From NCBI GenBank assembly GCA_029204225.1, contig CM055102.1, forward strand, positions 48,774,289 through 48,838,288: 64,000 nt of DNA. Reading direction: 5' to 3'. Source of the DNA: Diphasiastrum complanatum (lineage: Eukaryota; Streptophyta; Lycopodiopsida; Lycopodiales; Lycopodiaceae). Under the pieces are notes generated by a model, which saw only the letters and a list, made by a program, of their open reading frames with translations, ran no database searches and was not told the origin of the DNA. Below are positions 1 to 64,000 of the stretch, piece after piece (positions within the stretch are counted from its first letter, which is position 1; each line of letters starts with the position of its first letter). The position numbers and the translations under genes were made by a program.

Positions 1-129
1 ATTGTTTGAGTACTTGTGATTACTAATGATTATAGGATTGAATGTAGGTCTGGTGTACAGTACTCAGACTGTGGGAGGCCGTACTTTCACACGTGTGAAG
101 CCTTCTTCAAGGATTTGGGCCATTTAGTG

Positions 130-1115
130 AGGTTCAAGCATAGATTTTTGATGGATTTTGATGGTTCAACTTGTGCTAATCTTATGAAATCATAATCTAT
201 TGTTTCCCTCATCATTTCAAGTGTTTTAGGATCCTTATTTGCTGTAATTTTTACACCTCTAAGGACTGTGGCTGATTACAGCGTACCTCCAACTGATATT
301 CCTTGGGCAAGCCCAAAATGAAATGCAGTTTAAGGAGTACCCCGTCTATGCGGTTAAAAAATTGTGAAGCAGCCTCTTGGAAGTCTTGCAAGTAGACGCC
401 CAAGGGCTTTGTCCCCATTTGCAACGTGGCAAATCGACGATAATATTCAAAATCGTCCAGAACAGGCATAAAGGCAGTCTTAAAGGCTACCTAGAAGTCA
501 TCCCAAGTGGTTGGAACTGTAGCTTGGTCTTTAAAATTCTGCCACCAATTATACGCCTTACCGTGCAAAAACATGATGGCAGTCGAAATATGTGAGCTAT
601 CTGGTAGATCGTGCATGGAGAAATGCGACGCCCATCGATCCAACTAGGCTAACACCACATCTTGGTTTCTGTCCTTCTTCTCTTCGGTAAAAAAATTCTG
701 GAGTAAACATCGGGTTTAGGAGAGCCTGTCGAGACTGGGACATATCCCGAATCTCATCTTCCGCCCGTTCATGTTTTGAGCGCATGTCCACAATTTGTTG
801 TTGTAACAAATTTATGGCATGTGTCATGTTCTCCATATCAGTCCCGACAGGACTTGGAGCTCTAGGCACATCCATAGGGGTGTCCATGGAAAAAGGAGTA
901 CACAAAAAACTAGAGGAAAAACGGAGAGCTACGGTATAAAACCGCAAAAAGGAAAAGACTAATGCACAAGGCCTCAAGAAATAACCAACTTGAGAGCAAG
1001 TAACTTGAGAGCAATAAAACTCTACAACAACTTGGGAGAATGAGGGAAAGTAAGTGAACATACCTCCTTTACCCCCTCCCCAAAGCTCCTCTCCACCCTC
1101 ATGCAAAAAGGACAA
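130..1115 (-). pseudogene. Decayed gypsy-type gag region
   Basis: Read on the minus strand from about 890 leftward, fragments give a coiled segment (INLLQQQIVDMRSKHERAED), a conserved tryptophan-rich gag core near 640-500 (HGKAYNWWQNF type) and FEYYRRFATLQMGTKPLGVY followed by FNRIDGVLLKLHFILGLPKE. That order matches the retrotransposon gag (Retrotrans_gag) domain of Ty3/gypsy elements. The frame is broken: a frameshift near 650-690, an in-frame stop at 493-491 and a further shift near 270, after which gag-like codons continue to about 130. No protease or polymerase is visible before the window edge. It is a dead fragment. Confidence 0.6.
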
Positions 1116-2118
1116 GTGGGGCCCAAGAAAGGCCCCATTTGTCCCTTCTAAGCCTTTCTAGCCATGTGGGGCCACCCATAGGTGCCATATGGCCCATGGA
1201 CCCCAAGGATTCATCAAATGGAATTTTGGTCCCTTCTCTCCTCTCAAACTCCTACGTACTAAAGCTCGCCCCCCTCTCATGGAGATCTGCAGGTACATAG
1301 ATGGAGAAAGGAGAAGGTACGGTTCTACAAGGACATGCCTCCACCAAGAAGAGAGTTGGTTTAATTATGAAGGGATTACCCAAGCTTAAGTTAAGTGTTA
1401 ACTTTGAGATTTAGCATAAAATCTTTTTTTTTTAATCAAAGAGGAGGGATGGCAGGGTCGTGGGGAGGCGGGCTACTCCCCACCACACCCTGTCACATCA
1501 AGGTACTAGGAACCCGGGGGAGGTTATAACTTCTCCCTCCCTCCCCCCGATTTCAAATGTCTGAACCTGTCGTCCTGCAGCAACGCTGCAGGGGGCTCGC
1601 TATCAGACCTTCCGATGGCTCACGGAAGAGCAATCCCCCCCCGACAGCAGGTCCGTGCACCCACCGTACGCTGCCGCTGTAGCTGCTGCTGGACCAAATT
1701 AAAGAAGTTGTTCCTTTTTTTTTTTTTTTTTAACTCAAATCTGTTTCCGCTGGGGGGTCACAACCGACCCACCCCCATGCTCTGGAGCAATTGACATAAT
1801 CATGTCCGGTCAAGCCTCCTACAATAACTGGCGTCCCATACCACCAGCCATCGCACTCGGCTCTCCCTAACACATCTCCTGGCCTGGAGATAATGCATGT
1901 GCTCTCCATCCACCAACTCCCGAGTAGACTAAGTGAATGGAAAGAGGGAGACCTCACCCCTATATAGGCATAGCACAGTGGGTCCCATCAAGCACGATCC
2001 TGTCGGCGACATGTGATCACCTAGGATGGTGACGCGTGGCACCTAGACATGTCGATAACTCCAGTCCCGCGTCATGCCCCTTGCGAGGCCGTCACTAAAG
2101 GGCGTACCTCTATGGTAC
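1116..2118. other. Non-coding repeat-derived interval
   Basis: No supportable gene. The interval contains a GC-rich block at 1440-1700 bounded by T-runs (1425-1435 and 1711-1731) and further moderately GC-rich sequence to 2110. It lies immediately upstream of the gypsy gag remnant in that element's orientation, so part may be its LTR or leader, but no LTR boundary, primer site or second copy was found. Confidence 0.3.
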
Positions 2119-2984
2119 ATAACAGGTGAAGTGCGACATCTCGAAACATTTTGAGATTGCAGACCTAGGAGAAGCCAGATGTTATCTTGGCTTACAGATT
2201 GACAGAGACTATGACGAAGGAAAGTTGTACCTTCACCAGTCCAGATATACCCAAAAAATACTAGAAGATTTCGGGATGATGAATTGCAAAGGAGCAAATA
2301 CTCCAATGCTTGCAGGAACAATCTGAAGATTGTTTGAAGACTGAAGAGGAAAGAGAATTGATGCAACATACACCATTCATGAAGCTAATCAGATCACTAA
2401 TGTATCTTGTAGATAACACACACCCTGACATTGCTTATACCATGTTCAAGATGAGTCAATTCAGTATGAATCCAGGCTCGACTCATTGGAAGATTGCAAA
2501 GCAAATCTTGCAGTACCTTCGACTGACGAAAGATTTTGGATTGTGTTATTCTCGTGATGCAGGATTCCAGATGCTTTCATAGAGTGATGCTAGCTGAGCA
2601 TCTCTCAAGGACGACTACAAAAGTGTCTCAGGAGGATGTACCATCACAGTAGGAGCAACAATTCTCTGGGTCAGCAAAAAACAGACCATCGTAGCTCAGT
2701 CATCCTACAAAGCAAAATACGTAGCAGCAGCAAAGATGGCCAATGAAATCACTTGCTCAAATAGTTCCTTGACGAACTAGGTGAAACGAGGAATGAACCC
2801 TTGATTTTGCAGATGGACAATACATCCGTAATACACCTGACAAAGGATCCCGTGTTTCACTCAAGGACGAAACACATTGCAATCAAGTACCACTTGATAA
2901 GGGATCTGATCGAAAAGAAGAAGTTGCAGACTACCTTCATTGGAACGAAGAAGATGATTGTTGACATCTTCACAAACTTCTTAT

Positions 2985-3512
2985 CCCAAATCCCAAGCCT
3001 CTTATCCTAAATCCTTCTCTAGATCCTTACCTTGGATCACTAAATCCCTTATCCCTTATCCCTTACCCTACAACCCTTATCCATAAACCTCTTTTTCTAG
3101 ATTGCTTACCCTAGATTTCTAACCCAGCTACATCCCTTGTACTAGATCCCTAAACCCCTTACCCCTTATCCTAGATTCCTAAACCATAAACCCCTTTCCC
3201 TAGATCTCTTACCCTAGATTCCTAAGCCCCCTACCCCTTACGGTAAATCCATTTCCCTAGATTTGTTACTCTAAATACTACATTCCAAAACCTTTACCCT
3301 AGACCCTAAACTCCTTATCCTAAATCCCAAGCCTCTTATCCAAACCTCTTTTCTGACATCCCTTACCCTAAATCTCTAAACCAATTACCTCTTATCCTAA
3401 ATTGTTTTCTCTAGATCTCTTACTCTAAACCCTAAATAAAAAATCGTAAGCTCCAAACCCTAAACCCAAAGGTCCTTATAACAAATTTCAAGCCCCTTAT
3501 CCTAAATCCCTT
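2985..3512. repeat. Degenerate telomere-like (CCCTAAA-related) repeat block
   Basis: About 520 bp of C/T/A-rich sequence made of variants such as CCTTATCCTAAATCC, TTACCCTAGAT, CTCTAAACCCTAAAT and CCAAACCCTAAACCC. The units relate to the plant telomere heptamer CCCTAAA but are heavily mutated, with no perfect long run. The block sits exactly between two adjacent parts of a copia polyprotein tail, which suggests a secondary insertion. Confidence 0.6.
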
Positions 3513-3521
3513 TTCCTCTCT

Positions 3522-3770
3522 TGGAGTCATAAAGCTACACGCTTTGAGAGGGAGCTGAAAAAACAAAGTGTTTCTATTACCAAAGTTCTGCTAGCTCTCG
3601 ACTCCCAACCTGATGAAGATGATTGCTGACTTAGACAAAGGTTTGTTCGAGAAACAAAGGATCAGTCTTGGAGTCATAAAGCTACCATGCTTTGAGAGGG
3701 AGCTGAAGAAACAAAGTGTTTCTATTACCAAATCTCTGCTAGCTCTCGACTCCCAACCTGACGAATATCT
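3522..3770 (+). repeat. Tandem duplication of a copia polyprotein tail segment (~145 bp period)
   Basis: The segment starting CTTGGAGTCATAAAGCTAC occurs at about 3522 and again at about 3667, each followed by sequence encoding FERELKKQSVSITK and LLALDSQPDE. The two copies differ by a few bases. LGVIKL is typical of copia polyprotein ends, which ties the duplication to the remnant upstream. Confidence 0.7.
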
Positions 3771-3870
3771 CAAAAATCTTATAAACCTCAAAAAATGAAG
3801 ATCACGAAGACCTAAAAAACGAAGACCTTGAAGACAAAATGTTCACGAACAATGCGAACAACAGGAGAAG

Positions 3871-4242
3871 GTCAAACGACGTGAAAGAAAAAATATTTGA
3901 GACACCCGAAGGTCGAATACTTTCGACACCTCACGCACAAAAGGACCGAGAAGATCAAAGAAGTACCGTAAAGTACAAATCCATGATATGATATGATGAT
4001 GTCAACAGAAGAGTGTTAGGACGTGCCTAATCCGTCGCTCTTGTAATCTGAGATTAGTCAAATGACTTGAAAGAAAAAATGTTTGAGACACCCGAAGGTT
4101 GAATACTTTCGACACCTCACACACGAAAGGACCGAGAAGATCAAAGAAATACCGTAAAGTACAAATCCCTAATATGATATGATGACGTCAGCAGAAGAGC
4201 GTTAGGACATGCCTAATCTGTCGCTCTTCAATATGAGATTAG
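3871..4242. repeat. Direct tandem duplication, 186-bp period
   Basis: Copy one at 3871-4056 and copy two at 4057-4242 share GAAAGAAAAAAT, TTTGAGACACCCGAAGGT, GAATACTTTCGACACCTCAC, ATGATATGATGA and the end GAGATTAGTC, with scattered substitutions. Each copy contains a TGTTAGGAC/CGTTAGGAC junction resembling a copia LTR start. Confidence 0.8.
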
Positions 4243-4667
4243 TCTTAGATTGTTCAATCTATCTAATTAGAAATGTTACTCTGAATATATTCAATTGCTA
4301 GATGCCTTAATGACATAGAAGACAGAGATAGACAAAATACAGAATAGCGAAGTCCGCCAATGAGCGAGACAATTTTGTAAGCAGGATCCACAAAGATCCA
4401 AGAAGTCCGCTAGTAAGCGAGACACTGTTCGTGGGAGAACACCGCTTCTCTCATGCCAATGCGTTGTTTGGGTCTGTTACACAATGCTTAAACCAAGAGG
4501 ATCAATAGATGATATTGTAGCTGTTATGCACAAATCATTCAAACTGTCTGATCTCGATTGAATTATTGTCTGCTCATTGTTCGTGTTTTATTTATTCCGC
4601 ACATAGGTTCAATCTTGTTGAATGCTGAATTAATTTAAAATGTAGGTCAGTAGTGTCTGTCTACATT
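4014..4667 (+). repeat. Possible 3' LTR of the upstream copia remnant
   Basis: The sequence beginning TGTTAGGACGTGCC follows the copia tail on the same strand, and a CA-terminated boundary (GTCTGTCTACA) lies at about 4667. Starting with TG and ending with CA fits an LTR, but the second LTR is absent from the window and the start is blurred by the tandem duplication, so the call is tentative. Confidence 0.35.
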
Positions 4668-4794
4668 CTGGAGGATTGTAGGAATGATATAGCAGGCAGT
4701 GATCAGCAATCATATCTGAACTCCATCCGAATTCATTTGCGTTTTGTTTCACTTTAGATTTGCTTCAGTGTTGTTGCTTGCAGTTGAGTTCGTA

Positions 4795-5587
4795 TCCCTC
4801 TGGCTACGTCATATAGATTTTCTCTTTGATGGTTCCATTAAGGAAAGTGGTATGGACATCCATCTAGTGGACTTCAAGATCTGTTGCGGCTGCAAAGGAG
4901 AGAAGTAGGCGGATCGAAGCATGTTTGACAACTGGACTGAAGGTTTCAAAATAGTTCAGATCTAAAATATGGGAGTAGCCTTTGGCGACTAGCCTGGCCT
5001 TGTAGCGATTGAGCCTTCCTTCAGCATCATACTTTGCTTATCCATTTTCGTGGAATTGGATTTCAGTCCTTTGGTACCTCTGTGACTGTCCATGTTTGAT
5101 TCTCTATTAGAGAATCAAATTTGTTGTCCATCGCTGCTTTCCACTGGTCAACATCAAAAGTAGACATAGCCTCAGAAATGGTGGTTGGTTCCTGCACAAA
5201 GTAGCAGGCCGGATCATCCATAAATATGGATGGAGGCTGTCTGGACCTATTTGACCTTCTGGGTTGAACTTCGGTCCTCTGATGTGGGTTGACCCATTGA
5301 GGTTCTGACTCATTGTCTGAGTCAGTGTTGCTATTCTGCAGTTGAATTCTTGGATCAAAATTTGGGTGCTCGATTCTTGAGTCGGATTTGTCAGCAGCTT
5401 TCCCCTTGTGGTTGATGAACTGGTCTTCCACAAAAATGACATCTCTACTAGTGAATGCCTTCTCAGTATCCAGATTGTAGAGCTTGTATGCCTTGTGGTC
5501 TAGGGAATAGCTGATGAAAATCGTTTTTCTACTTTTGTCATCAAGTTTTTTTCTTAGATCTTCAGTGTCATGTGACAATATTAGCAT
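4795..5587 (-). pseudogene. Ty1/copia integrase-RT junction fragment
   Basis: The best frame runs 5587-5063: KLDDKSRKTIFISYSLDHKA YKLYNLDTEKAFTSRDVIF (the end of the integrase module), a low-complexity linker, RSNRSRQPPSIF, then the start of the reverse transcriptase (WKAAMDNKFDSLIENQTW). Leftward to about 4795 the RT continues in degraded form (RLNRYKARLVAKGYS-like, then a motif A region with LNG) and is then cut off. It is opposite in strand to the remnant at 2.1-3.8 kb and so is a separate insertion. Confidence 0.7.
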
Positions 5588-5589
5588 TC

Positions 5590-6128
5590 AAACATCTAAT
5601 CCATTCATTAACATCAAATCATAATATAAATACAAGAAATCAAAAAAACTAGTCAAAAATCAAGAAGATAGCTAAAAGTGGCAAAACTTCACCAAAATAG
5701 ACAAAGTAAGGTATCTTTATTCATGATTATTGATCATTCACAAGATAGGGGCCTGATTCTAGAGCATGATCATAGCTCTCTTGTGATTTTAGGCACATGA
5801 ACCACTTTCTTCATCAAGAAAGCTCTCCAAGAAAAGCTCCAAGATTTCTTAAAACTCAAAATTACAAAATGAACAATAGCCTCCAAATTTAGCACGACCT
5901 CAGCTATTTATAGTGGTCATTTGTGCCTCTACTATAAGTTTGGGATCTTATTTAGATAAATTGGGCCTTACAACCATTATTACAATTCCGCTATTCTCAA
6001 CTATAGCGAGGTTGTTCGAACGACTTTATTAACTGTCCTATTGACTAGTTCTAATCTAATTTAGCTCCATGGCTATATTTGACAATTCATTAGTAAGCTC
6101 ATGGGCTAATTACATGCAGCACATGACA
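5590..6128 (-). repeat. LTR-like sequence of a gypsy-like element
   Basis: On the minus strand a purine tract (GTAGGGGGAG, 6138-6129) is followed by TGTCATGTGCTGC, the arrangement of a polypurine tract and 3' LTR start. About 215 bp further in, a plant-like TATA box (CACTATAAATAGC, 5915-5903) is present. The other end near 5590 is not well defined. It may be the 3' LTR of the element whose gag-like frames lie at 12.4-14.8 kb (inference). Confidence 0.4.
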
Positions 6129-6287
6129 CTCCCCCTACTTTAAGCATTTTTGCCCTAAAAAATGAAGGCGATGTAGTCCTTTGTTGAGCGCCATGTCGCG
6201 TGAATCCTTTGGCGGTAGTCGAGAAGTATTTGGCCACCTTGAATAAGAAACATCTTTTCTTGTATTATTATTGTCAGTAGCCATCTA

Positions 6288-7022
6288 TGTTGAATTTCGC
6301 ACGTGTGTATTGAACACAACATGTACTTGTGATCTCCTAAGGTGTGTAGATGCACCAAGATGAAGACTAGATTGAGATTCAAGATCAATCTTAGATCCTA
6401 TGGCAAAAACACACTACTACATGCATTCAATCACTTCCAACTCTCACTCACACGTGTGGGAAGTATTCAAAAGATAATCTAAGTAAAAACAAGCTGCTCT
6501 CCTTGGGTAGAGAGAGAAAAAACATCATGAGCTCTCGGGTAGAGAGAGAAAGCTAGAAATCCAATAACACTCAAAATCCATATAATCACCAAATCAATTA
6601 GCTTCAAAATGAGGAGTACAATGATACAAGTAGATCCACGAGCTACCACTTTGCTTAACTATTATTGGACCATACTTTGTCACCTCTTGATTCTATTGGT
6701 CCATTGATCCATGCACCTCTTAATTCTATTGGACTATATTCAAGCACACCTCAATTTCCTATTGGACCTCACATGGTTCCACCTCTTAATCCTATTGGAC
6801 CTCTTGGAATTCATCAAACAAAAGCATTACACTTGCCTACACTCTAATCGGCACGAGTTTAGCCTCTTACTCTATTTTGGCTCAATAGTGACATTACAAG
6901 TGGAAATGCATAATTTGCCATCTATGCCAAATTTGTTCCTATCAACATCCTACACCTAGATGCTTGATGTAAAAAACATAAGACCCCTATATCTAACATA
7001 GATAATCTTTTTCAATTCTTCA
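6288..7022 (-). repeat. Copia 3' LTR (left copy)
   Basis: 735 bp, TGTTGAATTTCGCACGTGTG at the plus-strand start and CAATTCTTCA at the end, adjoining the polypurine tract. It includes two copies of a GGGTAGAGAGAGAAA motif about 50 bp apart. Confidence 0.9.
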
Positions 7023-7032
7023 CACTCCTCCT
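7023..7032 (-). other. Copia polypurine tract
   Basis: Minus-strand AGGAGGAGTG abuts the 3' LTR and serves as the plus-strand DNA primer in this family. It lies just downstream of the polyprotein stop codon. Confidence 0.75.
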
Positions 7033-7042
7033 AAAAAATTAT

Positions 7043-10000
7043 CTATGAAGATTTGAGAATTGATCTTGATATAACTCCAAGATTAGATCTATGCTTGATG
7101 AAAGCACTTTTGCTCAAAGGCTTGGTGAGTAGATCGGCAATACAAGAGGACGAATTGACATGCTCCAAAATAAGCTTTTCTCTCACAAAATGGTGTGCCA
7201 CTTCTATGTGCTTGCTTCTTGCATGAAAAATGGGATTGTTGGCAAGAGCTTGGGCCAAGATGTTATCACACTTGATCATTGGTAGATCATCTTCCTTGAT
7301 GCACTTTAGCTCCATAAATAACCTCTTGATCCAAAGCACCTCTTTGGTAGTTGTAGTGAGTGCTTTGTACTCGGCCTCACATGAAGAGAGAGATATAGTA
7401 TCTTGCTTTTTGGAAAGCCAAGATATTAGATTGCCTCCAAGAAAGATAGTGTATGCACTAATAGACTTTCGATCCATCTTGTCACTTGCAAAGTCCGAAT
7501 CCGAGTAGCCAACAATGGATAGATCTTCACTTTTATAGAGTAGACCATAATCACAAGATGAAGATACATATCTTAGAATCCTCTTGGCAATCTTCCAATG
7601 ATGGATCTTAGGATCTTGCATAAATTGGCTCAATTTGTGCACACAAAAACTTAGATCGGGCCTAGTAATGGTAAGCCAAATCAAGGAGCCTACAAGACTC
7701 CTAAAAAGTGTGATGTCCTCAAAGGATCTTTCATCACCTTTATTAGGATCTTTTACAATTTGCTCCATCGGAGTATCTATGCTCTTAGAATTTTCCATAT
7801 GGAATTTTTTCAACATAGAGTGAGCATATCTAGATTGGCATATAAAGACATGATTTTCATAAAAATCAATTTCTAGGCCTAGGATGTAATGTATCTCTCC
7901 TAGATCTTGCATTTTAAACTCACAACCAAGTGCTAGCTTAGTTTCATCAACTAGCTTGATACAACTTCCACAAAGAATAATGTCATTAACATAAATTAGA
8001 AGAATGACAATATTGCTATCAACAAACTTTAGATACATGGAAGGATCATAGTCACTAAGAGTAAATCCTAGTGAGATAAGAAAAGAATTAAGTCTTGAAT
8101 ACCATGATCTTGGTGCTTGCTCAAGTCCATAAAGACTTTTGAAGAGCAAGCACACTTTGGACTCATCCTTGATGAATCCTTGAGATTGTTCCATATAGAT
8201 CTCCTCCTCAAGATAACCATTTAGAAAAGCATTGGATACATGTAATTGGAACAACTTCCACTTGAAGAAACAAGCAAGAGAAAGAATTCTTATTGTCACC
8301 ATCTTTGCAACAGGTGCAAAGATCTCCTCATAATCAAGACCATGGATTTGAGCAAATCCTTTGGCACATAATCTTGTTTTATGCTTGTTGATGGTGCCAT
8401 CATGATTGAACTTGATCCGAAATATCCACTTGCAACCAATCACATGCTTGTTGGATGGAGGATCCACAAGCTCCCAAGTATTGTTGGTGATCAATGCATC
8501 ATACTCTTGCTTCATGGCATCATACCACTCCTTGGTATTGAGTGTCTCTTGTACATTCTTTGGCTCTTCAAGAGAGACATAAAAAACATAATTAGTGGAA
8601 TCAGGATCCACTTGTTTGCCTTTATCAACATATGAGAGCCTCTTAGGCTCGGATCTATCTCTCATGGATCTTCTTAGTGAGAAAATCCGAGGAGAGTCTT
8701 CTTCAAATCTTGACCCCATCACATCATGATTGTCTTCAAAATCCATAATTGGTGATGCATCCATAGATTTCTTGATCTCGGCCTCTTCAAAAGATGAGTT
8801 TTGATCTTCATGAAAGACAACATCTCTACTTTCAATAACTTGAGAAGTAGAGAGTATAAAGACTCTATAGGCCTTCTTGGTGGATGAGTATCCAACCATG
8901 ATCCCTTTGCATGCACTAGGATCTTCTTTCTTCCTTGTTTCCAAGGGAATATGGACAAAGCATAAGCATCCAAAAACTCTAAGGTAATCAACCTTAGGCT
9001 TATTCAAATATAAGATTTCATATGGTGACTTTCCTCCAAGAGCTATATGTGGGAGCCTATTGCAAAGATAATTTGCACAATTAATGGCTTCTCCCCAAAA
9101 ATCTTTGGGCAAAGATGCCTCAATTCTCATATATTTTGCACATTCACATAGAGATCTATTCTTTCTCTTGGCCACTCCATTTTGAGATGGAGAGTAGGCA
9201 CAAGAGAACTCTCTTTTAATGCCTTCAAGCTCACAAAAATCTTGAAATTTATTGGAGATATATTCACCACCTCCATCACTTCTAAGAGCTTTAATCTTGA
9301 ATGAGAATTGCTTCTCTACATAAGCATTGAAAATAAGGAAATGATCAAACACCATAGATTTAAAAGCAAGAAGATATATCCAAGTGAATCTTGTGAAATC
9401 ATCAATGAAAGTAACAAAACAAGTGGCTCCTCCCTTGCTTGTAGTTGATGAGAAATGCACATCCGAGTGGATTAACTCCAAAGGATGCTTGCTTTTGATA
9501 GAAGATTTTGTAAATGGCTTTTTGTAAGATTTAGCAATAGCACAAGCCTCACAAGGCTTGATCTTCTTGGAGAATGACTTTGGCAAGCCAATAGCTTTGG
9601 CTTCTTTGATCATAGAGAACATGGATTTGTAGTTGGGATGTCCCAACCTCCTATGCCATAATTCCTCCATAGAGAGCTTGTTCACAAGAGCAACATTACA
9701 AGCATTCACATACTCATTTGGATCTAGTTTATAGATGCCACCAAATCTAGATCCTAATGCAAGTATCTCATCATTCTTCTTGATAGTGCAAGTATCAACA
9801 TTGAATTTTACATCAAGGCCATTATCAAGCAATTGGCCAACACTAATAAGATTCTTGGTATGCTTAGGTACATAAAGAACTTTAGAGAGAGAAAGAACTT
9901 TAGAGGATGCAAGCTTCAAGGGAATGTTCCCTATGCCTTCAATAGGACATTCAAAATCATTTGCAGTGTATATTGATTTCTTGACTCCATCATAAGGTGC

Positions 10001-10990
10001 AATAGAAGAGAAAGAGTCCTTGGAGCTACACACATGTGAAGAGGCTCCACTATCAATATACCATAGGCCGTCCTTCTTCAAAGGAGTAGATGAGAAACTA
10101 GAGACCATAAGAGATCCCTCTCCATCACTTGTAGTAATGTTGGCTTGCTTGAGTTGATTATTCTTCTTGAAGCAATTGGTGGCATAATGACCTTTCTTGC
10201 CACAATAAAAGCAGTTGATCTTCTTCTTCTTGAGCTTGGATGATGAAGCATTAGAGGAATCATCTTCCTCCTCATCTTTGTCTTTGTATTTGAATTTGTC
10301 CTTGCTTGAGGATTGTTGATACTGGTTCTTGCTCCTCCCTTTGTGCTTATCCTTGGCAAAGACAGCTTTGCCATCATTATGAGTGAGAGAAAGCTTGTCC
10401 ATCCTCAAGAGCTTGTACTGTTGTCTTGATTCTTCCGAAATTAGCACACTTTGGAGAGCCTCCAAACTTGGTAGCTCCTCCTTAATGGCATAGCATTGGA
10501 CAAGGTTATCAAATTCACTTCTCAAGCCATTGAGAATGACTTGAACTAGCTCATTTTGATTGATGGAATCACCAATACAAGCAAGTTCTCTATGAATATC
10601 TTTTACTCTCAAAACATAACTAGATGCACTCTCATCACTCTTTTGGCTACTTTGAAAGATTTGATTCCTCAGAGTGAGAAGCCTAGAGGTATTCTTAGCC
10701 TCATAGATAGTCTTGAGACAATCCCAAGCTTCTTTGGCTGTTGTACAAGTACCTATCTCCCTCAATATCTCATTAGAGACATTAATCTTAATGTAGTGGA
10801 GAGCCATCCTAGCTCTCTTTTTGTATTTTTGAACCTCTTGAAGAACTTGTGGTTCTTCTTCAAGGCCAAGAACTATGTCCATCACTTCTTGAAGGATCAA
10901 GATGGACTCCATCCTCATTTTCCAAATTGAATAGTTTGAAGTGGTCAATCTTTCAATTGGTTCCAACAAGGATGAACCCATTGAAGACAT
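7043..10990 (-). CDS. Copia gag-pol polyprotein, uninterrupted but with altered catalytic residues
   Basis: 1,315 codons with no stop. Order: gag (SNYSIWKMRMESIL; residues ~1-230), zinc knuckle [14 protein letters not shown] (~261-274), aspartic protease WYIDSGASSH (~310), integrase zinc region (HRRLGH..CEAC), integrase core (IHSDV, FIDDFTR, RSDGGGEY), RT (~850-1080), RNase H (SDSDF, EAEY, CDN). Gag, protease and RNase H signatures look intact. Three catalytic positions do not: the integrase Glu of the D,D-35-E triad is Lys608 (NGVAKRKN, codon 9169-9167); the RT motif A Asp is His917 (QLHVSNAFLNG, codon 8242-8240); the first Asp of RT YVDD is Asn1002 (YVND, codon 7987-7985). The protein can therefore probably be made but should not reverse-transcribe or integrate DNA by itself (inference from family knowledge). 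Confidence 0.93.
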   Translation of the reverse strand: MSSMGSSLLEPIERLTTSNYSIWKMRMESILILQEVMDIVLGLEEEPQVLQEVQKYKKRARMALHYIKINVSNEILREIGTCTTAKEAWDCLKTIYEAKNTSRLLTLRNQIFQSSQKSDESASSYVLRVKDIHRELACIGDSINQNELVQVILNGLRSEFDNLVQCYAIKEELPSLEALQSVLISEESRQQYKLLRMDKLSLTHNDGKAVFAKDKHKGRSKNQYQQSSSKDKFKYKDKDEEEDDSSNASSSKLKKKKINCFYCGKKGHYATNCFKKNNQLKQANITTSDGEGSLMVSSFSSTPLKKDGLWYIDSGASSHVCSSKDSFSSIAPYDGVKKSIYTANDFECPIEGIGNIPLKLASSKVLSLSKVLYVPKHTKNLISVGQLLDNGLDVKFNVDTCTIKKNDEILALGSRFGGIYKLDPNEYVNACNVALVNKLSMEELWHRRLGHPNYKSMFSMIKEAKAIGLPKSFSKKIKPCEACAIAKSYKKPFTKSSIKSKHPLELIHSDVHFSSTTSKGGATCFVTFIDDFTRFTWIYLLAFKSMVFDHFLIFNAYVEKQFSFKIKALRSDGGGEYISNKFQDFCELEGIKREFSCAYSPSQNGVAKRKNRSLCECAKYMRIEASLPKDFWGEAINCANYLCNRLPHIALGGKSPYEILYLNKPKVDYLRVFGCLCFVHIPLETRKKEDPSACKGIMVGYSSTKKAYRVFILSTSQVIESRDVVFHEDQNSSFEEAEIKKSMDASPIMDFEDNHDVMGSRFEEDSPRIFSLRRSMRDRSEPKRLSYVDKGKQVDPDSTNYVFYVSLEEPKNVQETLNTKEWYDAMKQEYDALITNNTWELVDPPSNKHVIGCKWIFRIKFNHDGTINKHKTRLCAKGFAQIHGLDYEEIFAPVAKMVTIRILSLACFFKWKLFQLHVSNAFLNGYLEEEIYMEQSQGFIKDESKVCLLFKSLYGLEQAPRSWYSRLNSFLISLGFTLSDYDPSMYLKFVDSNIVILLIYVNDIILCGSCIKLVDETKLALGCEFKMQDLGEIHYILGLEIDFYENHVFICQSRYAHSMLKKFHMENSKSIDTPMEQIVKDPNKGDERSFEDITLFRSLVGSLIWLTITRPDLSFCVHKLSQFMQDPKIHHWKIAKRILRYVSSSCDYGLLYKSEDLSIVGYSDSDFASDKMDRKSISAYTIFLGGNLISWLSKKQDTISLSSCEAEYKALTTTTKEVLWIKRLFMELKCIKEDDLPMIKCDNILAQALANNPIFHARSKHIEVAHHFVREKLILEHVNSSSCIADLLTKPLSKSAFIKHRSNLGVISRSILKSS

Positions 10991-11730
10991 TTGAAGTGAA
11001 GAAAACTCAAATGATGATCAATAAATGTTGCTACACTCTCTCTCTATAGGATCCAATAATAGAGTATTATCTCCTCCTATGAAAGATCTTGGAACTATAT
11101 GTGAATTGATTCTCACTAGCTTCTCAAATCTCTCTAAAACAAGATCTATTTCACATCAAATGATGGAGTATAGGCAAAGTTAGGATCAAACACTCTTAGC
11201 ACGTGTGAAGTACACTAAGAAACCAAATTTGACTCAAATACAATGATATTGCATGAAACAAAATGGGTAAGATCTCAAAACAGTGCCTAGATCACAAATA
11301 GATGAGATTGATAAGCATACAACTGTGATTTTGGATCAACCAAGCAATCTCTTGACCAAATCGTCCACCCAGGTCTAGGTGCCCTACCTAACCCTCTTCA
11401 AAAGCTTATAACTTCTGATTGGCTCAACCAAATGGAATGAAATTGATTGCATCAGAAACTAGACAAAAATAGCTTCAAAACAAGTTATCAAGCAAGATAA
11501 ATGGGTCAAGCATGAGAGAGAACTTCCAAACTGAAATTGGATGTTCCTCACACGTGTCTGAGCACCTGATTCCATACAGTACCAGGTCAGACCCAATCAA
11601 TGTCCTTTTGATCTCTTTTGATCCAAAATTGAACAAGATAGCTAGGAAAATGGGCCTTGACAATTTCTAGCTCAAGATTGATATAAAATTTTCACTTAGA
11701 TGGATCAAAATGCATGGTAACCTTAGGTAG

Positions 11731-11742
11731 GCTCTGATACCA
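11731..11742 (-). other. Copia primer-binding site
   Basis: Minus-strand TGGTATCAGAGC lies immediately beside the LTR with no spacer, the standard initiator-methionine tRNA site used by plant copia elements for minus-strand DNA priming. Confidence 0.92.
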
Positions 11743-12395
11743 TGTTGAATTTCACACGTGTGGATTGACCACAACATGTACTTGTGATCTCCTAAGGTGT
11801 GTAGATGCACCAAGATCAAGACTAGATTGAGATTCAAGATCAATCTTAGATCCTATGGCAAAAACACACTACTACATGCATTCAATCACTTCCAACTCTC
11901 ACTCACACGTGTGGGAAGTATTCAAAAAATAATCTAAGTAAAAACAAGCTGCTCTCCTCGGGTAGAGAGAGAAAAAACATCATGAGCTCTCGGGTAGAGA
12001 GAGAAAGCTAGAAATCCAATAACACTCAAAATCCATATAATCACCAAATCAATTAGCTTCAAAATGAGGAGTACAATGATACAAGTAGATCCACGAGCTA
12101 CCATTATGCTTAACTATGATTGGACCATACTTTGTCACCTCTTGATCCTCTTGGTCCATTGATCCATGCACCTCTTAATTCTATTGGACTATATTCAAGC
12201 ACACCTCAATTTCCTATTGGACCTCACATGGTTCCACTTCTTAATCCTATTGGACCATTTGGAATTCATCAAACAAAAACATTACAGTTGTCTACACTCT
12301 AATTGGCACGAGTTTAGCCTCTTACTCTATTTTGGCTCAATAGTGACATTACAAGTGGAAATGCATAATTTACAAGTGGAATGCATAATTCTTCA
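11743..12395 (-). repeat. Copia 5' LTR (right copy, internally deleted)
   Basis: 653 bp, starts TGTTGAATTTCACACGTGTG and ends ATAATTCTTCA. Compared with the left copy, the segment from the ATGCATAATT motif to the AATTCTTCA terminus is shortened; the ATGCATAATT motif is itself repeated at the breakpoint. Confidence 0.88.
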
Positions 12396-12436
12396 CATAC
12401 CATTTAAATTTTGTTGCTTCAGGTTCAACTTCCAGC

Positions 12437-14841
12437 TTATTGTTGTAGAATAAGGTTGCAACGAGTTTTCTTCATATAGAGACTTTGATCTACAACTGAT
12501 CCCATAGAATTAATAAGATCACTGAAGAAGAGATTGATGAAACATAGGAAAGCCTCAAGTTGCATTAAAATTGTATGGGTTGACAGGATCCAAGCAACAG
12601 GACATTCAATAGTCTTCTTCCTCAGTATCTTCCTTGATTGGATAGGCTCGTCTTTTCTTGTCCTTGCATCCGATTTTGTTGCCTTGTGCATTGCTCCTTG
12701 ATGTAGGATCACAATATTCTTTTGTGACTCCAAAGCGTTGATTAAAGCAATGATTTCATCCAAGTTATCTGATTGACCATTGGAGTTCCATCTTGTCGAA
12801 TCATTCTGAGCAAGATTGGTAGCATTATCTCGCTGAAGATAGATGGCCATGGATCCATTGATATCCTCTGTGAATGAAGTGATGGGTATAGCTCCTGATA
12901 GATCAAAATAGTAATGCTCCAAATCAAATGATTCATTGTCCAAATTTGGCCACATGCTAGTTGTTTCCAACTCATCATTTTGTTCCAAGAGAGCGTCGTT
13001 ATGTTGAAATATGAACAACTCATATTCGTTCTGTTGTAAACAATGATGATCCTCAGTTTGATCTCCAAAGATAAATTTCATATATACAATGTTGTAAGTG
13101 GTGATTATCTTCAGTTCGATCTCCAAAGATAAATTCGTCATATATACAATGATAGGCAGTAGTAATGTTAATCTCAAAAGCTCTTGAGTCAACAATATTA
13201 GAAGATAAGTTAGAATCCATCTACTGTTGATGTTGAGACATGATTGGATGTTCAAGAGACGTATTCTGCAATTCCTTGATTCCTTTCAATCCTTCATCCG
13301 TTGAAGAATTTTTCTCTAAAACACTTTGTACTTTATCCAAATGTTGACAGATGTGATCTTGAAGACCACGCAGATAGTGTTGGATGGATAGCTCTTCATT
13401 AAGCCACTTTAATTTAGATGCTATCAAACTGAACCTCAAATTATATGCCTTCATTGAACCAATTTGTTCCAACATATACCAAGAGTCCATGTAATAATCT
13501 ATGAATGCTTCTGCAGAAAACTCCTTGAAATCATCAACTTCATTAGAAGATTCATGATCTTGTTTGCTCAAAACATCTCAATTGATATCTGCCTTTGGCT
13601 TGGAAGTTTGCCCTTGGACTAGAGGGAACATTGTTTCATAGACATCAACAGTGGTACACAATTCAGAATTTGTAGTTCGAATATCAATTGACTGTTGTGG
13701 AATACCAGCCGATTGCAAGATAGAGTCAAAACGAGTGACCATCTTGTTGTACATTTCTTCCCATCTTCGCTCTGACCTTTCTTGTAATTGTTGTCCTGTT
13801 TCTTTTGTTTGTTCAGTACTATCCTATATGGCAGTTAAAAGTGTACCTAATATTTCCTTTGTTTCACCGCTCACTTAACTGATAGTAGGGTCTACACTAT
13901 TATTTGATCTTCCATGAATATTGACCCACTGTTGTTGAGTTGATGGCGTTAGACTTCCCACAAAATTGACAGGGGGAGTGGAAATTGTCGCTCCACTTGC
14001 CACAGTAATATTCCTTCCCTCCTTAAAATCGTTTGCATAAGCAAATGATGTACCCATCAGAGAAGAACCAATCATACCTGTAGTGGCATAGAGAGAACAC
14101 CCTTCATTGTCATCAATTTCTTCACTTTCATAGGCATCTTCATAGGCCTCATAATCAACATTATCATCTTCATTATGATCGAAATATTGTTCTACACCAT
14201 GGTGATGTCGTTTTTTGAGTTCATCAAGATCATAGAATTGATCCATGGGCTCGTAGTGATATTTTGTTCCACTTTGCACCTGTTGTTGCTCATCATGCTT
14301 GTCGCTTCAAAGTGATCCTTAGTAGTAAATTGGAATTGATCTTGATCCTGATAATCACCATCATTGAACTCTAGTTCATCCTGACCATCAAATGGTTCAA
14401 CTGCTTCATTTGCAGAGCCATCTTCAATGACTAGTTCGTGTTGTTCTTCACTTTGCTGATCGTTGTTGAAATCTTCAGAGTAATGGTCAAGTTCTGAAGT
14501 GTCGTTGTAATTCTGATACTGATCATCATTAGCAAAATTGTCGTTTTGGTCTTGATATTGATTGTCATCAACGATGTCACCACCTTGATCATAATCTTCA
14601 ATGTTATTGTCACCTTGATCATAATCTTCGTTGTAATCATCACCTTGATCCCAACATTCTTCCATACCATTGTCATAATTGTCATGACAATATGATTGAT
14701 TGTCATCCTCTTGTTCATAATCCCAATCCATTGGAATTGATGTGGAATAACCGAATTTTGTAACTGTGGATTGCAATTTTGGGAAGAATTTTGAAGTGAT
14801 ATGAAAATCGAATTTAGCAAGCTGCAGTTAAGCGGTGACAA
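12437..14841 (-). pseudogene. Acidic gag-like reading frame, broken (retroelement-derived)
   Basis: Starting near 14776 on the minus strand the first ~150 codons form an Asp/Gln/Asn/Tyr-rich acidic domain (for example DYDQGDNNIEDYDQGGDIVD). After a frameshift near 14270-14200 an acidic stretch continues (EDDNVDYEAYEDAYESEEID) to a stop near 13875. Further on, a helical gag-like segment at 13571-13221 reads FIDYYMDSWYMLEQIGSMKA then FSLIASKLKWLNEELSI and HYLRGLQDHICQHL, resembling the capsid region of gypsy-type gag. A basic tail follows at 12700-12437. Several stops separate the pieces. No protease, RT or integrase follows. I recognise no specific family; a gag-only non-autonomous element is the best guess. 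Confidence 0.45.
13049..13150. repeat. Short tandem duplication in the gag-like frame
   Basis: The motif GATCTCCAAAGATAAATT followed by CATATATACAATG occurs twice about 64 bp apart (near 13060 and 13123), with small differences. It duplicates about 20 codons of the gag-like frame. Confidence 0.65.
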
Positions 14842-15358
14842 TAGGCATGGGTTTTTCGATTAGAGCAAATACAAAGACTTTTGAAGAGGTCAATTTTTTT
14901 GGTACAAATAAGATTTCTAACTGTCAATCTTGGTGAGCTTTAGGGGTTTGCTTTTTACGGCACTAAAATCCGAGCTCAAACGGATGAGATACGGTCAATT
15001 GAAGGAATAAAGTATTAAATGTAAACAACTTAGGACAATGGGATTCTAAAAAATTTAAAGTCAAAAAGTAATAATGATGACGACATGATGATCATTGTAC
15101 TCGGCGTAGTGAGCTGGGCAATTCCGTTTTTATACCACTGAATTCCGAGATCCAACAAAAAAGTTATGAAGGTTCGAAGACGACTATGGAATGCATTAGA
15201 GAAAATTTGAACTTGGAAAGGGCCCTATAAGGATTGCCGCATAGGATGACAATTTTTTGGCAATGTAAAATACTAAAATAAAATCTTTTTATGCCCGCAG
15301 TCCTGCCCACACAGTCTTCGATGATTAGCTATTATGTGGATAGTATAGTCTATGACTG

Positions 15359-15785
15359 AAAAAAAAAAATCATAACTTTTGAACGGCAACTCGAATTGAG
15401 ACGATTACAGTGCCATTAGAAAGCCCTCGACGAGAGCTTTTCAAAGACATCCAAGATGACTTAGTTCCGAGCTACGGTGAAGAAGTTATGGCCAGTTAAA
15501 ATTTTGGTCGGTCAACACTTGGTCAACCCAATATCTCTTTCAAGCGCAGTTGACCCGGTCAACTACGCTTGAAAGAGACAAACCGGGTCAACTGCACTTG
15601 AAAAAGATATCGGGTTGACCAAGTGTTGACCGACCAAAACTTTGACTGGCCATAACTTTTTCACCGTAGTTCGGAACTGAGTCATGTTGATGTCATTGAA
15701 AAGCTCTCGTCGAGGGCTTTTTAATGGCACCGTAATCGTCTCAATCTGAGTTGCCAATCAAAAGTTACACTTTTTTTTTTTTTTT
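15359..15785. repeat. Large foldback (inverted repeat, ~188-bp arms, 22-nt loop)
   Basis: Left arm 15371-15559 and right arm 15582-15768 are reverse complements at roughly 85-90% by eye. They share blocks such as GAGACGATTAC, AAGCCCTCGACGAGAGCTTT, TTATGGCCAGT, TTTTGGTCGGTCAACACTTG and CAGTTGACCCGGT. An A-run at the left edge and a T-run at the right edge extend the pairing. An outer matching pair (CATTAGAGAAAATTTGAAC near 15192-15212 and its complement near 15990-16010) suggests that the whole 15.19-16.01 kb region was once a larger palindrome. It has no coding capacity. Confidence 0.9.
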
Positions 15786-16359
15786 GTTGAGTTGCATACT
15801 ACACTACAAATAAAATGGCTTATTTACGGGCTGCCCCCACGCAAAATTACATTTCTTTAAGAAAGAAATGAAAATCAATTTGAAGAAGCTACGTTACGTA
15901 GATTTCAAATTTGAGTGTTTTGATTGGACCATGCGGAAGAAAATTTTGAGAAAAAAAATGAAAGGTATCTTTTTGAAAGGCCCCTTTTGTGTTCAAATTT
16001 TCTCTAATGGAATTAACTAGAACTTAGAGTGGGGGTTCTAAAAAAAATCTAACAAATAAAATTATATAAGATTTGAAATCCTCGAAACATTGTTGTGCTC
16101 GTAACAAAAAAAATGTAAAACCGGTCAAAGAAATAGGAATAACCAGGATTTTTTTTTTCTTGGGCATGTTGAGGGGAAGGAGAGAATATTTAAAGATTAT
16201 TTTTCACGGAATCTTTTTTGGAATATTCTAGAATCCGGAGGGAGGTGCAGGCCTGGGCACGGACATACAGCATGGGCGATGAGCTAGATCTACCTTGTGT
16301 TTACTAAGGCATTGAGCATTGATGCACACAACAAATTTTGTGTATCGCTTAGTTTGAAT

Positions 16360-17344
16360 ATCAAGACATTCATGGATCTAGATTAAGGGGGAGTGTTGGA
16401 TTTATTCCTCTACTCTCCTAAATCCCATGTTAATCTAGTTCCATTCATACTGTTGTAGTTTTATATGCATTGTCACACAGTCTGCAGAATCACTCTATTA
16501 CTAAAGAAAGGCGACCGACTTGTCGAGGAAGGCCAGCTTGTCGAGATGACTGTCTCGATCCTATCGACTATCGGTAGCAACATGCTTTATTCCGAATAGT
16601 CGAAGCCTTCTCACGCCCACTTGCTGTAATGTGCAACTACTTGGACAATGACAACAACAACCACGATCTACTTCAGACAACACAACAACTCTATGCCACC
16701 TTCTCGTACATACATTTCACCAATGTAAAATTGTATATAGATGATGATCATTGTAAGTTCACAGTGACAAAGACAGACACATTGTAGATGCTTTTACGCA
16801 TCGATTCTTTTCCTTAGACTAATTGTCAGCATTAGGGCCCTTTTTGAAATCAAAAAGGGCCTCTTCCTTGCCTAGACTTGTTTGTTAATTAGGATAAATT
16901 AAGTCATTAATTGTCCCACGTGGCAGTTCACCTTGGGTTTATCATGGACTAACTCACACCTCAATAGGCTTCATGAAGCCTAGTGTAATAAATCAAGGAC
17001 ACATGATCTTAATGTAGCCAAAAAAATTTGAATCCAATGAAGACTTTCACTCTTCAAGGCCGTCAAAAGTTACGTTAGTTAACTTAGAATGAGAAAAAAG
17101 AGGGCCTAATATTTCTTTGGGCCCCCATTTTGAAAAATAAATTCAAAAAAAAAATTGAGATTGCATTCAGATTTTGTCAGTGTTATATGCTTTGCTATTT
17201 CGTTTTATGTCTGACTTTCTAAATTGCTTTGTCTGACTATCTGCTCGTCCGCTTTCGCAACCGCAAATAGATCTTTGTGTTCGCCTATGTAACAGATTCC
17301 TATCAACGTAGTGCACGCACTGAGGGAACCCATTTTCCCCGACA
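16360..17344 (+). repeat. Copia 3' terminus: polyprotein tail, polypurine tract and LTR
   Basis: The codons LNIKTFMDLD and a stop at about 16384 resemble a copia polyprotein end and are followed by AAGGGGGAG (16385-16393) and an LTR starting TGTTGGATTTATTCC at 16394. A plausible CA-terminated end is CCCCGACA at 17344 (about 950 bp). Upstream coding sequence is lost, so this is a 3' fragment; no second LTR is in the window. Confidence 0.6.
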
Positions 17345-17526
17345 TATCACACACATGTGGGGTCAGAATTCAATGTTTGATCAATGCTTTTGATTGCTCT
17401 TGATTGTGGGATTCAACATTGCTTTTCTAGATCAAGTTTTTGTGACTAGTTTTGCAATAGATAGGTGTATCAATCAATCAATCACTCTTGGAGCCTTATG
17501 TAGGTCCATTTATGGTCCTTAGTATT

Positions 17527-19206
17527 GTACTTTCAATAGCTATGATAATGTTTATTTACTTGTACATGGATAAGAAAAAAACTTAACTTCCACACTTTGT
17601 AAGAGTTTCGAAAGGTATTAAAGAAGATACATTTGTTCAAATGCATTTCGTTGGATCTCTTATCTACCATCGAGCACTTCAAGCCCATGTCTTTTTGACC
17701 TATCCCAATGTTCATAATGATCCTAACTTGACAATTACAATTTTGCATTATATAATCACAAACTGGGAAGGTGATTTGCCACAAGTACTATACTTGCAGC
17801 TTGATAATACGACTAGAGAGAATAAAAATCAAACATTGCTCGCTTATCTTAGTATGTTGGTGGAGAAGGAAATCTTCAAAAAAATTAAAGTTGGATTTCT
17901 TCTTGTGGGTAATACGCATGATCATATTGATCAGATGTTTAGCGTGTTCTCGAAAAGGCTTTCTCGTGAAGATGTGTTCACTTTATCGAAAATGGTATCT
18001 ATTCTTGAAGGAGCTTATACTCCTCATCCCATTGTTGTCCATCTGAAGCAAACATTTGATTTTAGAAGTTTCGTGCAAGGTTTGTCTTTTAAAGAAAAAT
18101 GCATTTCTCAATTGAATGATCTCAGCTTCCAACATCAATTTCACATTGTAAAAAGGGATGGCAACACATTGCGATTTGGTAAACATTTGTCCAGCTCTTC
18201 TTGCTGGCTTTCAGAGATTGGCTTGTTATATCTTTTATTTATTCCAGAACGTATTATTGTTGGAGCTTTGCCAAATCGTTTGGAGGTGCATTATGTAGTT
18301 GAGCAATGTTGCAAACAAAATTTGGATGTTGATTGGAGGAAATGTTTGCAAGAAAAAAGGCTTCTCATTGAAAAAGCCAAGCTATATGCCAGAAATGTCG
18401 ATTCAAGTTGGTGGGAAGAATTCTTTGAAGACCAGGAGTCCATACTCATGGATGTGACAACTAATCGTACTACTTTAGAGATGCCATTTTCTTGGCCCTC
18501 AAAGAGTAATGCAACGACTAATGAGGTTTCTAAATTTCCTTAGGATATTTAGCAAATGATCTTTGTTCCTTCTAGAGAGATGTATTTGGGAACTCGCAAA
18601 TCTCGTCAAAGACAAGAAGAACTTGCTAGCTTTTGTAAAGAAAATGTGCAAGAAATCAAGGTGGGTACAATGGCTGCCACACTTGTAGATGATCATCCTC
18701 TTGGCCATCCCTTTTGGTTATGGACGGTCGTTGATTTATCAAAGTCCGAAAATGGAGAGATTTGTATCTATTAAAGTACATTGGTATCGAACAAAGCATC
18801 ATGATGCATACACATAAAAGCATGTTCCTGAAATGATTGGCAACTCAAATGGTAAAAAGAATCGCCGCGCAATAAAAAATCGGCCCCACATAAGCGACCT
18901 TGTCCACATTATTGTTTATGATTTTGAGTTAACGAATTCAGGTTGAAAAACAACGAAGGAAATCATTCGACAAAGGCTGCCATCAAAAGAATGTGTTGTT
19001 GACGTCGGGACCTCGAGAAGAACAAGAGCATGTGTGGAAGCTGACCTCGGATTGCATAGGGATGAAAATAATGTTTTGATTGATATTAATGAGCAGGATG
19101 GATCTTCCACTTTTTTACCTTCTAATGATGAAATTGATGATGTTGAATCTGAAGGCGTGGACACCGATGAGGATATAAGTTTTGATACTAGATCCAAAAG
19201 AATCTA
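17527..19206 (+). pseudogene. Transposase-like DUF7869-type pseudogene
   Basis: The longest open piece, 17641-18543 (300 codons), carries LQLDNTTRENKNQTLLAYLS, then VGFLLVGNTHDHIDQMFSVF SKRL. This LDN...HTHxxIDQ arrangement is characteristic of a plant family of transposase-like proteins that I associate with DUF7869; the acidic and His positions suggest an RNase-H-like catalytic fold (inference). The frame extends upstream to about 17560 (PHFVRVSK) with a stop and downstream past stops at 18541 and 18550 (REMYLGTRKSRQRQEELASF; DDHPLGHPFWLW). An acidic C-terminus ends SFDTRSKRI at 19206. Multiple stops make it a pseudogene. It begins about 180 bp beyond a copia LTR. Confidence 0.6.
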
Positions 19207-21206
19207 AATAACGTATTACAATCTACAGAAATTTGACTAAATTACATTACTTGGGCCCTTTCTGATTTTTGTGTATTGTAACTTTTAGGAAAATTGTTGA
19301 ATACTTCAATTTTTTACATATTTAAATTTGTTTTTACAAAATTTGTAAAAAAGTTTGATGTTTTTTTTTATGTACTTTTAGAAATGGATATGATACTGTA
19401 GGACATTCTTTTTCAAAATGTGCCAAAAAGTGCCATTATTTAACGTGATTCTAAGAATATTTCTTATAGTTCTCATTTTCACGAAATATTATCCATTTGA
19501 TACACAACGGTGTTTCAAGATGGTGAATTTATATGGCTCTATCAGTGACTCATAGGAGAAGTGGATGAGGTGGCCCGATCTGCTGATGTGTCCAATGAGG
19601 TGTCAAAGTGCACCACTAGTGGTGCATGGAACTTGGAGAGTATAAGTATACCCATTGGGCTCTAACCACTATATGATTGATTTTGATGAGCTACATGTTG
19701 CTGATGTGACCTCTCTATCCTATTGAGTGATCGATCCATAGCTTGAGGGCTAGATCAAATCGATCTAGATTCTTTTGATTCCCTATTGTTTCTTTTTGAG
19801 GTTTGCCTAGTCTTTGAATCCTTGGCGAGGACTTGATAATTGGTAGATGAAATTTCACTCTAGAGGTATTGGTCTTTAGTTATGCTTTTAGGCCTCCCAA
19901 CATGGTGTATCACCTAAGCTCATAATCTAGTATGATATGAATCTTTTTGAACTTTATAGATTGAACTTGCAATCATGCATGTCCACCCCGGATGCGGACA
20001 TTTCGCGTCCACGTCCGGTGTCCGACCCCCGGACGCGGAAGCTTTTTTTTTTTTTAAGCTATTTTGCAATAATTTTTTTTAAAAAAATTATTTAAAAAAA
20101 AGTGCATCCGAAGACTCGCGTCCGTGTCCCACTACCTTTGGATTGAAGTTATCCCATTTTTTGTGTTTGTTCCACAGTTATGTGTTAGCGATTTTGCATA
20201 TTGTGTTTATAATTACGTGCAAAAAAGAACATCCATTTGCCTTTTAGGAGCGATGGTTGGCTTAGGTGGTGGGGCCAACATGAACTCCAATATTGCCAAA
20301 GAGGCAAAGAAACAAAAATAATAACAAATAGTTTTGTTGAGAAACATATGAATAGCTATGTTGTCTTGATGACTCAATTATGCTACAAAACAAAGTCAAC
20401 TAGCACTTACAAGCTACATCAATGCTAAAAAGACAAGGTTGAAACAAATGTGGACTAAAAACAACTTTATTGATGGAACTAGGAAATATGACTTCCACAG
20501 TATCTAGTCACTTAAGGATGGTTAAAACTATCTAAAGCAAATTTTCAAACTAGCTAATTTTTTCGCTTTTAGTACTTGAAGTGCAATAAGCTTCTGTAAT
20601 GAACGTTGCAACTTTGTCACCCTCTAATCTTAACAGCACCACTTGTGATGGAAAATCTGTATGAAACTTTTGAGCAACCTGATGACAGATTTTGACCTTA
20701 AAAGCATAATTGAGCATGTAACAAACAATAGCTTAAGCCAATGAAATGGATACAATAGAGCCTCACTTGGCTAAGCAGAAATTGTGTGACAAAAAATAAC
20801 AAAGTGGAAACGAGATCTACCGTCTTCCTTCAAAAGAATGTAGGGAGGGCTAAAAAGGATGGGAGATTGAGATGAGTGCCCTCATCAGGTTTGTAAATAG
20901 ATCGCTACAAACTTTTCTTCATTTAAATCTCATATGTATACGTATACCCATAATTAAACTTCGCTTTGCAATAAAATTTTAGAATAGTTTTAGAATATTC
21001 AGGCAATTATAATCATCTCCGGATGTGGAATTGCACCACGTATCAATCCGTTTACAGCCATTAACCCTCCATTACAGAGTAGGTCAAGTATACTGCTCTC
21101 TGCATTGATTACCAACTCGATATGGTACAATTATGGATTAGAAGTTTTCTCATACATGGTGGCATCTCATAAACCTGTCAAATATTGTCAAAAAGGATGA
21201 ATTCAC
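19207..21206. other. Interval with PRL1 3' UTR and a GC-rich repeat remnant
   Basis: No gene is supported. The part nearest 21206 must include the PRL1 3' UTR. A GC-rich patch at 19985-20120 resembles the termini of the hAT element at 48 kb. The rest is AT-rich with no recognisable coding signal. Confidence 0.5.
19985..20130. repeat. GC-rich GGACGCG/CGTCCG cluster with T/A runs
   Basis: Contains CCGGATGCGGACATTTCGCG, CACGTCCGGTGTCCGACCC and CCGGACGCGG, followed by a T-run, an A/T-rich stem and CGCGTCCGTGTCCC. The same motif vocabulary followed by T/A runs occurs at 48195-48630, suggesting a solo terminus or MITE derivative of the hAT family there. Confidence 0.45.
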
Positions 21207-21379
21207 TTAGAATCTTCGTATATCCTTTGGAGGCTTGAAATGTATAGGATGCGTCTCAGGAGTAGCTTTGTCATCTTCCTTCCACATTTTTATTGTTTTG
21301 TCTGCTTCACAAGTGATAAGTCGACTTCCCGTCATATCAAACGCCGAAGCGTATATTCCTGCTTCACTATCCAGAGATC
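21207..21379 (-). CDS. PRL1: PRL1 terminal coding exon 17
   Basis: The acceptor TACAG at 21384-21380 is followed by [42 protein letters not shown] and PPKDIRRF, then TAA at 21209-21207. This is the seventh blade and the invariant C-terminus of the family. It sits 7.1 kb downstream of exon 16 because intron 16 carries a LINE and three microsatellites. The 3' UTR must lie below 21207; I could not assign a polyadenylation signal with confidence. Confidence 0.95.
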
Positions 21380-21489
21380 CTGTACATGCAAACCAAACAA
21401 CATAAGTGGCAAAATAAAGCTGAAATCTGTTATGACAGAAAGTGAGTGAATGAGTGAGTGAGTGAGCGACTATGCATGTGTGTGCGAGT

Positions 21490-21554
<65 letters not shown>

Positions 21555-22110
21555 ATCGATCGATCGATCGATCGAGTGAGTGAGTGAGTGAGTGAGTGCT
21601 CGCGCACGTGCATGTGTGTGCATGCGTATGGGTGTGGGTTGTAGAACCTGAGATAAGTTCAATTTCTTATTCAAAGCTTTTGGAGCCTGATTTAACTAGG
21701 GCTTTTAAACTGTGCCTTGTAGAAATTTGGCTTACAGAATCAGGATTTGACAAATGGTGACAAAGGGCTTCTGAAATCAGATTAGATCAGACTGGACAGT
21801 ATTGCTGGATTACCTACAGCCAGTTTGAGCTCCAAAAGCTCATGAAGCTCAGGTACTCATGAAAGTTTGTAAGTATGAAGTCAGAAAGTCCCTTAGCTTT
21901 AACATGAAAAACACAAGGGATAAACATGGGAAGCCTTCCATTCCTTTAGAAAGCCCTCCTTCCCAATCCGCAGCAGCAAACCACAGCCCTCCTAGTGGCA
22001 AATCCATCAGCGGGTTCTTATTTTATCTTAAAATAGGAGTTTGTAGCAAATTCTGGAAATTTGAAATGTGTCAGGAACAGTGTTCCATACATGCCTAAAT
22101 CACGTGCGCA

Positions 22111-22176
<66 letters not shown>

Positions 22177-22951
22177 ACAAGAGGTTGAGCATAAGACAAA
22201 TTTGCAGATAACCCCACCCATGAGGTAAAGGCCTTCATTTGGTCCATTTAAATTGCTAACACTATTGCACTACAACTGTTAGTGCTAATGGTTATCTAAG
22301 TAACACACATTATCTTTAATGGGTTGGGGGGGGGGACAGTTTGTCTTAGTTAACTAACTGCTGCCACCTCAAAGTATTCCCTCAAGTTGGTGGGAACACC
22401 CCCCCCCCAACTTTAGCACCTTCGCCTGAACTCGGAATCCTCCCAGCATCAGGCCATCTCTCTCTCCTTGAATATAGAGAAATGGCCAACATTGAGCTAC
22501 TTCCACACTATGGAAACAAGGTTTGAAATCCTGCTACAACAACTTCCTTCATAAGCTCCAAATGCTGCAAGCAGCCTTATCCACACACTCTCATCAAGAG
22601 GTATACCAGAAAATCAGCCAATCTATTGCCACAAACCATGCTGACTCCAGTCCCCACAAAAAGAATAGGAAAATTTCATGTGGACTTCACGAATATCTAA
22701 GAAGTCCCTAAAGCTTAGGTTTGTAGCAGGTCCGAACTGTACCACTCCCTGAAGCCGGATAATAGGTGAGATTCCTACCCACTATGGGAAAAATTTCCCT
22801 TCCATCAATGATACTAGGGCAAGTTAGTGATGGGAGCTTTCAGAATGCACAGAGGGAACCATGTATCTCCAACTCATTTCACAACAATTTCATATAGGAA
22901 TTGAGCAAACAAAGCTCTGACAAAGACTCAAATAGGAATTTGGCAGACAAA

Positions 22952-23013
<62 letters not shown>

Positions 23014-26000
23014 CTCCTCCGCCCATGCCTCTGCGGAAAGCCCCCCGATTCCCCCGCTCTCCCCCTGCCACGCAGGCAGCGCCTGCCTGCGTGGCAGTGT
23101 CTGCCAATGCCCCTGCCGATGATGCTGCCGCCGTCGCCTTTTCTGCTTCCGCTGCTCCAAAAGTGTCATCTGCTCCTCCTACTCCCGGCCTCCTTTGTAT
23201 TCCTAAACCTACGGCTTTCCACTCTTCTTCATCCACTCAAGAATCGGCTCTCATCCCCTATACTCCATCAAAATCAACCAAACTGTTCTCATGTTGGCAA
23301 GACAATCAGTTTAAAGCTGATTTCCAGAATATAAAAATAGAACTCTTGCAGTTGAAAGAAACGGGAAAGAAATCTGGTGAAGTCCAAGATTATGCTTTTG
23401 GAGCAAGCAATCGACAACAAACATTGGAACAAAAGATTGAGCAGCAAAAGGAAGAAGCCCTTTCTTGGGCATCGGTACTAAAGCAAGGCACCAAACCTAG
23501 TGCTCCCATTACGTCGGTCATTTCAGCCACGATCCAGGAAGAGAAATCTCGGGAGCAAAAGGCTCTCAACATTAGGGTCAGAGGGATTCCAGATACACAG
23601 GATGCTGTAGCGGAGGCCAAGTGCTTTATGGATACCACATTGGGACATCGAACAAATGGTTTGGATACGACATGGAGGACTACTAGAGATACAACCACAT
23701 TGATCATCCGTTTCACCTCCTTGGCGACTAGACAGGACACTCTACGATGTAAAGCTAAGCTCTGTGGCTCTACCATTTTCATGGATGATGATCTTACTTA
23801 TATATCCAGGTGGAGGAGAGACGTAAGGCCTTCCAGGAAGCTAGAGAAGCAGGCATATGAGTCATATATAGAGATGGACGAGTGCACCGTTTTGATAGCG
23901 CTCATGATGGTTCCCACAGTTAAGCTTGGGAGCACCCCCAGGCCCCATCCACACCACCTTCGGATTGGACTATGAGTCACTACTTTCTCTCTTTCACTAT
24001 CGGCCACCTTATGCCCACTCATCCATCTTCACTACCTACGCATACCCGTGCACTCCCCACGATAGTCCAGTTGACACCCAAGCCACTTTTCTCACCACCT
24101 CCCTCCACACTGCTGCTTCATTAACCTTTCCCACTAAGCCCCATCCCAGTACAGCCCGACATACGTCTCAATCAACACCCTCCTTGGTATGATGCCGAGT
24201 GCCGTTCTCTTCATCATTTAGTCACCTATTCATGTACTCATGCTCCACATTTACTTCGATCTTCCCAACGTTCTTACCACCGTGTTCTCCACCGTAGAAA
24301 GCGCGCTTATGATGACTTTGAAGGGAAACGTCTTATTGACCTTCTTTTCAGTTCTTCCTCAGGCGCTTTCTGGCACGAGTTCATTCTCCGATCTCCACCC
24401 CCTCACTTGGAGGACCTCCGCACTTGGACCGCCTATGCCACTAGTTTATACACCATCTCCACTAACTCACCTATCTCTATTTCCCCACGACCATTTGAGT
24501 TCTCCTTCTTCACACCCGATATGGTACTTGCTGCCATTAAGAACAAGTCCCATAAGCCAGAGATATCGAAGACCTCGAGTCTAAAATCCTTGCCCATGCA
24601 TCCGATTTACTCGCTCCCACCATAGCCACTCTTCTTAATTCCAGAGTTGTTTCCGGTTTCCCTTCGTCATGGTGCACTAAAATCATCCACCCCATCCATA
24701 AGAATGGTGAACCCATGATTCCAAGTAACTACATCATGATTGGGCATGTCCTGGCGAAGCTATATGGTACTATACTTTAGTTTGTTGTGAGTTCAGAGGC
24801 GGAGACTACATGCTAAATGTCAGGCAGGCTTTCGGGCCCATTATTCTACCATAGATCACATCTTCACGTTACAGGCCCTGATTGAGGAAGCTAAGCACAA
24901 CAAAGAGAGAGTTGACTGCTATTTTGTGGACTTCAGGAAGGCTTTTGATTCTGTTCCTCGCTCCTTGCTCATTCAGAGACTCCGAGATCTTGGCTTCTCC
25001 ACCGACATAATTTTAGCTGTGATGGCACTTTATGAGTGTGTCCTAGGATGTTTCCGGCATAGGAGTGACATTTCTGATCATATTGGGAGCACTATTGGGG
25101 TCAAACAGGGTTGCTCTCTTTCACCCGTCCTCTTTGGCCTATATATTGATGAGTTGGAGAGAGTCATTACATAGTGTGGTGGTACTGGTTGCAGACTTGG
25201 GGATATCTTGATTGCCATCCTTCTTTATGCCGATGATGTGGTACTAGTCTCACTGACCAGAGAGGGCCTACAGCGACAGTTGGATTGCTTACAGGAGTTC
25301 TATATCAGATGGGGACTAGGGGTGAACATTGGGAAGACCAAAGTCATGGTCTTCAACACTTCTCGAGCATTCATGCAGCAACAGGAGCTCACTTTTGATG
25401 GACAAGTTCTAGAGGTTGTCCCTTCTTATACATACCTGGGGATCCTTTTCTCGGGTCCTACTTTTAGTATGAGACAGGCCGCTACCACTCGACTAGGGAA
25501 GGGACATGCCTCCCTTGTTCAGCTAGAGCGAGTTGTTTCCGGAAGTCCATCTAGGATGCTCGCAATAAGTGTCGCCTCTTTGATACCATTGTCACCCCCA
25601 CGGCTCTATATGCGGCAGAGGCATGGTGTACAGGTCTCCCCTCTTCAAACTGGGCCAGTCTTTCACGATTACGGACCACCATGCTAGCTCGGTTGATCCG
25701 AGCAAAGCCTTCTATTCCTCATGAGATTCTTTTGGCTGAGCTTGCGGTTCCACCTATATAGATTGAGGCAGCTCTTTAGCTCATCACCTATATTCAGAGG
25801 GTACAAGCACTACCAGAGATAGACGATACACAACTTGCACTATCCTCGTCACATTATCAGGGCTATGAATTATCATGGTTCTTTCAGGCATCCCACCTCC
25901 TCCTTGAGCCATTTGGTATCTCCATTACAGAGCTTCCCTCAGGCACTCATCATTATATAAAACAATTTCTCTATCGAGCATATCTGGAGCGGACTTGGAG

Positions 26001-29000
26001 TCGCCAGTTAGGGGTTAAGCCTTCTTTCTACCGGACCCATTTTCTTGAGCTAGATGCAGCAGGGATTCCGGTTATGCCACGCTACTTGGACTCAGGGCTA
26101 TCACATTGTTGGGCTAAGCCCTCAGTTTCACATCAAATCATCTTGGCTGAGTTTGTAGCACCTCCATTGTAGATTCAGGCTATCTTATGGTTGGTTATAT
26201 ATATAGAGTCATTGAGTATGCCAATAGTGCCGGACACATTACCCATATACAACACTCACATCCTCGTGGCATATCTTTGGTTTGGGACAGGCCCCATCTA
26301 TTGGACAGATTTGGCATCTGTATCTCACACGATTCATACACCATGCATACATCCAGAAACTATTGTTGGGGTCAAGCTTGACTTCTGTCGTAGCCACTTT
26401 CTAGAACAAGGCACACATGGAGATTTGATATTATCTCGGTACTTCGACTCTGGATTATCTCATAGTCTCATATTTAGATGGAGACTGGACGCTTCCATGG
26501 CACTATAAGAGGAGAGAATTTGTCTGTTGTGCACCTTAGGCGAGATAGAGACTGAGGAGCATTTTATTTTCAAATGCCCTTTTTAATTTGAGATCAAAGG
26601 GAGATATCATTGCCTTTTTCAAGACCACTCGATCGCTCTGCACTCACTGATAGCCTTTGAGGATCCTCAATGTGTGGCACTGATGGTATGTGAGATGTCC
26701 AAAGTTCATAATAGACATCCTCAATAAAGATCAGCATCATGATCAAAGACGGTGTCGGATACAAAGGCATACAACAAGTAGAGGGACTCTCTCTCGTTGA
26801 CATGGCACACAACAGAGGTAGGGGGAGCTCAAGCATTGCACTCATTGAGTTACAAATTCAACTATACAAGGCACTTTTGAGGAATTCCCACTATAACAAG
26901 ACTGGTAGACCTAAAGCCATATTGGGCTACCTAAAGTTACATGGGATCAACTCATAGGTTCTATCCACACCAAGATGACTAGCGCTAGAATTATCATGAC
27001 ATAAATGCAAAATTTCTCTACACAGTCTTTATTAGCAGGAATGAAAAGTTTGCCATTTCCTTTAACTGTACCATCTTCTATGGTATAATTTCGGCAAGTG
27101 TGAGCAAAGAAATCAGAAATCCCCTTCTAGGACTCTACTTGGCCAAGATTTACCTTGATCAACAATGAGAATCCTCTTGCTCAATTTGTCTAATCTCAAC
27201 AATCAGGTCATTCTCTATGACAACAAAAAAACATTTGGAACGTGGCTGGTGGATTACATAATCCAAATGGCATTTGTCGATATGCATAAGTTTGGAACCT
27301 TTCTTGTACCGTGTATCCATGTGAAATTCCACCATCAGACAGCCATGCTCATTGAGCTGGAACAAATTGGATTGTTAGTGGTGAGAACCCATAGACAAAT
27401 GGAAAAACAAAAGGGTCAACAAGTTCCTCAAAGATATGCTTCAGGTCTATTTGAGTCAAATGCAAGCCAATAGGGTAAATGAATTTGCCCCTAGTCAAGC
27501 TTTTGTATAATGATAAGAGCGTGTACACAAAAACGAGTCTATTGGAACTGAGCCATTGTTCTTTGCCAGCCACCCCATAACCTTAGGCATCCTGTCGAAG
27601 GCACCTAGTGCAGCGAAGTTCTAACATGATGCAATAGAAGCTAGAGATACCTCAAGGCAATATTCCAAGGTGGTAGAGTAATGCTCCTAAAAACCGTACT
27701 TATTAAAATTTCAATGGGAAAAATGGTTTTCATGTAGCTGCCTTTGAGTAGAAGAAATTAGGAAAATAAAATTTCTTTTGCTGTCTTCCAGAAAGTGTGG
27801 CCTATAAAGGACCATTAAGATGATAGACCATGTAGCTTACTTACCACCATTTGGAACTACCTAAGGGATCTAGGAAAAGAAATATTTACTTGAAATCACC
27901 AAACTAGTTACATTGCAAAAACATGATACACCAACCATGGGTTCAGTGAGCACTAGGCCAAAAAAAGAGACGACTGAGAAATTCTGTTCTCCAAGAGCAT
28001 CTAATGGCTTGGAAAACTGGGTATTGTTGAAATTCCATTTGGGATTTTAGGTAGAGCTAAAAGCTAGCAACAATGTAGACGCATGAGAGTGCTTCAACTA
28101 ATTCATGAAATGCCATTTCAATGTTGACTACAATGTTAATGAAACTAAATCAATACAGAAATGAAAGGCCGAACGGATGTAAAAACATTCTTTGCTCCAA
28201 AATCGGAAAGCAAAAATATCTTCTTTTGATTGATGATGCTAATGTCCACAGATTTGCAGGTGATTGAGAGACCAACAATACAATGCATGGGGAAATAAGA
28301 GCTTTCTGGTCTCTACAATTATTATTTGGATCAGAAATTTAACAATAAAACATATTCTAGATGCTGGAGTCTAGCAAACTTTGAAAGTTTACCTTCTAGC
28401 TTAGTAACATGTGACATGACTTATGACAAAGTATGAGTATGCAATACACACACTCTTTGAATTGAAGGGAATACTCATTGTAGAAGACATACCAGGCTGT
28501 ACAATTGTCTGCACTTGTTGAAAATTGTGACCACTCTTCCAGTCCCAAAACCAGAGGCTTCCATTGTCACCTGTTTCCAAATCCATATGCAATTATTGGA
28601 TGCAAAGACATATCAATGTTTTCATTTTTAGGCTTCTCAAAAAAGTTATGATGAACAAACCCTACCATAGATCCAACTTGGAAGTTCTACCAACAACTAG
28701 ATATAGGCTGGCACACGACTATGTCAACTATTTCTCATGTACAAAAGAACTCATAAGGCTACCAAAAGATTACATCTTGCTAAATCAACCCACCCTATTT
28801 TGTACATACCTCCTGAGACAAGAACATTGTCCTCATTAATTGTCATACAGTTGACAATCGTTCTTTGCTGTGACCTACATGACGATGAGCAGCACTTAGT
28901 TATCTCTCATTACAAAGCATTGTTCAACAGACTTGAATTCAGGAACCTTGCAGGGCATTGTACAGATTCCAAAGATGGCAATTTATGTGAAACTGGAATA

Positions 29001-32000
29001 CAGATTTCATGGCCATTATCATTAGAGTCCTTGAAAAATTATGGATGAGCATCTGAACGCCTGCATGTCCACGAAAGAAAGTGATACAGGAGCTGTAGAC
29101 ATAAGACCCTAGAGACGTGATGTGATTGTTGAGTGAAAGTCATCGGATATACTCTCAAATTTTCAAGCATAGATGTGTATAAATAACATCCACTCCAAAC
29201 TTGCCCCACACCAAACTCTTGAGCCTTTAGAAATGCAGCCCACTGATTAGCATACCAGCTTGAAGATGGTTCACTCTTTCCAACCTCATTATGTCTGTAT
29301 GCCACCAACTCCTTCGTACTTATGCAACTTGTTTATGAGGTCGCGGTTAATGTCGATGCAAGAATTTGATGGAGAATACAGATATCGTAAAAATGAGTTG
29401 CTTTGATGCTTTCAGAAGAACTGGATGAATGCCCAACTACGGTATGCTGAGATCAACCAAATCTATATCTATTTCTCTAAAGGCTATGTAAAAACTTGAT
29501 GTTCCGGTCAAAAATGGAGTGAGATCCAAATTCACAGCTTGTTTCTGAGATCGTAACCCTTCCACAAGGAGTCACCCCCTTTTGTTACATTATTGCCATG
29601 GATAAAGGAGGGGCTTAATTTACGTGTTGTTCATAAAATCAAGTGTTTGTGGTTCAAAGTCGAATCTAGAGTGATAGACAATTGAACGAGTTTTTTATAA
29701 CCTCATTCAGTTCAGGTCAACTAAGTATCACTACATTAGTGGAGACCAGTCCTTACCAAGTTTGAAGGTGTAAATCCTTCTCATAAAGCGGGTCCCGTAG
29801 GCTCACAAACAAGTTGCACATAGGATATGAAGTCATGTGCAAGACAACAGACATTTCAACTTGACAAGGCATAGCCAACTCTCATAGTTGACAGGTTATA
29901 TTCAAGAAAGACACATGCAAATTGCATGGCAGAGAGACCACTGCAAGAGCCACAAGGTTAAATTCACAGCTATTTTTCCTTAGAAGCTTCTGATTTATAT
30001 TGGTGGACACGACCCATTCAAGGTGGAAGAGGAGCCCCCCAGGAAGCAGGAAATGATAATTGAGAAACGGACACCACATGATTACAAAGACAAACTAGTG
30101 CAAGGTAATTACGGTAGTGAATGTGGAAGAGAGGGATGTATTAAGGGAGAAAGCGATTTACATAGCAAAGGAGAGAACTTATGTTGAAATCAATTCAACA
30201 AGACTCCTAGAAATCTCTTAAAAAGCTCAAATGAATGATAGCATGTTTGTTATGGGGAAACGTTTCCCCAGAGCATTTCTCATAATGTTTTCCCAGAGTT
30301 GTGGGAAGAGTATTTCCCCATTAAATAAGCTAGGGAAATGTTTTTCCCCATAACTATGCTACGTGGACTCTATCCATTACTAATTGCATCATCAACTTAC
30401 TAATGCATGACATTAACTTGCAAATCAAAAACTGGTCCAGCCAACTAGAGAAATTATTGTAGATGATGTCAATAATTGTTGCATTCATGGGACGTCTAGG
30501 ATCTGTAGCTTGTATTGACTAACACTTACATCAACATGACTATGCAAGATATCAAATCCCTGCTCTAGTAACATGCATCAATACCACTTAACTTTTCTCG
30601 ATATGTTGCGAAACGTAATAGGGATGCATTGGCCATGTAACATGTTCTAAAACTATGTTGGGTCGCAACTAGCCCAAAGTCTGTACAATGAAATCGTGGC
30701 TAAGAGTCAACCAGTCACATAGGTAGGACTTGATGAAGGAATCACAATCTTTGTACATTGTGCAGTGTGAAGGTTGCACCCTAGGTCAAAAAATGAATTT
30801 TAAGAACCCTCATCTGAAAACGTCTATTTTATTGATTCACCTACACCCTAACTTGCGTTTACGTATTCCATTTATTTCTCGAGAGAGTTGGTGATGTATC
30901 TAGCTATTTAATGCTCATTTAAAGAGATCGTAAATGTGTCACATAGGATAAACGCAAAATGAATTGTAAAATGGCAACCCTTCCACAAGCCCATCAATGG
31001 AGTAGCCTACTGCTAGCTATATAAACCTTCTTTGCATACGAAATTGTCTTTATGCCTGTTGTGAGCTCCAATAAGTTAGACCTTACATGTAAAGGACAAG
31101 GTATCCTCAGATTGGTGCACATTGAGCACAGCAGCACCAGCTACAGTTGAACATGTTTCAGTTCAACCTAGAGTTGTGTTAACTCAACAAAGGCATGAAA
31201 CGTTAAGTTGTAATCTATCATACATTGGGGCACACTTAAGTACATTTATACTGCTTCAACCTTCCCGTCAATTTACGATATGTACGTAAAAAAATGCCTA
31301 TAGTGAGCTATTAGCTACCAAAAATTCATCATAAACTAGATAATGTTCACTCCAAGGCCAGTTCCATAATATGACGAGGCGTAAAATTTATCAAGCTGTA
31401 TTTGTAGTCGTGTGCCAGAAGTTAGCAATTTCAGGTTGCATCCATTCGGGCTCTAGATTTTTTAGGGCATTCAAATTACAACCAATCAAATTGCCTGACA
31501 AAATCAGGACTCGATATAACAGTGGATAATGGGGGTCTCGAACTGCGATCACAGTCTCATCATGTAGGATTTGCGCTGACACAGATTGAGACCCTTATAA
31601 GATAACAGACCGCTACAACGTATCATTTTTAGACCTCGCTTTCAAAGCAAATGTCATAAATGATTTGAAACAATTTGAATCTGTGGTGTATATGCAATCA
31701 TACATAGGTCCATGTTAACTCACTAGAAGTTATAGAAGTCTATGTTTCATCCAGAAGAATAATAAATGACAAACAAATCAGTCTTTACTTGCACAGTTTT
31801 CAACAACATAGCCCTGAACCATCAACTTAATCATGCACAGTATGGAAAACTTGCTGTAAAAATCCAGTCAGCTAAAGAGCAGCTCTAATGAATAAGCCTG
31901 ACTTCATATCACGTACTAGCTCTACAAAGTCATCACTCTCATCCTCTAATGAGAGCTTCTTGCCATATGATAAACCAACCTCTGAGAAGCAAGCTGAAAC

Positions 32001-35000
32001 AAAAAAATTTATCATAAAAGTATAAAGAACCAGACATTGGAATAAAAGGTCGCTTACAGCATATTATGTAGAAATTCACCCTTGGGCAATCGGAATTTCT
32101 TGATATTATCAGCAGATGCTGAGGCAAATGTGTGCCTGCAAAATGCAATAACCGCATTGGAAGTCATAGAAAGCTTATTCCAATCAAACTCATGTACCGT
32201 CCCTGAAATGTGTTTCAGAACAAAAAAACTTACTCAAAGGGGTGCAGAGCAAGAGCTCGAACAGATTTCTTGTGAAAAGTGAGCGTTGACATTGCTTTTC
32301 CTGGAGATTCACCAAAATGTTCAACAGAGTACATACCAGAAACTCTTTCTTTTCGAAGCACGACTTTAAGTACCTTTGTGTGAAAAATACAACTGAAAAC
32401 TCAAATAATTTTTACTTTGAATTACCAGCAGCAAGATCCCAAAGCTTGATGGTGGTATCATGTGAACCTGTAACAACTTGGGGATCCTACAAAAAATGAA
32501 AACAGTTTAATATACCACATCCTCGTTGCCACTCATCCTTCTATTCTCTCCACTAAAAACAAGTCAAAGTTGGACTCCAGTGCAAAACCAGGAAGCAGAG
32601 AGAATAAAAGCTCATTTTACCAGAAGAACTTTACCGTGGCTTGTGTAATGATTGAGCAGACTGTATTCTCATGACCTGATAATGCATAAATTTGGGCCTT
32701 GGTGCGCATATCCCAAACCTACAAAGACATTGCAAAATATACTGTATCTTAAACCCCCGAGTTATACGCATCACATCAAGAAAGAGCATAATTGATTGGA
32801 ATAATCAGCAACTTAACTTACCCTACAGACAGAATCTCGGCCTCCAGTCAAGAGGATGTCCAAAGTTGGATGTAGAGATAGGCAATAAACTCCACTTAAA
32901 TGTCCATGATAAGAGCGAATCACCTAAAAACCTGACAGTTTGTTATACAGATTCCAAACAAGTAGCAAAAAATGAAAAAGTCGTATGTGCTTCACATAAC
33001 ATGCATATGTGCAACTATATAGAGTCAAACCAATTTCTGAAAGTTCCGGAGCTTGAAATTGCATGAGAATTCTGGTAAAATCACCTTATTGTACTCCAAA
33101 TCCCAGCATTTGACCTGTTTATCATCCCCAGCAGAGAACATGTAGGGATGGCGAGGACTAACTGCCAGGCCTGAATTTACAGTAGCCACAACAAACCAAA
33201 ACATGCTTCCTTGAATGAGAAAACAGTAACCGACACTGACAAGGTTAGCAGAAACATATGCAATGGAGGAGCCTTTGTACAAAGAACCAACCTCTGACTT
33301 GTTCTATATGTCCTGTCAGGGTGAGCTTCAAAGTTCCCGTGCCAACATCCCAAATCTGCAATAAGCTTCCTAGCATGTCAGGTGAATGAAAGTTTCCATT
33401 TCTGAAACCTTTCAGAATTGAAATCCACTGTTTTGAATACAAGTGCATGCATATACTATGTCTAACCTATTAGATCTGGATAGCCACCTGTCATAGACTT
33501 CCAAAGGAAAATTTTGAGTTAAGACCAAGTTTTGATGAGACACAGAATGCCACATCATAATTTCATAATGTACAAAATGGGCATGTACAGAACATCATTT
33601 CATACGCATATTTGAATTTTCTAAGATCCATTTGATCCATTTGTTTTTGAAGCCTCCGATAAGTTGGAAATTGGGAAGGAGTGATAGATTACAGATTAAA
33701 AGATTCAGTTTGGCTGATCAATTTCAAAGTGAGGATCAATCTCTGTTCAGACGGCCTGTTTGAAGCACTAAAAATGTGCCACCCTATAATCAATTTCAAA
33801 GTGGAAATCAATTTCTATTCAAACAACCTATTTGAAACCCTCAAAATGCACCACCATGATTGTTTTCAAAGTGGGAATTGATTTCTGTTAAGCAGGCTGT
33901 TTCAAACCCTAAAAATCCGCCCTCCCATAATCAATTTCAGTTGAACAGCCTATTTCAAACCCCCAAGATGCACCCCCCATCAATTTCTGTTCAAACAGCA
34001 CCTACAAATACGCGCCCCTCCCCCCTCCCCCCCCTTTCTAAAATCTATTTCAGTGGGGATCAATTTCTGCTTAAACAGCCTGTTCTAAACCCTGACAATG
34101 CTCCCCCCCAAAATCAATTTTAAAGTGGGGATCAGGGCTAGAAATCCGTAGCAATAGCACAGTCGGAAATCCATACCTAATAACATGATAGCAGGGCTGG
34201 AAATCTGCTGGAAAAAACCCTAAATGAACCCAGAAAAATAACATTTTTTAACATATAGAACGCATTAAGTTCCATATGTTACAGAATGGTACACTATGCA
34301 CCACATAAAGGATTAAAGGAAAATTTAACACAAGTTGAGGCCAACTTGTGTTAACTAAAGTCAGGAAATGTGGATCAGATCGCTGTCCGAATCACGGACA
34401 GCGATTCGTAAATGCAACTATGGTATCTACATCCTGAAATGATAACATCCACAAGTCATGAATGGCATTGAAATGCATCATGTCCTTAGTGCATTTGGTT
34501 AATTGTCTGGGATCATCTTCTCTTCAACAAACGGATTCACAAAAATTAATTAAATTGCAATCAACATACCACAGGCCATAGTTGGTATGCATTCCGTTCA
34601 GGAATGTGGCCAAAAAAAAATATATTCATCTCACAAACGAAAAATTTGTACCCAAGCATATTCTAGTGCACTTTATAGCTTATCATTTTGATATCTACAC
34701 ATTAGAAAGATTGAAATTCAGAATGCCAGCACTGCATCTCTTGCAAGTTGCTGCTACAGGTAGACCTTTCAGTATCTTATTACCTCAACATCTTCAGCAA
34801 CACGTTTGCATGCAATAGCATCTTGGTTATTGTGGTCACTGCTGGATTTTGCCACCCGAATTTTACTTCAGTGACAAGCTACAAGTCTATGCTACTTACT
34901 CCGCTGCTTCCTATCGTTCACCAGCATGTATTTGTCCTGCAATGACCAAGAAGATTCTATCCATCCACATCTCACAGAATGGGGTGGGGGTCATCTTAAG

Positions 35001-36281
35001 CTCACAGTACTCTTTTCTTGTGTTGCAATCCATTTCTGGCTGTTCGTACCTTCCAGAAGTTACAGCACAGCTATTTTCTCCAAGGACTGTGACATATGTG
35101 ATACATATTATCTATTAATGCATCTACAAAATTTGGCAGGACCGCACACAGTACTTTCAAAGAGTATTGCTGGATCATTTTCATTGCTTACCCATCTATT
35201 TGAGAAAGAAAGAAAGAAAGAAAGAAAACTTATTAATGTCTTTTCAATGCCAAAAGGCATATAAGACTAAAAAAAAAGTACATGTCAAGTGTGTGGTATC
35301 TGTGGGAGTGCATAAAACATCTCCAAAAAGTGGTAAAGAAAGTACATGTAGATATACTGCTAAAAATAGTGAACTGAACTGAAAAACTATGCTCTGAAAT
35401 GTGAAATATAATGTACAGCACATGTGCGATATATAGCTGATAATCTGAAAAACATAGTATAGTGTCGTCATCATGCTCGTCATGCTCTACCGGAGATCAG
35501 AAATGATGTAATGCGAGGTGCTGCTGGAGGTAGAGGTAAAGCAGATTATATTGAGGGGACTTCAAAGCCAATTATTCTTCAATATCATATTAAAGTTGAC
35601 TGGCATACATTGTCCCTTCAAACGGCTTGGGATCTCTATGCTCCTCTCGATCCACTCCTTTCTATTGTTATAGAGCATTCTTGGTCTATATGACAAGGTT
35701 GGGAAGCAATTGTTGTCAATATTTGGTAACAGTGTTCTTCTAATCTTTGATATTTGGTAACATAGCTATTATGGCACTCATTCGCGAAGCCCTGTTGCTG
35801 GTATTTAATAGTTGCATTTTGACTCCATTCTTAAGGCATTACCTACATATTGATACTTTTTGTCTGGTATTTGTTGCAAGATTCTCAGCAAGCGATGCAA
35901 GATGCTTGCAAGAAATGCAACAAAAAAAAGTTCTCACATAGCAAAGCATGAGGAGTTTGATGCAATGAAGAGCTATTGGCAAGCTCAAATCACATCAATC
36001 TCACAAAAACAAGAAACCATAACCAAGCAAGAAGAAGTATGACATCTACAAAGGAAAGCCATGTCACCAAAAAGTAAGAAATCAAACATACAAAAAAAAT
36101 CGAAGCAAAACACATAAAACCTGCTTACTTGCATTAAAGAGTTAAATCACATCAAAATGTGAAAAAGAGTGAGAGGGAGTGGGAAGCAGTGAGAACAAAT
36201 AAAAACACATGACAGTTGTGCATAAGGAGACGAGGAAAGAGAAAGATCAATTTGGGGAAGGAGGCAAAGTAGAACAAAGAG

Positions 36282-36347
<66 letters not shown>

Positions 36348-39300
36348 AACTACTGAAAATGGCAAATGACGGAGGAATACCTAAAATACAAAGGATTTGG
36401 GCCTTATATTCGATGAGGATAAGCCTTAGTCTTCCTCTTATTGACATGGATTAAGTTGATAACATCCGGATTATTCTAAGCCAATTAACTTACTACACCC
36501 ATGGCACAGGTTGTTCTCTATGTTACTCCCAATAACTAAGCATGCTAGGCCCCTATCCTAGGTTAATCACTAAGTTAAGGGCCTTGGTTTGGACCTAGAT
36601 ACGCAGAATAGGCCATTCACTCCCACTGTATCCCCAAAGTGGCGTTTATACTGAGGTCTTTCCTTTTATTCAATGGAATAATAGGTTAACAATATTCCAC
36701 GTCCATTGGCAAAAAAGTAAGGTTTACAAATAGCAGCATTGTCCCTATTTGTTGCATCAGCATATCAGAAGAAGGCCATGCTCATACTTCTCTCATGAGA
36801 CCTTTAACAAAGATTGATCTTCCTCGCGTCAACTCCTCAAGGTTGCATACAGATCATACACAACCTTCACAATTGCTGCAACAACGCTCTTTTCCTCTTC
36901 ATACTTCCTTTACAACTGCCTATGGATCCATTATGCACACCTGACTACTCTGATTCTCACGCAGTCCCTTCATGCTCTCAATTGGCTTCCATTTCAAACG
37001 CTGCCTTGCTTCCACAACGCTGCACACTGCTCGTCTTTTTCTTGTCTTATATGCCCTCTTTTTTGCAGCTGACTATAGTGGAACTTCTCAAGTCAAGGGG
37101 AGGAAAGCTCTAAACCAACACACCACCCATCGGGAGGACTAAGACTGCTCATCATTACAAAGAGAGACAGAAAACGCTATTGCCATTGAAGAATATTCAC
37201 TTAGAAGCAAGGGTTGCTGCTGCCCAAAATGGAGTGCATTGTTGCCTGCAAAGTAAAATCTTTGCATCTTAAAGGAAGGCAGGTCCTTGCCACTTGCAAG
37301 GTCATCACTAATCAGGACAACATTGATAATTTTCTTGGATTTCATAAATTTTCATTTAAGTATAGTACGTGGATTCTCCTATGACCGTTAATAGCATCCC
37401 TCCAAGCACTTTGACAATAGAATCTCAATAGAACTTAGTGAAGGAAAATCAGATCTTTTTTGAAAGATCCGTGTCAAAAAATCAAAAATTAGTGTTTTCA
37501 TTGCTAGCTTTTGGAAGTTGAACTTTGATCTTCAAGTTCCCAATCTAAATGCAAATCCAATCCATGTAGAATGTGGCGTCCACTTTCTCCTCCAGAATCA
37601 ACACTCTGATATCAAGTTACAACTAAAAAACACACAAATGCTAGAAATACTGCAAGAACTGTGAACTAATTGAGACAAATGCACTCTAGTGCTCAAATCA
37701 AGGCTGAAATACTGAAAAAAAAAAAATGAAATGCCAAGCTGGAAGTAGAGCACGAACTCTCTAAGCTAGAAATAAGCTTTACTCTCAAGCCAATTACCAA
37801 TCAAATGAGGACCCAATAGCCTTATTGATATTGCGATTAGGGTTGCAAGTTTTTTACTAGGCTGTGAGTCACCCTGTACAGCCCAACATGGCCAAATTGC
37901 AGTAAATATCAAGTAGCTAAATGCAGGTTTATTGGGGCAAACTCATAAGGTGTGAACTGGGTTAATTAAATTGCTGAACCAAATACAAACATAAGGGAAC
38001 AAATGCTTACAACTAACGAAAGTAATAACATGAAGACTTTGGCCCAGGCAGTTTGAATGTAATTGCTGTAATAGGCATGATGAGAAGGCTAACACAATGA
38101 CAGCAAACTTTTTCAGGTTGAAAACCTATGTGACATTTTACATCTATGAAACCTTGAATATGGTCCTTCGATTTTCTACTGGTCAAAACTTTGTATACCT
38201 TCTGCTCGTGTGTAAAATAAAGCCAAGTAAATGTCAAGCCTCGATCTGCTACTATTTGCATGTAGATGTCTTACTGTCAACTGAGTGTTGATTAGGTTTA
38301 TCTGATAAAAAGTTGCTACTTGATGTTTGTTTGATCCCATTTGCAAGTTACCATAAACCCAGTACCAAAACAAATCGGTATCATCTATTCACTACATGAG
38401 AAGAATTGATCCAGTCTGAAAACTAGCATGCATTCCTGGACAAGCTGCATGCAAAAACCTCTTACTTTGATAGTTCGATCAGCAGAACCAGTGCAGAACC
38501 ACTCGTTACCAGGGTCAAACGCTATTGATCGCACCCATCCCAAGTGCCCGCTTATTACCTGAAGTAAAGTGGTACAGGTCAAAATGACACAAAACTATAA
38601 CAGACAATGGTGCTACTACTTCCAGCCTAACAACAGCATTATATGTATGATAAGAATTTTCGGTGGACACACATCACATAGATGCTTACAGGTAACTAGC
38701 CATTAAGTTGCAATCAAGAACCTCTTAATAACCTTCAAGGAAGTTCAAATTCAATGCCTCACCCTATAATTTTTCCATGGAGGATGCCAAGAAGGCCGTG
38801 GCCACTTACTGGGAAGCCTCTTCATTACAGCTGCACTAGGTTGATATCTGGTAAGAATGAAATAACATTTGTAGTTAGATCGTCATCGATCATGCCACTG
38901 CAAGATCCACACACTTTTCTACTTCAATTTAAAAAGGCTAAATATGTATCCACACCCCTTAGGCTTAATCGTCTGACAAATTTCCAAAGTTCACAGAAGC
39001 ATAGAGTTCCGAAATATAACGTCCTAAATATTGAGGATACTGAATAAAAAAAATTTATAATGTGACAACTTCTTGCATCCAAACTATACACATTAATAAA
39101 CCACAGCCAAAATCTGATTCCGTCAAAAACTAAACCACCAAGAGAATCTACAAAAAGTTTCAAACAAAGCAATACGCCTCGAAATAAATAAGCTGCAGGA
39201 GTAAGAACAAGAGTGGCAGTACTTAAGAAATGCCATTGACACTTGGAACAGAACCGAAGTACATGTAAGTTCAAACTTATTCTCTGAAAGCTACTCCTGA

Positions 39301-42300
39301 TAAGGAGAACTTGGAAGATGTAACTCCTAAATATAGTGGAAATCAAGTGCAGTATGGATTCCAGACTGATTCCAAGAAGCCTTCATGCTTCACGACGAAC
39401 CTTCAAGACTCCATCAGGCTAATAAAACACTGAACTTTCTCAATTTCGATGTTGCAAATCTCCGCATTGAATCCCTATCGTCACCAATATCCGCCCTTCA
39501 AATATAGCTGCAGACTTGCTTTGTTCAAGTCATTCAATGGCAGAAAACTGACTCCCATGGGTAGCAAGATCAACAAGGAACCTTCTATACGGACAGCAAC
39601 ACAGCCACCAACGCTGAAGCTTATTGTTTGATGTTTGTCTTCCAACAGACCATAGTGGATCCATACTACCAAGACAGAAATGGATCCAGGTGTTCAACAC
39701 TAAACAGGAGGAAATTGGTGGTGAAATAGGTGCAAATCCCCAGGCTGTTCCAATGAGCAACTTCGGCAAGGTTCTGCAGCATTCAAAAGGGCCAAAAGTT
39801 GAAAGTGCTACACTAGGAAGGAGAAGCAAACAGCGATAGTTCCACAGGTCTGCAGTGGCTACATCACATGTTTCGAATGGGCTGATCTAGTCAGGATGGG
39901 CGGTCCAATAATCAGAACGACTTGTAGCAAGTTGCTTCTTGGTTCTTTCACACTAGAGTCGTACAGGTTGTTGTCTAGCCTCAAGAAAAACAACAAGGTT
40001 CATTTCTATTGATGGGTTATTGATTAGAAAATCAATATAAAGTCTTCTTAAGTGAAGCAGGTTTCTTCAAGAAAGATGGACGTACACAAGTTGGGAAGTT
40101 TGCATATGAAATAGTGTCAGGATAAATAGATGTCATGATGAGATGCTTTCTAAGTTGGAAAGTTGTTTGGGGCAAGTGACTTTATGTTCAGTTAGTTTGT
40201 GTGAGGAAGTATTGTGTACGTTTTATCTTCTATTGGGGATGCTCTATTACTTGCATATTTGGTTGGGTTCATGGATGACATCCTATTTGTATTATTGTTC
40301 GGGAGTGGTTGCGATGCAAACATGAAGTGTACATCTAGGGGGAGTAGTTCATCTAAGTCCATCTAGTCCATCATAGGTGGTAACTTATGAGAGTATCAGG
40401 AGAATCGAAGTGGATTCAACTCAAGGAATCGACACAAGTGGACCCAACTACTTATGAAGTACAGGTTTCTAATGTGGGTGTTGATGTATGAGATTTGATG
40501 TTGATATTTGTATATCTGTTTCCTCCTTATGATTATCATGATGATGGATGTTGGCAAGATCCTTACATATTAGTGGTAGCTTGGAAGATGTTCAAAAAGA
40601 CCAAGGGAGTCAATCTTCATGCAAAGTTCTCAAAGTTATGGCAAAGGTTATCATGTCTACTATCAATTAGATATGTCAAATGACTGAGAACTATGGGGAG
40701 CCATAACTTCAATGGTGCATGGGATCGTGGGTCCAAAGGTATGTCTCAAATCACCCCCAGAAATACAGTCAAAGTTTGGAAGTGTATTTACCCTTCTCTC
40801 TCAATATTATTGACACATTACTATGTTTTCTATCTACTCTTTGAACCACATTTTCTCATGTAAACTAAAATAGAAATGAGGATACAACTCACCATTCAAA
40901 GCAACCCAATCTTCAAATTGCACAACAGTCACAAGGTGTTCATGGCCAGTCGATGTTATAGTGTGTCATAAGCCTCAATGTGAAATTGTGTTTTCAAATT
41001 GGAAGAGCTATTGTGATGTACAGGTGGATCCTGACACTAATGAGATGATTGTGACTGGTTATTCCCCTTTCAAGCCCTACTTGGTTATGGGTGTTGTTGC
41101 TCGTAAGTAAATTCTTTTCTCTTCCATTACATCAACAATTCAAATTCTTAATTCTAGAAAAGCAACAATATTGAAGTAATAAATTAGTTATTATGTTGTC
41201 ATGTTATAGTTTCATTACATTATGGTTGTCACTAACGTTCGACAAGAGAAATTGTAATTTGTTCACCCACATTATCATGAATCAAGAGTTGTCTCTATTG
41301 TTGTTCATAAACAACAGATGGTAAAACGATGTTGCATAAGGTGGATGTTGGACTAGATCGTCGCACACTTAGCCATGACACGACTATTACTTCTAGGTTT
41401 TCATTTTTCCCTTTTGTATGTACTTGAAATTTCCTCACGATAGACTAATCCCAATATTAATACACACAAATATACATTGATATTTAAAGTAAATTCAAAA
41501 CTATGCGTATTTTATATCTCTTTCATCTTAGCAAAATTGTTTATTATTCCATTATTGAAAATTTTGCTCAAGTTATCTAATCACTATGCATGAAATCTTA
41601 TTCTTGAGTCTACCAAAGCTTTTGGATGAATTAATCTATATTTTTATTGTGAGAAGTGTGAGAAACATTTGGTGAATAATTGTTTGTCAATAAAACGTTT
41701 GCAGATATACCATTATCTTTCGACTATCCTCTCATAGCAGATGTTGATCGACTTCTCAAAGGAGAACAGTAAGTGTTTAATCCCTTCGAAGATATCTATG
41801 CACTCTTTTGTTGGTAATGTGCATTGAGTAGATAATGAAAAATCTTTATCATGTAGCTACACTTGAAATTTGAATTGGGCACACATTTTGGTGAATATAT
41901 TTTGCAGTGTTCTTATGTGTCGATCTTAATTGTAAGGGTTTTTAAATTATGGCCCAAGTAGTGAAGTAGTGATCATGCACCCCACACACGAGAAAAAAGA
42001 AGCATCAATGTCACTTTATGAGCTCAAATTTTCCATATATATAAATAGCCATGAATCATTTTTCATCTGATTTGCTAGGTGATGCCTTTTTCCATGCGCT
42101 TCTTTTAGGTTACTATCATTTGATCATGACTCATATTCTCGAATTGGTGTGATGCCACGCTTTGGAGATCCAAAGTCTATGAAATGGTTCAATGTATAAA
42201 TGAGTTGCACCTTTCATGTTGTCAATGCTTATGAGGATGGTGATGAGGTAACTATTCCTTGCAAATATGAATAACTCTTTGCTGTGTTTTCAACATGTGT

Positions 42301-45300
42301 GAGTGGAAAGATATACAAGTGAAACATCCATGATCACCGTTATAATCCTATGAATTGATCAATTTTGAGCTCATATAGGTAGTTCTTCATGGTTTTCGTT
42401 CACGAATTTCTTTCTTCCCTTCACCACTAGATATGGATAAGAGAGAGTGGTTTGGTCGAACAATCATGCCCTTATTTGATATTAAGGAGAGTCGAGTTCT
42501 TTCATCCGAAGGAAGTCAAGGAATCTGGTGATATGTTGCACTTATAATGGTTACAAATATGCACTAAAGGGACATGAAGACAAAAGCACGACACTGGGAA
42601 GTCATATGAAGCAGGTTCATATGAAAAGGATCGACATACAAAGGAATTCTACATTATTATACAACAGAAGTGTATACCCATTTGCAACCAATGGGTTTTT
42701 TACCAACTGGTGGATGTACCAAGTCCCATGTGCCATGCTTGGCAATTGACTCCATCTCTTCTTCCATGGCTTTGACCCAAATGTCACTATCCTTTGCTTC
42801 ATCATGAGTCGAAGGTTCTTTGCTTTGAATGATGCTAGATAAGAGAGCGTAGTTTGCTTCACACTTATCAGGTTGTGTCTTCTCTCTCGTTGATCTCCTT
42901 AGCTCTCCCCGGATGGATGATTCAAAAAATTCATCCATGTCACGACTTTCCATCAATCTCTCAAACCACTTGGGCAGCTTCCTATAAAGTGACCTGCTTC
43001 CTGGTGAAAATGTATCCCACGGTGGCTCCTTCTCCTTGTGTTTGTCACCTCCAACTTCAATCTTCTTAGCACCCAATGGTTTATCCCTACCTCTCCAACC
43101 TGTTTCCCGAGGTTGAGCGATGGCATCATGAGGTGCATCCATATGTCCATCATTAGGAATGTCAACAAATGGTCCATCATCAAGAGGAAGTCTCACTATA
43201 CCTTCTTTGTCATTTGTCATTTGATGTATCCAACTTCTCAATATCCTCATCCTTGTACAACTTTGCGCTCGGCTACACCATTGAGTTTGGGAGTGTGAGC
43301 TTGTGTGAATTGTCTTTTGATTCCACATTGGTTGCAAACATATTCAAATTCACTGGATTTGTACTCACCTCTACTGTCAGATCTTAGGAACTTGATCTTC
43401 CTACATGTTTGGTTTTCAATCATTGCCTTGAAGCTCTTGAAGGTAGCAATTTCATCTTTAAAAAATAGATCCACGTTTTGCAAGACATATCATCTATGAA
43501 AGTAATGAAATAGTACGCTCCACCTATGGACATCGTCCTCATAGGTCCGCATAGATCTGTGTGGATCAAATCCAGGATGTTCTTTGCCCTCGCAACACCA
43601 CCACACTCGAACTTCTCTCGATGTTGCTTCCCATACACACGACTCGCACATCATCTTCAAGTGGTCTTCCATCACAGCCAATCCCTTCACCATTTCTAAT
43701 TTCCTCATCAAACCAAATGACCAAGACTTTTATGCCACAGTTTAGTTTGTGATGGAATGGACGAGACAAGTCCATGTTGCCCCGTAAATGTAGCATTCAA
43801 CCTGTACAATTTTGTCTTAGGCTCCCTTGTACCATCCGCAATGACCTTGAACTTTTGGTTCATGTCTTTCACAAAGCAGCATGCGCAAACTCTACCAACT
43901 CTTGATCAGTAATGACACCAACGGAAAGTAGATTTTTCTTCAAATCTAGCACATAAAGTACCTCCTTGATCGTTTTGCTTTTATCGTCTGGAAGCTGAAT
44001 AGAAACTGTGCCTACCCCTCGATCTTGCAAATTTTCACTATTTGCTTGTCAAACTGACGTTCCATTGTCCAGCTCTTTCAGGGTACTAAACCAATCTTTA
44101 TTGCCCCTCATGTGCCTAGTGGCTCCCGAGTCAATATACCAAGCTTTATCTTCCTGATTCGATGACAATGCTGATATGAAGATGCTAGAGTCTTCAACCT
44201 CACCTTCATTGACAAGGCTACCTGCTTGTTTTGGTTTTCCCTTGCCCAACTCCGCCAAGAATTTTCGGCATTCACTCTTCCAATGGCCCTTTTTGCCGCA
44301 ATAAAATCACTTGCCTTTCTTCTTGGTCTTGCTGGATGACCCTTCTTCCTCTTGAGTCTTGGCAAACTGCTGTTTAGACTTTTTCTTGCCCTTGCCCTTG
44401 CCTTGCTATCGGCATGCCGCAAGTGCCCGATCATTAGTATTTTAACGACGAGCTTTCACCATTTCCCGTCATTGCTCCTCCTGCATCAAGATCCTTGTGA
44501 GCTTGTCAAAGGTTGGTAGTCTTTCTCTTGACGCTATCCCACTTACGAACATTTGTAGGGCTCTACAATGTCGCACAATGCATTGTGCACCATAACGTAT
44601 GCGCTTGCCAATAGAATGCAGTTCATCCCTCATTGTCTTGATTCTGGTCATATAAGTTTGAATGTGCTCCCCCTTGCTCCATTCGGCACTATTCAACTTT
44701 GACTTCAAAAACATAATCCTTGATGGATTTAAAATCCCGAACTGCTCCTTTAGCACATCACATGCCTGTCTTGGAGTAACAGCATCGCTTACGTGGGTAA
44801 CGATGTGGTCCTTCATCGATAAGTAGATGAAGAACAACGCCCTTCTCATCTTCTTGTTGAACACTTTGATGTCCGCTTCATTTGGCAATCTTCGCTCATC
44901 GCCTGTGACGACGTCCCACAATTCCTTCTCTTTCAAATAATTTTTCATTTTGAACTTCCACACTGCATAGTTGGAAATCTCGTCCAACTTGCTATTTTCA
45001 CTCAAAATGGACTCTCCCATGTTCGCCATCTTCAAAATGCCTAAAACTACAATCGTAGGCTAAAAGAGATATTCTGAGTACAATGGCAATGTCGGAAACT
45101 CGTTTTAGTGACCTGCTAAAATTTCACACCAGGCCCTCTTGTTGCTTGGGTGGCAATTCGCAAGCCAAGTTGGTTTCCAATCGTGAAATGCCTTCTACCT
45201 CGCACTCCTGACTACCTGCTCCCTAAAAGGGGCAAAAAAGATTTGGTGTCCACTAAGCGCTTTCTCCACAGTTAACACTCTGTTTTGCGCTACCATACTT

Positions 45301-45702
45301 GCAGGTACAGTCCAAGTGCCTTTCAATTGGAGTCCGTAGCCCTTCGTTTGGTCCAAAATGGTTAAAGGAGGTGGAAATAAGGGCCTTTTTAGAAAATGAA
45401 CCGTTTCTTCATATTGAAAAAACTTCACTCTTCAAGCAATTTTGGGCCTTGGGTCCCTTCAAACTGAAAATTTTTAATGAAGTTGAAGGCTGTTTTGCTC
45501 TTCAAGGCACTTGGGTCCCTTCAAATTAATCTTGGCCATTGAATCCATAGAACTCATCTAGCCCACCATTCAACATTGAATCATGACCATTGGTGAAAGT
45601 GGGCTCCAATCTTGTGGTTAGGAGTAAGTTTGGGCATTCAAGTGGACACTTAGAGCAGCTAAACACTCATTTACACCACTTCATCTTCTTCACGTAGATG
45701 CA

Positions 45703-45750
<48 letters not shown>

Positions 45751-48700
45751 ATGGGCCACGCCCTCCAACCCCTCCTATGGCTTGATCTCTCTCAATTTTT
45801 GAGCTCTTTCAAAGCCGTCTGAGGCCTAGACCATGGGCGCCCATAGAGCTTTCAATTGCCAAAATCCGTGGAGAAACGATGAGATAAGGCCAACTTGAGA
45901 AAAAGACTAGGTTCTCTGGCAATTGGCAATTCTCCGACAGAAAGTTCAAACTTTCTTCGTGGTTGTTGAGTGGGCTAGCACGACTACTTCCTTGTTCTTA
46001 CGGGCCACGACTTCCAAACAGGTGCATGGACGGTGAAATTATTGCCGATTTTGTGAAAAATTTGTAACCCTCACCCGGTCTTTTCCACAAGCTAACTGCA
46101 AAATTCTCAAATTTTGCATGTTTTTGACACTATCTATTGCTATGCACATGCTAAGGATACATGTACTGAGCTTGGCAACATTATGTGGTATTCAGTAGGA
46201 AGTAACATCCACCACACATAATTATTAGAGCGATTCAGTGCAGTTCATGACAAACCTGTCTACAGCACTGATTGTAGCCTTATGGTCGACATTATTTCCT
46301 GTCCCAGCAACTACTGCATTTGTATCTCCTGCTCCTGCACCTTCAGCCCTATAAAAAGCACAAATATGAATGCTTCAGTTGCAAGGTCAAACACTTACAG
46401 ATTGAATTTTGCTTATGCTTGTACAAATCAATAAGAATAGTAGAAGCTTCAAAATTGATCATAACATCATATATCTACCATGTTGATTGTGACTGAGAAG
46501 CAACAGCCACCACTTGTAAGTCTGAATCCCTTGCACCAGTGACTACTTCCAAAGAATCCTTCTGAAAGGCTGCAAGTAAACATATCGCAATACGATTGCA
46601 GTTATTTATTGCACATTTTTCAAACTCACATGTAAAGAAAGGACATGTATCAATGCTAAGTCCATGATAACATCCAAATATGACAAGCACGACTTAGAAT
46701 TTTAAATTTTATGGATTCGACCTAGAAAGTCTTAGACCCTTAACTCTATCATGCATATTAGGACCATATGCTACAAAATTCACATCATGAGCTTCCAAGA
46801 GTAGATGCAAGTCACAATCATAATAATGCATCCACATCAGCTTTTATGATTTATAGAGTGTCCAAAGTGTTAGGCTTTTGATTCCCAAGATGAAGGACAA
46901 ATCAGACAATATTGAAGGCTAGAACTAAAAAGGCTCATCAATTCTACACAATTCTTTCAATTTATGGCATTCCCTAGCTCTTTCTATGCAAACCATCCAG
47001 CTGAAACTAGTTGAATCACCAGAAAAAGCCTTGAAACGTTGTTCAGCCCCATGTGATTTTAGTCTAGCAAAAAAAGCATTGTAATAATGGGGTTTCTGTA
47101 AGGAGCTATAGGTTGCCAATTCAATGCAACCCAGTACCAATTCATGAAACCCCTCCCATTAGGAACTACATATTGGAGATATGTGCATCCATAGCATAAT
47201 CACAATACACATTCTAAAACACAATCTGGAATGCGAACGAAGATTAGGGTTTTCCAGAATGCAGAAAAAAATACTTGCTTTTGTACTTTTCCTTTAGAAA
47301 ATTTGCTTCTCCTTTCTTTAGGGAAATTGCCAAAAATATGAGCTAAACTACAATAAGGGTAGACAAAGGTTTCTACACAGACCTGCTGGAATTGTTTGGA
47401 ATATTGACCTAAAATCTGCATTATTGAAATATTTCTATAAAAAACAAAAGAAACTTGCAATAATTGCAAATATAGTCTAATTCAAGAAGAACGACTATGC
47501 AACATATCCTTCAATTTGTGCATTTTGGTGACATTCTCAGTCAAGCATAGATGATTCTGTGAATGGTCTTTATAAGGCTCAACAAAATGCCTCTTTGTTG
47601 CAGCTACATATTTGAACAAGCTATTACAAACTGATGCTAAACTTTGATTTGGTGCCTGATCGTAAAGGAGAATCATACCACATTTACACTTTATGACTGG
47701 CAACAGATTGGAGTTCAACTTAAAGCCTGGAAAATTCGCAACAGAGCTTGTAGCATACTAACAAAAATATTTCCAGCATGCTGATAAAAAAAATCCCAAC
47801 AAAATAATTGTTTTTCCTATTTAAAAAGAAATCGGATTTGCATTCCATAGTTACGCACATATGTAGCGCATACATGGATACACACACATCAGAAGTTTAT
47901 TAATTAATATATAGTCCATAGATGCAGATAGCAGAATCTTCCAAATGCTATTTTTTTTAATTCGTCAAAACCTGAAAAAAAAATTAATACTAAAAAGAAA
48001 AACCATAACAACATCTAAAAAAAATTACAAACTGCATAAAAAAATTTGCACCGAAAGAAAACAAAAAAAATACCATAAAGACTGTCTTGAAAAGAATCTG
48101 TTAAAAAAAATTTCAACGAACATGCAATTATAATATATACATTGTCATATATGAGGGGGTGTGTGTGTGTCAGACATGAGGGTCCGGGCCAAAATGCCCG
48201 CGTCCGGCGTCCGGACCCGGACGCGCCATAAAGACTGTCTTGAAAAGAATCTGTTAAAAAAAATTTCAACGAACATGCAATTATAATATATACATTGTCA
48301 TATATGAGGGGGTGTGTGTGTGTCAGACATGAGGGTCCGGGCCGGAATGCCCGCGTCCGGACCCGGACGCGTCCGGGTCCCGCTTCCTTAGGTGTGTGTT
48401 ATAATTATTATTCCTATTGTTATTATTAAATATAGCCAGACATGAGGGTCCAGGGCGGACGCGGGCTTTTCCTGTCTGCGTCCGACGCCCGGACCCGGAC
48501 GAGTCCGACGCCCGGATGCGGGGTCGGACGCGTCTAATTTTTTTTTTTTGTTTGGATGCGTCCAGCGTACTGGATGCGGACGCGTCCGGGCCCCGGACGC
48601 GTTTTTTTAATTTTTTTTAAAAAAGAAAAAAAAAAAGAGAAGCGCGCGGGCAGCGGAACAGTCCGCAGAACGTTCTGGGCCAGCGAGAGAGGAGAGAGAG

Positions 48701-48853
48701 GGCGGGAGAGAGAGAGAGCTATGGTGAGTGAGGGAGAGAGAGCTATGGTGGGTGAGGGAGAGCTATGGTGTGCACGTGGGTGGGTTATGGTGTGTATGTG
48801 TGTGTGTGTGTGGGTTAGTTGATTTGTGTGTGCACGTGTGGTGATTTGTGTGT

Positions 48854-48921
<68 letters not shown>

Positions 48922-49060
48922 GTGTACGTGTGTGTGTGTGTGTGTACGAGACATGGTGTGTGTGTGAGTTTAGGGTTTAGGGTCTGCATGCTTGGGTTTA
49001 GGGTTTAGGAGGAGAGAGAGAGAGAAAGATATTAGATTTGTGTGCTTGTGTGTGTTTGAA

Positions 49061-49127
<67 letters not shown>

Positions 49128-52100
49128 CGCTCGACCCATTTGGGATGAGGTGGAGTTGTTACCCGACAAAAAGTGGCATTGCCCTTTTTGTCGAAAGCAG
49201 TTCACAAGGAACGCCTCTCGGGTTCGAGCACATTTGGGGGGATTGCGAGTCCAACCCACAGGGGGACGCTACGGGATCGGCATTTGTATGGTCATCCCCT
49301 CTGCGGAGAGGGCTCGCATTCTCGAGACATATGTTGAGCCAGGTGCTGAGGCCGGCGAGCCATCCACGAATGCAGCGGGCTCCGCTTCCACTGGTGCACC
49401 CATTGCCACCGCCACCGCCACTGCCACCGCCGCCGCATCCGCACCCGCCACCGCCTTCGCCACCGCCTCCGCCACCCCCTCCGCCAGTACTCCCCATGGA
49501 TCCACAACCTCCACTGTTGCACCTACGTCTGTGCCACCACCTTCAGATCTGCACGGTCCGTCTGCATCCTCCGCTTCCGCACCTACACCTATGCCACCAC
49601 CTCCAGATCCGCATTGTCCATCCCCATCCTCCCAGCCATCCACATCCCGAGGCACCAGACAGATGTCCATGTCGGGATCTTTCAAAGAGGGGCAACACAG
49701 AGAAGCCACTAGGACCATAGCATAGATGTTCTATGACTTGAACCTCCCCTTTATCATGGCATCATCCCGCATCTTTTGAGAGGCTATCTCAAAAGTTGCA
49801 GTCTGCGTGCCCGGCTACACACCACCCACAGCCGACACGCTTCGTGGCCCTTTGCTCCAGGAGCGGGTTGCATCCGTCAGAGAGAGACTAGCCGCATTGC
49901 AGGAGGCCTGGAATAGATACGGCTGCTCCATCATGGCTGATGGGTGGACTGATCGTCGTAGACGTCCACTCATCAACGTCATTGTTTCCAGCTGCTACAA
50001 TTCCATGTTCCTTCGCAGCGTCGATGCCTCTGAGGCAGGGAGAGTGCACACGGCCGAGTACATCTACGACATCATCCGTGCAGCAATAGAGGAGGTTGGG
50101 CCACAGCGCGTTGTCCAGGTAAATTTTTTTTCAATAGTTGCTTGATACAAATGTTTCAATAGTTTTCGATTGATTGCAATGTGTTTCCAAGCTGTGCATT
50201 AATCGTATCAACTAATCGCAATAGGTTGTGACGGACAATGCGTCCAACTGTTGCGGTATGGAGGAGCTTCTTATGGTAGAGTACCCCTCCATTGTGTGGA
50301 CTCCATGTGCCGCACACTCATTGGACCTCCTCCTGCATTCCATCGGGCACCTGCCTTGGGTCAGTGAGATTCTCGAGGGCACTTGCAGTTGTGGACTTCG
50401 TCACACGCAAGCGCCGCACCACCGCCCTTTTCCGCACATTTAGTAGGTAAGATGCTACTTATTTTTTGGCTCGTTCAAAATGCTTCTTATTTTTTCACTC
50501 GTTTCGTGTGTGCCTCTCATTCCGTTTGTCAATGCAGGCTCGACTTGAAGAAGCCCGCTCGCACCCACTTTGCCTTTTAGTTCATCATGCTTGAGCGGCT
50601 ACACAAGCTCAAGGGTGATTTGTGGCACATGGCTACTTCTGCAGAGTTCACAGCCATGGACATGTCCACGACCCCAGAGGGCTTGGCCTTCCACGAGATC
50701 CTCTTCATGGAGCCTTTCTGAGTTGATGTCCAGCAGCTCATGGACGTCATGCGCCCCATCTACTCTGTTTGAAGGCTCGTTGATCGCAAGGGGTGCACGA
50801 TGGGCCTCCTATATGAGTTCATAGACCGCATAGGCGAGTCTCTCCAACGTTCTGAGCAGGACCGTGCCAGGTATAACTTTTTCCGTCTCACCATCTTTCC
50901 TTCCATTCGCACTCTGTTTCGTCTTGCTGCCGCAGCACGCAATCGTGTAATTGTTGCCTCCACATGGTATGGTCCACAGGTTGGAGCCTATTAGGCGGTT
51001 GTGGCGGCGACGACGGGATAAGTTTCACCGGCCCATTCACAGTGTGGCCCACATATTGCATCCGCTGTTTCAGAGCGAGAGGCAGTACGACGATGCAGAG
51101 TTGCGTGCGGACTGGTTCTCATACATCCGCCTCCTCAGCAGCGACACTGGTATCTGCAGCAGGCTCGAGGAGTAGAGGCTGAGTTACAGGTAAACTCTTG
51201 CTCTATCGTTAGCTTTCGTTCGCTCAATTTCCCTGCGCAGGCTCAATTGTACTCACGCGTATCGCTGCTCAATTTCAGGCACTGTCTGGGGCTGTTCGGT
51301 GAGGACCTTGCACGTGTCCGAGAGAACAGACTTATGCATGTATCATGGTGGGATAGCTACAGCGCTGGACAGCCAGACCTGAGGACGCTCGCGTTCCGAG
51401 TCCTTTGTATGTTATCTAATCTCATTCATCCAACCAGTTTCCGCATTGTCTCTACAAGGCCGGGACTCACTCGAGTGGCTGCCAATTAATGCAGGATTGT
51501 TCTGCTTGCGTGTGCGAGCGGAACTGGTCAGCGTTCAGCCTTGTTCACACAAACAAGCAGAACTGCCTCACGACTGAGCGATGCAATGACTTGGTGTACT
51601 GCAACACCAACACCAGGGTGGTTCGACGCATCGCGGACGCATGAGAGCAGGAGGCGTACGCTCCCTACTGTTGCAGGTATATGTCTATGCTCTATCGTTT
51701 GCTCTCTTATTAGTTTAAGACAATCAGTTTAATGCCCTCACGATTGCTTCGACTATTCTCACGAATGATTGACATGTGTAGGTCAATCCCGATGATTGCC
51801 TTCTTCCAGCGGCCGATCCTGAGGCAGAGCCAGAGGTTGATCCAGACGAGGCCGCTCAGCGTGCTCTGCGGGGTGATCCTGAGGATGATTCTGACACCGA
51901 GGAGCCTACCCCCCTCCCTGCTGACGTTCCATTGCCCTCCTCCTCTGATGAGCCCACATATGATTCAGATGAGATGGTCGACATTGCAGGGGATGGTCCA
52001 CATGCCCCACCCAGTACTCCCGCTACACGCCCCCTTTCAGATGATGGCTGGTCAAAGTTTGTGAGGGAGACAGAGGCGAGAGAGACGACTCAGAGCATCA

Positions 52101-52526
52101 CAGGCAGTCGGTTCTTCCCAGAGACCCCCTCGTGGCAGAGGGAGACCCCCAGGCAGGAGTGTACCACAGAGGGTTCTTTCCGGCAAACCCAAAGGCAGGC
52201 CAGCCAAGAGGGGACGCACCGATGATTTTTCTAGTCGTCTCTTGGCAGGCGTTGGCCCGGACTTGGAGGAGTCCCAGATGCCTCCAGACTCCCAGGCAGA
52301 CTTTGTATTTAACACCCCCTGTAGATGCATCTGGCACGCCGAGGGATGATTTTTTTAGCACAGACTTGTAGATATTATACACACAGACTATCATGTATAT
52401 TGGCATCAGACGAGATGTATATATTTTTTTACAATTTCTTTGTGTCATGGCTAATTTATCATGGTTGCTCACAAATGGTTAGCTCTGTGAAATTTGAATG
52501 GTTAGTTAGAAATGGTTTGCTCCGTG

Positions 52527-52601
<75 letters not shown>

Positions 52602-55600
52602 AACACATCTTCATGTCTCTCATAACATCTGCATCATGTTCAACCATTGAACATAACATGCTAACATAACACCCTAAACCCTAACAAATCATCATAACCC
52701 CACAACCCCACAACCATGACTATCAAAACAAGCCACAGCCATAATCATCATCAACCCCACATCCTCATGTCTATCCGAAGTTCGACATTGAACAGGGCTT
52801 CAAGGACACTTGGTGAGGGACGGGAACTGAAAACATTTGGAATCGACAAAAATGGCCCAGGAATACAATCCACAGATTCGTGATCCCGATACAAACTCAA
52901 GGGACCGAGCCTGGCTCGTGTTAGGTATCGTTCGGTCAAAATGGCCCTTCAACGGGATAGAAACGCAATTAGGTCAAGCGAAATGGACTAGTTTTGCAAC
53001 TTTCCATCCGACAGCCCCGTTTCTCCAAACGGGATCCGTTTCAGATGTCGTCTTTTTCGGCCAGTGGACAACCTCGATAGGAACCTGTGGGAACAGACAG
53101 GACGAGGAACAGACGGACGGCCGGCCCAAAACGTCCGTCCGACGTTAAACAGAGCTTCAAGGACACCACGTGAAAATTGATCTCAAGGCACAAAAAAATT
53201 CCCAGAAAGAATTGGGGCCCGACTACCCAAAAAAAAAGGCGTGAAAACGTTCATTGATATCTTGAGTAGATTTGGCCTACATCTTATATAAGTGTAAATG
53301 TTCGAGTGCAGTATATCACTAAATAATTTAAATAAATCACAAATCACAAATTTACAATGACATTTTGTGTAATAGTCACAACAATTACATTCAAGCTTTA
53401 AATATTCACAACAATGAGACTATCAATCCTACAAAAGGACATATTTATGAGTTGTCCATTAAGTTTGAACAAATACTTTTTGACCTCTTACAAATTCAGG
53501 AAAAATTGGAATATCAATAAGTTCCATATAAAGGCATAGCAAGATGTAGATTGAACAAACAAAAGTTTGGACTTCTACCCATATCAACATTGATCCATGA
53601 GAAACCCTTAGAGGATGGAGGAGAAATCCAAGAGAAAAATTGAGCCCTTACCATGACAATCTACCTAAATTCTTTGATGGGTGAATTTTCACATCTGTGT
53701 AAAAGTTGCTATAGCATGCAACAAAATTCGTGACTCTCCTACAAAATTTCTTATTTTTATGAATTATTCATTGCTATACTTATAGAAGCTAACATTGTGT
53801 CAGTGATTTGAATTTGTAACATCACTTGATTGGCCAAATCTAACAATGGGGATCTTGCAACACGTGGAAAATCCACCAACCAACTTTTAAAAAAAATAGT
53901 TTCAAGGGTGAGTTTTACACCACGTTGCACGCATATTCTAAAAACTGAAAACAAGGCATACAACCTCGCCTTCACATCTTTCCCAACGAGAATACTAGAT
54001 GATCATTCTACTCAATTGTAGCAAGAAACATAAATTAAAATAGCACTATTTAGATCACTAACGCCCATAAGAAGATGCAAATCATAAGCATTTAAATAAA
54101 AAGCTATGTTAAGCCTTCAAAACTCCTAATATTGGTCCAATAAGCTTGAGAATCCTCAAAGGTGTTTTGCAACTTTTTGTAAAATAAGAAGATTAAGATA
54201 AAGATGACATATAATTAATAACGAAGTCAAGGACTCCTCTTTAGAAGAAATGTTGCTTGGTTAGGTTAGAAACCTAAAAATACTTCCTTTTCAATAAAAA
54301 TCAACCTGATGTAGGCGTCTGATTCAAGAGAGGTGGATTTGGGGCCTCCCCTCCGACGGCAAAAGTGTTTGGGTCTCTTGATTGTGAAGAAGGCAAATCT
54401 TTTACTGCTGCATATTCTCCGTGCACCTACGCATCTCAATAGTCATTGTGGCAAAATCATGGCAAAGGAACTGAACACATATTCATAACCTAAGTGGCGG
54501 ATAATATGAAAATCTTACACCTTTTCACAACAAGAAGCTGAAAACCGTTACTCCCATCTCATTTTCATACAGGTGGAACATATAAATCCTCATAAAAATA
54601 CAACTTGATAAAAAATGAATTGTTGTCTGATATTAAGTAGGCGGTACCGCACCTTACAAGTGATCCTCATCTGACGACTGATGGACACATACAATAACCA
54701 CAAGAAATATGTGTGCATGTTAGTCGGAGACAAACTTAATTTCAAAGAAAAAAATTACGTATGCAAGAAAATTTATAATTCTAATGCACCATAAAAATGA
54801 TAGCATCTTCAGTTATCCTACAATCATTCTAACTTAAAAGTGTCAATAACCAATGTGTCATATTTTGACTTACTCAATGGCTAACGAACTACAAAATTAC
54901 CAAACACAAACCTGGCATTGTTTAAAACTAGCTAATAAGAATCACTAATTGAGCAAGGCTTGTTGAGTCTCTTTGTCATATGGTAGCAAAAGTCATCGGG
55001 TAGTAGAAACCCTCAGGTAGCAGAAGTCCTTCGTGTTGGATAGCTTCAGGCCATCGCTGTTGGATAGAAACTTGTTCCTAAAAGTCATTGCCTCAAAAGC
55101 AAGACTTGATTGGGATGTGATTAGATCCACAATCGTTGCTTACAAGGAGCCAAAAAATCATAGCAAGGAAAATTTTCAATAAGGAGATTAAGGTAGCACA
55201 AGTGATTTTATCCCAACTCTTGTTGGCAGTCACTACCTAGCATATGTCATATTTACTGATGGGAGGTACCATCTGTGAATCGACCGTCAAAACAACAATT
55301 TGGAAATGGAAGCGGCTCTTGAATGCAAGGTGGAGAAATTGAAACCCTTGAAACAAATAGAAAACATGCAAAGTAATATCCACAGCTTGCAAGCTATAGT
55401 TGCAGAGCTCAAAATCAATGACAACAAGAAAACAACAGAAATCAAGAGCTAAAGACCGATACTACAAGTCTAGGAGAGCACAACCCATTCTCACGACACT
55501 AGAGATCTCCATAATATCCAGGAGCTAGAGAAGTTAGTCGAGCTTTGGAAGGACATAAAAATGTGGGTATAAGTGGCAAGAGGCAATCTTTCGATGGTAG

Positions 55601-58600
55601 GATAGTTGCCTACCATGATGGTGACAGGTAACGGATAATTAATCAAGGCCACTGTGGCTAGAAAAAAGCTTCAGGACAGCAAATCCTTCAACATTAGAGT
55701 GTGAGGAGTTCTTGACACCAATAATATTATGGACGAAGCCGCCAATAATTTTAACCGTCAATTTGGGGTTAGCAGACGTAGCTAGCCTTGATAAAGCTTG
55801 GAGAAAGCTATCAGCATTCTTGTTATTTATTTTCACACGCTCGAAGGTAGACATAAAGATTTTAAGCATGATTTAAACTTAGCGAGGCTTTAGTTACATT
55901 CCTGGATCATGACCTCACTTCCCTAGAAGTGTTTGAAAGAAAAAAAGTATTTCAAGAAGCTAAAGAGAAAGGGAAATGGGTTACTTAAAGAAGCCCTATT
56001 TTCTTTAATAGAGGATCTCCACCAAATCTAGCAGATAGGCAATTGGGCCTCAACCCATGCTAATGCCATGGGTCCCAATCCTCTCTCCTAAAGTTTGGTA
56101 GTTGGAATTGTAATGGCATCCACTCTTCTTCACGGTCGATGACTTACATGATTTCATACGGAAAGGGAATATTGTTTCCTTTATAGATACACACGAAAGC
56201 CAAATCAGGGGGGTTCCTATTTATCAAGGATTTCACTGGATTTTAGTACACGAGGGAAGTGCAATCACAAAGTGGCAGGTGATCGAGAGGGGTGGCCAGT
56301 CTCTTCAGAGATTCGTCACAAAAATCAAGCAAGACTTAAGGCAAAACTCCTATGGATCATACTTTAGGTCAAGTGGTTGGATTGGAAAGAAGACATTTAC
56401 ATTGCAACTTATTACTTCCGACCATAGACTTTGAACTTTGCTGATAGGATAGACGAGACTCCATTTGACAAGAGTTTTGATAGGATTTTGGAGGACATCA
56501 TGGTACTTGCAAAGACGGGCCACTCCTCCACTTTGGTTTACCAAGGTACCCTTCACTCCCTTCTCATCCATTTCCCATCCAACTACAGTCTAAAAGTCCA
56601 AGGATATTTCCTTTCATCCTCCCTCCATTCTGCAGCTGCAATGGCTTTCTGAACCAAGGCAGTTATGAGAAAAGGTGAACCTAAGACTCATGACAACCAA
56701 CCCATGGAATGATGACGAATGTCACCTCCTCCATCTACTCAAGCATCAAAATTGCCACTCCCCTCTTGACGTCAAGAGAGCTATTAGTAACCAATACCAA
56801 GCCGCATGTCGATCAAAAAAGGCCCAATTTGAACATCTCAAGCACAATAGGTTATTGAACCTATTTTTAAGCCCCTCTTTGAAGTCCCTTTCAAAGGCTT
56901 CCCAACCGCCTAGTCCCAACATCATTAATCTCCAAGCTTTGACCAACTACATCACCTCACTTTACAACATCCTCTCCACCCCCATATCTCTCTCACATAG
57001 ACCCACAAGCTTCCACTTTTTCCACCCCCTTGATGGTCTAGCAGGCTATCAACAAACTTCACCATCACGAAGCCAGAGCCATTCCACATCAAGTTAGCAA
57101 AGTTTGCACATCCTCCCATTCAGCTCGAGGCGATTTTGCATTTGATCATATTCATCCAGCAAGCCAAAGTTCGTACACTCATAGGTCGTTGAGGTTACAT
57201 GAGCAGGGCCATCTTTTCTCTTGGTATTCCAGGCAAACCAGCTTCTTAGATCATGTGGCTTATCCATGACACAGCATCAAAAGGTTCAGGGTATGTTTAG
57301 GGAGTATATGCTCAGCGTGTTTGGGAAGGTGGGTACCCAACTACACTTCTATAGGACACATTTCCTACAAAAGACATACTATTGGGGCACCATACCTAGA
57401 CCTGAAGATTTCACCCTCTAAGATTCACACTTGGGCAATTGCAAGTGTCGTCCCATCATCTCCAAATTGAGACTAGCAAATATGAGGGTAGTCCTCAAGA
57501 AGACGGGACAACAGACTTTGTTCAACCAGGAATAAAGCTCTCTCTTTGTCTATTATCTCTTACTTATAAAAATTTGTACAAAGTTCATGTATGCATGCAA
57601 TGAGAATTTTATGGTATTAACTGTTGGATTTTGATGCTCAGCCTATCAATAATGAGCATTCTGAAAAATCTGTCGAAGTTCGACTACATTGACTTCGAAG
57701 TCATCGACTTCATCGACTTCGACTTCTCTCATGTAGATATATACATATGTTCAAACTCAACATCGACATTTTTCCCTAACTCCATCAAATCCGAGATTGT
57801 TGACTAACCCGACTTTGTCGACTTTTCACCAACCATCAACTAACCGACTTTTTCCCATCAGGGAAAAAAATCGATCAAAATAAACTGTCAATAGACTTTA
57901 TGGCAGTTCACCAACTATTGTACATACATTTATTGTTACAAGGCGGTTGTAATAAATAGCAAATAGCATTTCAAGCTAAATAGATATTTAACAGACAGAT
58001 ACTTAGCAAAAATATATTTGTCAAGTAGATATTTGTAATATAGAATCAACTGAGAACGCACTTAGTTGAGGGTTGATCACTAATCAATCTTCTCAATTAG
58101 ATTTTTCTGTTGCCAGCGTTTTCACGCTCAACTATCAAGCTGAAGTTATCACTTCAAGCAATTGTGTACTCGTTGTTGATATTAATTAGAGTACAATTTT
58201 TGTCTCACTACTGTATTGTTCATTTGTGCTTATCTGAATCATTAATCTTGAATATTTCTACTGCTAACTGTGGCGCTTCCGATCCTACACCGCCCACTCT
58301 CGCTCAAGCTTCCGCTGCCAGCCATATTCTCGATTTCCAATGTTACATACCTATGTAACTAGCAGTACTTCAGACCCCTAATAGTCCATTTAGTGTTGGG
58401 GGCTAAATGGCAAGGTACCCTTAGGATTAAGGGTATGTGCCCATGGATAAGGACAGGCAAGTGACTATACCTTAGTTGGAGGTATGGAGTGTCCTTGGTG
58501 TCCTTGGTTAAGGGCAAGTAGGTGTCTATGCCTTGGATGGAGGTATGGAACCTAGAGAGGTGTTAGAAAGTCATTGGATGGCTATTTTTCTAAACTTTGG

Positions 58601-61600
58601 GCCTCAACCTTGAACCATATCACTTAATTGGTCTAGGACCAAAGTATATATGCACAACTTGGGCAATGGGATCTAGTAGGAGGGCGCCCTTCTAAAGTGT
58701 CCATTGAGTTCTCAACTCCCACAAGAAAGGCATTCAAAGAGTCATAGGTTATGGAAGGAGTCTCTTGACCTTCCATAAGCCTATGGAGGCTCTTGGAGAT
58801 TCTTTAACTCCCCTAGGCTTCTCTCTCTCTCATTGGATGAGCATGGAACTCCATAGTGCATTGGAGGGGTCCATGGGCCATCTATATGAGGGTAGTAGGG
58901 CGCCCATTGTGGAGGAGAGATCTCTCTTGTTTGCTTTGCTTATGCTCTAGTGTTGCTACTAGTGTGTAGAGTGCTTTCTTGTGGTAGTATGCTTGAGGTT
59001 TGGATCTTGCTTATGGTATGGGACATAAGTAGGGTTTGGATCTTGAGTATGCTATGGAGTGTTGTGGTATGCTTGTGATTTGTTTATGGTTAGCAAGGGG
59101 GTGCTAGATAGGTCTTGCTTGGAGCTTGGATCTAGCTATGGTTGGGTGGCGAATACTTGAGGCCAGCTTGTTATCTATCTTTGTGTTTAAAGAGTAGGGA
59201 CACAGGTGGAGGAGAGATCCTTAGAGGCTTGCAGATCCTTACTTGCAGGTGGAGGCATCCTAGCTTGGAGTTGGGGAGCATCTTGAAGCTTGCAGGTTGC
59301 TTGGAGGATATTTGGAGGCTCTACCTTGGATTTGGAGGACTTCCTCACTTCTACTTGTAAAAGTGGTATCAGAGCTAGACAAAGGATGGTAACCTTTCTA
59401 ACCTTCTTCAAGTTCTATTAAGATCACCAACTAATTTTTTTTTGGGATGTATGCAATGCTCTGCACACGACCAGACCTTGCATACTCAATCAGTTCACTT
59501 AGCCAGTTCCTATCGAATCTAGGTTTGTGGAAAGCATTCATGAAAGTCATGAAATGCGTTCAAGCAACTAAAAACTTCAGCATCTGATATGGAGGCAGCC
59601 AATCTGCCAATATTCTCAAAGGATACACAGATGTGGATTGGGCAGGAGATATCGATACCAGAAGATCAACTTCTGGATTTGTATTTTGATACAATCAAGG
59701 CCCAATCTCTTGGAACAGCCGAAAGCAGACCTCGGTAGCATTATCATCGACTGAATCAGAATACATAGTTGCCACAAATGCTACCAAGGAGGCAATTTGG
59801 CTAAGGCACCTACTTGCAGATATCGACCTTGCTCAGGAACATCCAACTACAATTTACTGTGATAATCAAAGCACAATAGCACTCTCTCTAAATCCGAGAA
59901 TTTACTCTCGGAGCAAACATATCGAAATCAGGTATCACTACCTTACAGAAAAAGTGCAAGGCAGGGAAGTGTCACTGATTTCCTGCAGGACAAATTACTT
60001 CACAAAGGCTCCATCAAAGCTGCACCATCTCAGATTCAACGACATGTTAAATATGAAGATCAAAAATTTCCAGGATCCACATTAAGGGGGAGTGTTGGAT
60101 TTTGATGCTCAGACTCAAATCCATTCAATAATGAGCATCCTGAAAAATCTGTCGAAGTTCGACTGCATCGACTTTGAAGTCATCGACTTCATCAGCTTCG
60201 ACTTCTCTCATGTAGATATATACATATGTTCAAACTCGACATCGACGTACTCGACTTGCTCGACATCGACGTTTTTCCCTAACTCCATCAAATCCGAGAT
60301 TTTCGACTTACCCAACTTTGTCGACTTTTCACCAACCATCAACTAACCGACTTTTATCAACTTTTTCCCATGAGGGAAAAAAATCAATCAAAATAAACTG
60401 TCAGAAGAATAATTTATGGCAGTTCACCAACTATTGTACATACATTTATTGTTACAAGGCGGTTGTAATAAATAGCAGATAGCATTTAATGCTAAATAGA
60501 TATTTAGCAAGAAGATATTTGTCATATAGAATCAACTGAGAACGCACTCAGTTGAGGGTTGATCACTAATCAATCTTCTCAATTGGATTTTTCTATTGCC
60601 AATGTTTTCACACTCAACTATCAAGCTGAAGTTATCACTTCAAGCAATTGTACTCGTTGTTGATATTAATCAGAGTGCAATTTTTGTCTCACTACTGTAT
60701 TGTTCATTTGCGCTTATCTGAATCATTAATCTTGAATATTTCTGCTGCTAACTGTGGCGCTTCCGATCCTACACAGCCCACTCTCACTCAAGCTTCTGCT
60801 GCCAACCATACTCTCGATTTCCGACATTAACTCCACTTGTTCTTAGATTGTAGCATGACAATTACCTTTGATATTCAAACTATTGTCTGATTCTTCATGT
60901 GTACACACATGTCACCATTGAAACTCTACTTTGAGCGAATCACTCCAGTTTCCTGTATTTGCTCATGCTAGGGTTGAGGGTGTTACATATATCCATTCAC
61001 CTTCTTGCATCTTTCATTGTTGTCTATACATCTTCCACTCAAAACATGTACAATTGATAAGACTGCCATTCTATAGTTTCCACGTATTCAACCCGATTCC
61101 CTGTTTTTTTCAGTCTCCAGAACCTTCCAAAGTGCTTACTATTTACTACATATAGAGGCAAAGATCCTCATTTCTCAAATTATTGAGTTTGAGGTCACGA
61201 TCTCTTTGTAGAGAAGTTCTATCTTTTGGGGATCTTTGGTAGAGATTTGTCGAAGCTCTAGGCATGGATCTTTAATAAGTTTTTTTTGTTGGATAATGCA
61301 TTGTAACTGATATGTGGCTTTACGTACTCCAATGGATGCCATATATGTGAATGTGTTCATAACAATGTTGCAGTGGATCACAATCCGCTACAAATCGTTC
61401 CGGAACGCCAGCGATCCGCGACCTAAATCACAACCTTTTTTTTTGTGGAAAAAATACTAATGGCCAAAATTTTTAAAATCATCAATGAATGCATCTAAAG
61501 AACAATGTATTGATAAACTAAAAAGAGGCAAAAATAAAATTGCATACAGGCTAGAGCCATATTGATCCGGTTAATTATAGATAGAGATATTGTTGGCACT

Positions 61601-63285
61601 GTATAATGTACTTGTATTTTGTTGAGCACGTAGTTGACTCACGTTTTTGTTACAAGCTCTGAGATGGGTTCTTATGCTTCATAATTGTTGTCAGTTTGTT
61701 TTCATTCAATATGGTTCCATGTGATTTCATTTCACATCATACAAAAATAGAGATGTTCGATAAATAATCACTTAATGGCCCAAAATTGGACCGCACTCCT
61801 CTTGGAACTCCGAGTAAACTAGGTAAGTGAATTGCTCTTGAAAACACCTTTAATCTAATACCCATATTGGCACCCAAAAAAAACAAAAAAACTCAAAAAA
61901 AAATTGCGTTCCGAGAAACCCTAATGGGATTTCCTGGAACGCGTTCCGAATCGTGTTCCGGGATGGAACATGCAACATAGGTTCACAACCAAATACACAA
62001 ACATGGCCCATTGTATCCAAGCCAAAGGCAATACAAGTTCTATGACAAAAGACACCTCATGATACAGCCACAAGGCTGAGTGCCCATAGGTTCTTCTCAA
62101 AGAAATTTTCATTTGCGTGGATTGATACATATTATTAAGATCATGCATTTGTTGTTTCATGAAGCCCCTCATATTCACGTAGTGGAGTCATCACAAGACA
62201 ACCCATAGTGCAACAATTCCATGCTACCATGTTTGGAGATGGATACTTACGTTGAGCCCTCAACTTGGTTTAGGTTTTTGAGCCCATGTATTGTGTTCTG
62301 CAGCTTTCATTGGTGAGGGTTTCAACCTTAACCTAAGTTGTGAGTTAGGTTTTTCTAAAACCTAAGATAAATTTTACTCTTTAAAATAAAGGCTAAAAAT
62401 ATCCAAAGAACTCAACACACGTTGGAATCACAAAAAAAGTGATGAGAAATGGAACACGGGCTATAAAGCTATACTATTGGCTTAAGGCTACTAGAATCGT
62501 TTTCAATTGTCTCTAATGAGAAATCTAGGAGCACAGAGCATTAACTCCAACAGCACAATTCGAATTAGATGTAAAACATTTCAAAATTTATATAACTCTA
62601 CTGTATTTATGATACATATTTACGTACACTCTGGTTATCTTTGGTCTCATGATACATATTTACGTACACTCTGGTTACCTTTGGTGTCATATTCTCGATA
62701 ACGGCGTTTACAAATCACATGTACCAGGTAATCTAAGACTCATCTGAATAATTGTCGGTATGTCCCAGCTTGTATAAATCAAAACTATGGATACTCAACA
62801 ATGTCATGTAGGGATACGTGTCTCTAGCTCGGCAACTATAGGGAACGTGAATGTCATTGAGGAGCACAAAAGGAATTGTGATTGAACCATATTTCAACAT
62901 TCCCTTTACACCATTAGACCTTCCAAGATCAAAAAATAGCAGCTACTAGCACCAAGTGCTTAGGCTCCTTCTAAGTTAGCAATGTGACTCGTAAAAATCA
63001 TGACGAACCTAGTTTTCCTTCAATTGCTTGAAAAGATTGTGATTGCAAACAGGGTCTTACACAAACTTCTTATAATAGGGTGCCTACTTTTTACCAAGGG
63101 AATTGACAAATGGATAATCAAATTGAGAAGGACCATCGGTTAGCCACATACCTTTCAGGGTTTCCTGGAACACGATCGGCATGTGTGGCAGCAAACAAGT
63201 CATATGATCGCTTAAGGGACTTAAGACTAAGCTTCTTTAGAGATTGTGGCTCAATCAAGTCCCCAGACATTGGAGCAGCTGGCAT
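21207..63285 (-). CDS. PRL1: PRL1 / PLRG1 / Prp46-type WD40 spliceosomal protein, 17 coding exons over 42 kb
   Basis: Coding exons, 5' to 3' on the minus strand: 63152-63285, 54653-54677, 54306-54426, 46479-46569, 46256-46348, 38763-38847, 38466-38558, 33292-33355, 33085-33170, 32822-32923, 32635-32718, 32426-32486, 32234-32300, 32058-32135, 28810-28874, 28493-28570, 21207-21379. All junctions are GT-AG, phases are consistent, and the sum is 1,500 bp (499 residues plus TAA), close to the usual ~490 residues. The N-terminus has the conserved [12 protein letters not shown] stretch; residues ~55-155 are a variable linker; then [19 protein letters not shown]; the WD40 propeller spans about residues 184-475 (IWD, CWD, VWD, LWD, FWDW); the end is PPKDIRRF. 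Family knowledge: a core subunit of the NineTeen/MOS4-associated spliceosome complex with CDC5, in the nucleus; in Arabidopsis also linked to SnRK1 control, sugar and hormone responses and DDB1-CUL4. No stop or frameshift is seen, so the gene looks functional. The small second exon is the least certain part. Confidence 0.95.
21444..21625. repeat. Compound microsatellite (GAGT)n-(AG)n-(ATCG)n-(AGTG)n
   Basis: A run of GTGA/GAGT repeats, about 55 bp of pure AG (21497-21551), five ATCG units and further AGTG units follow in direct succession, ending in TG-rich sequence. It lies at the 3' end of PRL1 intron 16, about 65 bp upstream of the last exon in transcript sense. Confidence 0.95.
22114..22173. 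repeat. (AG)n microsatellite
   Basis: An uninterrupted AG run of about 60 bp in PRL1 intron 16. Confidence 0.95.
22952..23010. repeat. (TC)n microsatellite at the 5' edge of the LINE
   Basis: A TC run with one TTC interruption directly precedes the LINE ORF1 start region (ATG at 23025). It may be part of the element's 5' UTR or a later expansion. Confidence 0.9.
23025..23975 (+). CDS. LINE ORF1 protein (nucleic-acid-binding), open
   Basis: 316 codons. The N-terminal third is Ala/Pro/Ser-rich, then a helical stretch ([20 protein letters not shown]) is followed by an RRM-like core ([37 protein letters not shown]). This order (coil then RRM) is typical of plant L1 ORF1 proteins that bind element RNA. 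The C-terminus is Pro/His-rich and seems to run into unrelated frame, which fits the deletion that removed the endonuclease. The start is the first ATG after the TC tract. It is probably part of a dead element. Confidence 0.65.
   Translation: MPLRKAPRFPRSPPATQAAPACVAVSANAPADDAAAVAFSASAAPKVSSAPPTPGLLCIPKPTAFHSSSSTQESALIPYTPSKSTKLFSCWQDNQFKADFQNIKIELLQLKETGKKSGEVQDYAFGASNRQQTLEQKIEQQKEEALSWASVLKQGTKPSAPITSVISATIQEEKSREQKALNIRVRGIPDTQDAVAEAKCFMDTTLGHRTNGLDTTWRTTRDTTTLIIRFTSLATRQDTLRCKAKLCGSTIFMDDDLTYISRWRRDVRPSRKLEKQAYESYIEMDECTVLIALMMVPTVKLGSTPRPHPHHLRIGL
24186..26580 (+). pseudogene. LINE ORF2 remnant: RT and C-terminal zinc finger, no endonuclease
   Basis: The linker ([31 protein letters not shown]) leads into [14 protein letters not shown] (motif A, near 24930), [20 protein letters not shown] (motif B), [11 protein letters not shown] (motif C, near 25220) and [11 protein letters not shown] catalytic Asp residues are present, but stops near 24780 and 25174 and a frameshift break the frame. 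The C-terminal region contains two related copies of one segment (see repeat entry) and ends [20 protein letters not shown], the zf-RVT cysteine/histidine pattern. Confidence 0.85.
25690..26500 (+). repeat. Internal duplication in the LINE C-terminal region
   Basis: Two divergent copies encode the same order of segments: [18 protein letters not shown] / [18 protein letters not shown], and [27 protein letters not shown] / [27 protein letters not shown]. The copies start near 25700 and 26110. Similar wording ([20 protein letters not shown]) occurs once in the second LINE near 57110. Confidence 0.65.
26741..28492. other. PRL1 intron 16, unassigned part
   Basis: No recognisable gene. A coding-like stretch of unknown origin on the minus strand (27573-27159) contains [20 protein letters not shown] and [13 protein letters not shown] but matches no family I recognise. 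The rest is AT-rich intronic sequence. Confidence 0.4.
28493..28874 (-). CDS. PRL1: PRL1 coding exons 15 and 16
   Basis: Exon 15 (28810-28874) encodes [20 protein letters not shown] then SGG; exon 16 (28493-28570) encodes [20 protein letters not shown] then TIVQPG. The acceptors (TGTAG, AACAG) and donors (GTATGT in both) are canonical, and phases are 2 in and 1 out for exon 15, and 1 in and 1 out for exon 16. [11 protein letters not shown] is a strongly conserved PRL1/PLRG1 signature. Confidence 0.96.
28875..32057. other. PRL1 intron 14
   Basis: 3,183 bp between GT-AG boundaries. Apart from one small MITE candidate (30250-30353), it contains no repeat family or coding sequence that I can support. 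Confidence 0.7.
30250..30353. mobile_element. Candidate small MITE with TTATGGGGAAA terminal inverted repeats
   Basis: The left end TTATGGGGAAACGTTTCCCC and right end TTTTTCCCCATAA are inverted repeats over about 11 bp with one mismatch. Internal sequence repeats TTTCCCCA and GGGAAA motifs. TTA/TAA at the edges would fit a three-base target duplication of PIF/Harbinger type, but with one copy in view this is not proven. Confidence 0.45.
32058..33355 (-). CDS. PRL1: PRL1 coding exons 8-14 (WD40 repeats)
   Basis: Seven exons 64-102 bp long separated by introns of 98-161 bp: 33292-33355 ([20 protein letters not shown]), 33085-33170 ([20 protein letters not shown]), 32822-32923 ([20 protein letters not shown]), 32635-32718 ([20 protein letters not shown]), 32426-32486 ([16 protein letters not shown]), 32234-32300 ([17 protein letters not shown]) and 32058-32135 ([16 protein letters not shown]). 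Phases chain without error. These encode WD repeats 1-6 of the propeller, with the GH...WD and D-D/N-K signatures intact. Confidence 0.96.
33715..34140. repeat. Degenerate minisatellite, ~70-75 bp unit, about six copies
   Basis: Successive units share ATCAATTTCAAAGTGGGG, ATCAATTTCTGTTCAAACAG, CCTGTTTGAAACCCTAAAA and TGC(A/C)CCCCC, with variable lengths. It lies in PRL1 intron 7 directly after a non-repetitive stretch. Confidence 0.8.
34325..34405. repeat. Two adjacent perfect hairpins
   Basis: 34325-34337 (TTAACACAAGTTG) pairs perfectly with 34342-34354 across a 4-nt loop. 34379-34389 (ATCGCTGTCCG) pairs perfectly with 34395-34405 across a 5-nt loop. Only 24 bp separate them. Both are in PRL1 intron 7. 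Confidence 0.85.
34410..38465. other. PRL1 intron 7, remaining sequence
   Basis: Contains a GAAA repeat at 35200-35226 and an (AG)n tract at 36283-36344. Otherwise no supportable gene or recognised transposon; short frames near 35.5-36.0 kb do not resemble a known family. Confidence 0.6.
36283..36344. repeat. (AG)n microsatellite
   Basis: About 60 bp of pure AG in PRL1 intron 7. Confidence 0.95.
38466..38847 (-). CDS. PRL1: PRL1 coding exons 6 and 7 (start of WD40 propeller)
   Basis: Exon 6 (38763-38847) encodes [19 protein letters not shown] and [10 protein letters not shown], the hallmark segment just before the propeller. Exon 7 (38466-38558) encodes [20 protein letters not shown] then [11 protein letters not shown], the first WD repeat. 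Junctions are phase 0 between them (AGG/GTGAGG donor) and after exon 7 (AAA/GTAAG). The separating intron is 204 bp. Confidence 0.95.
38848..40928. other. PRL1 intron 5, 5' part in gene sense, unassigned
   Basis: No gene recognised. In plus orientation it lies upstream of a carotenoid cleavage dioxygenase pseudogene, so it could hold decayed N-terminal exons or promoter of that gene, but no matching N-terminal motif was found. Confidence 0.5.
40929..42531 (+). pseudogene. Carotenoid cleavage dioxygenase (CCD/NCED family) pseudogene, middle to C-terminal exons
   Basis: Exon-like segments with GT-AG borders: 40929-41102 ([25 protein letters not shown]), 41318-41396 ([23 protein letters not shown]), 41705-41768 ([15 protein letters not shown]), 42119-42247 ([20 protein letters not shown] ... 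[13 protein letters not shown]) and 42379-42531 ([16 protein letters not shown]). These match the family order, including two of the iron-ligand His contexts (SHD and TFH). Family role: oxidative cleavage of carotenoids in plastids toward strigolactone- or ABA-type products. It is broken: a one-base insertion near 41715-41720, an in-frame TAA at 42197-42199, and no N-terminal exons or final part. It lies antisense inside PRL1 intron 5 and ends about 125 bp before a copia fragment. The subfamily (CCD8-like wording) is uncertain. Confidence 0.82.
42657..45040 (-). pseudogene. Ty1/copia gag-protease-integrase fragment
   Basis: On the minus strand from 45035: gag ([29 protein letters not shown]), a zinc knuckle in a shifted frame near 44310-44270 ([11 protein letters not shown]) preceded by a stop, protease ([12 protein letters not shown], near 44140), integrase ([38 protein letters not shown]) and the start of RT ([26 protein letters not shown]) ending at 42657. 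The rest of RT and RNase H are missing. Frameshifts occur near 44450, 44100, 43640 and 43330. Unlike the full-length element at 7-11 kb, the integrase Glu is retained here, and the sequence differs enough to be another subfamily. Sense orientation in PRL1 intron 5. Confidence 0.85.
45041..46255. other. PRL1 intron 5 sequence flanking the copia fragment
   Basis: No gene. A repeated phrase (CTTGGGTCCCTTCAAA at 45450 and 45508) and a (CT)n tract are present. In the copia fragment's orientation this would be its 5' side, but no primer site or LTR border was found. Confidence 0.5.
45712..45747. repeat. (CT)n microsatellite
   Basis: About 36 bp of pure CT/TC in PRL1 intron 5. Confidence 0.95.
46256..46569 (-). 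CDS. PRL1: PRL1 coding exons 4 and 5 (variable linker)
   Basis: Exon 4 (46479-46569) reads [20 protein letters not shown] and continues to a phase-2 end at TG/GTAGATAT. Exon 5 (46256-46348) completes the Trp codon, reads [19 protein letters not shown] and ends [11 protein letters not shown] at a GTTTGT donor. The Gly/Ala/Val-rich low-complexity linker between the N-terminal basic region and the WD40 propeller is the least conserved part of this family. The two exons are separated by a 130-bp intron. Confidence 0.88.
46570..48072. other. PRL1 intron 3, 3' part, unassigned
   Basis: AT-rich, with A-rich stretches near 47.9-48.1 kb. No coding or transposon signature that I can support. Confidence 0.5.
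48073..48378. repeat. 153-bp tandem duplication carrying a hAT-like terminus
   Basis: Copies 48073-48225 and 48226-48378 both start CCATAAAGACTGTCTTGAAA and both include AGGGGGTGTGTGTGTGTCAG and CAGACATGAGGGTCCGGGCC (at 48171 and 48324). The GC-rich ends differ slightly. A third CAGACATGAGGGTCC lies at 48437. Confidence 0.9.
48690..49122. repeat. Mixed (AG)n/(GT)n tracts and telobox motifs upstream of the hAT gene
   Basis: Long GT and AG runs (48780-48950, 49041-49122) surround two TTTAGGGTTTAGG motifs (48969-49010). The AG run ends directly at the transposase ATG, so it lies in the presumed 5' UTR. Confidence 0.9.
49123..52370 (+). pseudogene. hAT transposase gene (BED finger, DUF659, dimerisation region), multiple stops
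   Basis: Starts [20 protein letters not shown] with a BED-type zinc finger ([20 protein letters not shown]). An Ala/Ser/Pro-rich low-complexity stretch follows, then FYDLNLPF, the DUF659 region ([20 protein letters not shown]), an intron at 50119-50224, [16 protein letters not shown] and [16 protein letters not shown]. Later exons (from 50538) encode [28 protein letters not shown] and the hAT dimerisation signature ([23 protein letters not shown], near 51520-51580), then an acidic tail. Introns keep GT-AG borders. Stops in the conserved frame at 49723-49725, about 49780, 50578, 50719 and 50770 and a frameshift near 50375 make the transposase inactive. Confidence 0.85.
49380..49500 (+). repeat. 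Coding GCCACC-type minisatellite in the hAT gene
   Basis: Repeated ACCGCC/GCCACC trinucleotide-like units encode an Ala/Thr/Ser run between the zinc finger and DUF659. It produces long spurious Gly-rich and Pro-rich frames on the other strands. Confidence 0.85.
52528..52598. repeat. (AG)n microsatellite near the 3' end of the hAT element
   Basis: About 70 bp of pure AG. A CCCTAAACCCTAAC telomere-like motif follows at about 52671-52684. Confidence 0.95.
52781..54305. other. PRL1 intron 3, 5' part: CpG-rich patch and AT-rich sequence
   Basis: 52840-53150 is unusually rich in CpG and is flanked by a direct repeat (GCTTCAAGGACAC at 52797 and 53154, in a longer similar context starting at 52783 and 53140). 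The rest to 54305 is AT-rich with no recognised element. Confidence 0.5.
54306..54677 (-). CDS. PRL1: PRL1 coding exons 2 and 3, including a 25-nt micro-exon
   Basis: Exon 2 (54653-54677) encodes only the bridge SRQMRITCK: acceptor CAG at 54680-54678, donor GTGCGG from 54652. It is needed because exon 1 ends in phase 2 and exon 3 (54306-54426) starts in phase 0 with [12 protein letters not shown] directly after a TAG acceptor; both upstream stops in the exon 3 frame show that the exon cannot extend. A 25-base exon restores the frame exactly and supplies residues equivalent to the conserved basic stretch before the Tyr/Phe-Gly/Ala motif in PRL1. Exon 3 ends in phase 1. The intron between them is 226 bp. 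Confidence 0.82.
55240..57600 (+). pseudogene. Second LINE copy, RT-less remnant
   Basis: A coil segment ([20 protein letters not shown]) and RRM start (KSFNIRV) of ORF1 at 55.3-55.75 kb resemble the LINE at 23 kb. An endonuclease start (KFGSWNCNG) lies near 56090, then scattered endonuclease codons, the pre-RT linker ([20 protein letters not shown]) at 56.7-57.05 kb, and a jump directly to the C-terminal segment ([20 protein letters not shown]). RT motifs are absent. Many stops and shifts. It lies in PRL1 intron 1, antisense. Confidence 0.7.
57622..58343 (+). repeat. Left LTR of the 57.6-60.8 kb copia element
   Basis: 722 bp. Its CA terminus is mutated (ends AATG where the right copy ends GACA). 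It contains GACTTCGAAGTCATCGACTT-type internal repeats. Confidence 0.85.
58393..59375 (+). repeat. Foreign LTR-like sequence ending in a primer-binding site
   Basis: TGTTGGGGGCTAAATGG at 58393 begins a block rich in repeated phrases (CTTAGTTGGAGGTATGG, GTATGCTTG). It ends just before TGGTATCAGAGC at 59364-59375, the initiator-tRNA primer site. Its sequence is unlike the flanking LTRs, so it probably comes from a different element. Confidence 0.55.
59440..60083 (+). pseudogene. Copia RT-RNase H tail remnant
   Basis: Reads [19 protein letters not shown] (RT end), [70 protein letters not shown] and a C-terminal [11 protein letters not shown] stop just before the polypurine tract. RNase H acidic residues are present. 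Frame breaks occur near 59520 and 59590-59690. It belongs to the element bounded by the TTAAC duplication. Confidence 0.85.
60093..60826 (+). repeat. Right LTR of the 57.6-60.8 kb copia element
   Basis: 734 bp, TGTTGG start and CGACA end, flanked by TTAAC. Contains repeated TCGACTT motifs absent in part from the left copy. Confidence 0.87.
61366..61982. mobile_element. Weak candidate element with ATGTTGCA termini
   Basis: The left edge ATGTTGCAGTGG and right edge (TGCAACAT) are inverted over 8 bp, and both edges carry nearby palindromic TTCCGGAA / GGAACGCGTTCC motifs. No target duplication and no coding capacity. Could be chance. Confidence 0.25.
62610..62690. repeat. 40-bp tandem duplication
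   Basis: GATACATATTTACGTACACT CTGGTTA(T/C)CTTTGGT occurs at 62611 and 62651, nearly identical, in PRL1 intron 1. Confidence 0.9.
63152..63285 (-). CDS. PRL1: PRL1 coding exon 1 (start codon)
   Basis: The ATG at 63285-63283 opens a frame beginning [14 protein letters not shown] and continuing into the conserved [17 protein letters not shown], which matches the start of plant PRL1 proteins, so this start was chosen. The exon ends GAAAG followed by GTATGTGG (donor at 63151), phase 2. The basic cluster is a likely nuclear localisation region (inference). Confidence 0.93.
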
Positions 63286-64000
63286 ATTGCTTATTTTCCT
63301 TCGCTTTAGCCTCCCAAACTTATATATACTTCTAAAATATGACCAAAATCACATTACTTGCTTCTGCCGAACACTGCAGAAAGGCTACTGCATTCGCTTC
63401 TGGCCCTTGCCAGCAACCCTGACCCTTCAATCGCCAACAATTATGTCTGCAACACTAATCTGCCTGTGAATTTCGGCATCCTCAGCTCCGCAAGGAGACA
63501 GCCTTGCGATAGTCTCATTAGCTGCAACTCCTTGCCGCGCTACTGGAGATGAAAGGAGATGAGAAGCAGCTGCTATTTCGGTGCCATGGATCGACGAAAT
63601 AGAGAGAAAGAAATGAACGGAAACTAATGCGAGCAAATTCAAGAGAGAAAATCACAACATTTTGAGACTCTCGTCTTTGCCCAACTAGGGCAAAAACTCA
63701 AGTGCACTTTTTCCACTCTCCTATCGTATTTAGGGTTTTCCTGAAATTTTATGTTCATATTTCTTAATGAGGGGAAACAAAAATTTCTTTATAGTGTTCA
63801 TCTTTTGACTCCTTTGGGGAGCATAGAGCACTCACTATAAACAAGCTCTAGACCTAAATGCCACCCTTGTGTTAAGTGTGAGCTTGAGGGGTTGGACAAA
63901 TTGCAAGTAATACTCTACGAGTTTAGCGAGTTTTTAGGCTTTTATTTTTTAATAGCCATGATTAGAGTTTTGATTAAGAAAATTGTGAAATTGATGCATC
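63286..64000 (-). promoter_or_regulatory. Probable PRL1 5' UTR and proximal promoter
   Basis: This is the only sequence upstream of the PRL1 ATG within the window. On the minus strand a TATAAAG box lies near 63794-63788, about 500 bp from the start codon, so the leader could be long or contain a 5' UTR intron. A 71-codon upstream frame (63642-63427) would lie inside such a leader and is a candidate uORF, with no recognised product. Promoter assignment rests on position and the TATA-like match only. Confidence 0.4.

Follow-up and report, generated by a model that had tools for sequence, protein, structure and literature searches.

Ty1/copia retrotransposons are the closest described system. 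They are recognised by a gag-protease-integrase-reverse transcriptase-RNase H order in a single frame and by a pair of LTRs with TG...CA ends and a primer binding site (PBS), and an autonomous member keeps the integrase DDE residues and the reverse transcriptase catalytic Asp residues intact. Two plant elements offer precedents for lineages mobilised in trans. Barley BARE2 is unable to make Gag and is packaged in BARE1 particles, and it forms a multicopy subfamily in which a conserved deletion removes the start of gag (PMC3735527). The Arabidopsis TR-GAG element encodes GAG only and transposes (PMC8704663).

The copy studied here (the window copy) lies in a stretch of 64,000 nucleotides of Diphasiastrum complanatum DNA, which we call the window. 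It shares the Ty1/copia domain order, LTRs and PBS-like site, as well as the Pfam domains Retrotran_gag_2, zf-CCHC, Pol_BBD, gag_pre-integrs, rve, SH3_retrovirus and RVT_2. However, its integrase Glu, reverse transcriptase motif A Asp and first Asp of YVDD are replaced, three deletions have occurred in its frame, each leaving the frame intact, and its 5' LTR is truncated. It resembles BARE2 in being a defective copia-type element, but its combination of defects lies in Pol and is confined to one insertion. As in TR-GAG, there is Gag-coding capacity and presumably no working Pol; in contrast, Pol is represented by its full frame, and no signal of selection is seen in gag. Very probably the window copy goes back to one insertion by a high-copy Ty1/copia family and has since decayed by chance into a non-autonomous copy.

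Structure of the element

The main features, in window coordinates, are as follows.

7043..10990, minus strand: open copia gag-pol frame, 1,315 codons plus stop, no internal stops; Pfam run by pieces
6288..6947, minus strand: 3' LTR (left in the window), 660 bp, plus-strand ends TGTTGA...TCAACA
11743..12371, minus strand: 5' LTR (right in the window), outer ~31 bp missing
11730..11742, minus strand: PBS-like TGGTATCAGAGCC, adjoining the 5' LTR
10418..10912, minus strand: gag (Retrotran_gag_2), aa 27-191, Pfam E=1.8e-28
10169..10216, minus strand: zinc knuckle CCHC, aa 259-274, Pfam and motif
10046..10054, minus strand: protease DSG site, aa 313-315, motif DSGA at aa 313
9188..9487, minus strand: integrase core (rve), aa 502-601, Pfam and alignments, Asp510 and Asp572 kept
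7766..8485, minus strand: reverse transcriptase (RVT_2), aa 836-1075, Pfam E=2.4e-65
7058..7705, minus strand: RNase H region, aa 1096-1311, Asp1164, Glu1205 and Asp1242 kept

The domain order was read from Pfam searches on five pieces; the RNase H region had no match in the Pfam search and was assigned by alignment to loci L001-L003. A PDB search with the reverse transcriptase and RNase H pieces gave no match. The full-length form of the 3' LTR is likewise present in L044, L045 and L048. The PBS-like string, which we take to be a match to initiator Met tRNA, recurs identically in L045. Because the outer ~31 bp of the 5' LTR are lost, the target-site duplication is unreadable. The two LTRs differ by 18 mismatches and no gaps across their common 629 bp.

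The initial annotation had described an intact frame with Gag, protease and RNase H signatures and three replaced catalytic residues. Frame reading and alignments confirmed the frame and the replacements, and the three signatures were borne out by Pfam, motifs and alignments. Besides the residues listed, the HHCC motif and reverse transcriptase Asp1003 are retained. The replaced codons are these.

9167..9169, minus strand: codon 608, Lys (AAG) for the integrase Glu (GAG); the sister form GCC-GAG creates a CpG
8240..8242, minus strand: codon 917, His (CAT) for the motif A Asp (GAT), from alignment
7985..7987, minus strand: codon 1002, Asn (AAT) for the first Asp of YVDD (GAT), from alignment

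K608 aligns opposite the Glu of the Ty1 integrase (7z0h) and of the PFV integrase, and opposite Glu in L001, L002, L003 and a fragment within the window (43262-43441); in L005, which is more distant, the residue is Arg. H917 and N1002 align opposite Asp in L001-L005. Judged from these residues, the integrase and reverse transcriptase of the window copy should be inactive.

Ala1265 in the RNase H region, where we assumed that a catalytic Asp would be expected, was considered as a fourth catalytic loss and rejected. All 27 of 30 loci readable at this site have Ala (one was broken by a gap there and two did not reach it), and Lys or Arg stands at this position in the outgroup pieces that align across it.

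Sister copies and the duplicate locus

The family has some 1,500-1,700 copies in the genome (the D1002 pattern gives about 1,660). Counted genome-wide as exact-pattern places, duplicates included, E608 was found in 1,462 versus K608 in 209, D917 in 1,537 versus H917 in 9, and D1002 in 1,660 versus N1002 in 14, which correspond to loss shares of 12.5%, 0.6% and 0.8%, respectively. By these patterns H917 and N1002 coincide only at the window locus and its duplicate. In a fetched sample of 29 loci besides the window's own, duplicates included, E608 was present in 23 of 27 readable loci (K608 in L015, L017, L036 and L039), D917 in 26 of 29 and D1002 in 28 of 29. In a wider sample, L065 combined K608 with Ala at 572, and L091 had Tyr917. 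The other K608 copies sampled retain D917 and D1002 where readable.

Among 23 independent sisters, catalytic losses occupied 6 of 272 residue cells, and 18 had a stop or a frameshift in CDS 991-3948. As for the remaining five, some were incomplete or had an unknown gag part, and L021 had a frameshift in gag; none of the 23 examined demonstrably kept the whole frame. No close relatives were found in the public collections viral_contigs and phages; copia records in plasmids and one locus in genome_contigs were distant relatives and served as outgroups.

A near-identical duplicate (L015/L044; 99.9%) lies 452 kb away, at C11:48.33 Mb, the window being at 48.78 Mb. An independent transposition was rejected for it, as both flanks match those of the window (99.88-99.89% identity in L044 on both sides). 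It has the same three codons, yet is set apart by 11 substitutions and a deletion of 856 bp.

The window frame lacks 21, 3 and 15 bp that the sisters have, a feature that could not be seen in the initial annotation. All three deletions are in frame, and each junction was found at only two places genome-wide, the window and the duplicate.

10129..10134, minus strand: junction of the 21-bp deletion (CDS about 860)
8281..8285, minus strand: junction of the 3-bp deletion (CDS about 2708)
7167..7171, minus strand: junction of the 15-bp deletion (CDS about 3822)

The private indels of the sisters in CDS 991-3948 comprised 26 frameshifting versus 5 in-frame cases, and by arithmetic three of three in-frame indels have a chance probability of about 0.4%. 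The in-frame state of all three deletions fits less well with chance decay, and so do the absence of any examined sister with a demonstrably whole frame and the clustering of K608 copies on the family tree.

Mutation load and selection

The LTR divergence predicts about 57 substitutions in the frame, and 52 copy-specific ones were counted. These comprised 41 replacement and 11 silent changes and no stop, compared with a neutral ratio of 2.6:1, and in the gag part (CDS 1-1020) there were 13 replacement and 3 silent changes. Therefore no purifying selection was seen in the whole frame or in gag. The family tree is star-like, with a terminal branch of 1.3% for the window copy. At this load, the probability of at least three catalytic hits is about 0.01-0.03 and that of zero stops about 0.08-0.35. 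Pooled sisters carried stops at 11/544, fewer than the 4.8% predicted, so the neutral model is inexact. From copy number and load, the number of such copies expected by chance is on the order of one (0.1-1.7, a rough figure). The initial annotation regarded three hits without a stop as unexpected for neutral decay. This holds for one named copy but is strongly weakened by copy number, and with some 1,500-1,700 copies the combination is no longer surprising.

G>A changes at CpG occur at about 11 times the non-CpG rate, CpG being the fastest-mutating context here, and E608K falls on a CpG. At this CpG the silent transition was found in 117 places, compared with 209 for K608, an excess that counts against chance decay. 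Of the three residues, the integrase Glu is the one that this family has lost most often, which goes with the CpG reaching into its codon.

Origin of the window copy

We suggest that the insertion started with the normal residues of the family. Some 50-57 substitutions would then have accumulated, together with three small deletions, without visible selection. By chance neither a stop nor a frameshift would have arisen among them, and catalytic codons would have been struck by three of the substitutions: E608K, a transition at a CpG hotspot, D1002N, a non-CpG G>A change, and D917H, a transversion. Later the segment may have been copied 452 kb away, or it may have been doubled in the assembly. 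Simple chance, which the initial annotation had offered for a young copy, is supported: the pair H917 and N1002 and the deletions are limited to this locus and its duplicate, and the LTR age accounts for the load. What that annotation had set against more elaborate readings was largely found: there is no selection signal and the LTR age covers the load, but the sisters are mostly, not all, canonical.

It is very improbable that the window copy belongs to a non-autonomous lineage in which Gag and protease are preserved and intact relatives provide mobilisation in trans, along the lines of BARE2 and TR-GAG. The intact Gag, zinc knuckle and protease motifs agree with such a lineage, as do the 209 K608 places, the clustering of K608 copies on the family tree, and the K608 copy L104, which has four of the minority sites of the window copy. 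In the small subgroup nearest to it K608 (L036, L077/L104, window) is mixed with E608 (L020, L026, L027). However, the H917-N1002 pair and all three junctions are limited to the window locus and its duplicate, K608 alone is common to other copies, and gag gave 13:3. Moreover, inheritance of K608 jointly with L104 was unsupported (the grouping of the two had a support of 50, and of 22 without codon 608), and age together with K-enriched sampling could explain the clustering. It is unlikely, though less so than such a lineage, that integrase-dead Lys608 sources copied in trans gave rise to some of the 209 places and that the window copy inherited Lys608 before insertion, the reverse transcriptase losses following later.

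Still less probable is domestication, in which the host would have retained the polyprotein for a Gag or protease role. The frame has stayed open over nearly 4 kb while taking up 52 substitutions and three deletions, each of the latter in frame, but the 41:11 ratio reveals no purifying selection on the protein, the load fits the LTR divergence, so that the changes look post-insertion, and the sole other copy found with these changes is the duplicate sharing its flanks. That the three codons reflect a sequencing or assembly error, another proposal of the initial annotation, is similarly improbable, because the duplicate has the same codons together with its own differences and the 52 changes agree with the LTR divergence. 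We give equally little credence to the idea that the changes came in a burst, as errors of the last reverse transcription, instead of accumulating after insertion; most such errors would be invisible to LTR divergence, yet this divergence by itself predicts the load (57 versus 52).

Nothing in these results shows a function for the open frame. When the sister copies, the LTR age and the copy number are counted, an open frame with three catalytic hits loses its force, and the window copy is an ordinary ageing copy of a very common mobile element.

Structure of the element

The initial annotation described a copia polyprotein with an open frame and three replaced catalytic residues, and this was borne out by reading the frame and by the alignments below. 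The element comprises:

7043-10990, minus strand: gag-pol frame, open over all of its 1,315 codons (read from the sequence)
6288-6947 and 11743-12371: LTR pair flanking the frame, with 18 differing sites and no gaps

Pfam searches on five pieces of the frame matched gag, zinc knuckle, Pol_BBD, gag_pre-integrs, rve, SH3_retrovirus and RVT_2. No Pfam model matched the RNase H piece, which could be aligned with other copia records. The 5' LTR is the right-hand one, and because its outer end is lost the target-site duplication is unreadable. Lys608 aligned with the catalytic Glu of Ty1 and PFV integrase, while His917 and Asn1002 aligned with Asp in five distant copia records used as outgroups (L001-L005).

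Some outgroups are unusual in their origin. L002 (NZ_CP115454.1), L003 (NZ_CP115302.1) and L005 (NC_015657.1) are small "plasmids" of Kitasatospora, Streptomyces and Protofrankia with pieces of copia-like polyprotein, and L001 is a Trichormus MAG contig (CAKZGI010000313.1) with copia RT and integrase at two places each; perhaps both the plasmid pieces and the copia sequence in this cyanobacterial contig are eukaryotic contamination in the assemblies.

The window also contains other, more decayed copia fragments with stops or frame breaks, at 2123-2989 (+), 4792-5587 (-), 42672-45029 (-) and 59465-60055 (+). DUF7869, a common companion of DNA transposon genes, lies in a 300-aa frame at 17641-18543 (+; Pfam E=2.3e-47), and an RVT_1 fragment at 25208-25687 (+) is perhaps a LINE remnant.

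Duplicate and sister copies

A locus 452 kb away (L044, G000:C11:48326900-48336600) matches window 4483-15039 at 99.88-99.89% over both flanks and has lost 856 bp across the 5' LTR (window 11382-12237). The match of the flanks on both sides rules out a second insertion and marks the locus as a duplicate, either segmental or of the assembly. The duplicate, sampled as L015, has the same Lys608, His917 and Asn1002 codons, which argues against the base-call error that had been offered as an alternative.

The genome (1.74 Gb; window at C11:48774289-48838288) was searched with a 735-bp RT query, giving 2,923 first-look candidates, the best 40 of which were scored. We took the best 30 loci, namely the window, L015 and 28 others, and left out L039, L022, L041, L042 and L037, each near-identical to another listed locus. 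The 23 independent sisters that remained are the nearest copies to the window copy and thus a non-random sample. Their identity was about 96-98%. In their star-like tree the inner branches were very short, and the terminal branch of the window copy measured 1.30%. Two loci show possible inverted or nested insertions: L047 has a pair of oppositely oriented LTRs of this family (3391-4049 and 6769-7427), and L048 has a string resembling an inverted LTR/PBS end directly after its LTR (after 7430).

Catalytic codons across the family

Among the 30 aligned loci, beyond the window and its duplicate, Lys608 occurred in L017 and in L036/L039, which are the same sequence, and His917 in L018, with Tyr917 in L028; Asn1002 was confined to the window and L015. 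Catalytic losses in the 23 sisters amounted to 6 of 272 readable residue cells. In a wider sample of 20 K608 and 20 E608 places (L066 and L099 failed to align; three K loci, L076, L081 and L082, are one duplicated locus), L065 had both K608 and Ala572, and L091 had Tyr917.

Genome-wide exact-pattern counts, in which duplicates are counted and copies altered elsewhere within the pattern are missed, were 209 K608 and 1,462 E608, 9 H917 and 1,537 D917, and 14 N1002 and 1,660 D1002. The complete place lists for H917 and N1002 have just two loci in common, the window and its duplicate. Over the first 100 of the 209 K608 places listed (up to C13), these two loci are also the only ones of 10 N1002 and 6 H917 places to have K608.

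In the sisters, codon 608 is GAG preceded by GCC, which forms a CpG. The CpG G>A rate in family copies was about 11 times the non-CpG rate, and K608 outnumbered N1002 about 15-fold. Across the family, the damaging G>A at codon 608 occurs more often than the silent C>T at the same CpG (209 vs 117 places).

K608 copies clustered on a family tree. For the 54 copies in it (20 K and 34 E, K being deliberately oversampled) there were 7 K/E changes vs 16.5 after shuffling (none of 1,000 shuffles gave so few), 12 vs 17.7 with branches below 70 collapsed (2 of 500), and 14 vs 18.3 with branches below 90 collapsed (5 of 500). Terminal branches of K copies were longer (0.0141 vs 0.0064 in E copies), which could be explained by age alone. 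Within the subgroup closest to the window copy, L036 and L077/L104 have K608 like the window copy itself, and L020, L026 and L027 have E608. L104 has four minority sites in common with the window copy, vs 0-2 in the 23 sisters, and lacks 31 others; their grouping had a support of 50, or 22 without codon 608. The frame of L104 is broken by a stop and by frameshifts; its D917 and D1002 are retained. The window copy might therefore have inherited K608, but this is unsupported.

Four K608 places on G000:C2 (77.03, 77.27, 77.48 and 77.69 Mb) are spaced about 210-235 kb apart. Two of them, L081 and L082, are near L076 (C2:25.9 Mb) in sequence and have the same 4-bp deletion, which suggests repeated segmental duplication or assembly copies.

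Mutation load, selection and deletions

We defined a copy-specific change in CDS 991-3945 as a base present in at most three sisters. The window copy had 36 such changes (28 replacement, 8 silent and no stop); under a stricter rule, with the base in none of the 23 sisters, 27 were left (19:8 replacement:silent). CDS 1-1020, compared with the 18 of 20 tried loci that aligned (L047 and L062 failed), added 16 (13 replacement, 3 silent), giving 52 over the whole frame (41:11). Because the neutral expectation is 2.6:1, from the mutation spectrum of the copies applied to this frame, silent changes are not in excess (P = 0.89 for so few or fewer replacements), and the frame shows no sign of purifying selection. 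LTR divergence predicts 57 substitutions in the frame, so the load fits the age of the copy. The pooled sisters had 370 replacement, 163 silent and 11 stop changes, that is 2.3:1 and 2.0% stops vs 2.6:1 and 4.8% in the model; either the model is a little inaccurate, or part of the sister changes date from a time when the lineage was active.

The window copy is without 21, 3 and 15 bp that sisters have, all in frame. At the 3-bp site the outgroups have residues, and at the 15-bp site so do L001, L002, L003, L005 and one in-window fragment (the fragment at 59465-60055 lacks them); the differences are therefore most probably deletions. Those of 3 and 15 bp are flanked by 2-3-base repeats; the 21-bp deletion has no clear repeat and requires an adjacent G>A. 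In a genome-wide search, the three junctions were found elsewhere only in the duplicate. Private indel events were in frame in 5 of 31 cases in sisters, vs 3 of 3 here. Choosing a copy for its open frame excludes frameshifts; nonetheless, the number of in-frame deletions is high. A stop or frameshift was present within CDS 991-3948 in 18 of the 23 sisters; the other five are L021, whose gag is frameshifted, and L024, L027, L030 and L040, which the alignment covers incompletely, so that a wholly intact frame was demonstrated in none of the 23.

Interpretation

The initial annotation had suggested, as one possibility, a lineage mobilised in trans, as are the defective LTR elements BARE2 (PMC3735527) and TR-GAG (PMC8704663). 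The defining features of such a lineage were looked for here and not found. Instead, the window copy is an ordinary, decaying copia copy, and judging from its sequence it would be expected to be inactive.

Its appearance is within reach of chance once copy number is counted. The three in-frame deletions, the lack of a demonstrably intact sister, and the excess and clustering of K608 fit this picture less well. At the load of this copy, the probability of at least three catalytic hits is about 0.010 (13 residues) to 0.029 (18 residues), and that of no stop in 52 changes is 0.08 (codon make-up) or 0.35 (sister stop rate). About 2.3 frameshifts are expected (26 in 23 sisters, scaled to load and length), with a probability of about 0.10 for none. 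The joint chance is roughly 0.0001-0.001 per copy of this age. By a rough reckoning that treats all copies as of this age, though not all are, and leaves the in-frame deletions uncounted, about 0.1-1.7 such copies would be expected among some 1,660, and other copia families in the genome provide more chances. An open frame with three catalytic losses is the expected yield of scanning large families.
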